From Mesostigma viride (Eukaryota; Streptophyta; Mesostigmatophyceae; Mesostigmatales; Mesostigmataceae): DNA of 64,000 nucleotides. How positions within the stretch are numbered: the first letter of the stretch is position 1; each line of letters begins with the position of its first letter. A program made the position numbers and the translations under genes. Shown piece by piece: positions 1-64,000 of this stretch. The notes under the pieces are model-generated. The model was not told where the DNA came from. It ran no database searches and was given only the letters and a program-made list of their open reading frames with translations. Location: the NCBI GenBank assembly GCA_009746045.1, contig RPFO01001162.1, forward strand, positions 683,978-747,977, read 5' to 3'.

Positions 1-2192
<2,192 letters not shown>

Positions 2193-2312
2193 GTTAAGCA
2201 ATTAGCCGGGCTATTTTCTTATATACGTCGAAGGTTCACTTTGACCACTTGCGCAAGTGGTCAAAGTGAACCTTCGACGTATATAAGCAAATAGCCCGGC
2301 TAGTTGCTTAAC
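2193..2312. repeat. 119-bp near-perfect palindrome
   Basis: The sequence from GTTAAGC at 2193 to GCTTAAC at 2312 is an inverted repeat with no spacer, centred at 2252/2253 on TTGCGCAA. The inner 70 bp (2218-2287) is a perfect palindrome; the outer arms have a few mismatches. It could fold into one long hairpin. It looks like a fold-back or miniature inverted-repeat element, but no target-site duplication was established. Confidence 0.9.
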
Positions 2313-2843
2313 AAGTAGGCTGGCCAGTGGGCCATGCACTGGTTTGGGGACTTGACCACCTGGAAGAATGAGATGGTTTAAGGGTTATTTCCTCGGAAGA
2401 CTACTCGGAAGACTACTCGGAAGAATCCACGGAATCATACTCTGCCATGGCCTCGCTAAGTCCGGGTGGTGTACGACCCAGAGGTTCCTTTCTCAAACTT
2501 GTGATTGACGCTGCTAGCGACTCTTTCTCAAGTCGTCAATATCCCTGGTGACGGCGGCAGGAACAATGGACAGCTGGTCTAGTCGTAGCGGTACTCAAGA
2601 TGCACAAGTTACTAGGACATCGAAGTTCAGCGTCTACGATGATTACCTCGTGCATGGTGGGCTATTGCATGTACATGCGCTATGCTGTTGTGATGCCCAG
2701 AGTGTGGCTTGGGCTTGTCCTAGTCCATGACAGTCACAGCGCTGAGCATGCATGGGAACCTGCGTTAAGGGCTAACCTGCTCACGGGCAGATCGGAACGT
2801 GCTGCCACGTGCTTCGATCCACGCCCCTCTTTCTCGCCTGCAG

Positions 2844-5800
2844 TGGGGCTTCCTCACCTTCACCTACATCGCGACCACGCTCTTCACGTCGGTCGTGACC
2901 AACAGCGCGGCCGTCGCCATCATGTTCCCCATCGCCTACTCGGTGATGCTCCAGGACCCCGCGCTGAGCATCGACGAGATCCTGATCACCCTCATGTTGT
3001 CCGCGTCAGACTACATCACGCCCATCGGCTACCAGACCAACATGATGGTCTTCGGGCCGGGGGGGTACCGCTTCAGCGACTACACCAAGTTCGGGGGAGC
3101 CCTCCAGGTGGGTGACCGCCAGCATGTATGTAATCGTATGCGCATACATTACTAGAGTATATGCGCTGTGGAACAGGACCGGGATATTCTAAGCGGGGGA
3201 ACCGTGTACGCCTGCTCCCTAGTATATAGTGACCACATCACGATCGGTGGATGCCTCCAGGTGGGTGACCGCCAGCATTACACACATCTGCATTTAATTT
3301 ATGTAATCTCGTACGTTCCCACGTCTTACTTGTGTGCTGATACACGTTTGTTGTGGAACAGTGCACGCCTACTCTGTGCTGTGGAATAGGGCACGTGTAC
3401 TCTATTATGCTGTGGAACAGTGCACGCGTACTCCATGCTGTGGAACAGTGCACACGTACTCCATGCTGTGGAACAGTGCACGCGTACTCCATGCTGTGGA
3501 ACAGTGCACGCGTACTCCATGCTGCGGAACAGTGCACGCGTACTCCATGCTGTGCAATACATAGGGCACGCGTACTCTGCAGTATATTTGTTACCCCGGT
3601 TGGTTGCATCAATCATCACTGGTACTGAATTGAGCTTGTGGAATCACGTTTTTGCAGTTCTGGTTGCATGCCTCAATCACCATGCATGCAAATTTTAACT
3701 GTTAGAGTAATTAATCACTGCAAGTGTGCTTTGATGACAAACTGCCAGGCAAACATGTGTGCTTTGATGACAAACAGGCGAAGGTGGGTGGTTTTTGGAT
3801 GTGGGCAGCGTTTGCACCTACCAACGCATGTAATGAGGTGTGGCATATGTGAATGTTGACCGACTTCATACGCAGTGGCCTTGTCATGGTTTGGATGACA
3901 GTGCTGCTAAGCATGGGTCATTTACTATGCGAAAGCGATGGGATTGGTTAGGCAAGAGAGCCTGCTATATTGTTTGGGAGCTGTGCATTAGTTGTCATTT
4001 CGAGCAGCCAGCTCTGCGCAGCGCATTTCGATCCCCTTCTTTTTTCTGTGGCTGCGTCGCGTGTGACTTGTCAGATGCCCGCATGCCACAATGCTGTCTG
4101 GCTGCTTGCGTGCGCTCATAAAACTGTCATCTACCTGTGTCATGTGGGCTGGAAGTGTCATATTCATGCAACAGACCATTAACGCAATATGTCCCTTTAA
4201 CCTAATTGCACCTTACGTCACATGATATTGGTGCCTAATGTTACGCTTGCAAAAACACTGCCTATCAGCCGCTACAAAACCCCAACTGACAATACTATTC
4301 TTCTCTCCACATCGGCTTGCAATGCGTGCAACTGCCCACCTACCCTGCTCCGTTCCTGCCAGGTCTGGCTGCTGATCGTCGCCATCCCGCTCATCATCTG
4401 GAAGAAGTACTGGTACATCTTCACCATCGGGTTCGTCGCGGCCAACCTCGTCGTCTTCTTTTGGTCGATTCGGGTACGTGCGCGCGCCTACTGCCTGGTG
4501 ACGTGCGCAACTGTCGCGCCCCCTAGCCTAGGTGAGCATCGCAAACGTGATAGCAGATTTTGTGTGTCTGATGGGGAGGGAGACTATGGTGAGGTCGACG
4601 TTCACTACTTTGTGCATGCCGATGTGATGCGCACGGCTGAAGATGTGTGAATATGGCGCATCACCATGCAGGCACTGCTTATGTGTATCCTGCCTGACAG
4701 TGCACAGTGGGCGCGCTGTGCACTAGGCGCCGTGCACCCTTGATGGCAGGTACCAGCTGCCTCTATCTGTGTCCAAGCATGGCGCGGTGCACTGAATGGA
4801 TGGGCATGCTGAGGGAGCCACGTGCTTGGAAGCTAAGGGTCTCTGTTGCGCTCATGACAGGTGCGGGCTGGGAGCCATAGGTTAGTGGTGTCTGCATATG
4901 GAGCTGGTATATGTCATTACATGTCTCAATCATAGTTTTATAGAGCTGGTATAAAGGAGCTGGTATACGTCATTACGTGTCTCAATCATAGTTATATAGA
5001 GCTGGCATAATGGAGCTGGTGTATGTCATTACGTGGCTCAATCATAGTTATATAGGGCTGATATAATGGAGCTGGTATATGTCATTACGAGTCTCAATCA
5101 TAGTTATAAAGAGCTGGTATACTGGAGCTGGTATATGTCATTACGTGTCTCAATCATAGTTATATAGAGCTGGCATAATGGAGCTGGTATATGTCATTAC
5201 GTGTCTCAATCATAGTTATATAGACCTGGTATAATGGAGCTGGTATATGTCATTAGTCTTTGCGTGTCTTCACATCAGCAGCTTGCTTTTATGTCGACGA
5301 ACCTTGAAACGTGCTGATCATGCGTAGCCTGCATCTCTTGTAGTAGTAATAATAATAATAATAATAATAACAATAATAATAATAGGATTTCTTCGAATCG
5401 TGGTTCTCTGAACATAGTTTCTTTATAGTGAGATGGAAGGGTAGCCGCTATAGCTAGGTTATTGGGTTCACGTGACATACCTTTTGAGGCCGGTGTGGCC
5501 TGATCCGGATCAGTCGTGGCCAAAGCTTTGGCCAGTTTTTTCTTGGCCAGGTGGCAGGAGCTACTTTGAGATACAGTACTGCATAAGTAGTTTCGTGTAG
5601 TGGTACGAGAGAGACCGCCGCAGGCGGCTGGGACAGCCGCTGGTTTTATGTCCCGCCGGCCGCGCGGGTTTCAGGCGTCAGACAATTAAGTCATAAATTA
5701 AACATGGAAAATTGTGGGCCGGCTGCCCTTGGTCAGGCCGCGCGCCACTAGACCTTAGGCAGCTAGTACGGAATGTACGTCATGGCTGAAAAACCGGTGT

Positions 5801-8432
5801 CACATGCTAGTGACGTGACGGTCGCCATGCACTTGTCAGTGCATGGCCACATTTTGTGACGAAAGCACTTTGCGTGGCAAGTCCTAGCGGGCTTGAAAGT
5901 AGGAGTAGGAATAGTTCAAAGCTTGTATAATTCGTAGGGAGTTTGTGACGCAAGTCTGACGTTACACGGAAAGTGAATGACGGTTGTCGACGTCTGTCCT
6001 GCTTGGCCAAAGGGGAATGTAGCCAAACGCAGTTTGTCGTCTAGTTAGTTTCTTTCACAATTTGGCTGCGCCGACACCCAGTGCCGGCAGCAAAAAATGG
6101 CGGAACAAGAAATTCCCCAGCGCACCTGTTTATGGTGCGGGGCTAGCTCCGAATAATTTTATTGCGGCAGCTGTCAAATTACCCACGCTTTTCTGGAGCG
6201 GTTGACAGGTTGCCAAATTTCCTGGACCTTTGTTACGGTCCGGGTGGTCGGGTTTTTCCGGTTCGTTTTTTGTTATTATGCATTATTAAGAAAAACCGGC
6301 GGAGTAGTCTAAGTCATCCTTGCTGAGCTGCAACGAGCCAGCAAATGCCGCCATTGTTAAAGCGACTCAGCGAGCCGGCTGGCTGTGGCGGACCATCGTA
6401 CCTGGGGATGCTTTCACCCCGGGTTGGTCGTTCCGTCATGCGCAGGCCAGCCTGCTTTTAACCGGCTTGTACCTGGGGATGCTTGCACTCCGGGTTGCGC
6501 TGGTAGAAGGCCGCTGAGGCGTCCACTTAAAAATTAATTCCCAGCGATTGTCACCGGGCCTAGTTGGGGGGTCTTGCCAGGCACTGTGGCAGGCGCCCAA
6601 CTTGTCTTCTCAATGCGCCCAGTCGATCCCGCCGGATCTGCACCAAGCTGTGACCGCGACGGTAATTGCCCTGCGAGAGGGGGCAGTTCAACGGCGCCGC
6701 CCAGCCATGCATGAAAAGGTGGCCCTTGCGAGGGTTAATATACTGGAGGCGTAGACACAGGCGCCGCATTTTGGTACTGCGCGACAGGTCGCGCTCGAGG
6801 TCGGTGATGAAGCGAGGAGCGTCGGCGCCTTAAGTCAAGCTTCAAGTCGCCAGGGGAGGGGTGATGGGGCATGCTCTACGTGCTGAATTGTTTTCTTATT
6901 CGGTTCCACCTTGCCATTCATTCATGATGGCCCAGTCCACTCATTGTTCTAAAAATGACTGGTGATTCTTGGGAGTGAACGGGTGTAATCGGATTTCTTC
7001 GAAAATAGTTTAGCGTAGTGGTACGAGAGAGACCGCCGCAGGCGGCTGGGACAGCCGCTGGTTTTATGTCCCGCCGGCCGCGCGGGTTTCAGGCGTCAGA
7101 TATATATACATAAATTAAATATGGGAAATTGTGGACCGGCTGCCCTTGGTCACGCCGCGCGCCACTAGTCCTTTGGCAGCTAGTATGGAATGTACGTCAT
7201 CGCTGAAAAACCGGTGTCACAACATGCTAGTGACCTGACGGTCGCCGCTTGTCAGTGCATGGCCACATTTTGTGACGAAAGCACTTTGCGTGGCAAGTCC
7301 TAGCGGGCTTTGAAAGTAGTAGGAATATTTCAAAGCTTGTATAATGCGTAGGGAGTTTTTGACGCAAGTCTGACGTTACACGGAAAGTGAACGACGGTTG
7401 TCGACGGCTGTCCTGCTTGGCCGAAGGGGAATATAGCCAATCGCAGCTTGTCGTCTAGGTAGTTCCTTTCACCCACCCACCCACCCCTTTGTTCGCTGGT
7501 GCTGGGGGCATGCACTACGTGCTGAATTGTTTGATTCTTATTCGGCTCCACCTTGCCATTCATTCATGATGGCCCAGTCCACTTGTTCTAATATAAAGAC
7601 TGGTGGTTCTTGGGAGTTAACGGGTGTAATAATAGTAATGATGATAATAATAATAATAGTAATAAAGATCACTAAGCTCCCAAGAAGACCAGCATTTGAT
7701 TGAATACAATAAGTGGAGCCCTGCCACAAATGCACCAGTTTACAGTGGCCTTAAGGTTTCTCAACCCGCACGCGGAAGCACGAAACCTGCAGGGTGGGAG
7801 GGAGGGAAAAGAAACAATTGCGGATCATTGCCGGCCTACTAGCTAGCTTAAGGCATGGTCCGCCGACACACAAGCTGACATCATCCTAATAAGTAACACC
7901 GCCGGCATGCGTCACACGCCAGCCTTAACAGTGCTGAAAACGCCACCACACATAACGTGGCCACGCACCCCCAGGCTAGCTAGTCGTTAACCGTACAGGT
8001 AGTCGTACAAGGTTCTCAAGACTGACAAACATAAAACTCGCCCATCGACCCCTTGGGCCGGTCCGAGTCCACTATACAATAAGTAATCGCGACTCTCTAA
8101 AAAACCAAATGAGTCAAACATTCGTTAAGCAACCAGCCGACCCTACAGGTCCCCAGCTAATCTCAGCCGGTGCAACCAAATACGAATCTTTGCAAGCAAG
8201 TCGTATAAAACCTACAATTAAGTTTTTCGGACCACTAGTTAATAGCCACCGACCCTTATGAACAACCGGGTCATCCAAGGGAAATTCAGGCGAGCATGAA
8301 ACCCTTTGTACTGTCAGATCGAATTAGTCAGCCCATGTCGCAGACAGCCTTCCACATGCAGGCCAAGGCATAGCGGCCCTGTCTTTCCTGCATATGTTAA
8401 TTAAACTATATATTCAGAGAAAACCGATAATC

Positions 8433-8465
<33 letters not shown>

Positions 8466-9421
8466 GCGCAACATTTGTGCAGCACGACCTTTCAGAGCAC
8501 GGCTCTTTACTTACACGGCTCTTTACCTGACTCTTTACCTGACGGCTCTTTACAACACGGCTCTTTACCTGACGGCTCTTTACAGCATGGCTCCCTTGTA
8601 CAGCATGATGGGCTCTCTTGTAATCTCTTGTACAGAATGATGGGCTCTCTTGTAATCGCTTGTACAAATGATGGGCTCTCTTGTAATCTCTTGTACAAAT
8701 GATGGGCTCTCTTGTAATCTCTTGTACAGAATGATGGGCTCTCTTATAATCTCTTGTACAGACTGATGGGCTCTCTTGTAATCTCTTGTACAGAATTATG
8801 GGCTCTCTTGTAATCTCTTGTACAGACTGATGGGCACTCTTGTAATCTCTTGTACAGCATGATGGGCGTGTGAGACCACGGTTGTGCGTGCAGAGCTATG
8901 GTGGTGCTAATTGATGACTGCACGGTTAAATGACCGGCGAGTACAACACCTTTGACAGTGCATGACCTCGATCGTGCGAACTCTTAGACTTGCTCATGAT
9001 ATATCTGACCACTTGCCAACCCGGAATGGTTGACTTACGAATTCGACATGCGTGCATCCTCGCACACACTGGCTTCACCCTGCATCTCCCCGTCACCGTG
9101 CAGGGTCCCAGGCAGGCGCTGGAGCCCGTCTACAGCATGCCGAGGGAGCTGCGGAGCGTCGGGGGCGAGAACGGCTCCAAGGGGGCTGAGGGGGACAAGG
9201 AGGGCAGCACGTCGGAGCCGAGCGCCGGTTCCTTGAGTATGCCAGGCTCAGTTATCAGTGACGAGAAGGGCCCGCTCCAGGAAGACACCAAGCAGAGTCC
9301 GGGGATCGCCTCTGGGGGCGCAGGAGGCTCGATTCCAGTCCCTGAGCCTGTCATGGTTGATATTGAGGGTGGCGTGGTGGACCAGGTGCTCTATCCCATG
9401 AAGCACGCGGGGCCACCCTGA
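2844..9421 (+). CDS. SLC13/DASS-type sulfate or dicarboxylate transporter, C-terminal part
   Basis: Three exons of a membrane transporter of the divalent-anion:Na+ symporter family (SLC13; the algal SLT/SAC1-like sulfate transporters belong here). Exons: 2844-3107, 4363-4473, 9104-9421 with the stop at 9419-9421. Every intron is GT-AG and every join is phase 0. Exon 1 encodes a membrane helix with SVVTNSAAVAIMFPIA, where the TNSAA segment matches the family's second substrate-binding loop, and then PIGYQTNMMVFGPGGYRF, the conserved C-terminal DASS signature. Exon 2 encodes two further hydrophobic helices, so the transport domain ends there. Exon 3 is a Gly/Ser/Glu-rich tail of about 105 residues, presumably cytosolic. 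The 5' exons were not found, so the gene is partial. The second intron is 4.6 kb and full of repeats. Substrate (sulfate, dicarboxylate or other) cannot be decided. The first donor is duplicated at 3254. Confidence 0.85.
3254..3278 (+). repeat. Copy of exon end plus 5' splice site (SLC13-like gene)
   Basis: Twenty-five bases are identical to 3101-3125, which spans the end of the first visible exon (CCTCCAG) and the donor GTGGGT with following intron bases. The copy lies 153 bp downstream inside the intron, giving a second potential donor in a matching context. The bases between the two copies are not similar to each other, so this is a dispersed rather than a simple tandem duplication. Confidence 0.85.
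3349..3575. repeat. 28-bp minisatellite in SLC13-like intron 1
   Basis: About eight units of a 28-bp repeat of the form TGCTGTGGAACAGTGCACGC followed by GTACTCCA, with outer units more diverged. A degenerate unit is visible upstream at about 3165-3225. The short open frames on both strands here are repeat translations, not genes. Confidence 0.9.
4901..5258. repeat. 56-bp tandem repeat in SLC13-like intron 2
   Basis: Six full units and one partial unit with starts at 4901, 4957, 5013, 5069, 5125, 5181 and 5237, an exact 56-bp period. Each unit begins GAGCTGGTAT and contains GTCTCAATCATAG. The unit itself carries a second GAGCTGG, so it may have grown from a shorter duplication. It begins about 430 bp downstream of the exon 2 donor at 4474. 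Confidence 0.93.
5341..7675. mobile_element. Two direct copies of a repeat element with (TAA)n tails
   Basis: Two blocks occur twice in the same order. Block X is at 5594-6056 and 7013-7472 (starts near GTGGTACGAGAGAGACCGCC). Block Y is at about 6860-6987 and 7505-7632 (contains TTCATGATGGCCCAGTCCAC). Each X is preceded by GGATTTCTTCGAA, and the second Y ends in a (TAA/ATA)n tract to 7675; another (TAA)n tract lies just before the first copy at 5341-5388. The first copy has about 800 extra bases (6060-6855) between X and Y that the second lacks. Head-to-tail copies with TAA tails suggest a retroposed element. No coding capacity was recognised. Confidence 0.7.
7676..8430. other. Intron sequence without recognised features
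   Basis: Part of the large second intron of the SLC13-like gene. No tandem repeat, conserved coding block or RNA was recognised. It contains many short CTAGCTAG-like words. An (ATA)n tract follows at 8430-8465. Confidence 0.5.
8500..8866. repeat. Two adjacent minisatellites (15-bp and 32-bp units)
   Basis: From 8500 to about 8590 there are several copies of GGCTCTTTACCTGAC-like units. From 8607 to 8866 about eight units of a 32-bp repeat follow (GATGGGCTCTCTTGTAATCT plus CTTGTACAGAAT). Both share GGCTCT and TTGTACAG words, so the second may derive from the first. They lie about 240 bp upstream of the last exon acceptor at 9101-9103. Confidence 0.88.
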
Positions 9422-9964
9422 ATTGTGCAGGAGCAGCCCAGCTGGGGCACGGGAGCCTCGTGAGCCAATTTGCATGACACTGCGTGACGTGTCCATACTT
9501 GCGTGATTAATTGCGCTTTCTATTAACTTGCGTGTATGTGATTAATTGAGACTGCTCGCTGCCTAGTATATGTAGCTGTCATTCGACCAGCCGGCTGACC
9601 AGGCCTGTCAGCCGACCAAGGTTGCCATGAAACCGCTCCATCATTGCATGAGGGCCTGCACGAGCCCGGTGCGCAATCCGCTTGTAATGCATGTGTACCT
9701 TTATCATAATTCTTACTCCCTGGGTTCTTATGGGCCACTGCGGAACTAGGTCTGCATGCCTTATTACAATTTTTCAACCTCCTTGGCTGCTTGAAGCGAT
9801 ACTCGGCAGCCTTGCTGTGGCAGTAGAGGGGTTTTGCAGTAGCTGACAGGCCTCCCACTACACTGGATGTGGTGGTTAGGCTGTTTCCATGCAATCTATA
9901 GGTCTTTGATCACCAGCCTGGGCAATTTAACTCTTATGTCACTTCACAATTGATTAATTAACCA
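9422..9964. other. 3' flank of the SLC13-like gene, no gene recognised
   Basis: Sequence between the transporter stop and the first retrotransposon fragment. It should hold the 3' UTR of the transporter. A TGTAA word, the usual green-algal polyadenylation signal, is present at about 9681. No other feature was recognised. Confidence 0.4.
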
Positions 9965-10515
9965 CATGCCTTAAGGAGTGAGCGGATGGAGGATTCGGTC
10001 AGGGTGGTGATGAGGGGCTGGGGGGGCCAGAGCTCTTCGATGGGGCATCCAAGGAGGGAGAAGAGGGCGTATTGCTGGAGGTGGGGGCGGCGTTCTTTGG
10101 GGACAAGGTCGAAAGTGTAATGGCGCCTCTGGAAAGCATCGAAGAGGCGACCCTGGATGAAGAGCTGCTTGCACAGTGCCGTAAGCGAGGCGTGCGATCG
10201 AAAAACCACGCAGGCCAGGATGCGATCGTGGCTGAGCTTGTCAAAAAAGCCGGGCTGGCTGGCGTCAAAGTCGTACTCCCGTCAAAAGTCGGCTCGGCAG
10301 GGCGACTGCGCTTGGGTTCAGGCGACGCTGCTGACGAGGCTAGCCCGGGAGGGGGCTGGGCAACCACTAGGGCTTGGCTAGTGGCGCCGCTGCCTTCTGG
10401 GCCGGAGGACGAAGCTGCAGCTGAATTAAGGTGCAGACGTATTTTCAGGGCTGAGCGCAGCCACCAGGTTGCGTTGCGCGGAGGAGCGTTTGCTCGCCAT
10501 ATTAATTGATTAATT
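9965..10515 (-). pseudogene. Non-LTR retrotransposon ORF1 N-terminal fragment
   Basis: On the minus strand this encodes pieces of the N-terminal region of an ORF1 protein. One frame reads ALVVAQPPPGLASSAASPEP, matching the segment near 56300 (ALVVAQQPPGLNASPSASPD). A second frame reads HYTFDLVPKERRPHLQQYAL and SLLGCPIEELW, matching the LLFGCPRPQLQHTILNSLLQ block at 56000. The two blocks are in different frames, so the copy is broken. There is no downstream ORF1 C-terminus here. Confidence 0.6.
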
Positions 10516-11040
10516 AATAGACACATGCATGACTGCGTCACGTGAGCATAAGTCCTCAGTGGGAGGGGAACATGGGATGGAATGGATGGTGTAAGCTATC
10601 TAGGTCCTAGTTACAGGGGTGTGGGCACCGCGGCCCGAATCGCTATGAATGCCATACGCGGTCACACGCGGAGCCCCCCACGTACAGACTTGGGGGTGGT
10701 CTCCTTCATATCACTACTTGCCATCAATCCTTGTGTACCATCTGCCTCCATATTACGTGCTCGCCATATATTGCGTAATAGCTTCGGAAAATTTTATCAG
10801 CGTGTGTGTCTCAGAAAGACGAAGCGATTGTGAGATTCACAGCCGAATTTGGTGCCCAAACGTGAAAGTTATGAGCTCCGCCGTCAGCCATGGCTACCTC
10901 GTGGCTCGCGGCTCGTGGCTTGCCTAGCCTTGCCGTACACGCATGTGCGCCCATGATTAATTAATTGATTTTAATAGACACGTGAGTGCATCACGTTAGC
11001 ATAAGTCCTCAGTGGGAGGGGAACATGGGATGGAATGGAT
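10516..11040 (-). mobile_element. Retroelement 3' end and 5' leader fragments with TTAA tails
   Basis: Read on the minus strand, two copies of the same 3' terminus appear at about 10503-10580 and 10955-11030: CCTCCCACTGAGGACTT, a CACGTGAC-type hairpin, then a (TTAATTAA)n tail. Between them, 10582-10650 repeats 13530-13600, and 10755-10915 repeats the ORF1 leader seen at 56430-56610 (contains ATGAGCTCCGCCGTCAGCC). These are pieces of the same retroelement families rather than a gene. Confidence 0.65.
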
Positions 11041-13435
11041 TAATTAATTAATTAATTAATTAAACTCGTGCTCCCGTTGGGGAGTCACGGAGCACCGAAG
11101 TGCTTTTATAATCCCTCTGTGTGCACAACAGGAGAAAGGGCAGAGCCCCCCAGTCTCCTTCATGCCTAAGGCATGCCACAGCTGCATTCGGGCGTGCTAG
11201 CTAAACGGACACGCTAACGATCCGGCAATCTGTGGGTGCAATAAGACCCATGTGAGCATGGCATAACTAGGGAGCGTGTGCAAGGAATCTGGTCATGGCC
11301 AGGACGTAGCATGGCTGTACAAGCCTACTAGGACTAAGCTAAGGCTATGGCTGGTTGTATACCGTGCATGAGTGATGCATGTGTCTAGGTATGTTCAGTG
11401 GCACAGCTAGGCAAACATTCTAAGCTGCCATGGCGGCAGTGACTTCCGTGAGAGATACAAGCTAGGGCTATTGCTATTCTAGCCCGCTGGGGGCGTCCAC
11501 ATCTTGTGGTTGATCATCAGGTCCCCGCCCCTCCAGTATACACCTTGGGCTTCTGGGGGCCCTGCTTATGGCGGAGGTATTCCGGCCACACCTGGACGAC
11601 CTCACCTGGACGCTGGATGACGACCTGACCCCCGCTCAGCAACAGCAGCGACGCGACCTGTGGCCGGAATACCTCCGCCATAAGCAGGACCCCCACAAGC
11701 CCAAGGTGTACTGGAGGGGCGGGGACCTGATGATCAACCACAAGATGTGGACGCCCCCAGCGGGCTAGAATAGCAATAGCCCTAGCAATTGTAACCATTG
11801 GAGTCACTGCCGCTAAGGCAGCCATGCCTAGAATGTTCGCCTAGCTGTGCCAACATACCTAGTCACGTGCCGCCAACGCACGGTACACAACCAGCCATAG
11901 CCTTAGCCTAGTCCTAGCACAGCCATGCTACGCCCGTGCTATGGTCAGATTACTTGCCCACGCTATACTTGTTATGCCCCGCTTACATGGGTCTTATTGC
12001 ACCCACAGTTTGCCGGATCGTTAGCCTGTCCTTTCAGCTAGCCGCGCCCCAATTGCAGCTGTGGCATGCCTTTGGCATGAAGGAGACTGGGGGTCTCTGC
12101 CCTTTCTCCTGTAGTGCACACACAGGGACAGTAAAAGCACTTCAGTGCTCCGTGACTCCCCAACGGGAGCACGTGTTTAATTAATTAATTAATTCCGGCC
12201 ACAGGTCGCGTCGCTGCTGCTGCTGAGCGGGGGTCAGGTCGTCGTCCAGCGTCCAGGTGAGGTCGTGCAACCGCTTGCGACGGGAGACTGGAACCGCTGC
12301 TTGTCCTCACGGGAGGGGAAGGTGAGCAGGACTGGTAGGGGAGCCGCCTTGTCCCGTGAGTGGGGAAGGCGGTGCATGACACCCACGCAGTTCTACCTCA
12401 CCTACCAAGCCCATGAGGGTAAGTAAGGAGCTGGTCCTTAAGCTCGTCGGCAAGGGAGGTTGACGTCTCACCTGGCTTCTGGGGGAAGCGACGCAGCACC
12501 ACCCGGCAGTTGCGGCGGGGCGCGGTACGTCGGTGGCCTCCCGTTGTTGAGCCTGGCGAAGGTCTTCAAGCTCCTGGAGCTTCGTAGCGATTGCGTCGGT
12601 GGTGGAGGCGGTCGCTGTCCGCAGCAGGTCCGCATAGGATAGGGGGGCGGGAGGTCACCAGCATCCAGCCGGGGTGGCTGGGACGCGATGGTGGCCGTCT
12701 GCTCCACTATTCTGATTTCTTTGGTATCTTTGGTACCTGTGAGGCAAGGGCCTCGGTGTGGGCGGTGATGGCTTCAAGCTTCTTCATGAGCACGCCGCAC
12801 TTGCCCTCCACCTGGTTAAGGCGAGAGACAAGTGCAGCGTGCGTGTCCGATGCCTGCGCCGCGGTGTGCAGCGCCGTGAACTGGGGTTGGAGCTTGTGGA
12901 CGACCTTGGTTTCCACATTGGAGACCCGGGCCTCCACCGTGTTGAGCGTCGTGTTCAGCGAGGTCAGCTTCTCGGCCAACGGCCAGGTCACGTGCTCCTC
13001 CAGCACTGCTCGGATGTCATCCTTGCAGAGGGAGCCGGGGAGCCGACGTGGCTGCGCAGGCTGGGCTGGGGTGCGGAGCTGAGCGATGATGGCGGCTTCA
13101 TGCAGTGAGCTGGAATGAGTGGCTGCACAGGATAGCGAGGCGCAGGGTGGGCAGGTCGTGGTGAATGGGCCCGCCGTGCCCCGGCCATGAGCTTAATTGC
13201 CTTCCTTCGTCAGGGCCAGCCAGGCGCTGAAAGAGAAGGAATCGTGGCTTGGGAGGTAGTGGCTCCAGTTTTCGTGGCAGGGTTTCTTGGGGTCTGGTGA
13301 GGCGCTTGGCGATGGGTTTGCTGGCGGTGGATTTGTGGGCCCAGTCGGCTGGGCAACGACGATGGCGAGTGCCGGGTTGGGCTGGGAGCCGGAAAGCTCC
13401 TTGTCCAAACTCCGTTTTGCTTTTTGGGTCGTCAT
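11041..13435 (-). mobile_element. ORF1-bearing non-LTR element, interrupted by a nested copy
   Basis: Minus-strand element. ORF1 remains start near 13435 (MTTQKAKRSLDKELSG), continue through a predicted coiled coil (13006-12707, EKLTSLNTTLNTVEARVSNV) and reach RRDLWPE at 12195. There the reading is split by a later insertion (11591-12191) and resumes at 11590 with YLRHK, VY and GGAGT, followed by a 3' UTR and a (TTAATTAA)n tail at 11041-11064. The stop-broken frames between 13190 and 12200 show decay. The DLTPAQQQQRR...LWPEYLRHK...VYWRGG...L.VN pattern is the usual C-terminal domain of LINE ORF1 proteins that bind RNA. No ORF2 follows ORF1 before the tail. Confidence 0.75.
11591..12191 (+). 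mobile_element. Nested 5'-truncated LINE-like copy with 12-bp target-site duplication
   Basis: The plus-strand copy starts inside ORF1 (LDDLTWTLDDDLTPAQQQQR), runs to the ORF1 stop at 11766-11768 (ending MWTPPAG), has a 3' UTR of about 400 bp, a hairpin (CTCCCCAACGGGAG) and a (TTAA)n tail. It is flanked by ATTCCGGCCACA at 11579-11590 and again at 12192-12203, and removing it rejoins the older minus-strand ORF1 exactly. Because both copies share their 3' 600 bp in opposite orientation, 11041-12194 is a large inverted repeat with a 68-bp spacer (11591-11658). Confidence 0.9.
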
Positions 13436-13939
13436 GGCTGCTTGTCACGTGCGTAACTTTGGCAATACTGCGTTTCAGCCGTAACCGATTATACTGGCAT
13501 GTCGGCGTCTCAAAAAAGCGCATCGAATGGAATGGATGGTGTAAGCTATCTAGGTCCTAGTTACAGGGGTGTGGGCACCGCGGCCCGAATCGCTATGAAT
13601 GCCATACCGGCGGTCACACGCGAAGCCCCCACAGACTTGGGGGTGGTCTCCTTCATCACTACTTGCCATATCTATCCTTGCGTACCATCTGCCTCCATAT
13701 ATTACAGACAAACCAGGAGGCTGCCCGTTTTGAGCCCGTCACGTCTAGTGTAGCACATGTCCATGCCGAGTCTATCACGAAAAGTCCACGGGCCGGCGGC
13801 CCTGCCGCGGGGCCTATAGCCGAGCTGGGGCACGCCAGGTGAGGAAATATCGCCCAGGCTGGGCGGGCTTGGTGCCAGCTAGTCTAGATATCTGATGTGT
13901 CTACCTGATCTGTGCGGGCCAGGTGCCCGGCTAGGCCCA
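13436..13939. other. Retroelement leader and unassigned sequence
   Basis: Positions 13525-13680 repeat 10571-10740 (GGAATGGATGGTGTAAGCTATC and following), which belongs to the retroelement terminal region. The remainder to 13939 has no recognised coding or structural feature. Confidence 0.5.
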
Positions 13940-14990
13940 GGCGCCTGTGCCTAATAATGTGAGAAACATAGGGCAAATCAGCGGGCAGATCATCATTACT
14001 AATGTGCAAACCAAAGGGGATGTTAAGGGCCTTGCGCAGCATCTTGGTGACGTTGCGGTCGAGTCGTTGGTCCAGCTCCTGCGTCAGTGTCCAGGTCTCG
14101 GCGCCGTAGGTCTGAGGATCGTCAGAATGACGACCTTGAAGAGGTCACGCTTGACGATCCGGGGTAGGGCGGGGTTGCTCCACCAGCGGCGGTGGTCATG
14201 GAGTTGCGCCCACGCCATGCCGATCCGTGTCGTCTGGTCGTCCTCGCAGTCGGGAAGCCAACTGCCGAGCAGCTTGAAGCGGCCTGAAGTAGGGTAGTTG
14301 ACCTCGGCGTCGTCTAAGAGGCGGAGTGTGGGTGGGGGCCCTGCCGGCATGCCGAGGGCCAGGACCTCCGTTTTGGGGCTGATTTCTAGACCAACCGCCC
14401 GAGCCTCGAGCGCCAGGCAGTCCAGCCAAAGTTGGGCAGACTCCGGCTTCTCGATGAGCGTGGTGTCGTCGGCATACATGAGGTCAGCTAGTAAATTCTG
14501 CTTGTTAGTCGGCCCCCTTCTCCAAGCTCGTTCGTGATCGCTAGGCCAGGGGCACGGCCTGCAATGCTAGCAAAGCGAGCACGTGCCTGGCGCATATCAT
14601 AATCCACTACAATGGTGCGAGCTAAGTTCCCTATACTAACTGCAGCAGGCGCCGCTGCTTGATGGTGCTGGTGATATATGGCAAGCCGAGGTACAGGTCC
14701 TCATTGCGAACATGGGCAGCGTAGCCTACACCGAAAATGGATCGCAGCATGTTGGTGACCGCGCCGTCTAGCTTTCTGGCGCCAGGTCGGCGGTGAGGGT
14801 CCACGTCTCGGCCCCGTACGTAAGAACAGGGAGGACGAGGACCTTAAACAGGTCCTGTTTCTCTATCTTGCCCGAGGGCTTGCGCCACAGGGGCGCTATT
14901 GGCGTCAAGCGTGCCAGGCGAGGGAGATACGGTGGTCCACATCGGCCTCGCAGCTGGGGAGGAGCCCCCATGGATGATGCCTTAAGAATT
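13940..14990 (-). pseudogene. Reverse transcriptase fragments of a non-LTR retrotransposon
   Basis: Two minus-strand RT remnants. The first (14479 to about 13950) begins MYADDTTLIEKPESAQLWLD, containing the YADD catalytic motif of reverse transcriptase, and continues through PTSGRFKLLGSWLPDCEDD and a LFKVVILTIL segment; a frameshift then separates it from QELDQRLDRNVTKMLRKALN encoded at about 14090-14020. The second (14971-14768) encodes KQDLFKVLVLPVLTYGAETW followed by a stop, the same domain from another copy. Only the C-terminal RT part of ORF2 is present in each; no endonuclease domain was seen. Neither can make an active protein. Confidence 0.85.
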
Positions 14991-15002
14991 TAGCCACCCT
15001 CT

Positions 15003-15600
15003 GCCTATAATGGGACTCCCCATGGATGATGCATTAAGAATTTAGCCAAGCTCTGCCGCCTATGCAGAGAGTCACTCTCTGCTGAGAAGCCATGCCCTAG
15101 CCTTTGTATAGCCACATGATGATCTTCCCCCCTAAGTCCGCGCCCTAGGTGCTGGAACACGTAGTGGTGTGCAGGTGCACTTTGTGCACCCAGAGCAGGT
15201 GTATTCTGATTTGGCACGCCGCAAAGGTGAAAACCATTTGCGTTCAGTGCCGGTCCGCGGAAAACGCGGAAAAACGCGATCTGCAAATGAATCCAGGCCG
15301 GAATCGAACTGGGGACCTCTCGCACCAATTTTGCTGACTATAGGACGGACGTCTCCGGATCCTAGGGCATCGCCAACTGACACCTGCGGTCATCCGCAAA
15401 AGTTCTCCTTTCCGGGGAGTGATGCAAGCCTGTCGGATTTGGTACTAGATAAATCATTCGAGATCCGTGTAGTTTACACCCTACCCTTGCAGGAAGTAGC
15501 CAAGAATGAAGCCATATGCCCCTTCTCGATCAGGGATGTGTGCTACATGTACTCCCAACGGAGTTATGTTACAATTTAATTTTAATTTAATTAATGCCAC
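15003..15600 (+). mobile_element. LINE 3' UTR copy split by an insert
   Basis: Positions 15056-15203 match 57945-58103 (both contain CTGCTGAGAAGCCATGCC and GTGCAGGTGC). The match resumes at about 15538 with ACTCCCAACGGAGT, equivalent to the hairpin near 58115-58128, followed by a TTTAATT-rich tail ending at 15597. About 335 bp (15204-15537) is present here but absent from the other copy, so it was inserted into this 3' UTR, or lost from the other. Confidence 0.7.
15290..15362 (-). other. tRNA-like segment, possible SINE head
   Basis: On the minus strand GTTCGATTCC at 15309-15300 matches the RNA polymerase III B-box/T-loop consensus, and terminal ATCC/GGAT bases 60-70 nt apart could pair like an acceptor stem. 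I could not fold a convincing D arm or anticodon arm, so this is not called as a functional tRNA. It lies inside the 335-bp insert of the LINE 3' UTR, which would suit a tRNA-derived SINE. Confidence 0.35.
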
Positions 15601-16270
15601 CACAGCTATGACGTCGATCCACTGTGCATGCGGGTGTACGATTAAGTGAGACAACTATTCCTGGACGCATGCATGCATGATTGGTTGTCTCATGCACAGA
15701 TCCCATAGATCCACTTTGGCCTCCCGTACTGCAAGGGTTGGACTCGTGCAGTGTTTCAGGGTCTGTTTTCTCAAAGGCAGCCTTCAGCCCTTCCACGGCC
15801 AGGAAGCAAGGTAACCAGGACCTAGATAGCTTACACCATCCATTCCATCCCATGTTCCCCTCGCACTGAGGACTTCTGCTCACGTGACGCACTCACGTGT
15901 CTATTAATTAATTAATTAATGGCCAGGAAGCGAAAGAAGATGTGTAGTATACTTGTTGCAGGAATATGTAAGTGCCTGACAAGGACTTCATGTGCAGGAT
16001 CGGACCATATGCAAGGCTCATGCCTGCTCTAAGTACGTAGCCTGGCCCGACGGCTGGGTTGTGCCAGGCGTGTTTTGCTTTGGTCTCACTTGAGGTGAGA
16101 GTGAGGCAGGAAAGAAGGGTATGAGAGACAGGGTACCGGGCACGGAACTCGCAAAACCTACAAAGCATACATCCTACAAGTGCTGGTCACAATAAAATGG
16201 GGTAAGCACAGCCTGTCAATGACGAGTGAGGCATCTTCACATCACAAGGCCGTTCGAATCACTCGAAACC
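15601..16270 (+). mobile_element. Retroelement 3' terminus and intergenic flank
   Basis: At 15820-15918 the plus strand carries the shared retroelement terminus: CACCATCCATTCCATCCC, ACTGAGGACTT, a CACGTGAC...CACGTG hairpin and ATTAATTAATTAATTAAT. This is the inverse of the copies at 10503-10640. The rest, 15920-16270, is the 3' flank of NOG2 and shows no feature I can name. Confidence 0.65.
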
Positions 16271-18909
16271 TCAATAGCTGGCACCTGGCCGCCCCTTTTT
16301 CTTTGCCTCCCTCTTCTTCTGTTCCCTCTTCTTCTGCTTCCGCACGTTTCTATCCACGAACTCGGACGGCAACGGCATGTTGACGCCGGTCTTGTCTTCA
16401 CCTGCGCCGATACCACCGCAGAACGAAGCCGCGAATGCACACAACAGTTCCTCAATCAGCAGTCCACACAAACATCAACATGCACATTAAGGAGCATGAA
16501 TCATATCAATTCGTCCACTACATCACCACCACCCACACCCCACCCACCACCACGCTTGCACACATGCACACATACAGAGACACGGACACTCGGTGAAAAA
16601 GGCCGTTAGGGTTCCAGCCATGCTACTCAACCTCCCGCGGCCACCTCCCTTGCCCCCTCCCTTGCCCCCTCCCTTCATTTTCGCATCAATCACTTTTGTG
16701 AACAACCTCAGCTTTGCTATCGGCAGAGTGCAGACACCATTGCCTGCGCGAGAGCCGCAACAATGCATGGAGCAAGCTCACAGCCAGCAGCGCTCCCCGG
16801 CCTGACAAATAGGGCATTGTCGTCCCCCCACCTCCCTGGAGCACCTACCGTCCTTGTTCTTGCGGTGGTGCCTCGACGTGGAACGCTTCCTCTTTGTGCC
16901 CCTCGCCCCTGCGCCGCTGCCCCTTGCCGCTGGTCGCCCGCGCCCACCTGGCTCCCCTCCCTTGCCCGCCACTTCCTTGCCCACCGCTGGCTTGCTGCCA
17001 GGGCCATGTGTCAGCCCCGCCCCTTGCAGCGCCTGTTCCCAGGTCAGCTCCCCCGCGTCCTCCTCCTCCTCCTCCTCCCCCTCCTCCTCCTCCTCCCCCT
17101 CCTCCTCCTCCCCCTCCTCCTCCTCCTCCTCCCCCTCCTCTTCATCATCACCCCCATCCTCCATGCCCTCATAGCCCTCCTGCTCCTCGTCTGAGCCATC
17201 GCTGCCCGCCTCCTCGCCCTCCTCATCACTCTCCTCCTCATCGTCATCATCATCGTTATCATCGCTGACCACATCACTCCCCGCGCCATCCCCTGCCGCC
17301 TCGCCCTCCTCCCCCCGCAGGTCCTCCTTGTCAAAGTAGTCCTTGGCCACCGGGATCGCGCGCGCCACCTGCTTGGCCACAGCGGCATTTGCCGCCTCCA
17401 GCACCTTGCCCTCCAGCGCCGCCGCCAGCGCCGACTTGCTCTTGGCCGCGTCACCGCCCGCACTGCCACCACCCTCACACTGGTCACCTGACTCGGGCGG
17501 TGGCGTGAAGAACGGGATGCGGCCGCGCTGCCAGTCGTACAGCACCATCTTGGCCGCCGTGTTCTTGTCCGGTTCGCCGCCCTGGGGGGGGCAGGGGGGG
17601 GGACAGGTCACACGATATAGCGTGTCAACACCCACCGTATGGGGGCAGGTCACACGATATCGCGTGTCCACATCAATATATCGTATTATATATGGGTGTC
17701 AACACCCACCGTATGAGCGGGGAATGGGGGACAACGTGGCGCACGTGGCAAGTGAAACAAGGGGGGCAGCACGAAGGCCAGGCATCCCTTCTGAGGCAGC
17801 AAGAAATCCACGTACTTGCTACAGGCAGAAGAGTCAGACCACCCTATTTCTAGCGCACCTTATCATCCAACATGCAGAGGTGGCAAACAGCGGATCTATT
17901 ACAGGCCCAACCCCGTCGCCGAGAACGGGAACGCCCTTCCACCCCCAGCACAGGAGGGGGCCGCCACCACTTGCGGCGTGCCTCGCGTGCCCTGGATGTG
18001 TACGGTGCAACACCGCCGCCACCGCCGCGAGCACGCACGCACACACGGTTCACCTTGAGCAGGCGGCCACTCTTCTTGGCGAGCTGCGCCAGGAAGTCCT
18101 CGTCGTCCTCCCTGTTGGGGAAGCGCCGCAGGAGGCAACCGCACACACGCAACGGGCACGGCGAGAGCAGCGCCGCGTGAGGTGGATACCCAGGGGCAGG
18201 GGCAGGGGCGGGGCGGGTCATGGAGAAGGCTCCCCACCACATGGCAAAAGGTTCTCATCAGCCCACCGCAATGAGCTTGAGCCAGTCACACCCCATCTGA
18301 CTCGAGTGCTTACACCAATGTGCATGGACGGAACTCGCGTAGCCGCGCCCCATGGACCATTTCATCATGCCCTAGCGCACTTGGAGACGCGGCTCCACCG
18401 GCATGCATGCGGCCCCCCACGTGCACTAGGTCTCCCCACGTAAGCGATTCCCCCCCCCGCCGCGCCCTGCATTTACGCCACATGCCAGCCCCCCTGCACG
18501 CACGGCGGGCACCCTGTTCCCCCGACACTTGTCACCTCACGGGCGCACGCAGCCGCCATGTTCCCATGGGCACACCCATGCGGATGCAGCCACCCTGGCC
18601 ATGACCACACACTAGAAATGATCAGTGCCCCCCAACCCCCACCCCACCCCCACCGCCCTTGTGGCATCGTCCACGCACCATCCGTCCAGTCCGTACGCTC
18701 GCTTGAGGTACTCGGGCTTGACACGTCGCAGCACCTCCGCCACATGGGTGGTGGCGTCCTCCAAGTTGGACACACGCACCTGCAGCACGCCGTTGGATGC
18801 ATGACCAAACAAGCACGCCACAAGGGGATGCACGCAGTCAGAGTGCCAGGTAGCAGATAAACCAGGCAGGGGGCCACACATATGCACGCATGATCAGGCA
18901 GGCAAGCAG

Positions 18910-18969
<60 letters not shown>

Positions 18970-21900
18970 GGGGAATGGAAAGGGCATGGAAAGGGAGCGC
19001 CAAGCAAAAGGCACAGACGGCGGTCAGCAGAAGAACATGGTGCAATATCTGGAGCAACGCTGGCGTTGGCCGGTGAGTAGCAGCACGCCGGTGAGTATGA
19101 TGCGCGTAACAAAGGACGACAGCACATGAGTTGATAACGTGGCGCCAGGTCGATCGGGCCAGGCAAGGCCAGGCAACCATCCGCTCAAGGTTTCACCCAC
19201 GTTAACACACGGCAGTAAGTTCTTCATCATTTCATATGGAGGGGAGGGGGGCGGGGGAGGGGGTGTTCCACATCCATGGCCCTGTGACGGGGTCCATGAA
19301 AGCATGCATTAGGTGCACCGTGATGTCGCCATTACCCTCGCGGCCCCCTACGGCTTCGCAAGGGTCATCACACCGCCCAAGCGTGGTTCTAGCAGGAGCA
19401 GCGCGCACCGGCCCCGCCTAGTATCTGCGCGCCGTGCCGCTGCGCATCGGCGCGCATCGTGAGGCAAGCCAAGGGAGAAAGGGGGGGTAGGAGAGGGACG
19501 CAACGGCCTGCTCCGGAATGCGAGTGGACTGAGTCAGGCAGCCCAGCTGGTGGGTTGCCAGGTGGCGGGTGTGCGTGCCACGTGCATGCCATGAGCCACC
19601 CACGCACCACCCCTTTGAGGATGATGTCCGTCTCGCTGTCGCTCGAGTGGTAGACCACGCCGGGGCAGTCGATCAGGAAGATGCGCTTCATCAGCGTGAT
19701 GTACTGCCACACCTTGGTCTCGCCGGGGGTGGGGGCCACCTTGCACACCTGAGGGAGGGACAAGCGGACAAGGGGGGCAGGAACAGCAAGGGCAGCGGCG
19801 GCCGAAACGGAGTGAGCGCATGCGTGTGTCCCCAGCCACGGTGGGCAGCCCCTGTGCATTGCCTGGCCAGAAAAATGAGAAGCGGGCAGCGGCCACAAGA
19901 GAGTGCTGGGATTAGAAGGGCCCCGCTTCCGGAACAACTCGCTGGCACCATGATGCAGGCTTACCACGGGAGAGTGAGTAGGGCAACATCCCTATGCATA
20001 CCACACCTCCCCATACATGCATGCCACACAGACACCGTGGACTTGTCTGCGCAGCGGCAGCCCTTGGAGACACCGAGCACCCACTCGTGCGCCACAGGAG
20101 AGACGGCGGAAACACCTGCTACAGCGCCGGTGGCCGGCACACACCCTGTCCTAGCAGCCCTGGCTGCCAACCTCAATTACCTGTCCTTGCATGTTGCGTA
20201 CTCAACCCTGCGTTGTAAGACCGCCCTTGTTGCATGTACGCATCGCTCTGCCAGCCGCGTATGCATGAACATACCGTACTTCCTTCGCGTGCCCTACATG
20301 CCTGCATCCACATGCGCACGCGCCTCCATTGTGCGGCCTGCAGGCCACATTCATTCATAGCGCCCACGCCCCTCCTGTGTGCGCGCCGACTCCATCGTGT
20401 CCTCATGCTCCTCACCCTACTCCTACCCACCTCCTGTGTGCGCGCCGACTCCATCCTGTCCTCATGCTCCCCACCCTACTCCTACCCACCTCCTGTGTGC
20501 GCGCCGACTCCATCGTGTCCTCATGCTCCCCACCCTACTACCCACCTCCTGTGTGCGCGCCGACTCCATCGTGTCCTCATGCTCCCCACCCTACTCCTAC
20601 CCACCTCCTGTGTGCGCGCCGACTCCATCGTGTCCTCATGCTCCCCGCCCTACTCCTACCCACCTCCTGTGTGCGCGCCGACTCCATCATGCCCTCATGC
20701 TCCTCACCCTACTCCTACCCACCTCCTGTGTGCGCGCCGACTCCATCGTGTCCTCATGCTCCCCGCCCTACTCCTACCCACCTCCTGTGTGCGCGCCGAC
20801 TCCATCGTGTCCTCATGCTCCCCGCCCTACTCCTACCCACCTCCTGTGTGCGCGCCGACTCCATCGTGTCCTCATGCTCCCCACCCTACTCCTACCCACC
20901 TCCTTTGTGCGCAGCGTGTTGATGACGGACGACTTGCCCACGTTTGGGTAGCCCACAAAGCCGACCGAGATGGCCTGCTTGTCCGCCTTGAGACGCGCCA
21001 GTTGGCGCAGCAGCGAGAGGAGGGATCCCTGCACACACATCCCGTTGGTCGTACCACGGGTATAGTGCACGCGCCGCGTAGAGTACCAAACAGCATGGGT
21101 GGGCCGCATGCTCCACGGCCAGGGTGGGTTGGTTGATTGGGGGCATTGACAAGGCGCCACAGGACCGCATACGCAAGAAGCCCACCAAGGATGACGGTGG
21201 GCTGATGGGATCCGCCACCCCTGCGGCACGCACGCAATACAACGAGGCATCCATCCTGACCAATGCCACCTTGGCCCTGTGCGTCAACCAACGAGGCATC
21301 CATCCTGACCGATGTCACCTTGGCCCCGTACGTCAACCAACGAGGCATCCATCCTGACCGATGTCACCTTGGCCCCGTACGTCATACAACGAGGCATCCA
21401 TCCTGACCGATGTCACCTTGGCCCCGTGGCTCTTGGTGCTGCGCACGCTCACCTTGGTCTATGGGCTGATGGCACACGCCCTCACCTTGCCCAACAGGTT
21501 CTTGATGGCACGCGCCCTCACCTTGCCAAACGGGTTCTTGATGGCACACGCCCTCACCTTGCCAAACGGGTTCTTGATGGCATGCGCCCTCACCTTGCCA
21601 AACGGGTTCTTGATGGCACGCGCCCTCACCTTGCCAAACGGGTTCTTGATGGCATGCGCCCTCACCTTGCCAAACGGGTTCTTGATGGCATGCGCCCTCA
21701 CCTTGCCAAACGGGTTCTTGATGGCACGCGCCCTCACCTTGCCAAACGGGTTCTTGATGGCACGCGCCCTCACCTTGCCAAACGGGTTCTTGATGGCACA
21801 CGCCCTCACCTTGCCAAACGGGTTCTTGATGGCACGCGCCCTCACCTTGCCAAACGGGTTCTTGATGGCACGCGCCCTCACCTTGCCAAACGGGTTCTTG

Positions 21901-24900
21901 ATGGCACGCGCCCTCACCTTGCCAAACGGGGTCTTGATGGCACGCGCCCTCACCTTGCCAAACGGGTTCTTGATGGCATGCGCCCTCACCTTGCCAAACG
22001 GGTTCTTGATGGCACGCGCCCTCACCTTGCCAAACGGGTTCTTGATGGCACGCGCCCTCACCTTGCCAAACGGGTTCTTGATGGCACGCGCCCTCACCTT
22101 GCCAAACGGGTTCTTGATGCTCGCATGGAAGGCGAGGCATGGGTACTCCTTGCACAGTGTGCGCAGCCACCCGCGCGTCACCCAGGCAGGGACCATGTCG
22201 CACTGGACACACGTACGCACACATGGCCACGGGAAAGGGGGGGCATGGTACGTGTGGGGGAGAGGAACAGGCCATGCGCGGCAGGCACCTAGGGCAGCCA
22301 TGGTCAGGCACAGGCAGCCACACACGAGAGCACAGCAGAAGCAGGCAGACCCGCCGCTTGGGCAGACGAGGAGCCGTGGATGGGCCACGAGGCGGGGGCA
22401 TGGATGCACATCACGGTGGGGTGAGCAGTGTGCAAGGACAGGCATGCCAGCGAGTACGGATGCAAGGCAGCGGGTACAGACGCCAGCGGGCCCGAGGTGG
22501 CGCTGCTGCCATTCCCCGGAAGAGGTTGACTGCAGCAGGGGGGTGGCTTCATGGGGCGCGCCAAGCGGTCATGCCGCGGCCATGTTGGGGCAGGGCGACT
22601 GCCCTTGGTGGATATCTAGTGATAGGGCTCGCTACATCATGGGCCCGCTACATCATCATGGGCCTGCTACATCAGCACGCGATGCAACCGGCTCTAGCAC
22701 GCAACCCCTCCTACCTAGCTCGGCCTCCTGCGCCCGCACGCAGGCCACTATGCCACCTCCTGCAGTTGCAGTAAGGAACAGCCGGCGCCCACACATATGT
22801 CGACCGGATGCAACCACCGTTACCTGATCAATTGGATGCGCATGCGTGCCCACCTTGTTGGGCAGGAGGATCATGTGCTCGTGCCCACCTTGTTGAGCAG
22901 GAGGATCATGTGCTTGTGCCGGCAATTCTTCTTGAGGTGCCTCTCCAGGTGCGGGCAGCGCGTGCCCTGAGGGTTGCGTGCGTCCAGCACCTGCACGACA
23001 ACATCGCTGCTGTCCACCACCTTGTACAGCTCGCCCCAGATGCGCTTGCTCTGGCCCTTGAGGAACATGCTGGCACGCGGCCCCTCGCGCATGCCGTCGT
23101 CCTCGCGCACCAGCGAGCGGTCCGCCGCAGCTCCTTCCAGCTCCAGCTTGGTGGCATACCCCTCTGCAGCAGGGCGGGGGGGGGGGGGGGGGGGGGGCGC
23201 AGCAAAGCGCGAAGGGGTCAGGCGCATGTGGCCAGGGACATAACAGACTGGCTTTGCAAATGCTATTCCTGGCTTCATGAAGGTGCCCCCCCTATCTAAT
23301 AAGTACATGGCTATCATTACAACCGTAACCAATTGCTAGCCTATCCGCGTATCTTCCTCACCGATGCTTTACACCCATCCACCCGCTCATTTCGCCCTAT
23401 CAGAAGTGGCCCTATCTTCGAAAATGATCCAACCTCTCACAAGAAGCCCTTAAGTATGGCAAGTAGCCTGACACCCACCTGCCCCAGCCGACACCAACTA
23501 CCACCCACCTGCCCCAGCGGACGCCGACTGGGCCAGCTCCGCCAGCCCCTCGGCGCTCAGCTTGGGTCGCTTACGGCCCTTCTTGGGCCCGAATGTGTGC
23601 TGGTAGGACTCGGAGGAGAGCAGGCGGGAGCGCGCTTGCTGCCACGTGCACACACAGACATGTGAACGCACACACAACCGTGCACACCCACACAGGCGTG
23701 CAGGCAGACACACGATGCAACGCTCCAGAGACGTCAAACACGAACATGCATGACGTGAGACGTGAGACGTGAGACGCGGGCATGCCCTCGACAGCTGTGT
23801 CCGACGCAAACACACATCGGTCGCAGGCACACCAGTGGGAAGCGGTGTGCGGTGTGCAGCGATGGGGCAGCGTCGCGGATGGAAGCTGTCAGGTGCCGTG
23901 GCACCGATGATGATCTCCTGGCCCATGCCATCCACCATGAACGGGATGGCAGCCGCCCCATACACATGCAAGCACTCATTCGGGATCCGTATTTCTCCCC
24001 CCCCACTCGCCTAAACCCCGCCTCATTCCCCCCCCACTCCTCGCCTACTCCCCCCCCACTGCCCCGCCATTTGGCCTTGCCCCGCTGAAGAAACACCACC
24101 CTGCGCTGGTCAGCCGAGGTATGTGGCGCGCTATGTGCTGCGTGCCGTGCACAGGTGTGGGCGAAGCCCGCAACCCTGGCTACCCTTGCGACCCTTGGAA
24201 CCCTTGCTATGGTTAATTGCGCGGTCCCGCCCCTCACCTTGGCGGTGCTGTTGTCGTTGAGCAGCGACATGGGCAGCTTCCTCTCCTGCAGCAGTACGGT
24301 GAAGCCGTCGGCCGTCTTGACCGCCATCTCCTCGCGGAAGCGCTCCAGCTCCGCCTGGCCGATCACGCGCGTGTTGCCTGGGGGGGGGGAGGCACCCAAG
24401 TAAGGGCAATCAGGGAGGCAGCGAGCACGGGCCATGGAAAGCCCAAGAGAAAGGGGGCGAATGGCAGCACGCGAGAGCAACCGGGGCGGGAAGGGGCAGC
24501 GTGCGCGGGCAGATACGGGGCCGCCGCGGGAGAAGAGGGAGCAAAGCAGGGCAACCAGCGTGGGTCGCACCAGCACATGGCGAGGATAATGCCAAGCTGT
24601 AACATATAAAATGTTTGATTCATGGAAGATGCCAGTGCAGGGCGTGTATGCAGGCAGGGGGCCGGTCAGGGAGGAAGGGGACTCATAGGGAGGAATTGCA
24701 AGCTAGATAGGGGCGAGAAGGGGAAAAACTTCTCTTTGTAAGAGCCAAACAACAACCAATATAGTATATTCGCTGGCCGTGCCACCCGTTGCCCCACTGA
24801 AGAGCGTGTACCAGAGGCAAGTATAGATGAGGAGGGCCAGCAAGGAGGGCACGGCGCCAATGGGAAACACGCTTCAAACAATTGCTTCCTTTGACCTTAC

Positions 24901-25597
24901 TCTAATTGGGGCACGAACAAAACGGCCAGCTGACGACTGCGGTATTGACTTAACATCACTTTCTGCTTCGAAACTCAAGGCAGATTATTATTAAGTACAG
25001 AATGGCACTGATATCGCGCACATGCCACCGGGGTAAAGCTATCAACACACCATTGGGTAACGAAGGCAACTAACCTTCACAGATACAACTCTAGTATAGC
25101 TCATCAAGTCAGCCGGAAAACTTCCAATGTCTAACACAGCGGTGACTCCGTGCATTCTTCCACCTAAAAGGATGCGAATTGCGAATGGGGAGAGTAAGAA
25201 TTTTGAGATTGGTTATACGCCTATTTACCAGCTCGAAATACACACAGTACGTAAAGCTTAAGCTTTCGATAAATGCAACCACAAGAAGCAGCGTTGGTAA
25301 GAGCCGTACGCGAATCGTTGGTGACGGCCACCGCGCATGCGCTGATCACTTACCAAACCACCGTCGGTCTGGCTGAATCCGAGTGCTGGGCAGCTCGCTA
25401 GACTGGAATTGCTGGTACTTGAGCTTTCCATCCTTGTCGCGCCTGGGCTTGGCCTTGTACATGTTAAGCCGCCGGACGGTGCTGGCACTCCGCATATTGT
25501 CGCTGCCATCCTTCGTCCGCTTGTTTTGGTCATTAGAGCTTTTCGGTTTTGTGCTGGGGATCTTCTTCGCGGGCGATTTACTTTTATGTTTCGCCAT
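16271..25597 (-). CDS. NOG2: Nucleolar GTP-binding protein 2 (60S ribosome assembly GTPase)
   Basis: Eleven exons on the minus strand: 25597-25354, 24377-24238, 23638-23509, 23163-22889, 22202-22098, 21028-20900, 19748-19608, 18779-18679, 18111-18054, 17581-16849, 16401-16271. They total 2187 bp (728 aa) and all joins keep phase. The protein is the Nog2/GNL2/NUG2 GTPase that acts on pre-60S particles in nucleolus and nucleus. Motifs occur in the circularly permuted order: DARNP and G4 NKCD (about residues 262-265, across the exon 4/5 join), G1 GYPNVGKS (324-331), G3 DCPG (368-371). The N-terminus has the family block RWFGNTRVI across the exon 1/2 join and [10 protein letters not shown] in exon 3. 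After GGEPD and [10 protein letters not shown] comes a long acidic Glu/Asp tract, then a basic tail with KTGVN and lysine runs, as in the family. Introns 3 to 6 start with duplicated splice donors, some expanded into minisatellites. Confidence 0.93.
17604..17720. repeat. Imperfect direct repeat beside the NOG2 exon 10 acceptor
   Basis: The segment GGTCACACGATATAGCGTGT at 17605 recurs at about 17647 with one change, and CAACACCCACCGTATG occurs at about 17628 and 17700. The array lies in NOG2 intron 9, starting about 25 bp upstream of the exon 10 acceptor beyond a G-rich run, so repeats also gather near this acceptor. Confidence 0.75.
18909..18968. repeat. (CA)n microsatellite in NOG2 intron 7
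   Basis: About 29 CA units, uninterrupted, about 130 bp upstream (in gene direction) of the exon 8 acceptor. Long Val/Cys or His/Thr open frames over it are repeat translations. Confidence 0.97.
20372..20915 (-). repeat. 59-bp minisatellite made of NOG2 exon 6 end plus donor
   Basis: Unit starts at 20372, 20431, 20490, 20546, 20605, 20664, 20723, 20782, 20841 and the exon itself at 20900; the period is 59 bp with one 56-bp unit. On the gene strand each unit carries CGCACA, AGGAGGTGGGTAGGAG, i.e. the last bases of exon 6 (encoding RTKE, altered in the copies) and its GTGGGT donor. So nine extra donor copies lie directly downstream of the real one. 59 is not a multiple of 3, so use of most copies would shift the frame. 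Confidence 0.93.
21241..21436 (-). repeat. 49-bp tandem repeat, four units, in NOG2 intron 5
   Basis: Units start at 21241, 21290, 21339 and 21388, an exact 49-bp period (AACGAGGCATCCATCCTGAC then GTCACCTTGGCC). Read on the gene strand each contains CCAAGGTGACAT, an AAG/GTGAC donor-like word similar to the exon 5 donor AAG/GTGAGG, so this array may be an older relative of the neighbouring 36-bp array. Confidence 0.9.
21463..22134 (-). repeat. 36-bp minisatellite made of NOG2 exon 5 end plus donor
   Basis: Eighteen units with an exact 36-bp period; TTCTTGAT starts run from 21499 to 22111 and donor words CTCACCTTGCC recur every 36 bp. The rightmost (22098-22134) is the real exon 5 end. Each unit encodes IKNPFGK, the family motif before the splice, then GTGAGG and intron bases read as VRARA. 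The frame stays open through all units, so choosing any donor adds multiples of 12 residues. Variants within units ([24 protein letters not shown]) show the copies are not an assembly duplicate of one read. Confidence 0.96.
22846..22915 (-). repeat. 35-bp tandem duplication of NOG2 exon 4 end plus donor
   Basis: 22846-22880 and 22881-22915 match at 33 of 35 positions. The right copy holds the real exon 4 end (ILLLNK) and donor GTGGGC (22883-22888). The left copy repeats MILLPNK and the donor 35 bp into the intron. Use of the second donor would shift the frame by two. Confidence 0.93.
23472..23531 (-). repeat. 30-bp tandem duplication of NOG2 exon 3 end plus donor
   Basis: 23472-23501 and 23502-23531 match at about 26 of 30 positions. 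The right copy holds the end of exon 3 (GCTGGGGCAG) and donor GTGGGT. The left copy repeats both, 30 bp into the intron, so the second donor would add ten codons in frame. Confidence 0.9.
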
Positions 25598-27074
25598 TTT
25601 GGCGATAATGTTAATATCCGACCAATGTCCAATTCACTGAAGGAAAATAGCAAGCTTCCCCCGTTGATGGCGGCACGTACCGGCGAGCGCAGGTCCCGTG
25701 TTGCCAACAATCAATTTTCCCGACGGGCGCAGCTCAGGTCCTGGCGTCCTGCAGCTTGCGTGAGAACAGTGAAAGCCCGAGGACACTGGCGTCTGCACAG
25801 GGACTTCTGGGGGCACAATAATGACTAACAATTTGTGCGGCTGGGACTTCCGCCCGCCGATATCGGAGTCACCGCTCAACTCTCAAGCAAGCCCGTTCTT
25901 GATTCTTCGTGCAACCTGGGCCAACTGGCCATGGACTCTCTCCTTCGCCAGGCGCCACGGCACGAGCTACAAGTTCATACAGTAGCGTGTTTGGGCATAT
26001 ATTAGCCTAGAATTCGAAACGATCGAAATAATAGGCTAGTTACATTGTTACAACTACTAGATAGGCAGTAGGAAACCGGAAATCTGTCAATTACATGGAA
26101 AACCAGCCGCTATAGAATCTCTGCTGCTCATGTGCGGCGTGGGATCCAAATGACTGACTACACTACATGGTACAGTACTGACATGGAAAACCTGAAATCT
26201 GTAACGACTACCGAGTCAGACTGATCATGACTGACTATAGTGACTGACTGACTGACTGACTGACTGACTAACGTATTTACCTGATCATCCAGGGATCATC
26301 CCTGGATCATCTTCATTTTTCCGTGTTTGGACACACAGCTAGGCCGCGGACCGCTTCGCAGCCCTAAACCAATCCAACCCGCGCTTTTCGGCTAACGAAT
26401 CACGGACTGGTAATCTCCGGTAGTACGTTGTACAGGAGTGGACCGCTTTACCTAAATGAAAAAGTGATCAGGTCGTTGCAGGTCTGTGCCGTCGACCTGG
26501 CCATGGCGTGATTATGGAGCGTAAAACTCCCAACATGGTGCTGTTGTCCATGAAACATGCAACGATTTCGGTATTAGGCATGTGGCGGGCATAGGTGGAT
26601 TCACCATGACGCCGTTACAACTGGATCACGTTTGTGGAGTGAAGCGCGAGACTGCCTGGTTAAGCCCGCCAGTCCTGTAGTTTTCCGTCCCTTGCGTGAT
26701 TTCTTAAACACTATTATTTTTTTTACCAATATCATACCGTTGAATCGGTTGATAAATAGATTTCTCTACTACTCAAGTAAATCTTGTTCCGTGGCTTGTG
26801 CTCAACAATCTCGGCTTAGTTCGCCGTCTGCTACTTGCCACTTCTATCCATGCCCATCTCGACAGCACCATGTGCGAGAGGAGGTAACAGGCGCGTAAAT
26901 ATTTTGCGGGCATCCGTTCGATGTATCTAGTACCAGCGTTGGCGTGCGCAACAGGCAGGCCCCGCGGCTACGTTTGGGTTTGTGCGCGATTTCGAGTTTG
27001 AACGTCAGAACGTCATACGGCAGATCTAACTACCGACTTGCCGTGATTGGACTCGTCGGCACGGTAAGACGGTA
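25598..27074. promoter_or_regulatory. Divergent intergenic region between NOG2 and the METTL13-like gene
   Basis: About 1.5 kb separates the two start codons, which face away from each other. It must contain both 5' UTRs and probably both promoters. A (TGAC)n tract lies at about 26238-26268 and a short inverted ATCATCCAGGGATCATCC motif near 26283-26310. I could not identify a TATA box or defined elements. Both neighbours act on the translation machinery, so a shared promoter is possible but unproven. Confidence 0.45.
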
Positions 27075-30000
27075 ATGGACGCGCAAGACTCTCCGGACCC
27101 TGATGCCGCCGTGCTTCTGTACCCAGACACGGCCACGTTATGGGAGCTGCAGGGCAATCAAGAGCTGGTGCTGCACTCCACGTCATCCGGGCAGCAAGGC
27201 GGCGTCCTCATGGTGACCGAGAGGGCGCTGAGCGCCGCGGAATTGAGCGAGCTGCAGGCGTGGGCCTCCGCGAGTAGCGAGGCGTCGTGGCGCCACGTGT
27301 GCTGTGCTGAACATGGCGCAGACGCGGACGCCGGCTGCGTGTCCTGCATGGACACGTGCCGGGCAGGGCGCGACCGACTCGACCCGGGCGGCCCACTCTC
27401 AGCCATACGGGCCATGCGGCTGCGCTTCTTCCGGCGCTGTGAGGTGGACGGCAGCCTCGTGTCGGACGAGGTTCAATCAGAGATCCTGGTGGTGCACACG
27501 CGGGAGGTGGGGAAGGCAGCGGGGACGGCAGCACCCGGTGGCCAGCATAAAGCGCGCGGCCGGCACGGTCATGCCCCCCACGGGCGTGCGCGCTCCCACT
27601 TTGTGGAGCAGTACCTGTTGCTGGAGTACCACCGCATGTTTGCGGTGGCCCTTGGCTGCTGCCGCCCGCAACCGTGGCCCATGTGCGTGCTCCCGTCGCC
27701 GGCACATCACCCCTCGCTGCCCCCCTTGCCCGCACATCCCACAACGCAATCGCCGGCCTCCTCGTGTGGTGCCAGCTGGGCGGGTGGCCCTGAGCCCTCT
27801 GGCGTGCCAGCAGCCAACGTGGCCCACGCCATCGACGGCACTGACAGCCACCCGGCAGCAGGCCATGGCCTGTCACCGCCCCCTGTGCTTAAAGGCAGTG
27901 GCCGGCACCCTCATTATCCAGCCACGCCAGCATGGGATGGGAGGCGCACCTCCAACTGCACACCCAGCGTGGCCGCGGGTGGGTGTGCCAGTTGTCCTCT
28001 TTGCGACAGGTGGCATGAGCGGGGGAAAGCACTCATCTCCCCCTTTGAGCCCTGCCACCGGCCGCTGCGCTTCCTCTGTGTGGGCGTCGCAGCGGGCGCG
28101 TTCCCCCGCTTCCTGCGCCATGCGCTGCAGAGCTTTGTGGACGGGGCGGGGCTAGCGGCACTGCAGCGCGTGTGCACGGTGTGTTCGTCGTCGGAATCGC
28201 ACGCCGGCCTTTGTGCAGGGGCGTGCGGTGCCACCCACAAGGCCATGGGGACGGAGCCACACACCCCTCCCACACAGCACCACGCATCTGAATCCCCCGT
28301 GTGGCGAGCGGCCAGCGAGGAAAGGAGTGCGGCCTGCAGGTCTGCGGGGGTGGCCAACACCTCCTCCTCTCCGCCCACCCCACCCCGTGTGTTCATCCAC
28401 AACATCGATGGTGTGGAGCCGTGCGCTGAGGTACGGCGGGCAGCAGCAGGGCTCTTCCATCTGCGCGTGCACGCGCAGGACGAGGAGGGTATGCTGCGCC
28501 AGCACAACAACTTGCTCCTGCATGCCAGCCTGCGCGCACACACACAGCACGCGGCGGCCAGCATGCGTGCACACGCAGGCCAACGGTCCACCCGCAGTGC
28601 CTCATCAGGCTGTGCTCACCGGCCGCTGCGGTCTGGGAGGCAGGCCAAGGCGAGGGGGGTGGGTGACATGCCCCCTGCCTGGGGGCCACACGGTTGCCCT
28701 AACAATCATGCAGCTGGGCACGAGGAGGGCCTGGCGGTGGAATGGGGGAGCGGGCAAGGGAGGACGGGGACGTGTGCGCACGGCGTGACGCCATCAGGGG
28801 CCGGCGACCGTGCGCGCGCTGCCTTTATGCCGTGCGATGGTGATGCCTGCCGTGTACGAGTTCTGGCCGCCCCCTCCTCCCTTCACTCTGTGAACTTGCA
28901 GGTCCACGACGACATGGGCGAGCGGTTCGTGGCGCGGTTGGCCGCGCAGGTGAGGACAGATCGGGCGTCTCATGCCGCCGCGGTGCCGCTGCGGGAGGCC
29001 AGGAACAAGGCAGCCGCAGCAGCAGAGGCCACACATGGCCCCAGCCAGGGTGTCGTGGTGGGAGTGTGCGCAGACATGGCCTCGCAGGGGCACGCAGCCG
29101 CCGGTCTTGATCCGGTTGGGGGGGTGACGGTTGCTAGCGGTGCCGCCCATCGAGGCGATGCGCTGCTGGGGGATGCGACGGGGGGTGACCGCACGGTGCG
29201 CAACGGGGGCCTGTTTGGGCCGCCTCGGCAGCTGCGGTCGTCACGCGCGTGGGGGGATGCCAGCCGCCAACAACGCAGCACCCATGCTACTGGCACAGGT
29301 AATGCCCCTGGGAGAGACGATTCCAACACGACACGAGCAGGGAGTGGCCTGGGGGTACCCAGGACAAGTGAGGCCACCGGCATCTCCTCCACTGCAGGTC
29401 ACGGTGGTCACGATGACCAAAGTGCCGATGGCTTGCACTATGACGCCATCTTCATTGACGTGGATGCCAAGGATGATGGCGGGAGCGACGCGGACAAGCG
29501 GTGGCCACTGAGGGCGCCCCCTCGGTCGCTGGCGGATCGCTCGTTCCTTCGGGACGTGGCGACCCTGCTGGGGGGTGGGTGGGATGGTGATGTGGCGGGG
29601 CCGTCAGGGAGGGATGGGGAAGCCAGGGGTGGCACACCGGGGTATACAGGATTTCTGGCCTGCGCTGGTTGTCTCCTTGATACAGGGGGCGTTCGTCCAG
29701 TTGGTGATGGAGAGGTCCGGCTGGATGTGCTCTCTGCGAGGGAGCGGGTGCCTCCCTGCGAGCATGCATTACAAACCTCATTGGCAGTGGGTAGCAGGCA
29801 GGGGGCAGGCGGCAGGGGGATGGTCCGAGAGGGAGGCAGCCACGGCAGGCACCTGCGGGGGGGCCTGTGTGTGATTAACGTGTTGGAGAAACTGCCTGAG
29901 GAGCTGGAAGCAGCGAACAACGTGCTTGAGGTGACAGCGACGGGCCATGCTGCCGCGAACTCAGGGGGTGGGGAACCTTCTCACGGGTTTGTCCATGGGC

Positions 30001-30862
30001 AGGAAGAGCGGGCGCCTAGAGCAGCAACCCCCTCCCCCCCCCTGCTGGCAGGGCAAGTGATTCAGCGCCGTTGGGCGATGGCACAGAGCCCATGAATGTG
30101 TGTTCGGCCAGCGGTGTCTGTACTGTAGCCAAGGAGCCGCCCCCGTCGGCATCCGGCATGGGCAGCAGAGCACCTGGTGGGACACCTGGCACTCGCGATG
30201 GGGATGGCACTCGCGGTGGGCACGCGGCTGACGGAGACCGGCAGTTTTGCCCGGTGGAGGCGGCGTGCATGGACGTGTTTGCCGAGGTTGGTGTGCTCCT
30301 GCTGGATGGGGTATGCAACAAGCTGGTGGTGTGCAGCACCGTGCGAGGCATGCTCTGTGAGTCGTTCCCCCTCCCCACTCCTGTTTCCCCTGTTGGCGTG
30401 GCTGCCAGCAGCAATGAACATGTTGATCATGTCGTGGGGCCCATGGATGCCTGTACTTCCACTCATGCCCCGTTGGTGGAGGGTTGGTCCGCGGCTGTTG
30501 GCCCAGGGGTAGGCGCGGGGCTGCTCATGCCCTCGTGGCTCCCCCAGCCGATGTGGGTGTATGGGACTGACAGGGGCACATCCTGTTTGGGCGACAATCA
30601 TGCGGCGTCAATGAAGCAGGCAGAGGCAGTCGCTGGCCGGCATGGCTCATCTCCTTGTTTCGGCGATGGTCGTGATGCCAATATGGAAACAGCAGGGCCA
30701 GGTGATGAGGCTTTTCCGCAAAAGAACCCATGTGAATATCGGGAAAACACACGCCGCTGCCCTAGTGGTCATGAGAACGGGAGGGGCCGTCCTTATGAGG
30801 CACAGACACGCCCAAGCTGGTCTATCATGGGCCTTCACGTGGCTTTCCACCGAATCAAGTGA
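27075..30862 (+). CDS. METTL13: METTL13-like class I methyltransferase (eEF1A methyltransferase family), model incomplete
   Basis: Blocks match, in order, the C-terminal spermine-synthase-like methyltransferase half of METTL13: VQSEILVV (near 27475), VEQYLLLEYHRMFAVAL (near 27610), the SAM-binding motif RFLCVGVAAGAFPRFL (28070), IDGVEPCAEVRRAAAGLF (28404), VHDDMGERFVARLAAQ (28902-28949), YDAIFIDVDAKD (29438), GGLCVINVLEKLPEEL (29858) and MDVFAEVGVLLLDGVCNKLV (30270). The sequence from 27075 stays open for 1006 codons, with long Gly/Ala/His-rich stretches between blocks that could be introns without stops or real insertions. One splice is well supported (donor 29931, acceptor ending 30244, phase 0); the 28902-28949 block is also bounded by AG and GT. 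The end at 30862 is the stop of the last open frame and is uncertain. The family methylates elongation factor 1A. Confidence 0.65.
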
Positions 30863-32378
30863 GGTGCATCCATTCACGCGCCTCCGTTGGGAGAATCACG
30901 GGGTACCAACTTTTGGGTAGATACCTTTCATCCCCTGATTGATTCATGCAAGAAGGGTGCAGGGACCATCCCCTTCTCTCTTTGCCTTGAAAGGCAGGCC
31001 ACGGGTTCAATTAAACTGCTCACTGGGAGAGTCTAGCAACTACTGTGGGTGCAATAAAGCTTCGACGTAGCAACAGCATAGCGGATGCAGCAAGGCTGCC
31101 CCATGGTCCAGAGGCCACAGATAGGCTTGAACTCATTTACATGCAGCCGCCGGTTTGGGAGAACCCGAAGCCTGAGGGATTTCAGGGGCACACCCAAGGT
31201 TCACCCACTGTCAGTTAGGTTGCACTCCTGAATGTACACCAGCTTGATATCCGTTACAATGATGTTATGCAAGTCGATATTTTGATGTTATAAAGCAGTG
31301 CCGCATGCCTTAAGATCACAAATTAAGGATAGAGCATGCGTGCCACACATGCACGTCTATTCTAACATACTGCATGAATTCTCAGTTATTGTCATATGCA
31401 ACATACATTTGGTTGTCTTTATGTCGTGCATGAACGTGGAAGCTATACTTTTACTGGACGTATACTTTTACTGCATGAACGTGGAAGCTATACTATTAAT
31501 TAATTAATTAGACTCGTGCTCCCGTTGGGGAGTCACAGTCACGGAGCATTAACCCCGATGGATGGATGGGTGGGTGCAAACAATCCTACCGGTCTAAGCT
31601 ATCTACATCAGCTACCTACTGCATCTATCTAACAGCATTCTACCTACAACATCTATCTATACAGCACTGGCGTGCCTCCGGCCCACGGGTTTGCACACGC
31701 AGGCGCTTCCCCACTAGCTATACTAGCTAGCTGCGCACATGATGGTCAAATCGAGTACACGTGCGCCCGCGACAACGCGTTTTTTATCATGTTTAATGTT
31801 TCATTAGGGCTGGCCAGCGATCGAGTTCAAATAGCCACCCGACCCTAGCTGCACGTCCTTGAGTCACTCCCAGGTGCATGCCATGTGAGCTAGCTTGATC
31901 GGCCCCGGCCGGGCAGCGTTCACCAAGTTCTAGTGACGTGCATGCGCGGGGTATTAAAATTATGGTAGTCCCGACAATGCTTATAGCTTCCTACTCCGGG
32001 CATGAAATTTCATCAAGCTACGTTAGCTTCGTCTTCCAACGACGAATTTTTAGCTGATAATTTTCCTCTATGGGGTTTGTGGGTGACCCCTGGGTATATG
32101 CCCCTAAAACCCCTCAGGCTCTGGGAGAGGCCTTTATATTTTTCCAAACCCGCCCCTCTAAATGCGTTCCAAGCCTTTACGTGGGCTCTGGACCATTAAA
32201 CTAAATTAAATTAAATTGTAACATATCTCTGTTGGGAGTACATGTAGCTCTGGACCATGGGGCAGCCTTACTGCGAGCTCGGGGCCATTATCTCATGATC
32301 GAAGCATGGGCCGGGCCGCTAGCCTTCATGCCCCGTTCAAATCCAATATCTTCCCATCGTCAACCTCCCCCTTCCTCT
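30863..32378. other. Intergenic region between convergent genes, with a retroelement tail fragment
   Basis: Contains 3' flanks of the METTL13-like gene and of the glycosyltransferase. At 31494-31545 is a minus-strand retroelement 3' end: hairpin CTCCCGTTGGGGAG next to ATTAATTAATTAATTAG, the same terminus as at 11041 and 12150-12191. A short duplicated segment (CATGAACGTGGAAGCTATAC) occurs at about 31429 and 31474. Nothing else was recognised. Confidence 0.55.
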
Positions 32379-35300
32379 CTACTTCACCGAACGCCTCCTC
32401 GCCTCCTCATACACCGCTTGCACACAGTGCCAGTTGAGGATGGGGGAGAGCAGCCCTGCGGCAAGGCCCGGGCGGCCCGCGGCCACTGCCGCCTGCAGCA
32501 GAGGCCGCAGCAAGTCCTCATTGATCAGCCCCCAGAGGGTCAGCAGCGCCCACAGGCCGTAGTGGAAGGGAGTCATCTGGATCATCAACCGCACGTTGAG
32601 GCTCGGGTGCTTCTGGAAGAAGCGCACACCATTACGGCCACGCTGCCGCTCCTGCCCCGCCCATGGTTGTTTTTGTTTCCGATTCCCGGCCACCCACCCA
32701 CGCACCAGGATGGTAGCAGCACAAGAGGGGATGCACGTGGTGGAACACCAAACCCCGAGGAAAGATAATCAGTTCACCGACCAAAGGGGTGCTCGTTCCT
32801 TTGCAGGACAATGCAGCTGGCAGAGCAAGGCCCTTAGGTAAACATGGGTGGTGAGCTGGCAACCTTTTCAACGCAATGGACAAGGCTTGGTAACGCTCTC
32901 ATTCTCTTAGGCTGGTTCCCACCGCCCGATGCCATTAGCTAGCTCACCTGCTCGATGAGCGCCGGCAGCTGGTCCAGGGAGAAGGCCGGGTGGTAGTGGT
33001 ACCCCACTGCCGCACGGCACTGCACGATGGTGGCTCCTTGCTGGCGCAGGCGCTCTGGGAATATTCACCGACACGGCAGTGGTGGCGGGCACACAGTGGA
33101 CAAGGACAATGGATGCGGTCATCGTGACGCCGGGGCAGAAAAGGCTGACACACAGGGGCAACCGTGTTTGCTCGTGGGGCCTCGACAGTCACACACACAT
33201 TACTGAGATAACTCGATGCAAAGACAGTCCCGCACACATGAGCAGAATAACGGCAGAACAACGACCAAGGATGGGGAAGCGCCAAGATGGCCCAAAGCCG
33301 CATGGCATCCACGCAGGTCCTTCAGCAGCATAGAGAGCAGCGTAGAGGAGTCAGGAGTGCAGCATCCGGTACAGGTGACAGCTTCAGCATCACAAGACCA
33401 ATTATATTCGCAGTACAGACCCACACCCCCAAATAAATGAACACGCATAAAATTAAACCGCATCGTACCTCCCAGTTCCAGATCCTCCCACCCATAGCTG
33501 CTGAAGTCTGCGTCAAACGGGCCGTCAAGTTGGTCACCGCCCGTATCGCTGCCATCAGGAACACCAGCGCCATCATGGCTGCGTGCTGGCCCCCTGATCG
33601 CGCGTGCTGCGTCCACCAGCCGGCGGCGCGCGATGGCCACGTTGCCCGTCGCAAAGAACGCCGCCGAGTAGTCCTGGCGCGTGCGCGGTGGGGAAGGGTG
33701 GGCGAAGAGGTCAGGATGCACTCCAGGCGAAGAGAGCCACTGTCTCGGAGGTGAAGGGATTAAGGGTGAGGGGAAGGGTGGGTGGTTGAAGAGATCAAGG
33801 GTGAGGGGCAGACCCCGCGTGCACAACCCAATAATGATCTCGGCAGGGCACTCGGTGCGGATAGGATGGAAGCCAGGGGTGAGAATGGGGGCCACCAGGG
33901 AGGATGGGGGGCAAAAGAAAAAAGGAATCGAGATTTACGATGAATCAACAACCCCATCCGTGCATATTATCTGCCACCATCTGTGGTGGATGGACGCGCA
34001 CTGGGAAGACATGGCGACTGCCAGGTAGTGGCGTGCATCTGGCGATGACACCTACTAAACAGGTGGGGGTGTTCATACGATGATGGCGGTGTCTGACCCG
34101 GACCACGATCGAGTACAGATGCACTAGGGGACCAGGTGGCCCTGCGGGCGCACGCAAGGGGATAGTTCCGCGCTTCCGATGGCTTCCATTCTGCTGTGTT
34201 TTGTGCCCCATCAACCCCCCCTCTGTGACGACGCAAGATTCACCCCTGTGCCACGTCGCCCACCAGCACACCTACGCATGCGATATCCATCCAATGGCAT
34301 GGCAGCAGTTGACAACACCCCCCCGCCCCCCTCGCCGCCATCTTGCACGTCCCCTCACACACATGCCACACGCCCCCTCACTGTGAGCTTGTACGCCCCC
34401 CTCACACACATGCCACTCGGCCCCCTCACACACATGCCACACAGCCCCCTCACCGTGAGCTTGTACGGCTCCAACTCGGGGTGCTCAAAGTTGCTCGTGT
34501 TGACCACCGCGCCGTAGCTGAATGCGCGGTCGTCCCCGTCCCTCGCCCTGGCGGCCGTCAGGGCCTTGTCGTGCTCCGCGAGGAACGCGGGGCACACGAC
34601 CATGTCGCTGTCAATGAAGACGATGGTGGAGCCCCGTGAGGCGCGCATGCCCAGGTTGCGGGCGCGAGTAGCCCCCGCGTGCGCCTGCTCCAGCAGCACC
34701 ACGTGGGCCAGGCCGCCCGCCTGCTTCTGAGCGCGCACCCAGTGGATCGTGTCGTCGGAGGAACCATCGTCAACAAGGATCACCTGCAGGTGGTGGGGTG
34801 GGGGGGGCATGCGTTGGGGGCGTGAGGGTGTGAGGGCGTGAGGGCGTGAGGGCGTGAGGGCGTGAGGGCGTGAGGGCATGAGGGCGTGAGGGCGTGAGGG
34901 CATGAGGGCATGAGGGCATGAGGGCGTGAGGGCATGAGGGCGTGAGGGCGTGAGGGCGTGAGGGCGTGAGGGCGTGAGGGCGTGAGGGCGTGAGGGCGTG
35001 AGGGCTTGAGGGCGTGAGGGCGCGAGGGCATGAGGGCGTGAGGGCGTGAGGGCATGAGGGCATGAGGGCATGAGGGCATGAGGGCGTGAGGGCGTGAGGG
35101 CGTGAGGGCGTGAGGGCGTGAGGGCGTGAGGGCATGAGGGCATGGGGGTATGGTGGATGCGCTTGCCAGCTGACAAGAGGGGCATAAAGGTGTAAGAAGG
35201 CAACAGACATGTGATGGGTAGCTGCTCTCAGTGCATCCTGCCCTTAGGCATTTTGCCTGCGTGGGCGTGCTATGCAGAACAGGGTGGGAGCTGCAAGGTA

Positions 35301-35957
35301 GGCATGCGGAGGGCAGCACAGGAGGGAGCAGAAGGAGGGCAGGGGAGGGCACCGCACATGAGGGGAGCGGGGGCTATAGGAGGTCATACATGCGGCACCA
35401 GCGCGCACATTCACAAACGCATTCGTACCAGAACCGCACGAGACGCCATGCGCAATGGCAGCTGTTTCACCGGACGGTGCACAAACGTGGCACCGCACAC
35501 TTGGACGCCCATCACATGTCTGAGCCAAGGAACGGGCCGCACTAACCTCATAGTCTCGTATCAGGCCGTCGGGTAAAAGAACTTGTTTTTCGAGTGCCAG
35601 AAGGCATTTCTGTAAAATGGGAAGTCGGTTGTAGGTGGGGATGATAACGCTGCATAACCCCTCCTTCCCCGTGTAGGACACGTCATTGACGGTGTCAGAG
35701 CTGGCCGCAACGGATTTCGCGGCAACGGGCCCCCCGGCAGGCTTCCAGCTCCCCCTCCGCACAGGTCTGCTTGCAATAGTCTGAAGCCACTTGCCGCCTT
35801 GAAATGGCAATTGCGCTAATGCCCCGTCTGCCCCCAATTTGCAGAGAACAGGGGCTGCAAAATAGGATGAGCGGCCAGCATTGCAGGGGGCAGTAGGCCA
35901 ATATGGCGAGCTCAGAGGAAGGCGGACGCCACGAAGTAAGTAAGATGTGCTGCTCAT
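32379..35957 (-). CDS. Family 2 glycosyltransferase
   Basis: Five exons: 35957-35547, 34783-34454, 33673-33469, 33054-32948, 32612-32379; 1287 bp, 428 aa, every join GT-AG and in phase. The first exon has an N-terminal extension of about 100 residues rich in Ser, Gly and Arg, possibly a targeting peptide, then [10 protein letters not shown], the GT-A fold start. The exon 1/2 join restores [14 protein letters not shown], the nucleotide-sugar binding region. Exon 2 carries [13 protein letters not shown] and the metal-binding IDSD (DXD-type) motif. Exons 3-4 carry ATGNVAI and [12 protein letters not shown], the acceptor-side ED motif typical of GT2 and galactosyltransferase C-terminal domains. 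The last exon is a helical tail. Sugar donor and acceptor are not predictable. The start ATG at 35957 is the first in frame. Donor 2 is duplicated and intron 1 carries a large 9-bp array. Confidence 0.9.
34373..34467 (-). repeat. Copy of glycosyltransferase exon 2 end plus donor
   Basis: 34445-34467 (exon 2 end encoding YKLT, plus donor GTGAGG) is repeated at 34373-34395 with 22 of 23 bases identical, 72 bp into the intron. The DNA between and around the copies repeats CCCCCTCACACACATGCCAC several times, each with a GTGAGG word on the gene strand. Confidence 0.88.
34823..35150. repeat. 9-bp minisatellite in glycosyltransferase intron 1
   Basis: About 36 units of GAGGGCGTG/GAGGGCATG. It starts about 40 bp from the exon 2 acceptor (34784-34789) on the intron side. 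Poly (SRPHALTP) open frames on the minus strand are translations of this array and not part of the protein. Confidence 0.96.
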
Positions 35958-36755
35958 CCTACCTGTGGGTGAAGGGGAAATTAATTATTATCTGCCGAGT
36001 CTACAATAATAAGTCATGTTCTAGGTGTTGAATTCGTGAACAAGGCAGGTCCTGGTACTTTGCCGACTTTTCGAACCCGTTGGGAAAAAATAGGTTGTGA
36101 ATGCGAAGTTCAACGAGATATGCAAGTTTGCCACAAGCGTTGTGAGTTGCAACTGCACAGCCACGGTTTTGCCCTCCATAGCTCGGTATGATACAAGGCA
36201 CTGAAGGCAGTCACGCAAATAGCGTGACAGCCGGCAGATGCAAAAGCTTAGTATGGATAGAAAAGGGACAGCCAGAAGTATGCTTACTCGGATATAGACC
36301 CAACGGGCGAATTGCATTCGAATGGCCGCCCGCATCAGCCTGGCCATGCGGGTTTGCCCGCAGAAGGCCGATTATTTATTATTTTGTTTATTGGTTTACA
36401 ATTAGTAATGTTTATTTGTTGGTGACCGAGTCATGCACCGCCATGCCAATCTGGCAGGGGAGCACACCGACTAAACCTGTCAATTTTCAATTTTTCATCG
36501 CGACAATGCTGATAGAAGTCAGAAGTGCTTACCCGTCTTGGGCTTACGATGGTGTCCATACTATCCAGTAAATTATGACCGCTGCTAAGCAACAGGGAGA
36601 GATTTGTGGTGCTGGCAGGTACCGTTGTTCCTAACGATGCTCCGGGACGAGGTCGCGCAGACTTCATGTGCTCTCTGGGCGTAATCTAGTCAATACAGTG
36701 GATGTATCTGGAGCCCGGCTTCCTTGACTATTAACTGCTGTAGTTAATTACACAT
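35958..36755. promoter_or_regulatory. Divergent region between the glycosyltransferase and ZnT9-like genes
   Basis: About 800 bp between two start codons that face apart; it must hold both 5' UTRs and likely both promoters. It is much more AT-rich than the flanking exons (for example 36360-36430). No defined promoter element was identified. Confidence 0.45.
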
Positions 36756-39700
36756 ATGAAGCGTTTACCGTCGACGCTACTATGGAACGGGCTGCGTCTG
36801 TCGTCGTCGCTTTGGAACAGCCTCCCAGCTGCCCTGTCACCCTGCCACTTCCAATTTGCAAGGGACGGTGGCAATGCGCATGCCGTCACGTCAAATTGTG
36901 TAGGCCATCCACCTCATTCGCGCGCTTCCCGCCAGTTTAGGACGTTTAGCACGCCCTTTCCTCCAAGGCGCGCGGGCGCATGTCGTGGGAGCAACTGTAG
37001 CGCCTTCCGGGAAAATTATTTCCCTGTCCTTTCTCACACACAGAATCACGCGGTTCCTGTTGCTTCGCTTCACGACTGGCCGGCCGAGCAGCGGCAGGAT
37101 GAAAATTCGCGGTCACCTCCGTTCTCCGAAGGGCCCCCTGGCACGGAAGCGCCATCCGTACCACTTTCCGCTTTTGCCGATGCTGAAAGCGAATCAAGAA
37201 ATCCGCGCCCAGACGTCGTCGACCATGGGTACGCCAGTGCACGCCTTTCCCTATCCAAGTGCTGGAACTTCTCGACTTGCATCTGTCACGTTGTCATGCT
37301 TCCTGTGGGTCCCGGCATCAGTCCATTTGATTGGCCTGCAGGCAGCATACCCGCTGGTGGCTGGGCCTGCGCTTGCCTGTCCACATGCAAATCCTAGTCT
37401 CAGTACTTCAGAGTGAATATTACTGTCCGTACTACTCTCGGTACTACGGAGTGGGACCCGGCGAGCACTGGGAGGACCCCCCCACGGTTGCCCGTGCGTG
37501 CCTGTCGCCCCGTGCAACTCCGGCGTACTATCAATCGCAAGTCTCCTATCAACTGCGACCGCATCGCATGTACGCCCCGACACTCACACGGGGCGTATAC
37601 TCCCCCCCACACACACGCACATGTGAGTGCTCGCGCCCCCCCCCCGGCAGAAGCACGGCTGTGATCAGCGCGTGTGTCGGCAACAGCATCATCCTGCTGG
37701 CCAAGCTGATTGTCTACGCGCAGTCCAACAGCAGCGTCATGCTGGCCGAGGCGATGCACTCGCTGGCCGACCTATCCAACCAGGTGGGCCACTCTACTAG
37801 GAATAGTTCGCTGTAATGTACAACATGGTGGTGGTTACTGTAGTGTGCGACCATGTAGGTCACTGTAATATCCATCCATGTGGTTCAAGCTAATCGCTCG
37901 CTTGATGACCTCATTGCTGATTAGCCTTGCAGACACGGCCATGGCCGATGCGCCAGCTGGCGGCATGGTGTCATGTATCCCACCCCATTGGTACTGTTGG
38001 TCGCGTCGTTCTACAATTGTCCCGCGTGCACCTCTGTGTCCTCTACACGGCGGCTCCCATGATCTCTCACTGCGTCGTTGGCCGTTTGTTTCACGTCCCG
38101 CAAGCTACCTGTGACCAAAGGCGTGGGCATCTGCGCAGTCTTGTCACGGGCCATCGCTTGGCGTGAATGGGTTAGAGCGCAGTAGGTTTAAGAAGCGCAG
38201 CTCAGCACACATGTGGCTGCATGCCCACAGTTCCTGTACCCGGTTCTTGTACCCTGACCCCACCCACACGCTCCTCCTCCTCGCTGCTTCCCCTCTATAC
38301 CGTTGGGATACCCACCCCACCCTCATTCCTTCCATCCCTCACCCCCCACCCCCACGGTCGCCCCGCAGTGTCTGCTGCTGGTCGGGCTGGTGCGCTCCCG
38401 TCGGGCGCCGGATGCCAAGCACCCGTACGTGGATGTGCTGGCGCCTCGCTGGCTGGATCTACCAGGTTTTGCACGTGGATGGCGGCACGTTGGGGCCATA
38501 GTTCTTGGAAGATATTCCCAAGTGTGGGGTGTGCACCACAGGTCCACCGTAACAATGTAGTCGCAGGTATTTAAGAATCTGCTCATGAAGAGAGTGCACT
38601 GTGCACTGTTTTCCATAGCATGCCGTTCACACGGCGGGCCATGCTTTATAGCGCTGCACGCCATAGTCGCCATGCTTTATAGCGCTGCACGCCATAGTTT
38701 GACAGCAAAGCATCGTCCATCGAACGACACTCCATGGTCCTGCATGGCAACTATGACAGCAAAGCATCGTCCATCGAACGACACTCCATGGTCCTGCATG
38801 GCAGAGTGCAGCCCATAAGTCGCCCCAAGGCCACCGCACCCATGGACGGGATGATGCAGCGGACCCCGCACCTGCAGGTGTGGGCGCGCTGATATCCCCC
38901 CCCCCATTCGCGTTCTCCCTTGGCTTTCTTCTGCTCATCAGTATCTGTGCACTATCCATCCGAATGCCCCTATCCTCCCCTTAACGGCTACCCCCCCTGT
39001 GCCCCTACCCCGTACCCCTGTAAACCCCTCCCCCCCACCCCCAGCTATGGCTACTCACGCGAGCGCTTTGTGTGGGCGCTGATCTCGGCAGTAGGCATCT
39101 TCTTCTGCGGGTCGGGCATGTCGGTGGCGCATGGCGTGTACGGCTTCCTGCACCCTGAGGTGAGGGGGGAATGGGGGAGGGGGGAGGGGACGGGGGGAGG
39201 GGACAGGGGGAGGGGACGGGGGGAGGGGACGGGGGGAGGGGACGGGGGGAGGGGACGGGGGGAGGGGACGGGGGGAGGGGACGGGGGGAGGGGACGGGGG
39301 GAGGGGACGGGGGGAGGGGACGGGGGGAGGGGACGGGGGGAGGGGACGGGGGGAGGGGGTGTTGAACCACCCAGCGGGCCCCTGCCTGCTTTCCTGCTCC
39401 TGCACTGGCCCCTTGCCTGTTGGCGCACACACCATCTGCCTCACGTATGATCACGACTCACAGGCTCGTTGCATCCCCACCCCTACCACACAGCACCGGG
39501 CGTTGCATCCCCGAGGCCATCTGCGCGTCCTCACCTCATGCGCGTCTTGCCCCCTGCGCATCTTGCCCTCTGCACGTCCTCACCAGGCTTGGGCGTAAAT
39601 GGTTTTTTGGGTGAAGTAAATTAAACGTAAATCAAATGTCAAAAAGGGGGCTTAAAGTAAAATAGACAAAAATTTAACTTATTTTTGAGTCTGGACTTAT

Positions 39701-42700
39701 AATTCAAATTAAGAATTTAATTTAAATTAAATGCCAAGTCGTGTAAATTTCTTGTCATTAGGAGTTAGATACTCGCAAACTTGATGAAACGTTTGCAGTT
39801 TTACAGGAGAAGTCGGTGCAGGACGAGGTGGGATGCCTGGCCGCCTGGCTTTCCAGACGACGACTCATGGCTCATCATGAGCCTAGCGGTACTGCCAGCT
39901 CGAGAAGCGCACGCCACGTCTTTAATTTACGCGTTTACGTCATATTTGCGACTTCGATCCCATGCGTAAATTTAGCGTTAAATCCCTTGTTTTCTTGGAC
40001 TTAATTAAACGTAAATGAAGCGTAAATTACGACTTAAATTTACGTGTCGAGTTACCATAACCCATTTGTGCCCAACGCTGGTCCTCGCCCCCTGTGCGTC
40101 TTGCCATCTGCACATCTCCAGCGTCCCTACGTGGTCTCTGGCTACACGCTGCGAGCGACGCGACGGGCTCTGCCTCGCAACAGTCCCTCACCTTGCTCAC
40201 AATAGGCCCACGTTGCTGCCGTGGCGTGCCATCCGCCTTTGCGTGTTTGTGTTTGCTTGGTGCAGGCCGTGGAGAGTATGGGCTCTCTTGCTGCGGTGCT
40301 TCTGGTGTCAACCGTGATTGAAAGTGAGTCAGCCCCCCCATTGCCCGCTTTTCCCCCATGCATGTGCAGGCAAGGTGGATGATTAGCGTCGGTGCGTATC
40401 ATCAGGAACATTCACTAGGGGCCACTTTCAGCCTAACATCTTCATTGAGCGCAGGTGAAACATTGACGATGGCCAAATCCCAGCGCGACTCCGACGCGAT
40501 CTCTTCCCGATGTGGCATGGTTTCATAGCATCCTCGGCAGTCAACAGATAGGATCGATGTTTTCTTCTTAGCTAGCCTGATTGTTTGCCTTGGCATTTCC
40601 TTCAGCGCATCCCAGCGGTGACTCGGTCGGGCTGTGCTCCTTACGAGGCTCTCTCGGATGATTCATCACTGCGTCCTTCATTACAACCCATCACCCTTGT
40701 GCTTAGTACCTATCAACCCATCACCCTTGTGCTTAGTACCTATCAACCCATCACCCTTGTGCTTAGTACCAATCAACCCATCACCCTTGTGCTTAGTACC
40801 TATCAACCCATCACCCTTGTGCTTAGTACCTATCATGCAAATTCCTTTGCGCGCTTTTACTTTACCACCCACCACCTGCCCCGTGTCGCCCCCCCCCCCC
40901 CTTACCCTGCCAGCCGCTACGCTGGCCATCGCGCTGCGTGCCGTGAGGCTCAATGCGGCGGCGGCGGGGCTGAGCGCGTGGCAGTACGTGCGCTCGGCGC
41001 AAGACCCGCTAGCGGTGGCGGTGCTCGCAGAGGTGGGGCAGGTTCAAGTATCCTACTGCATCAGACTGTTTGTTCCGGATGAGCCTGTGATGCACCGCCT
41101 TCCATGTCATTGTTGTGATGACTGGGTGTCATTCACCACTCATACCTCTCTTTGCCGCCCTCCATGCGGCCATCGCCATGACCTGGCATGCTGCTCCCTG
41201 CCAGGGCTACTCTATTGTCTCGCGCTATTAGGCTATTTTTCTATCCCGTTGCTGGCTGGCAGGCCCCACAGCCTTGGTGGGGCAAGCTGGCGGACAGGTC
41301 TTACAGCCTCGCCCCCCCATGCTTGCTCATGCACCCCACGGCATGCCGTGTCTTGTGTCCATTGTCCATGTGCGGTGCCACCCCTTTCCCCGTCACAGGA
41401 CGGTGCTGCTGTGCTGGGCCTGGGTATCGCGGGCGTGTGCTTGTCGCTGATGCACGTTACGGGGCAGGCGTTCTGGGACCCCCTGGGGTCCATCCTCATC
41501 GGCCAACTGCTTGGGGCGGTATGTATGGGCGTGCTGCTCGGGGCGGTTTGTGTCGCGGCGAGCTGCCGGGCACAGTATGTGCCCCGGTGTAGGGTGTGTC
41601 CAGCAGAATCTGCATCATGACATGCGTGCGCACACCAGGAGGTGTGCTGTCCTGCTACTTTATGCTGCCGCTCACATGGTCTTGCTAGTACCGGTAGTGC
41701 CCACGAAGCTGCTGGCTGGAAAACAGATCTGCCCGTTTCCTGCCGGCCCTCAGTTGTGGTTTCCACGTTACGCGTTGTCAGCTTCCTCCTCACGCCAGCG
41801 GGTGCCGTTGGGCCACCGGGGATGCTGTGTGGATGCTGTGTGGATGCTGTTTGGATGCTGTTTGGGCGCTGTTTGGATGCTGTTTGGACGCTGTTTGGAT
41901 GCTGTTTGGACGCTGTTTGGATGCTGTTTGGACGCTGTTTGGATGCTGTTTGGACGCTGTTTGGATGCTGTTTGGACGCTGTTTGGAATGGTTGCTGTGT
42001 GGATGCTGCGTATCCCTTGAAATGATGCGTTCCTGGGCTGGCGCACGTCGAAAAGTCATAGCCTTGGGTTGTTGGGGCCCAAGGGATGCGACGCATCACC
42101 CCCTCTCCTTGAAGCTACGGAACTTGGCCCTTTCTTTCTGGATGCCCGGTCTGAGTCATGCCCCTGCCCGTGCCAGTGTGAGGGTAGTAGGGCAATACGG
42201 CCAAGCCTCGGTGTATTGCCGTATTGCGTATTATACGCGTATCATACGCAATTCGGCAATATGCCCCCCCCCCCCCCCCCCTGTATTGTATAATACGGCG
42301 TGTCTACTGTATAATGCGGCTTGCTAGCTCACACTGGCCCGTGCGCTCCCTGTCCGTTCCTGCCAGGTGGCGGTCTTCCTGATCAGCCAGAACCGTCGGG
42401 CGCTGGTGGGCCAGTCCATGTCGATGCAAGACATGATGCGCGTGATGAGCCTGCTGCAAGAGGACCCGGTGCGTGGCCCATGTGGTGGTGTGTGCGGGGC
42501 GTGTGCCATGGATGGGTGTGCAGGGCGTGGCATGCGGCGTGAGCGACGAGACGCCGGTGACGCGTGGTGGTGAGGGCGGGGCATGGCGCGTAGGGATGAG
42601 TTTTGTCCACGCGCGGGGCGAGCGCGGGTAGGCGTGGTGAATGGAGGCCTGCGATATGTCTCGTCATTGTGGCTATCATTGTTTCTGTTATGGTTAGTTT

Positions 42701-44641
42701 TCATCATACCTTTTTGTGGGACGCACAGGTTTGGCCAGGCGTATGGCGTATTGTCCGTTGTTGCCGCAGGTTGGCACCACGCCCATCGGGTTGTCTTTCT
42801 TTGGTAGGACCTGGACTTTGCACTCCTTGTCCTCGCGTCCCCACTTGAAAGTGCCTCCGTGGTTTGCCTCTGTGGGTCAAGAAGTTTAGTGCTGCCGACT
42901 CCGCCCCCCGCCCGGTACCCTGCCATCCTCTCCACGTTCCTGCCCCCCTGCAGGTGGTCCGTGCGCTGCATGACTGCAAGAGCGAGGTGATCGGTCCAGG
43001 GGCCTACCGTTTCAAGGCAGAGATCGGTGCGTGCACTCGCGGCAAACACACATTTGTGCGCTATCATAAACGTGCATGCATGCGTGCGCTAGTGGCAACA
43101 GGCGCACCTAGCTCGCTAGCGGGAACAAGCGTGTGTGCGCTGGCGGCAGCACCCGCCCATTTACGTTTGTCCTGCACCCATGCGCCAGGAGGCATGCGTT
43201 CTCGGCCGGGCCAGCACCCCATGCCACATCTCCCACATTCCATGGGCCTTTGTGGGCCTTGGGCGCATGGGAACCTTGCCCAAGAAAAGTGCCAGCCCCC
43301 CGCAGCCAATTGCCCTCGAAGCCAAGGGCCTGCGCAAGTGACTCCGCTGCGTGAGTCTGTCCCTTGTTGCCTTGGTGGAACTGGTGGCGTTGGTGGCGTT
43401 GGTGGTGTTGATGGCGTTGGTGGCGTTGGTGGCGTTGGTGGCGTTGGTGGCGTTGGTGGCGTTGGTGGCGTTGGTGGCGTTGGTGACGTTGGTGACGTTG
43501 GTGGCGTTGGTGGCGTTGGTGGCGTTGGTGGCGTTGGTGGCGTTGGTGGCGTTGGTGGCGTTGGTGGCGTTGGTGGCGTCGGTGGCGTTGGTGGCGTTAA
43601 AGGAACTTGTGTGCATGGTCCAAGCCACAACGCGCTAATTCTTGCGGCCTTGGCCTTGGCTGCTCTTGCACACCTCCATGTTGCTGCGTGCAGACTTCTG
43701 TGGCAAGGCGGTGGTGACCAACTTCCTGCAGCGCAAGGGCCAAGCGCACATCTTCTCGCCGGTAATGTTGGCTATTAGCGTGCCGCAGGGTTGGGGAGGG
43801 TGGGGGGCTAAGCACAGCACTGATACACCGGAGCCGGCCAGCCCTGCCCGTTCTGGTACGCCTGGCACCTGCTATATTGGCTGGGGGACACCTGTCACAT
43901 TTGGACCCGTGCCGTTGTCGGACGTGTCTCGTCGCCTCCAGGTGTTTCTGGAACACGGACAGCGTGTCGTGCTCGTCCGCTTGCCGCGCGTGATCGCTCG
44001 GTCTCCATCTCTGAACCTCTCTCACAAGAAGGATTCCCCCTGTTCGCCACGGGACCAGCACTGTGGCGGGTATTGGTGGCCGGTACCTGTCAGGGCGGCT
44101 GTCATGGGCACAAAAAAACAATGTGCTAACTGCTTTCTTGTCGCCACTGCTACCTGTGGCGGCTCTACAGGTGCAAGCGGCGTGCGACGCCAGGGATGAA
44201 GGGATGCTGGAGGCTGCGTTGAAACTGTATGGTAAGAAGCGACTCCGAGTTTTTTAATAGTAGTACGTACGAGCAATCCCCTGGGATGGGTGGTGCCGGA
44301 GAGCGTTAATGGCTAGGCAGAACCTGCCATTCTTTACACGTGCGTGTCCGGAGCCTTTAGTGGCAAACCACAGGTGGTCTTTCAGGGTTTCCTGTTACAT
44401 GCATCACTCATGCACATGCTCTGCCAAATCTTGAAACTTCTGCCAAAGACCGACGTTTGCATTTGGTTGTGTGGCATGGGTGGTAATGTATGTGGCATGC
44501 TGTTCCGTGGCGGTTGCAGGCGAAGAACTTGTGTTGTCGATGGGTGAAGAGGTGGACCGCTTGGAACGAAAGATCCAAGAGCTCATGCCGGAGATCCGAC
44601 ATGTGGACATTGAGACCCACGCGCGTGGCTCGCGCGGTTGA
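36756..44641 (+). CDS. SLC30A9: ZnT9/SLC30A9-like cation diffusion facilitator
   Basis: Twelve exons: 36756-37228, 37651-37783, 38369-38424, 39045-39159, 40266-40323, 40914-41032, 41399-41518, 42367-42468, 42954-43026, 43694-43761, 44171-44231, 44520-44641; 1500 bp, 499 aa, all GT-AG and in phase. Residues 1 to about 40 are rich in Arg, Ser and Leu without acids, like a mitochondrial presequence, which fits SLC30A9 as a mitochondrial zinc exporter. Then come the CDF transmembrane segments: NSIILLAKLIVY, the metal-site helix AEAMHSLADLSNQ, HPYGYSRERFVWALIS, a helix ending GFLHPE, and LAEDGAAVLGLGIAG. The C-terminal domain reads RALHDCKSEVIGPGAYRFKAEIDF and ends EEVDRLERKIQELMPEIRHVDIE, diagnostic of the ZnT9 subgroup. 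TGTAA words (44686, 44729) after the stop may serve polyadenylation. Most introns carry minisatellites. Confidence 0.93.
39160..39357 (+). repeat. 13-bp G-rich minisatellite starting at a ZnT9-like donor
   Basis: The donor of exon 4 (GAG/GTGAGGGGGG at 39160) runs directly into about 13 copies of ACGGGGGGAGGGG. The array covers essentially the first 200 bases of the intron. The guanine-rich transcript could form G-quadruplexes beside the splice site (inference). Confidence 0.95.
40685..40834. repeat. 30-bp tandem repeat, five units, ZnT9-like intron 5
   Basis: Five nearly identical units (CAACCCATCACCCTTGTGCT plus TAGTACCTAT) about 80 bp upstream of the exon 6 acceptor. One unit has AAT in place of TAT. 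Confidence 0.95.
41507..41547 (+). repeat. Partial copy of ZnT9-like exon 7 end plus donor
   Basis: CTGCTTGGGGCGGT at 41507-41520 (exon 7 end encoding LLGA plus donor GT) recurs at 41534-41547 with 13 of 14 bases identical, 27 bp into the intron. The copy reads GCG/GTTTGT, so it keeps a GT. Shorter and less certain than the NOG2 cases; 27 bp would be in frame. Confidence 0.7.
41819..42010. repeat. 11-bp minisatellite with alternating T/C variants, ZnT9-like intron 7
   Basis: About 16 units of GATGCTGTTTG / GACGCTGTTTG. In the middle the T and C forms alternate regularly, giving a 22-bp higher-order period, which indicates that pairs of units were amplified together. Confidence 0.92.
43376..43602. 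repeat. 9-bp minisatellite (GGTGGCGTT)n, ZnT9-like intron 9
   Basis: About 25 units of GGTGGCGTT with a few GGTGACGTT and GGTGGTGTT variants. It lies about 90 bp upstream of the exon 10 acceptor. The poly(VGG) and poly(TNA) frames over it are artefacts of the repeat. Confidence 0.96.
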
Positions 44642-45480
44642 CACAATTTTGTGGCACCTTGAATGACCTCGGAAGCGCCCCATCCTTGTAAATATTGGAG
44701 TTTGTCTCGTAAGTGTAATCATGTGGGGCTGTAAGATTGTAACAGTGAAAAGTGACTGAACAGTGCATCCAGAGTGAGTGATACTTTGAGTTCCAGAGAC
44801 AATATGTGGAAGGAGTATCAGCAAACCTGCCAGGGAACGCACGTGACTGGTTGGTCTCTTCAGGATTGCTGACTGGACCTTTCTAGCACAGTGGAATCTA
44901 GGAGAATTGGGTACCAATGGAGGTTTGTCAGTCTGAGGACCAGCTGTGTGGATCAGACATTGAATATTCTTTATGGGGCTGGTCCTTTTGTCAGATACGC
45001 CATATCAATGAGACGCCATATGTATTTAAAAAATATAATTACTTACAGCAGAGTAAAGTCACCCGCGTAAAAATAAACAAAGCCAAATATATGTTACGCC
45101 ATATGTATGTACGGATCTGAATGCAATCAGAGCCACCACAAGATTTTCTGACTTCTCAAGATAATCCTGAAGTGTAGCCTAGTCGGTCCGAGTACGAGCG
45201 AACCTTACCCTTTGGTTTCTAGTTGCTGGTTGGCCCATGCAGCGGAGTTAGGTGAAGAGACCATTGGAACAACCTACCTGACGCATGTGCCACCAAAGCA
45301 TTGTGTCCCGCAAAATGCACACTGCCTCCTTTCTAACAAGCACGAGCCACTTGGCTTTAGGCCGGAGACAGGTGCCAGCTCGTCAGTGTCTGGGGAAAAT
45401 AATGCCGCTGCTTAGGGAGACCGCGTGAATTTCCTCGAACACAACTGTCTATTAAGCAAAAGAAATTTCAGAGAAGCATG
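44642..45480. other. 3' flank of the ZnT9-like gene
   Basis: Expected 3' UTR and spacer. TGTAA words at 44686, 44729 and 44737 are candidate green-algal polyadenylation signals. No further gene or repeat was recognised before the repeat mosaic begins near 45480. Confidence 0.45.
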
Positions 45481-46183
45481 GAAATAAAAGCATTACACCT
45501 TCCCGACAGGTTGCGGGCCACGCGCTGCAGAAAGTCAGCCACGTCACATGTCGCACTTGCGTGCCATATCATCCTGGACTGGTCATTACCGCTACTTGGA
45601 ATGCATCCACTATCAGCAGTAATCATGTGTGAGATATGCCACCTAAAATGAGAATGAAAGGTGCGGTCCTTTATGGCACCGCCACCTTCATGACAGGCAA
45701 TCCGGCCCAACCAGCCGATTCTTGAGACCATGCTTTATCATCAAAGCAACCAAAAGACATTTCAATTCCAATGAGATACATGACGAATTACAAAGAGTGT
45801 CGAGTTGTAATGTTGTAGTTATAAGAGCAGCTGTGAGGTCCCTTGGTTGACGCCACTGCAGGCCCCTTGTGGCGGCAGTGCGCGTGTGTTCCCGACCTAG
45901 TTCCTACTGGCATTCTTGCCAACGACGACCAGGGTGCCCGAAGGCCCTGTCCCTTGTCTCGTTCTCAGTCTTACACACATTCTTAACAAAACCAATACAT
46001 TGTCATATCCGTCAGTCCATCCTCATGGCAACTGACTGCATGCAACCACTCACGGGGGCTGCTCCGGGCTGCTCGAACTATTTCACCCCATGAAGACAAC
46101 AAACCAGTTGTGAGGGAGAGAAACGGACGAACAACGACCACCATGGTTCGTTGCTCATCCTTCTATACTGCTCAAAGCTCAAG
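45481..46183 (-). mobile_element. Mosaic repeat: modules P (partial) and Q, R absent
   Basis: On the minus strand module Q (46183-45650) is followed directly by part of module P (45645-45540). Q is nearly identical to 47078-47612. The P part matches 46630-46735. Compared with that copy, the ~330-bp R module between Q and P is missing here. Confidence 0.8.
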
Positions 46184-47612
46184 CCTGGCGGCTGGCGCCA
46201 CTACGCCACTTTAGACATCAGCCAATCATAACATTGTCTAATTTCCGACAAGCTAAACTTCAAGCTTTATCTGTCAAGCGAACACAAATATACAAGGGCA
46301 AATCTATCGGCTATGCCAGGCACCGCCTGGGGCTTCCTTGCATTTGTGTCTGGTGTCCCACGTTGAAATCCTGAAATTGCACATCTGCTCATGCAGTGCC
46401 TCGCCGGCTTGCTGCGTACCAGCATTCGGCAAACTGCCCTTGTGACGAATGTCAGTGAAATTCAGGTCCGCCCAAAAGTTCCGTCAGCAAATTCAGCGGA
46501 CTTGGCGCGTGAGTACAACTGAGATCCGCGGCGTCAGTACCGGGCCGCGGTATAGCAACCCGCACAAGGCTGCGGACGTCAGAATTACGCTAAAATCTGA
46601 ATTGCGGACGTGATAGATCACGGACGCGACAGCTGTCGCGTTTGCGTGCCATATCATCCTGGACTGGTCATTACCGCTACTTGGAATGCATCCACTATCA
46701 GCAGTAATCATGTGTGAGATATGCCACCTCCCCCCCACTATTTAGCTCACAACAACGTGAGAGCAAAAAGTGAAAGAAAGGCATCTCACACTAAAGAAGG
46801 AAGCCCAAAGAGGGCGTCATTCCAGGCAGCAGCAAAAAGGAAAAAAAAAATCCAGCTGCTCCAAGATGCTTTTCCAGGATCAGCAACAACCTTAACATGC
46901 ATGCTTTTAAAGGCTTAGCAATAACCCCTTCAATGGCTTTTTACCGGGAAAAGCCTAACCTCTTCAGATGCTTTTGAAGGCTAAGCAATAACCTCTTCCT
47001 TGTGCTTCCCTGGGTGAAGCAGGAGGAACATCCAGGCTGGCCGGACTGAACCCATCATGGGTTGTTCGTCCGTTTAAAATGAGAATGAAAGGTGCGGTCC
47101 TTTATGGCACCGCCACCTTCATGACAGGCAATCCGGCCCAACCAGCCGATTCTTGAGACCATGCTTTATCATTAAAGCAACCAAAAGACATTTCAATTCC
47201 AATGAGATACATGACGAATTACAAAGAGTGTCGAGTTGTAATGTTGTAGTTATAAGAGCAGCTGTGAGGTCCCTTGGTTGACGCCACTGCAGGCCCCTTG
47301 TGGCGGCAGTGCGCGTGTGTTCCCGACCTAGTTCCTACTGGCATTCTTGCCAACGACGACCAGGGTGCCCGAAGGCCCTGTCCCTTGTCTCGTTCTCAGT
47401 CTTACACACATTCTTAACAAAACCAATACATTGTCATATCCGTCAGTCCATCCTCATGGCAACTGACTGCATGCAACCACTCACGGGGGCTGCTCCGGGC
47501 TGCTCGAACTATTTCACCCCATGAAGACAACAAACCAGTTGTGAGGGAGAGAAACGGACGAACAACGACCACCATGGTTCGTTGCTCATCCTTCTATACT
47601 GCTCAAAGCTCA
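46184..47612 (-). mobile_element. Mosaic repeat: complete Q-R-P unit plus a second end segment
   Basis: Minus-strand order: Q (47612-47078), R (47060-46740; repeats of GAGGTTATTGCTTAGCCTT type) and P (46735-46493). At about 46630-46640 two ends meet as CGCGACAGCTGTCGCG. The segment 46175-46640 (AAGCCTGGCGGCTGGCGCC to CGGACGCGACA) recurs at 53787-54245. P is rich in ACGTCCG/CGGACGT words, as seen in subterminal regions of DNA transposons. No transposase was found. Confidence 0.75.
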
Positions 47613-49065
47613 ATGTCACGTCCGTGATCATTTACGTCCGTGCACTCAAGAAGTTACGCGGTTGCCGTAATCGGAATCGTTACCGACGTTTGGTTGGTTC
47701 CGATTCAGTAGGCCGCAGGCTTTGTTCCTTGGGCCGGTGTGGAGCGCCGCGCCGGAAAGGCCTGAATTTCTAGAGTGACAGTCTTAGGTGACCTGACTTA
47801 GGTTCAGGCGCAAGACTTTGGGGCGCAAAGCCTTGGTGGCTTGCGCAATATTCCGGTGCGTGACATTTGGCAGTTATGAATCTGTTGTATTGTCCAGACG
47901 GAATGATGTTCAGTCCATCTGACAAAGCTAGATACGCAGATCGTAGTGTGCGGTGTGCTGGCTCGCACGTGGTTGTCGAACAGACTTGCTCTGCATTTTG
48001 CTGGCAGTCTAACTGCACGTCAGGCGGCTTGCTGGCAAATGCGACAGCGCATGGATGCCGGGATTTTTGGAGGTATTTAGGAGCAGCGCAGCGGCCATGG
48101 TGGTCGTTGTTCGCTCGTTTCTCTCCCTCACAACTAGTTTGTTGTCTTCATGGGGTTAAACTTCTCGAACAGCCCGGAGCAGCCCCCGTGAGTGGTTGCA
48201 TGTCCGTTGCCATGACGATGGTTGATAGGATTGACAGTGGTTTGATCCGGTTGGGATGTTGTTGGCATTGTGGACGAGAAACGTTCTGCTGACCCGGGAA
48301 CAGTCCCGGGAAAGGGCCGGTTCGTCGTTGGCCAGTGTGCCAGTAACTGGGACATGAGCGCAGAGTCACACAGTTGATATAGATTATGACGTAAGTAAAC
48401 ACTGTTGCGCCACAGTGGCGTCATGGTCGGTCTGTGGTGATTTCGATGGGTCTCAAGGATATGTAGTTACTCTTACAGTTGCGGCAGCACAACTCGGCAT
48501 TCATTGTAATCTGTCAAATGTTATGGAATGAATGCCGGGTTTGGGCATTGCTTTCATCATAAAGCATTATTGCAATCTTCATAATATAATCGGCTGGCTG
48601 CGCTGCCTGTCATGAAGGTGGTGGTGCCGTCAAGGACCACACCTATCATCACCACTTTATTTAAACGAGCGAACAACCCTTGGCGGGTTCAGTTCGGACA
48701 GCCTGAGCCGGAGATATACCCAAGCTGCTTGCAGAATCAAGCACTTGGAAGAGGATTAAGCTTATCCTTTAAAAAGCTATGAAGAGGATTAGGCTTATCC
48801 TTGAAAAAGCCATGAAGAGGATTATGCTTATCCTTGAAAAAGCACTGAAGAGGTTATTGCTTAGCCTATTTGAAAAGCATGTGTGGTCCTGTCGTGGGAA
48901 TTTTTTTTTCCCTATGTGATCCTCTTTTAGTGACTTTTTGGCTCTTCATTTTTTCGAGCTAAAAAGTGGGGGGGAATATAGTGGATCACACACAAGAGTA
49001 CTCTATTGCTATGGATATGCCTTCCAAGTGATAGGCTAGGATATAATGGCACGCAAACGCGACAG
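47613..49065 (+). mobile_element. Mosaic repeat copy A with intact (empty) insertion site
   Basis: Begins TGTCACGTCCGTGATC and continues through the site GTCTTAGGTGACC at 47781-47793, then an inverted, diverged Q-like module (48085-48660) and an R-like module (48720-48980) with AGAGGATTAGGCTTATCCTT repeats. The same sequence recurs at 49066 onward, where a 1.7 kb element splits the TTAG. Short open frames here match those in copy B only because the DNA is duplicated. Confidence 0.8.
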
Positions 49066-52040
49066 CTGTCACGTCCGTGATCATTTACGTCCGTGCACTC
49101 AAGAAGTTACGCGGTTGCCGTAATCGGAATCGTTACCGACGTTTGGTTGGTTCCGATTCAGTAGGCCGCAGGCTTTGTTCCTTGGGCCGGTGTGGAGCGC
49201 CGCGCCGGAAAGGCCTGAATTTCTAGAGTGACAGTCTTAGCCCCTAAATGGTCTGGCTGCCGATTTTCCGCCAAAAACTGAGTTACAGCCGACACGTCGG
49301 CCCCTTCTCGGGGGACCAAATGCCGCGAAAACTATTGAGAATTAGGAAACGTTTAGCTGAGAAGATCGAAAGTTTATAATTTTCCTCACAGCATGGTACT
49401 AGGGTTTGCATACTTCTGACAAAGTTATAGAGGTGTTCTGGCCGGTCAAAGTACTAGGGGTCAGGGTACTTTTTCACGTACAACGTGCATTCCGGAAAAC
49501 GACGACCTGGCCATGGCGGCTTGCGCCCACGCATGGCATTTACGTTTTCGTTCGAATCTTCTGACCAAACTCAGGAAATTGATTTTATACGTCCTAAAGA
49601 TGATACAGGCCAATTTTTGGTTCGCGGGAATGCCATTTGATAGGTGTCGGCAGCGTTCTTGCTGGAAAAAACTGCGATCAGGCCGGACGATAGAAACGTT
49701 GACAGCAATACCTTTCCGGCGTATTTCAAAGGATATATTGGTTTCTTTGTACTTGTTATGATACATAGTAGTCGTAAACGTGCAAGGGTGGCCAGAAATC
49801 GCCGAATCCAGCGACCATGCTGCACAACTTTGGTGTGCCGAAATGCGCCATTTTGCGGCCACCGCCTGGGCCAAGGTAACGCCATCCATGTCTGGTAAAG
49901 CTTAAGCATCGTTTTCCTATCGATGTTTGACGTTTATATATACGTTCTAGCTTGTGTAGCACATTCTTTTTGCATTATTCATGCTCTTTCTTGACCCTGG
50001 CCTGGCCCCTTTCTAAAACACCCTTCTTAGATGCTTCCCTCAGTCAGTTGACCTGCCACAGGGTGATGGTGAAAAGTTTTAGAGGCTGTATGGGTTTGAA
50101 TACCTCCATATATGTTTGTTATACATTTCCCACACACATATTGCATGAGTGTGAGGCAGTTGGCTGGTCTCTGTGGCATCATCAAGCATGTAACCGGTGA
50201 GTAGAAGCTTCCCATTGTCAGCATGTGCCACCAGGTGTGCTGGCCATCACCTGGCAAGCTATAGCAGCTTAGGCCTAGTTTATCCTTGCTAGGGCAAGCT
50301 GAAATAGGCTTAAAATCACTAGTTTGTTGGTGGCTGCCTCCTAGAATGCATGCCTTGCGTAGGGTATCCGTACCACGCTACCTACGTGCATGGACAAGGT
50401 GGCACCTGCACATAGGTGCCATGTAAGGGCAGTGTGATGATGCAGTTATGTTTCCCCATCATTGTGGAAGGGAAATGTATTATGTGGCATGGTTGGGGGC
50501 CATATTAGTAGGTATTAGTAGGTAGTATGCCCACTCCTACCCCCTTGGTTGCTTTTTACCAACGGTACCCCTATGGGCTGTACTAGGTGTAACTGCTGGT
50601 ATACCCACCCAAATGATGACCCCAATGGCTCAAACTGTTCAGCAACTAATTGTTTATCATCCCTGAAGTGGTCGGTGCCTAGCTCTTACAACATAATTCA
50701 AAATGCACATTCTACCAAAAATGAAAACGCTCGTCTTGACCCCCCTGACTTTGACGGCAGTTATACATGGCCTACCCTGCATATATGTAAGGTTGTGATA
50801 TACCAACCCGAAGGGCAACTCATGGACATGCTTGGCCCCCAAGGACAGCCATTGGATATGGGTGGGTTGGATGGCATCTGGTTTGCAAAATTGTGAAGTT
50901 ACAGCCGATGCATCGGCAGTATTTCTGCCCATTTAGGGGTTAGGTGACCTGACTTAGGTTCAGGCGCAAGACTTTGGGGCGCAAAGCCTTGGTGGCTTGC
51001 GCAATATTCCGGTGCGTGACATTTGGCAGTTATGAATCTGTTGTATTGTCCAGACGGAATGATGTTCAGTCCATCTGACAAAGCTAGATACGCAGATCGT
51101 AGTGTGCGGTGTGCTGGCTCGCACGTGGTTGTCGAACAGACTTGCTCTGCATTTTGCTGGCAGTCTAACTGCACGTCAGGCGGCTTGCTGGCAAATGCGA
51201 CAGCGCATGGATGCCGGGATTTTTGGAGGTATTTAGGAGCAGCGCAGCGGCCATGGTGGTCGTTGTTCGCTCGTTTCTCTCCCTCACAACTAGTTTGTTG
51301 TCTTCATGGGGTTAAACTTCTCGAACAGCCCGGAGCAGCCCCGTGAGTGGTTGCATGTCGTTGCCATGACGATGGTTGATAGGATTGACAGTGGTTTGAT
51401 CCGGTTGGGATGTTGTTGGCATTGTGGACGAGAAACGTTCTGCTGACCCGGGAACAGTCCCGGGAAAGGGCCGGTTCGTCGTTGGCCAGTGTGCCAGTAA
51501 CTGGGACATGAGCGCAGAGTCACACAGTTGATATAGATTATGACGTAAGTAAACACTGTTGCGCCACAGTGGCGTCATGGTCGGTCTGTGGTGATTTCGA
51601 TGGGTCTCAAGGATATGTAGTTACTCTTACAGTTGCGGCAGCACAACTCGGCATTCATTGTAATCTGTCAAATGTTATGGAATGAATGGTTTGGGCATTG
51701 CTTTCATCATAAAGCATTATTGCAATCTTCATAATATAATCGGCTGGCTGCGCTGCCTGTCATGAAGGTGGTGGTGCCGTCAAGGACCACACCTATCATC
51801 ACCACTTTATTTAGGTGGCATATCTCACACATGATTACTGCTGATAGTGGATGCATTCCAAGTAGCGGTAATGACCAGTCCAGGATGATATGGCACGCAA
51901 ACGCGACAGCTGTCGCGTCCGTGATCTATCACGTCCGCAATTCAGATTTTAGCGTAATTCTGACGTCCGCAGCCTTGTGCGGGTTGCTATACCGCGGCCC
52001 GGTACTGACGCCGCGGATCTCAGTTGTAATCACGCGTCCA
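49066..52040 (+). mobile_element. Mosaic repeat copy B, carrying a nested TIR element
   Basis: 49066-49240 repeats 47613-47787, and 50940-51812 repeats 47784-48660 almost base for base (one small deletion in the GCCCCCGTGAG run and another near 51687). At 51813 the Q-like module passes directly into P (51813-52040) without R. The region 49241-50939 is the later insertion described separately. Confidence 0.85.
49241..50939. mobile_element. Non-autonomous TIR DNA transposon with TTAG duplication and empty site
   Basis: 1,699 bp bounded by CCCCTAAATGG and its inverse CCATTTAGGGG. Flanks are GTCTTAG on the left and TTAGGTGACC on the right, while copy A at 47781 reads GTCTTAGGTGACC. Hence the duplicated target is TTAG, or TTA with one extra terminal G. 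TTA targets are typical of PIF/Harbinger elements. Near both ends GTTACAGCCGA....TCGG occurs in the same orientation; at the right end the core CCGATGCATCGG is a perfect palindrome. No transposase motif was recognised in its short open frames, so it is probably non-autonomous. Confidence 0.88.
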
Positions 52041-53144
52041 CTGAATCGTCGGCGGATCTTCTGAATTCGTCCAAGTGCGAGTGCGTTCGCATTTGCGGCA
52101 GTGGGCTAAGGGGGGATTTGGGCTACCGGTCGTCACCAGGGCAGTCCAGGCGCTGGCGCGCGCCACTAAGGCAGGCCAGGCATGTTGGGCTGGCTGCCGG
52201 GCCAGTGATCACGTGCTCTGCCAGGACTACAACGAGGGACACCAGACTTTGTGGAGAACGACCAGGGCTACACGTGAAACGTCGCGAACGGTCAGCACGC
52301 TTTGAGCAGCGGTGCCTGAGATGGCCGGCAATTTAGCCTGGTTAATTTCTGATTGCGGCAGCGCTTTTTAGTGTTGCAAAATATCTACAAGTTGTTTAGC
52401 TTGTGCTTGGACAGATTTGTTCATGAGATTTGGTTTGTGTCAGGCAAGCACCTGATCTAACGTTAAAAAGCGCATGCTAGATTTGCGGCACCTTGTTCAG
52501 CGTATTTTGGTCGTCACTGGCTGATGTCACGTTGGAAAGGTTAGCTTGCGCAGGTTAAAAGGATGAACAGTCGGCCATTGTGGTCGTTGTTCGTTCAGTT
52601 TTCACTTCACAACGACGCAGTTGTCTTCATGTGATTAACTAGTAGAACAATCCGGCCGCAACCTCCGTGATGGTTGCGAGATTGTTTTCATGGGTCGAGG
52701 CGAGATAGGCATACAAGTTAAGCCTTTTTGGATTTGTCTCGAGGACAGTCGTCGCAGGGACTACCAGTATGGTAGATTCGCCTGGGCACTGTCGGTAGCT
52801 TAGGATGAGAGCGGTTGGCTGGGTGTTGGCATACATCCGGACAAGGCCAACTTCCGTATAAAGGAGAGCGGGTAGCGGATGTTCACGGTATTGGACATGC
52901 CGGACTTGTTTGCTCGAAGCTAGGCAGGCCAGGGGCTGGAATAAGCCAGTCTTTCTTGTTGATGAACATTGGTTTTGGCTAAAATGTATTCTCAATTTTA
53001 TTTGTGAATAACCAAATCTTGTTAAGCGTTATGTCATAAAGGTCGGTAGGAACTGCTCTTGCAACGGGTGGCTGCCAGTGGGGCAGAGCCCACATATCAT
53101 CATCCGTAACTGAACGAACAACCTTGTTAGGAGTCAGGCCTACC
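52041..53144 (+). mobile_element. Diverged Q-like module and unassigned repeat sequence
   Basis: 52572-52680 resembles the Q-like modules (GTGGTCGTTGTTCG, then ACAACGACGCAGTTGTCTTC and a CATG), but with many changes. 52041-52570 has no named feature. Small open frames do not resemble known proteins. Confidence 0.5.
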
Positions 53145-53786
53145 GGCCTAGTGGTGGAAAGAGGTTATTGCTTAGCCTTTGATCAAAAGCATCTGAAGAG
53201 GTTAGGCTTTTCCCTGTAAAAAGCCATTGAAGGGGTTATTGCTAAGCCTTTAAAAGCATGCATGTCAGGGGTTATTGCTAAGCCTTTAAAAGCATGCATG
53301 TTAAGGTTGTTGCTGATCCTGGAAAAGCATCTTTGAGCAGCTGGATTTTTTTTTCTTTTTTTTGCTGCTGCCTGGAATGACGCCCTCTTTGGGCTTCCTT
53401 CTTTTGTGTGAGCTGCCTTTCTTTCACTTTTTGCTCTCACGTTGTTGTGAGCTAAATAGTGGGGGGGGAGGTGGCATATCTCACACATGATTACTGCTGA
53501 TAGTGGATGCATTCCAAGTAGCGGTAATGACCAGTCCAGGATGATATGGCACGCAAACGCGACAGCTGTCGCGTCCGTGATCTATCACGTCCGCAATTCA
53601 GATTTTAGCGTAATTCTGACGTCCGCAGCCTTGTGCGGGTTGCTATACCGCGGCCCGGTACTGACGCCGCGGATCTCAGTTGTAATCACGCGTCCACTGA
53701 ATATAGTGGATCACACACAAGAGTACTCTATTGCTATGGATATGCCTTCCAAGTGATAGGCTAGGATATAATGGCACGCAAACGCG
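53145..53786 (+). mobile_element. Mosaic repeat: R and P modules, forward orientation
   Basis: R (53145-53465) is the inverse of 46740-47060: GAGGTTATTGCTTAGCCTTT repeats, an internal duplication of AGGGGTTATTGCTAAGCCTT at 53232 and 53267, and GTTGTTGTGAGCTAAATAGT. P (53470-53702) is nearly identical to 51815-52040. From 53703 it switches to the segment seen at 48977-49063 (TAGTGGATCACACACAAGAG), ending at CGCGACA. Confidence 0.8.
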
Positions 53787-54245
53787 ACATCAAGCCTGGC
53801 GGCTGGCGCCACTACGCCACTTTAGACATCAGCCAATCATAACATTGTCTAATTTCCGACAAGCTAAACTTCAAGCTTTATCTGTCAAGCGAACACAAAT
53901 ATACAAGGGCAATCTATCGGCCATGCCAGGCACCGCCTGGGGCTTCCTTGCATTTAATTGTGTCTGGTGTCCCACGTTGACATCCTGAAATTGCACAGCT
54001 GCTCATGCAGTGCCTTGCCGGCTTGCTGTGTACCAGCATTCGGCAAACTGCCCTTGTGACGAATGTCAGTGAAATTCAGGTCCGCCCAAAAGTTCCGTCA
54101 GCAAATTCAGCGGACTTGGCGCGTGAGTACAACTGAGATCCGCGGCGTCAGTACCGGGCCGCGGTATAGCAACCCGCACAAGGCTGCGGACGTCAGAATT
54201 ACGCTAAAATCTGAATTGCGGACGTGATAGATCACGGACGCGACA
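53787..54245 (+). mobile_element. Second copy of the 46175-46640 end segment
   Basis: Runs from TCAAGCCTGGCGGCTGG to CGGACGCGACA and matches 46175-46640 with small indels. It includes the inverse of part of P (54110-54245). Its CGCGACA ends at both sides suggest an element terminus TGTCGCG. Confidence 0.75.
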
Positions 54246-54660
54246 CACAGACGAACTTGCTAAAAGACATCCAGGAATCCAGCGATGCAGCGCCAGGACC
54301 CGCAACTTCCTGGCTGCATCTGGCCGGAAAGAAGGCAAAAAGCTTACGCTCAACGAGCTAAGAAAGCAGGAAAACGCTAGCTTAAGACGTTTAATACAAG
54401 AACGTACCATAACGGGCATCTATTCGTGCCCAGGCGCACAAGAAAGGCCACCCTTTCATGGAGAGGTTGGGCGCGCATCGCGCAGGCCTAATGTTATCTT
54501 ACCGCAAAATGACGGGAAAGGTAAAGATAACAGCGGGAATTTTTACGGCTTTAGAAACGTCATTAAACTAGCTTTCCTCACGACCATCAAAACTGGCAAC
54601 AATCGACAATCACACCGGCAGGCATCCATTATACTTTATTCATCCCGACAGAAATTCAGG
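54246..54660. other. Unassigned sequence
   Basis: No gene, tandem repeat or named element recognised. It separates the repeat mosaic from the dispersed repeat at 54660. Confidence 0.4.
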
Positions 54661-55090
54661 CCGGACCCCCCCTGCCGATGGCAAAGAAAAAAAGCCCGCG
54701 AAATTATAGATCGCAACCATCCCACCATAAATTAGAATCAGTAACTATAATTTTCTCCAACAATCGAGCATTTTTTCTGCTTTCCGCGGGCCAGATTTGT
54801 CACGTTTCGTCTACATGCAGTCGCCATGGCCACTTCCGCAAGGGGTGCGCGCACCGTGCACCCACTTTTCACGGTACGGAGGGTACCGCGGAATTTTTTT
54901 GGCGCGGATCGAAAATATTCGCCGCGCCGAGTCCCATCCATGGGGGTCCCATAATATAGGCATGGCTTGGCTAGATTCTGAAGGCAACATCCATATGGGG
55001 GCCATTATGGGCGCACATGCGCGTGGGCCACATGCTAGGCTAAGCCTGACTAATCTACACCAAGTACTGGTATGGATTCCCTAGTCTGAG
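54661..55090 (+). repeat. Dispersed repeat shared with 62985-63240
   Basis: 54661-54910 and 62985-63220 match in patches: CCTGCCGATGGCA, then AGTCGCCATGGCCACTTCCG and CAAGGGGTGCGCGCACCGTG, then a GCGCGAATTTTTT-like block. Between the patches the two copies differ. The identity of the element is unknown. Confidence 0.65.
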
Positions 55091-56620
55091 GTGGCAGGAG
55101 GGGGCTGCCAGGGCTTGTGGTCAACGTGGATGACCGCCCCCCCCCAGTATATACCGGCTTCCCCCCTGCGCTCTGCCGGAGCTGAAGGTAGGTCGGCCCG
55201 TACTGATAGCTCGCGTCGCCGCTGTTGCTGGGCCAGGGTCAAGTCGTCGTCCAGCGTGAAGCGAGGACTTCCTCGAGAGCTTCTTGCGGCATTTAAGGAT
55301 CGCCAGCTTGTCCGCCATGTACTTAAAGGTGAGGAGCACGGGTGCCGGGCCAGCCTTCCCCCGCGCGCGGGGGAGGCGGACAGCCGACATGTCCACTGTC
55401 CAGCTCACCAGTGAGTAGCATGGGGGCAAAAATGTCGCGCTTAAATGCCTCAAGAAGGCTCGTGGAGGTCTCACCTGCCGGCTGGTCGAAGTCGGTGCTT
55501 GACGATGACATTGTGGCTGCGCCGGGCGATGTCGGCTTCCTCGCGAAGGTCGAGGGCTTGTTGCTTGAGTTGTGCCAAGATGGTGGAGGTGGTGGAGGTG
55601 GTGTGCTGCTTAAGCAAGTCCGCCCAGGTGGAGGGAGCATCGCCGGCCGGGCCAGCAGGCGCCGGCTGGGCGGCGATATCCTTCACCGCCTGGGCGGTGA
55701 GGCCGGCGGTGTCATGCAAGCTCTCAATCAAGGGCGGTGGCGGTGGCTTGAAGGCGTAGGTCGAGGTCGAGGAGCTGGGCTTTGATGTCGGCAGTGGAGG
55801 CGGAAATGGCAGTGGAGGTGGCGGTGAGGTGAGGAAGTTCAGCAGCCAGCGGGCCACCCATTGCTGCGACGTCAGCAGCAAGGGGGGTCACGTGCTGCTG
55901 AAAGTCTTCCGTCAGGATGGAACGGAGGGTGGGGGCGGAGATGGATGGAGCCCAGATCTCGCCGTCAGAGCGCTGGAGAAGGGAGTTGAGGATGGTGTGC
56001 TGGAGTTGGGGGCGGGGGCACCCGAACAGCAGGCGGATGTCGTTCCATCGGCGGCCGTCCGGGAGGAGGAGGCGATTGTTGTCGTGGAGATGGAGGCACA
56101 CTGAGGTCGTAAAGCAAGGCGTAGTCCCCAAAGAAGATGCAGTGCAGAGCATCGGACGGAGACATGTTGGTCCAGTCGTGATCATCGACCTGGAAAGGTT
56201 GGAGCCGACAGCGCGGTTCCGAGGGGCGTGGAGACCCTCGTGCCGTTTTGTCGGCGGAGCGCGCGCGTTTAGGGTCAGGCGATGCCGATGGCGAGGCATT
56301 GAGCCCGGGAGGTTGCTGGGCGACCACCAGTGCACGACTAGTGTCAACGCTGCCTGCCGGAGCTGGCAAAGCTGCAGCCGCAGCTGCCGCGCATTTTCAT
56401 GGGCGAGCGCATCCGCCAAACTGCGTTGCCGTCGACAGGCGTTTGCTCGTCATATATTGCGTTTTAGATTCGGAAAATTATATCAGCATGTGCGTCTTAG
56501 AAAGACGAAGCGGTAGTGATATTCACGGCTAAATTCGGTGCTCAAACGTGAAAGTTATGAGCTCCGCCGTCAGCCATGGCTACCTCGTGGCTCGTGGCTA
56601 CCAACGTACGGGAGTACGAG
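55091..56620 (-). mobile_element. Non-LTR element ORF1, minus strand, broken
   Basis: Minus-strand ORF1 spread over several frames: ALVVAQQPPGLNASPSASPD (56330), LLPDGRRWNDIRLLFGCPRP (56050), an Ala/Thr/Leu-rich coiled-coil-like stretch, VKDIAAQPAPAGPAGDAP and WADLLKQHTTSTTS (55660-55590), then LKYMADKLAILKCRKKLSR (55310) and relics of the DLTLAQQQRR domain. 56430-56610 is the same leader as at 10755-10915. Frameshifts split it at least three times. No ORF2 follows. Confidence 0.75.
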
Positions 56621-56623
56621 TCT

Positions 56624-58140
56624 AATTAATTAATTAATCCCATGTTCCCCTCCCCAGGTGGTGAAGGACATTGCCGCCAAGCCAGCCCCGGCTGGCCTGG
56701 CCGGCGATGCTCCTCCCATCACGACCTGGGCGGACATGCTTAAGCAGCACATCACCTCCAACACCTCCGCCGTCGCAGCCCAGCTCCAGCGGCAGACGCT
56801 TGACCTCCGCGAGGAGGCCGAGCTCGCCAAGCGCAGCCTCAACGCCATACTCAAGAACTTCGACATGGAGGAAGGTGAGAATTCCGAGAAGCTTGCACGT
56901 GCGTTTGAGAGCAAAATCCTTGCACGCATGGGCCTTCTTGGTGAGACCGCCCACCGCCTCCCCCGCGCGCGGGGTAAGGCAGGGGCGCCTCCGCTTCTTC
57001 TCATCTTTGAGAGCCCAGCGGACAAGATTTCGTTTCTCAGACGCCGCAAGCGGCTCGAGAACACTCCCTTCACCGTGGACGACGACTTGACCCTGGCGCA
57101 GCAACAACGGCGACGGGAGCTATGGCCGACCTACCTCCAGCTTCGGCAGACCAATTAGGCGGGCCAGCCGGTGTACTGGAAGGGGGCGGCCATGACTACG
57201 TCGGCCACAAGCCCTGGCACGCGACCCCCTCGACCACCGCGGCCCCAGCGACCCCAGAAGCCCCAGCCTAGGGGAATACAGCAGCAGTAGTGTAGAATAG
57301 TTAGACAGTGGCCTTGTACATGCCCGCCTACTACAGGCACTATACCAGCTGAGGCCTAGCATTTTAGTCATGTACATGTGTGCCAATGATGTTCGTGTTT
57401 CGGACGAGATTAGGCAGTGTAGGATAGCATTTGTAGGACACCTTGCCCGCACCAGCCCGGTCGACACCACCCTTGGTCTGGCCGGCCCCCAGCGGCTTGG
57501 ACAGCCGGGGCGGCACATTCTGACCTGGCCTGGCCCCGCGGACATTCCCAAAAGGGTAGGGAAACCTGTCACCAACTACGTTCAGATGTTGCTGGACGAC
57601 CTAGTGGTCCCAGCCCAGTTTAAGCACCGCATCCACTCTCTCTCCCGTCTTTGGACTGCCATGCAGGACAAGACGCGGTGGAAGAAGATTGTCAAGGCGC
57701 ACACGCCCGACCCTGTGGGCAAGCCACCTCCCCCCAAGCGGAGGAGGCGTTTTAATTGATGAGTAGTGTAGTTAGGATTTTCTAGATAGAGTTAGGATAG
57801 TTCGATCACGCGGCTTCCTCCACCCCATCCATCATGAAACATGTGCTACATGACCCCCCCACGGAGGCATGTTATAATTTAATTTTTTTTTAATTTTTAT
57901 GATGAGCCACCCTCCAGATGATGCCTAGCTTTATTTTACAATGCAGTGCCCATGCCGGGAGTCACTCCCTGCTGAGAAGCCATGCCTTAGCTCTTGTATA
58001 GCTATGCTGATCTTCCCCACCTATGACGGGCTCCCCTTAGCTGGGAGTTGCCCGAGACTCTGGGTGGTGCAGGTGCCCTAGTGCACCTAGAGCAAGTGTT
58101 GTTTACATTCCCACCGGAGTTACGTTCCTAATTTAATTAA
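56624..58140 (+). mobile_element. Non-LTR element: ORF1 fused by deletion to the ORF2 C-terminus
   Basis: Starts after a TTAATTAATTAAT tract at 56624. ORF1 part (about 56658-57158): VKDIAAKPAPAGLAGDAP, WADMLKQHITSNTS, LLLIFESPADKISFLRRRKR, DDDLTLAQQQRRRELWPTYL, then an in-frame stop at 57156-57158, with VYWKG just beyond in a continuing frame. Only about 200 bp later, 57370-57759 encodes the C-terminal end of ORF2 (RQCRIAFVGHLARTSPVDTT ... W.AMQDKTRWKKIVKAH, basic end KRRRRFN). The endonuclease and RT domains are missing, so it is an internally deleted copy. The 3' UTR ends with the hairpin TCCCACCGGAG-like word and TTTAATTAA at about 58140. Confidence 0.8.
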
Positions 58141-58340
58141 GGGGAGGGGACATGCCCAAAGTGCACTTTTCTGGAAAACATACCTATGCATGTGCTAAAA
58201 ATCCACTTATGATTGGGAACCATAAATATGATTTTAAAAAAAATTTCCAACCACTTGGGGGGGGTATAGGTACTAGCCCCCACCAGATGCCGGTAACGCG
58301 CTAAAAATAGAAAAAGACGCTACTTTTGGCATATTTTCCC
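58141..58340. other. Spacer between the LINE copy and the MITE cluster
   Basis: Short AT-rich spacer with no feature recognised. Confidence 0.4.
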
Positions 58341-59035
58341 TAGGACAGTCGGGGTAAAAATTGGCTCCAGAGTTCTCAATTCTCAAATTCTCAGAGGGCG
58401 GGGGCCGAGATTAATTAAGAGGTACCTTGAAATTAAATAAGAGGCATGACTCTATCGAGATATATGTTCGGACGTGAATTTCTATTGGCGTGAATTTGTA
58501 GTATTGTACGAAAACATATCGAGGGTGACGGAAAGAAGGATTTATATTCCAATTCAATTCAATGCACTACGGTATTGGACGGAGTTCCCGGTCTGGCAAG
58601 CGGATTTTGGATCTGACGTTCAGGGCGGGGGCTCCAGAGTTCTCAATTCTCAAATTCTCAGAGGGCGGGGGCTGAGGTTGACTGGTAGTACTGTACGATG
58701 GTGTTGGACGGAATTTCGGTCAGCGTTGCGGACTTTGCATCTCACGTTGTACATGGAAAAGAGCCATTGCGTCGCGCTGTGCTGTGGCGAACTTATTCTC
58801 CGCCGTCGGATGGCACCGTCGATGCTCGTCGATGAACCCAACGCAAGCCATGTACCAAAATAAGTACAAAAAAGCGCGGCGGCGTCTTGCGGCGAGTTTG
58901 GTAAGTTACAGAACTTGAAGCCCGGCGTCTCCGCGTCAAGCAGTCCGCAGGTAGTCCGCCGGCGTGAATGAAGTGAGAATTTTGAGAATTTGAGAGTTTG
59001 AGAGTTCGGCACATCCTAGTCGGGGTAAAATCGTC
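58341..59035. mobile_element. Long-TIR miniature element, copy 1
   Basis: Left end: GTCGGGGTAAAA, then the short repeats TTCTCAATTCTCAAATTCTC, GGGCGGGGGC and GAGATTAATTAAGAGGTACC. Right end: GTGAGAATTTTGAGAATTTG and GAGAGTTTGAGAG, i.e. the left short repeats inverted. A second copy of the left terminal block lies inside at 58630-58680, so the element has internal rearrangement. The short open frames lack similarity to known proteins. Confidence 0.75.
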
Positions 59036-59754
59036 GGGGTAAAATTGGCTCCAGAGTTCTCAATTCTCAAATTCTCACAGGGCGGGGGCCGAGATTAATT
59101 AAGAGGTACCTTGAAATTAAATAAGAGGCATAACTCTATCGAGATATATGTTCGGACGCGAATTTCTATTGGCGTGAATTTGTAGTATTGTACGAAAAAA
59201 TGTCAAGGGTGACGGAAAGAAGGAGTGATGTTCCAATTCAATTCAATGCACGACGGTATTGGACGGAGTTCCCGGTCTGGCAAGCGGATTTTGGATCTCA
59301 CGTTCAGAAAAGGGCCTGGGTACACGACGCGGCGCGACGTACGTTGTAAAATGGCTCGCAGAAAAGGAACCGTGGCGACTATTTGGCGCCGCGTCGGTCT
59401 TGACGTTGTTTGCTCCGTTGGATCTGCATCTACGGCTGGCGTGGGTTGTTTCGAAACCCGGTCGATGAGATTTTACGGAGACTGGTAGGGTATATAAGTG
59501 ATCTTTGTTGTTTCCTTGTTATAAGTGATCCTTTTTTGACCAAGCGGTGAACTGAATGTAGAAGTCGGAATAAATTAAACGGTCTGACACGTTGTCGTAC
59601 TATACTACAACTTAACGCCAATAGAAACTCGCCTCCGAAAATATATCTGGATAGAGGCATGCCTCTTATTTAATTTCAAGGTACCTCTTATTTAATCTCG
59701 GGCGGCGCCCTCCGAGAACTTGAGAATTTGAGAACCGGACTCGTGGGAGTCGGG
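59036..59754. mobile_element. Long-TIR miniature element, copy 2
   Basis: Left arm 59045-59215 and right arm about 59590-59745 are inverted repeats of roughly 130-150 bp: both read GAGATTAA, AAGAGGTACCTTGAAATTAA, ATAAGAGGCAT and TTTCTATTGGCG on their own strands. The core has no recognised transposase. Confidence 0.85.
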
Positions 59755-60400
59755 GTAAAATTGGCACAGTCGGGGTAAAATTGGCTCTTTTTTAGCAAAT
59801 TTAGCAAATTAGCAAATTAGCGGAGGCCGGGGGGCGAGATTAATTAAGAGGTACCTTGAAATTAAATAAGACGCATGCCTCTATCGAGATATATGTTTGC
59901 AGGCGAGTTTCTATTGGCGTAAATTTGCAGTATTGTACGACAACTGTCAAGGGTGACGGCATGTACTGAAATCGCGGAAGTGTCGCGGAGACGTTTCTAC
60001 TTTCTAGATCGATTGCGCATTCGACGGTTAAGAGGCAGAGGTGCGGTCGACTGGCAGTACTGTACGACGGTGTTGGACGGAATTTCCGGTTAGCGATGCG
60101 GTCTAAAGCTTTGCATGTCACGTTGTCGGATCTTAGCCCTTGCGTCGCGCTGTGCTGTGGCGAACTTATTCTCCGCCGTCAGATTGCACCGTCGATGAGC
60201 GTCGATGCTCGTCGATGAACCCAACGCAAGCCATGTGACGAAAAGAAGTAAAAATTGGTGCGGCGGCCTCTACGGCTGAGTTTGGTCAAGTACGCAACTT
60301 GTAGCCCGGCGACTCCACGTAGAGCAGTCCGCAGGTAGTCCGCCGGCGTTAATTTGTTAATTTTGTTAATTTGTAAACTGGGGACAACCTAGTCAGTAAA
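59755..60400. mobile_element. Long-TIR miniature element, copy 3 with changed terminal repeats
   Basis: The internal left part (GAGATTAATTAAGAGGTACC onward) matches copies 1 and 2, and the right part (AGCAGTCCGCAGGTAGTCCG at about 60319) matches copy 1. The terminal short repeats differ: left is TTAGCAAATTTAGCAAATTA, right is TTAATTTGTTAATTTTGTTA, which is again inverted relative to the left end. Confidence 0.8.
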
Positions 60401-61140
60401 AATAAGCACAATTTGGACAAACAATGGGCAAACATATTTGGACCAAATCATATATTTCCATATAGTTCCCCCACTTTTGAGAAAGTCTGCCTAATTTTGA
60501 GCACAAAATAATGATGTTTAGACACATTGATGGATTTTCCCGCAAAAAGGGTACTTTTTTTCAAAAAAAAAAAAAAAAAAAATCATAAACACATGGAATC
60601 ATGCCATATCTTATATTTTCAAATACTAGAGAGGGGGGGACATGCAGCCCCAAATTTTCAGGTCATTCTGACAAGCGCAGCCCTATTTGATGGATATTCC
60701 TAGATTGCCACCTGTGATGACGCTGACGGAGGTTTTAGCTAGTATTTAACCACACTAACACCCCTTGACACATCTAAGCCACGTGAAAACTGGCCAAACC
60801 ACACACTACCATCCTCTGCACATATGGTACCTCCTGTGTTCCAGGTTTGACGACGTTCTGACAAGAACTGCCCAAGTTACAACCATTCCAAGACGGCCAC
60901 CCATGTAGACACTACAAGGAAATTATAGTAACCATTCAGCCACACTAGTGCTCACCTCCTTCTTCATCAAAGACATCTGCAAACTGACCAAAGCACACAT
61001 AATTAACTCTTGCACGCTGACGGCAACGCATGCTCAACGTGGGGGTCATTGTGACAAGAACTACTCAAGTTGATGGGTTTCCTATATGACCACCTGACAA
61101 GGCGCTAAGGACCACTCAGTAAGTTAGTAACCCCACAGTG
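60401..61140. repeat. Degenerate tandem repeat of about 190 bp
   Basis: Three diverged units begin with a TTCTGACAAG-type word at about 60665, 60854 and 61050, each followed by a GGCCACC/GACCACC word and by a CAGCCACACTA or CCACACTAACACC word. A 19-base poly-A run is at about 60563-60582. No coding function recognised. Confidence 0.6.
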
Positions 61141-62202
61141 CCACTTCTTATGCCATCCAACATGCACCAAAACCATGCTGAGTATGTTTACAATTTACAA
61201 AGGGGTGGCCACGCACCTCATATGTCTTCATCATCCCTTCAGCATGGCCAGCCTTGTAAATATGTTCATAGCCTGGGCGATGGTAGCCCTAATAAGCCTA
61301 AGCAGCATTTCCTATGTTTCTCCCAGGTTAGAGTGTAAGGTTGATGCCAACCAAGCTAATCAACTCAACAACACCTCCTAAACTGTCCTCCCCGGCATGG
61401 ATGACAAACTGGGACTATGGAGGGCAAGGAACCAAGCAGGAACATGGTATATATAGCTTGCATGCAGTCATGCATGTCAACCATGGTTGGCTCAGCACAT
61501 TGTAGTCTTGTCACATCATCATAACAAAGGAAAGCTCAAACAACCATCGGTGCCAGCTATCTACATGCAGTCACACAAATGCAATATCTCCAACATCATC
61601 ATCACTAAAACACTTCCATCCCTGCACGTGATAAAATGCAAAGAAAACACTGGCGGCCCTTCAGCGCATGAGCGCTGTGATGCCGCTGTGGCCTGCGAAG
61701 AGAGGGTGCGTCACTCTCAAACACCAAGAAGCGTCCATATACACACAACATCCTTGCCGGAACATGTTTTATGAAATGCCTTATACCTTCCCGAAGAGCT
61801 GTAGGCTGCGACTGAAGCGGCCCTGATCACGGCATCAACGAAAACAATCTAAAGCTGCCAGGTATTCGACAACACAACGGCAAGCGACGGCGAGCTAGCT
61901 GGCGGAAACTGCCCCAAAAGAACGCAAAAAACCTCGAACGATGAGCTCATAGAAGAAAGCACTGATAGCAGATAACATTCGCGACAAATCTGTACCTCGC
62001 CCTCGTAAATCCCTCACCCAGGCGCGCAACAACAGCCGTTCTTCCATGGACAGGTCAGACACGCGCTGCGCAGGTCTGAACAATTACTTACCGATAATGG
62101 CCGAAAATCTGGCAAAAAGCACCAGATCGGTTTAGAATTCGATGTAACCGATATTAACGCCTGCTTCACGGTCAGAACAACCCCCAAAACCGCTATTTTA
62201 TG
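61141..62202. other. No gene recognised
   Basis: Several short open frames exist but show no known motif and no splice-supported exon chain. No tandem repeat was found. Confidence 0.4.
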
Positions 62203-62948
62203 TACAGCCGCTACCGCCTATACCGCCTACCGCCTACCGCCTGCCCCATCCACGGGCCAAGGCTGGGCCTCCTCCAGTGGTCCTCACCTTCAGCGACATC
62301 ACAGCCCGAGTTCGGTTCCTCTCTCGCCGCAAGAAGCTGGTGGACACCTCCTGGTCGCTTGACGACGACCTGACGCCAGCCCAGCAGCAGCAACGCCGCG
62401 ATCAGTGGCCCGACTACATCCGCCACAAGACCAACCCCGAGAAGCCCCAAGTGTACTGGCGGGGCGGGGACCTCTATGTCAACAAGAAACTGTGGAAGCC
62501 CCCCCGGGCTTCCCCGGGATAGAGCACTCCAGCTAGTTGTCTAGATCTGGGGGCAATCGATGATGGGATAGCTTAGGCATTACAGCACTTGAAACGATAT
62601 TAGCGCACAGCGTTATAGTACCTTCAATTAGCTCTGGCACCTTGTGGCCATCAGCTTGCGCCTTAATTAGCCGACGTCTTGAGCCCACCTCACATTTGTA
62701 GCATAAGCTATGCGTCAGCCTACCTATGGTATTGCACTGGTTGTATTGCACCCACAGTGTTGCGCCCCGGCACCATGCCGTGGAGAGAGCGCTCTGTGGC
62801 CTGCCCACCTGCGGCAGTGAGAGAAGCTAGTAGGGCGCCCTCCCTCCTTCTCACTGTGTATATAGGGTTGAAGGTTCCTTTACTCTGTATTGGCACCCAC
62901 GTGACGCAGTCACGTGCTTATTAATTAATTAATTAATTACAGCCGCTA
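62203..62948 (+). mobile_element. ORF1-only LINE-like insertion with 11-bp target-site duplication
   Basis: TACAGCCGCTA flanks the insert at 62203-62213 and 62938-62948. The insert encodes the C-terminal ORF1 domain (62277-62522: RVRFLSRRKKLVDTSWSLDD, DLTPAQQQQRRDQWPDYIRH, VYWRGGDLYVNKKLWKPP), then a 3' UTR of about 400 bp, the hairpin CACGTGACGCAGTCACGTG and ATTAATTAATTAATTA. The 5' end is truncated within ORF1. The ORF1 domain is intact to its stop, which suggests a recent copy. Confidence 0.9.
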
Positions 62949-62984
62949 TCATGAATTCTATTTCATTCCGCGCGACCAAAAAAT

Positions 62985-63240
62985 TCAGATTACCCCCCAT
63001 GCCGATGGCATAAAAAAACAACAGCGATATTGTAAACCAGCTTATTTCCGCCACAAACTAACATCATAAACTCATCGTCTTTTAGATTCGAGTAAAAATT
63101 TTGCATTTCGCCTGCCCTAGTGTGGTAGTTTCGCCTGAACGCAGTCGCCATGGCCACTTCCGCAAGGGGTGCGCGCACCGTGCACGTGAAATTTATGACC
63201 TTCGGTTCCTGCGCGAATTTTTTGGCGCCAAAAAATTCGG
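62985..63240 (+). repeat. Second copy of the 54661 repeat, ending in a 24-bp palindrome
   Basis: Shares GCCGATGGCA, AGTCGCCATGGCCACTTCCG and CAAGGGGTGCGCGCACCGTG with 54661-54870. At 63214-63237 lies a perfect palindrome of two 12-bp arms around GGCGCC (GAATTTTTTGGC and its inverse). The first copy keeps only part of it (AATTTTTTTGGCGC). Confidence 0.75.
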
Positions 63241-63254
63241 GCATGTCCCGTCCC

Positions 63255-63345
63255 CTTAATTCATTAATGTTCCCCTCCCACTGAGGACTTATAAATGCTC
63301 ACGGGACGCAGTCACTTGTCTATTAATTAATTAATTAATTGCCCC
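63255..63345 (+). mobile_element. Retroelement 3' terminus with hairpin and TTAA tail
   Basis: TTCCCCTCCCACTGAGGACTT, then a diverged hairpin (ACGGGACGCAGTCACTTGTC) and TATTAATTAATTAATTAATT. Same terminus as at 10503, 10955 and 15820, here in plus orientation, without any coding part. Confidence 0.75.
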
Positions 63346-64000
63346 GGAGTATAGCCGCTACACTAGATCGCCGCCTCCTATGCCATTACAGTTGAGGACA
63401 GCTCAGATGCATGAGGATTATATCCCCCTCTAGTGACTATACGGTCAAGGGGAGTGATGCAGACAACATTTGTAACTTTCGTGTATTTATTTTTCTAATG
63501 TGATTAGCGTAGTCTTTCGTGGCAACAATTCCCATGCCCATGACTCGCAAGTACTTCATTTACTACCACATAATTAATTTTCTAATGAGATTAGCATAAT
63601 ACGCCGTGGCATGCCCATGCGCATGACACGCAAGTATGCATACAAGTATAGCTTACTGTACAGTAAGGTTGCCATCTGGAATCCTGCCAAATCCACTCCA
63701 GATTCTCCACATTATTCGTAACCAACATTCAAGTCAGCCAGCCCAGTGTTGCAATTCTCCAAGTACCTGAAACTATCAGTCTGACACTAAGGCTGTGCTG
63801 AAATGACCCTTAAGAGGCGTAGCCAACTGCATGTGACCAGCACCCTCCAAGTGTGCTGTCGTTAGCCACACCGCTAGAAGAAGTATCTATAGAACCTGGA
63901 GCTCACTGGTTGTGTCCCTTTTATCCGCACAGGGCACTCACACAACCCGGTTCTCATGACAGGTCCTTGCGTCCGTGAGCACGCTACTAGGAACAATTCA
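63346..64000. other. Non-coding flank with a short direct duplication
   Basis: TTTTCTAATGTGATTAGCGT near 63491 and TTTTCTAATGAGATTAGCAT near 63580 head two segments of about 60-65 bp that both end CATGAC(T/A)CGCAAGTA. Nothing else was recognised to the right edge. Confidence 0.55.

Follow-up and report, generated by a model that had tools for sequence, protein, structure and literature searches.

Tandem repeats lying across exon/intron boundaries are known from lancelets as 'mirages' (Branchiostoma Adh3, the globins BflGb6 and BflGb9, TnC and PGBD5; PMC3087553, PMC3902484); they are reported to be variable in length and to leave splicing undisturbed (PMC3087553). Segments carrying splice signals are also duplicated when introns arise from tandem AGGT repeats (the Rogers model, ATP2A1, and the fission yeast genes SPOG_01682 and SOCG_00815, with 24-bp exonic repeats) and, in a plant, in the potato RdRp gene, where a single duplication of an intron-exon segment, boundary included, reportedly made an intron (PMC4974935).

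The arrays described here resemble all of these systems in part. As in mirages, tandem repeats span exon/intron boundaries (at NOG2 introns 3 to 6 and ZNT9-like intron 6) and the unit differs from one boundary to the next, each of seven units being confined to its own array in the window, that is, in the whole 64,000-nt stretch of Mesostigma viride DNA that was analysed. However, mirages are reported from cephalochordates and, taken as a group, from 5' and 3' boundaries alike (globins, PGBD5), whereas the host here is a streptophyte alga and, among the 21 introns sampled, six donors but no acceptor show the pattern. Rogers-type and potato duplications duplicate a splice-signal segment, as here, yet they make a new intron, while the introns below keep their own unrelated acceptor and reiterate the intron start. 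Ordinary minisatellites, of which the introns of the window hold many, have a like size range and array style but lie within introns, whereas the donor arrays take in exon bases and the donor. A sequence-only reading of this DNA had no described case of serial donor duplication within one gene to point to; a pattern of this kind is described, in the lancelet mirages. For algae and plants, titles and abstract openings among the matches listed yielded no report of boundary-spanning arrays. A term look-up found no match for 'splic' in the main text of either of the two Mesostigma genome papers, and no mention of Mesostigma in PMC10487979.

The gene that drew attention encodes nucleolar GTPase 2 (NOG2), and its donors are known because its exons join into a full frame (Table 1). 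The protein carries the Pfam domains NGP1NT (8.3e-45) and MMR_HSR1 and is 63-69% identical to the best 120 NOG2 proteins listed, from plants and green algae; no public Mesostigma NOG2 model is among the best 120 of 7896 or the best 120 of 6027 matches, where the top listed proteins reach 67-68% identity.

Table 1. Genes, exons and repeats at or near donors in the window (a slash marks the exon/intron boundary).
Feature	Position	Strand	Description
SLC13-like gene, intron 1 (from 3108)	3087..3280	(+)	second copy of exon end and donor; no TRF array
NOG2 gene	16778..25597	(-)	10 exons, 9 GT-AG introns; joined frame of 708 codons
NOG2 intron 6 donor array	20371..20912	(-)	TRF 59 bp x9.2 (one unit 56); 9 intronic units
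NOG2 exon 6	20900..21028	(-)	donor GAG/GTGGGT; intron 6 from 20899
NOG2 intron 5 second array	21240..21427	(-)	49 bp x3.8; units end CCAAG, then GTGA or GTGG
NOG2 intron 5 donor array	21467..22119	(-)	TRF 36 bp x18.1; 17 intronic copies plus the exon
NOG2 exon 5	22098..22202	(-)	donor AAG/GTGAGG; intron 5 from 22097
NOG2 intron 4 donor array	22845..22920	(-)	TRF 35 bp x2.2; 32 nt of exon included
NOG2 exon 4	22889..23163	(-)	donor AAG/GTGGGC; intron 4 from 22888
NOG2 intron 3 donor array	23472..23529	(-)	TRF 30 bp x1.9; 2 copies; 21 nt of exon included
NOG2 exon 3	23509..23638	(-)	donor CAG/GTGGGT; intron 3 from 23508
Glycosyltransferase-2 (GT) intron 2 array	34351..34453	(-)	24 bp x4.3, from donor base 1 (34453)
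ZNT9-like intron 3 (from 39160) array	39174..39358	(+)	13-bp, G-rich, from +14; no exon sequence
ZNT9-like intron 6 (from 41519) array	41500..41570	(+)	27 bp x2.6, degenerate; 19 exon nt included
ZNT9-like intron 7 (from 42469) array	42467..42531	(+)	26 bp x2.4, degenerate, from donor; almost all intronic

Introns 3 to 6 of NOG2 have tandem arrays at their donors, starting 13-32 nt inside the preceding exon; all four lie where the sequence-only reading had placed them, as judged from TRF and the 708-codon frame. Its copy numbers stand for the 30-bp (two), 35-bp (two) and 36-bp (eighteen) units but not for the 59-bp unit, of which it had counted ten: intron 6 has nine donor copies if the true one is included, and what comes after its last unit is GGGCG rather than a donor. 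Just 13 exon nucleotides take part in this array, with one mismatch among them. Splicing at a later copy would lead to a stop codon in intron 3 (1 of 1 later copies), to a frameshift and stop in intron 4 (1 of 1) and to a stop codon in intron 6 (8 of 8); among the copies in these three introns, the first donor alone leaves the frame open. For intron 5, where there are 19 donor-like sites including the true one, 18 are in frame and open and the nineteenth leads to a stop.

The 36-bp copies of intron 5 are young or homogenised, given their near-identity: there are nine differences over 17 copies, six of them at one CpG. Between the two arrays of this intron there may be decayed 33/36-nt copies. 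With lenient scoring, the signal for such older copies is not reached in any of 1000 shuffles at offsets 632-735 and stands at 0.002 for the whole rest; with strict scoring it is weak (0.028 and 0.117, respectively). On the far-reaching reading, taken up below, that introns grow from the donor end, about 880 of the 1069 nt of the intron would be copies of donor-ending units, whether young, decayed or of a second generation.

We compared boundary sequence with its own intron using 30 exon plus 12 intron nucleotides at each donor and 300 dinucleotide shuffles each. NOG2 donors score 18 (intron 3), 29 (intron 4), 34 (intron 5) and 22 (intron 6), none of them reached in 300 shuffles, while the nine NOG2 acceptors score 6-10 against their own introns, not above shuffles. 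When the query is limited to the 30 exon nucleotides (again 300 shuffles), the scores are 11 for intron 3 (1/300 shuffles), 20 and 22 for introns 4 and 5 (0/300 each) and 10 for intron 6 (10/300). The sequence-only reading had proposed setting intron starts against acceptors and random positions genome-wide. The comparison here covers 21 modelled introns in four genes of a single window, among them NOG2, to which attention was first drawn, and it shows a donor excess: a strong extra boundary copy occurs in the own intron for 6 of 21 donors and 0 of 21 acceptors (Fisher p=0.021). The excess loses significance once NOG2 is left out (2/12 versus 0/12, p=0.48), and with exon bases alone the excess is not significant either (4/21 donors versus 1/21 acceptors at no more than 2/300 shuffles, p=0.34). 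The acceptor of the SLC13-like gene shows a weak similarity to its own intron (score 11, 5/300 shuffles; exon-only 2/300). An array covers the donor plus at least 8 exon nucleotides at five of the 21 donors (NOG2 introns 3 to 6 and ZNT9-like intron 6), and none spans an acceptor in the 21 introns of the window.

Nor is the pattern confined to NOG2: it is also present in the glycosyltransferase and SLC13-like genes of the window and, weakly, in the ZNT9-like gene. At glycosyltransferase intron 2 (donor query score 21, 0/300 shuffles) a copy of the exon end is joined to GTGAGGGGG, its GT lying at about 34381 by hand count, and the public Mesostigma glycosyltransferase model uses the first donor of this array-bearing intron. 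Note that this public model has 69 extra N-terminal residues, our counts covering the introns of the shorter model, and that it places the acceptor of intron 4 39 nt upstream of the one used in the counts here. One protein of the window agrees with Mesostigma viride in 428 of 428 residues, which makes the host this species or a very near one. The second copy in SLC13-like intron 1 lies about 153 nt on, with its GT at about 3261 (hand count), and the donor query scores 21 (0/300 shuffles; exon-only 9, 15/300); the encoded protein matches Pfam PF00939 at 3.9e-06, just under the cut-off, and the SLC13-like and ZNT9-like models are without outer exons. For the ZNT9-like gene, the donor query against the own intron gives 12 at intron 6 (4/300 shuffles) and is not significant at intron 7 (score 7, 274/300) or intron 3 (score 9, 75/300). 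Units cut by hand from glycosyltransferase intron 2 and ZNT9-like intron 6 matched only themselves, so neither is a clean tandem array of an exon-bearing unit.

Are these arrays offshoots of one repeat? In an ungapped scan of the window that allowed up to 25% mismatch, none of the seven units (NOG2 introns 3 to 6, glycosyltransferase intron 2, ZNT9-like intron 6, SLC13-like intron 1) turned up anywhere but in its own array. Five of the 21 unit pairs reach the 5% shuffle level (scores 10-14), and their alignments consist of short common stretches that for the most part surround the donor. The longest stretch common to two units is that of NOG2 introns 3 and 6, AGTCGGCG and AGGTGGGT. Judging from the unit scan and the pair alignments, the arrays appear to be separate duplications, each at its own donor, with units that are locus-specific in the window, as the sequence-only reading had it.

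A single spreading repeat and an introner or mobile intron were both dropped, as no unit occurs beyond its own array in the window. A Rogers-type new intron made by tandem AGGT duplication was dropped because the nine NOG2 acceptor regions are unrelated to their introns.

Turning to position within introns, tandem arrays with a period of at least 10 occur in the first 50 nt of 8 of the 21 introns and in the last 50 nt of none (one of 21 when all TRF arrays are counted). Without NOG2 the difference is not significant, be it for periods of at least 10 (4/12 versus 0/12, p=0.09) or for all arrays (4/12 versus 1/12, p=0.32). Eight of 19 intronic arrays start within 50 nt of a donor where 1.9-3.2 are expected (p 0.00025-0.007 over four versions of random placement), values that are optimistic since NOG2 was chosen for its pattern; leaving it out, 4 of 11 arrays do so where 1.3-1.7 are expected (p 0.03-0.07, three versions). 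Note that the set of 19 results from merging overlapping TRF rows by hand and omits a CA dinucleotide array in NOG2 intron 7 (18911-18968). Arrays with a period of at least 10 make up 18% of the 14840 intron bases of the window, or 8.8% minus six donor-anchored arrays. The introns are thus array-rich in general, which argues that duplications are frequent.

How might such arrays come about? We think it probable that they are mirage-type minisatellites, that is, duplications across donors made through microhomology or slippage, which were tolerated and then grew. Short direct repeats, one close to where the exon ends and one within the opening tens of intron bases, would be the starting material, and slippage, microhomology-mediated repair or unequal exchange would duplicate what lies between them, the donor with it. 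Such a duplication would persist because the exon-proximal donor still yields correct mRNA, later donor copies being cut out together with the intron, and the array would then lengthen and be homogenised like any minisatellite. Duplications spanning acceptors would be rarer because the 3' end of the intron is constrained and because, with an extra AG upstream, the mRNA would gain exon sequence. We infer that the cell uses the first donor, and likewise infer the mechanism of mutation and neutrality.

Compared by eye, the array edges in NOG2 offer candidates for the direct repeats: CATCA is common to the exon word GAGCATCAAG and the array end GTGCCATCAGCCC in intron 5, GGCAC to GGCACAAG and GGGCACG in intron 4, with a mismatch adjoining, and in intron 6 the edge words are GCGCACAAAGGAG and GCGCACACAGGAG; no clear edge homology was found at the array edges of intron 3. 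These edge words, the locus-specific units, the array-rich introns, the stops arising from later donors of introns 3, 4 and 6, the first donor chosen in the public glycosyltransferase model, the near-identity of the intron 5 copies and what is reported of lancelet mirages speak for a tolerated duplication. Against it, neutral retention alone predicts an even spread over the tolerant part of the intron; starts cluster at donors instead. The missing edge homology of intron 3 and the lack of a significant donor excess with exon bases alone also count against it.

That arrays start at donors more often than random placement predicts is what one would expect if 5' splice sites were themselves targeted, with G-rich non-template DNA after the donor breaking or slipping more readily and so forming duplication hotspots; R-loops, G-runs, polymerase pausing or co-transcriptional splicing are candidate causes. 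A G-rich or R-loop mechanism had been raised on the sequence alone, and there is a weak hint of it: GGG occurs within +1 to +8 at 7 of 9 affected and 3 of 12 other donors (p=0.03, post hoc; the affected introns, a hand-set group of eight TRF cases plus SLC13-like intron 1, also serve for the skew test), and intron starts are G-skewed (mean 0.32, first 50 nt) and intron ends C-skewed (-0.29, last 100 nt). However, affected and other introns show no significant difference in GC skew over their first 50 nt (p=0.13), GGG is also present at three unaffected donors (NOG2 intron 2, ZNT9-like introns 1 and 5), the sample is 21 introns, and without NOG2 the excess of starts is at p 0.03-0.07. We therefore regard targeting as possible but rather unlikely. 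It is similarly doubtful, if conceivable, that Mesostigma donors are duplication hotspots genome-wide, tied to transcription or splicing, with introns that grow at their donor side as the exon/donor junction is copied again and again.

Selection might instead keep the arrays, either because a weak site captures U1 more readily when it has many equal donors or because the arrays regulate how much productive NOG2 mRNA there is. Four affected donors read GTGGGN, a weaker match to CAG/GTAAGT, and the stops brought about by later donor copies in NOG2 introns 3, 4 and 6 would suit such regulation. Yet affected and other donors overlap fully in their match to the consensus (5-7 of 9 positions in both), and the intron 5 copies differ mostly at one CpG site, for which no selection is needed; we consider selective retention very improbable. 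Hardly more credible is that the first donor of intron 5 stays unspliced and its 36-bp units are coding, so that NOG2 would carry a 12-residue repeat as many as 17 times in frame: 18 of its 19 donor-like sites, with the true donor counted, are both in frame and open, but in six of six plant and green-algal NOG2 proteins PFGK or AFGK runs directly into GSLLSLL, without an insert, on which ground this candidate was dropped, and the arrays of introns 3, 4 and 6 do not stay open. Long arrays are difficult to assemble, but inflation by assembly or polishing error is just as implausible, given unit variants that differ from copy to copy, two-copy cases of another kind (NOG2 introns 3 and 4, SLC13-like) and array lengths (542 and 653 bp) far below the NIES-296 long reads (N50 11.2 kb, PMC6947507), if the window comes from that assembly.

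Boundary-spanning minisatellites, which our literature search found from lancelets only, are now seen in more than one gene of an early branch of the land-plant lineage. For annotation there is a warning here, since a donor array that stays in frame, like the one in NOG2 intron 5, could be called coding. If the donor bias should hold genome-wide, Mesostigma would offer a natural test of intron lengthening and of how the spliceosome chooses among up to 18 like donors, as well as a test of whether donors are duplicated more readily because of transcription or splicing.

The sequence-only reading had proposed serial duplication anchored at the splice donors of four consecutive introns of NOG2, the nucleolar GTPase 2 gene (NGP1NT, 8.3e-45, and MMR_HSR1 domains; Pfam), and such arrays are indeed present: TRF arrays straddle all four modelled donors.

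Features of the NOG2 locus and of other parts of the window
Feature	Position	Strand	Description
NOG2, nucleolar GTPase gene	16778-25597	minus	ten exons, nine GT-AG introns, one frame of 708 codons
NOG2 intron 3	first base 23508, array 23472-23529	minus	array starts 21 nt inside exon; gene model + TRF
NOG2 intron 4	first base 22888, array 22845-22920	minus	array starts 32 nt inside exon; gene model + TRF
NOG2 intron 5	first base 22097, array 21467-22119	minus	array starts 22 nt inside exon; gene model + TRF
NOG2 intron 5, 36-bp array	22097-21485		open throughout in exon frame
NOG2 intron 6	first base 20899, array 20371-20912	minus	array starts 13 nt inside exon; gene model + TRF
(GGGCGTGA) x40 array	34818-35141		ends 34 nt short of glycosyltransferase intron 1 acceptor
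Perfect (TGC) array, 485 units	1-1457		opens window, touches left edge; TRF
33-36 bp arrays	46902-47007, 48748-48867, 53159-53330		TTATTGCTAAGCCTTTAAAAAGCAT-like units, both orientations
Retroelement-like reading frames	11514-11765, 12710-13192, 14087-14566, 62148-62519		by-eye resemblance to retroelement pieces
Single open frame, 1021 codons	27030-30095	+	no Pfam match at 0.01

At the start of intron 5 a unit composed of GTGAGGGCGCGTGCC + ATCAAGAACCCGTTTGGCAAG is repeated 17 times, ATCAAGAACCCGTTTGGCAAG being the final 21 nt of exon 5, and these copies carry nine differences in total, six of them at one CpG. They are followed by two units of 33 and 36 nt, which look like decayed copies, and then by a second array of 49-bp units; CCAAG ends the decayed-looking and the 49-bp units (last stretch excepted) and is followed by GTGA or GTGG. 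Between the two arrays the sequence resembles the 36-bp unit to a degree matched in 0/1000 shuffles under lenient scoring; under strict scoring the resemblance is weak (0.028). Introns 3 and 4 hold one additional copy apiece. Intron 6, with nine units (one of 56 bp) to which the exon contributes only 13 nt, with a mismatch, is the weakest exon duplication among the four: its exon-only score (30 exon nt) was matched in 10/300 shuffles.

Are donors special in this respect? We aligned 30 exon plus 12 intron nt at each boundary to the adjoining intron, for 21 modelled introns of four genes: NOG2 (9), the cation-efflux gene ZNT9-like (7; Pfam 5.2e-33), a family-2 glycosyltransferase (4; 1.1e-22) and an SLC13-like gene (1; 3.9e-06, slightly below its cut-off). 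Strong copies (score 18 or more) were found for 6/21 donors versus 0/21 acceptors (Fisher p=0.021), so that donors exceed acceptors among these introns. The pattern extends beyond NOG2: alongside NOG2 introns 3-6, the donors of glycosyltransferase intron 2 and SLC13-like intron 1 have strong copies, each unmatched in 300 shuffles. At a score of 12 or more the counts are seven and zero (p=0.0086). TRF arrays of period 10 or more touch the first 50 nt of 8/21 introns and the last 50 nt of none (p=0.003); for all periods the figures are 8/21 and 1/21 (p=0.02), the (GGGCGTGA) array being the only one within 50 nt of any of these 21 acceptors. Eight of 19 intronic arrays start within 50 nt of a donor, against 1.9-3.2 under four versions of random placement (p 0.00025-0.007).

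On 21 introns this donor bias is suggestive, and the counts include NOG2 even though the gene was ascertained for its pattern. With NOG2 left out, strong copies occur at 2/12 donors versus 0/12 acceptors (p=0.48), arrays in the first 50 nt of 4/12 introns versus the last 50 nt of 0/12 (p=0.09) or 1/12 (all periods; p=0.32), and 4/11 array starts near donors versus 1.3-1.7 expected (p 0.03-0.07). When exon bases only are considered, 4/21 donors and 1/21 acceptors stand out (p=0.34). Moreover, when 42-mers were drawn at random from the introns (n=840, donor arrays included), 15% recurred as a strong copy elsewhere in the same intron; duplication is common in introns of the window. The TTATTGCTAAGCCTTTAAAAAGCAT-like units appear by eye to be related and look like a repeat that spread; the donor arrays show no sign of spreading within the window.

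The pattern has been described before. Lancelets have tandem repeats across exon/intron boundaries, termed mirages, reported for Adh3 (units 10-72 bp), the globins BflGb6 (at the intron 3' end) and BflGb9 (at the exon 3' end), TnC and PGBD5, and reportedly leaving splicing undisturbed (PMC3087553, PMC3902484). As boundary-spanning tandem repeats the donor arrays match the mirage description. They do not fit the Rogers model, in which introns arise from tandem AGGT duplication; known cases are multiple 24-bp exonic duplicates in fission yeast and an intron-exon segment whose duplication created an intron in potato (PMC4974935). Mesostigma belongs to the streptophyte algae, and among the literature matches listed, titles and abstract openings mention no boundary-spanning array in a plant or alga; a term search of the main texts of two Mesostigma genome papers finds no match to 'splic', and in one, on NIES-296, the mean intron is 1142 bp long and repeats take up 30.1% of intron space (PMC6947507). 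The type of repeat is known; the literature searched shows none of it in this lineage.

Short direct repeats seen by eye at array edges (CATCA in intron 5, GGCAC in intron 4, a 13-nt imperfect repeat in intron 6; none clear in intron 3) fit slippage or microhomology-mediated duplication of a donor segment, on which unequal exchange would then act. A donor-spanning duplication would keep a good upstream donor and might be tolerated; one spanning an acceptor would upset the branch-point-to-AG stretch or add exon sequence, and might be removed. Since array starts near donors exceed random placement, donors may also be subject to a mutational bias.

Which donor serves the protein? Outside intron 5 every later copy would lead to a stop codon (intron 3, 1/1; intron 4, 1/1; intron 6, 8/8), so that among the copies only the exon-proximal donor gives an open frame. 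For intron 5, splicing at 18/19 donor-like sites would keep the reading frame and bring no stop, but six homologous NOG2 proteins lack an insert at this position. On these grounds the NOG2 protein is served by the first donor, and we infer that it is also the one chosen in the cell. Mv22145-RA (P0121), a Mesostigma viride gene model, matches the glycosyltransferase protein at all 428 modelled residues and has 13 more at one acceptor and 69 more at its start; at the array-bearing intron 2 it uses the first donor. The array of NOG2 intron 5 (17 x 12 residues) could be called coding by a gene finder.
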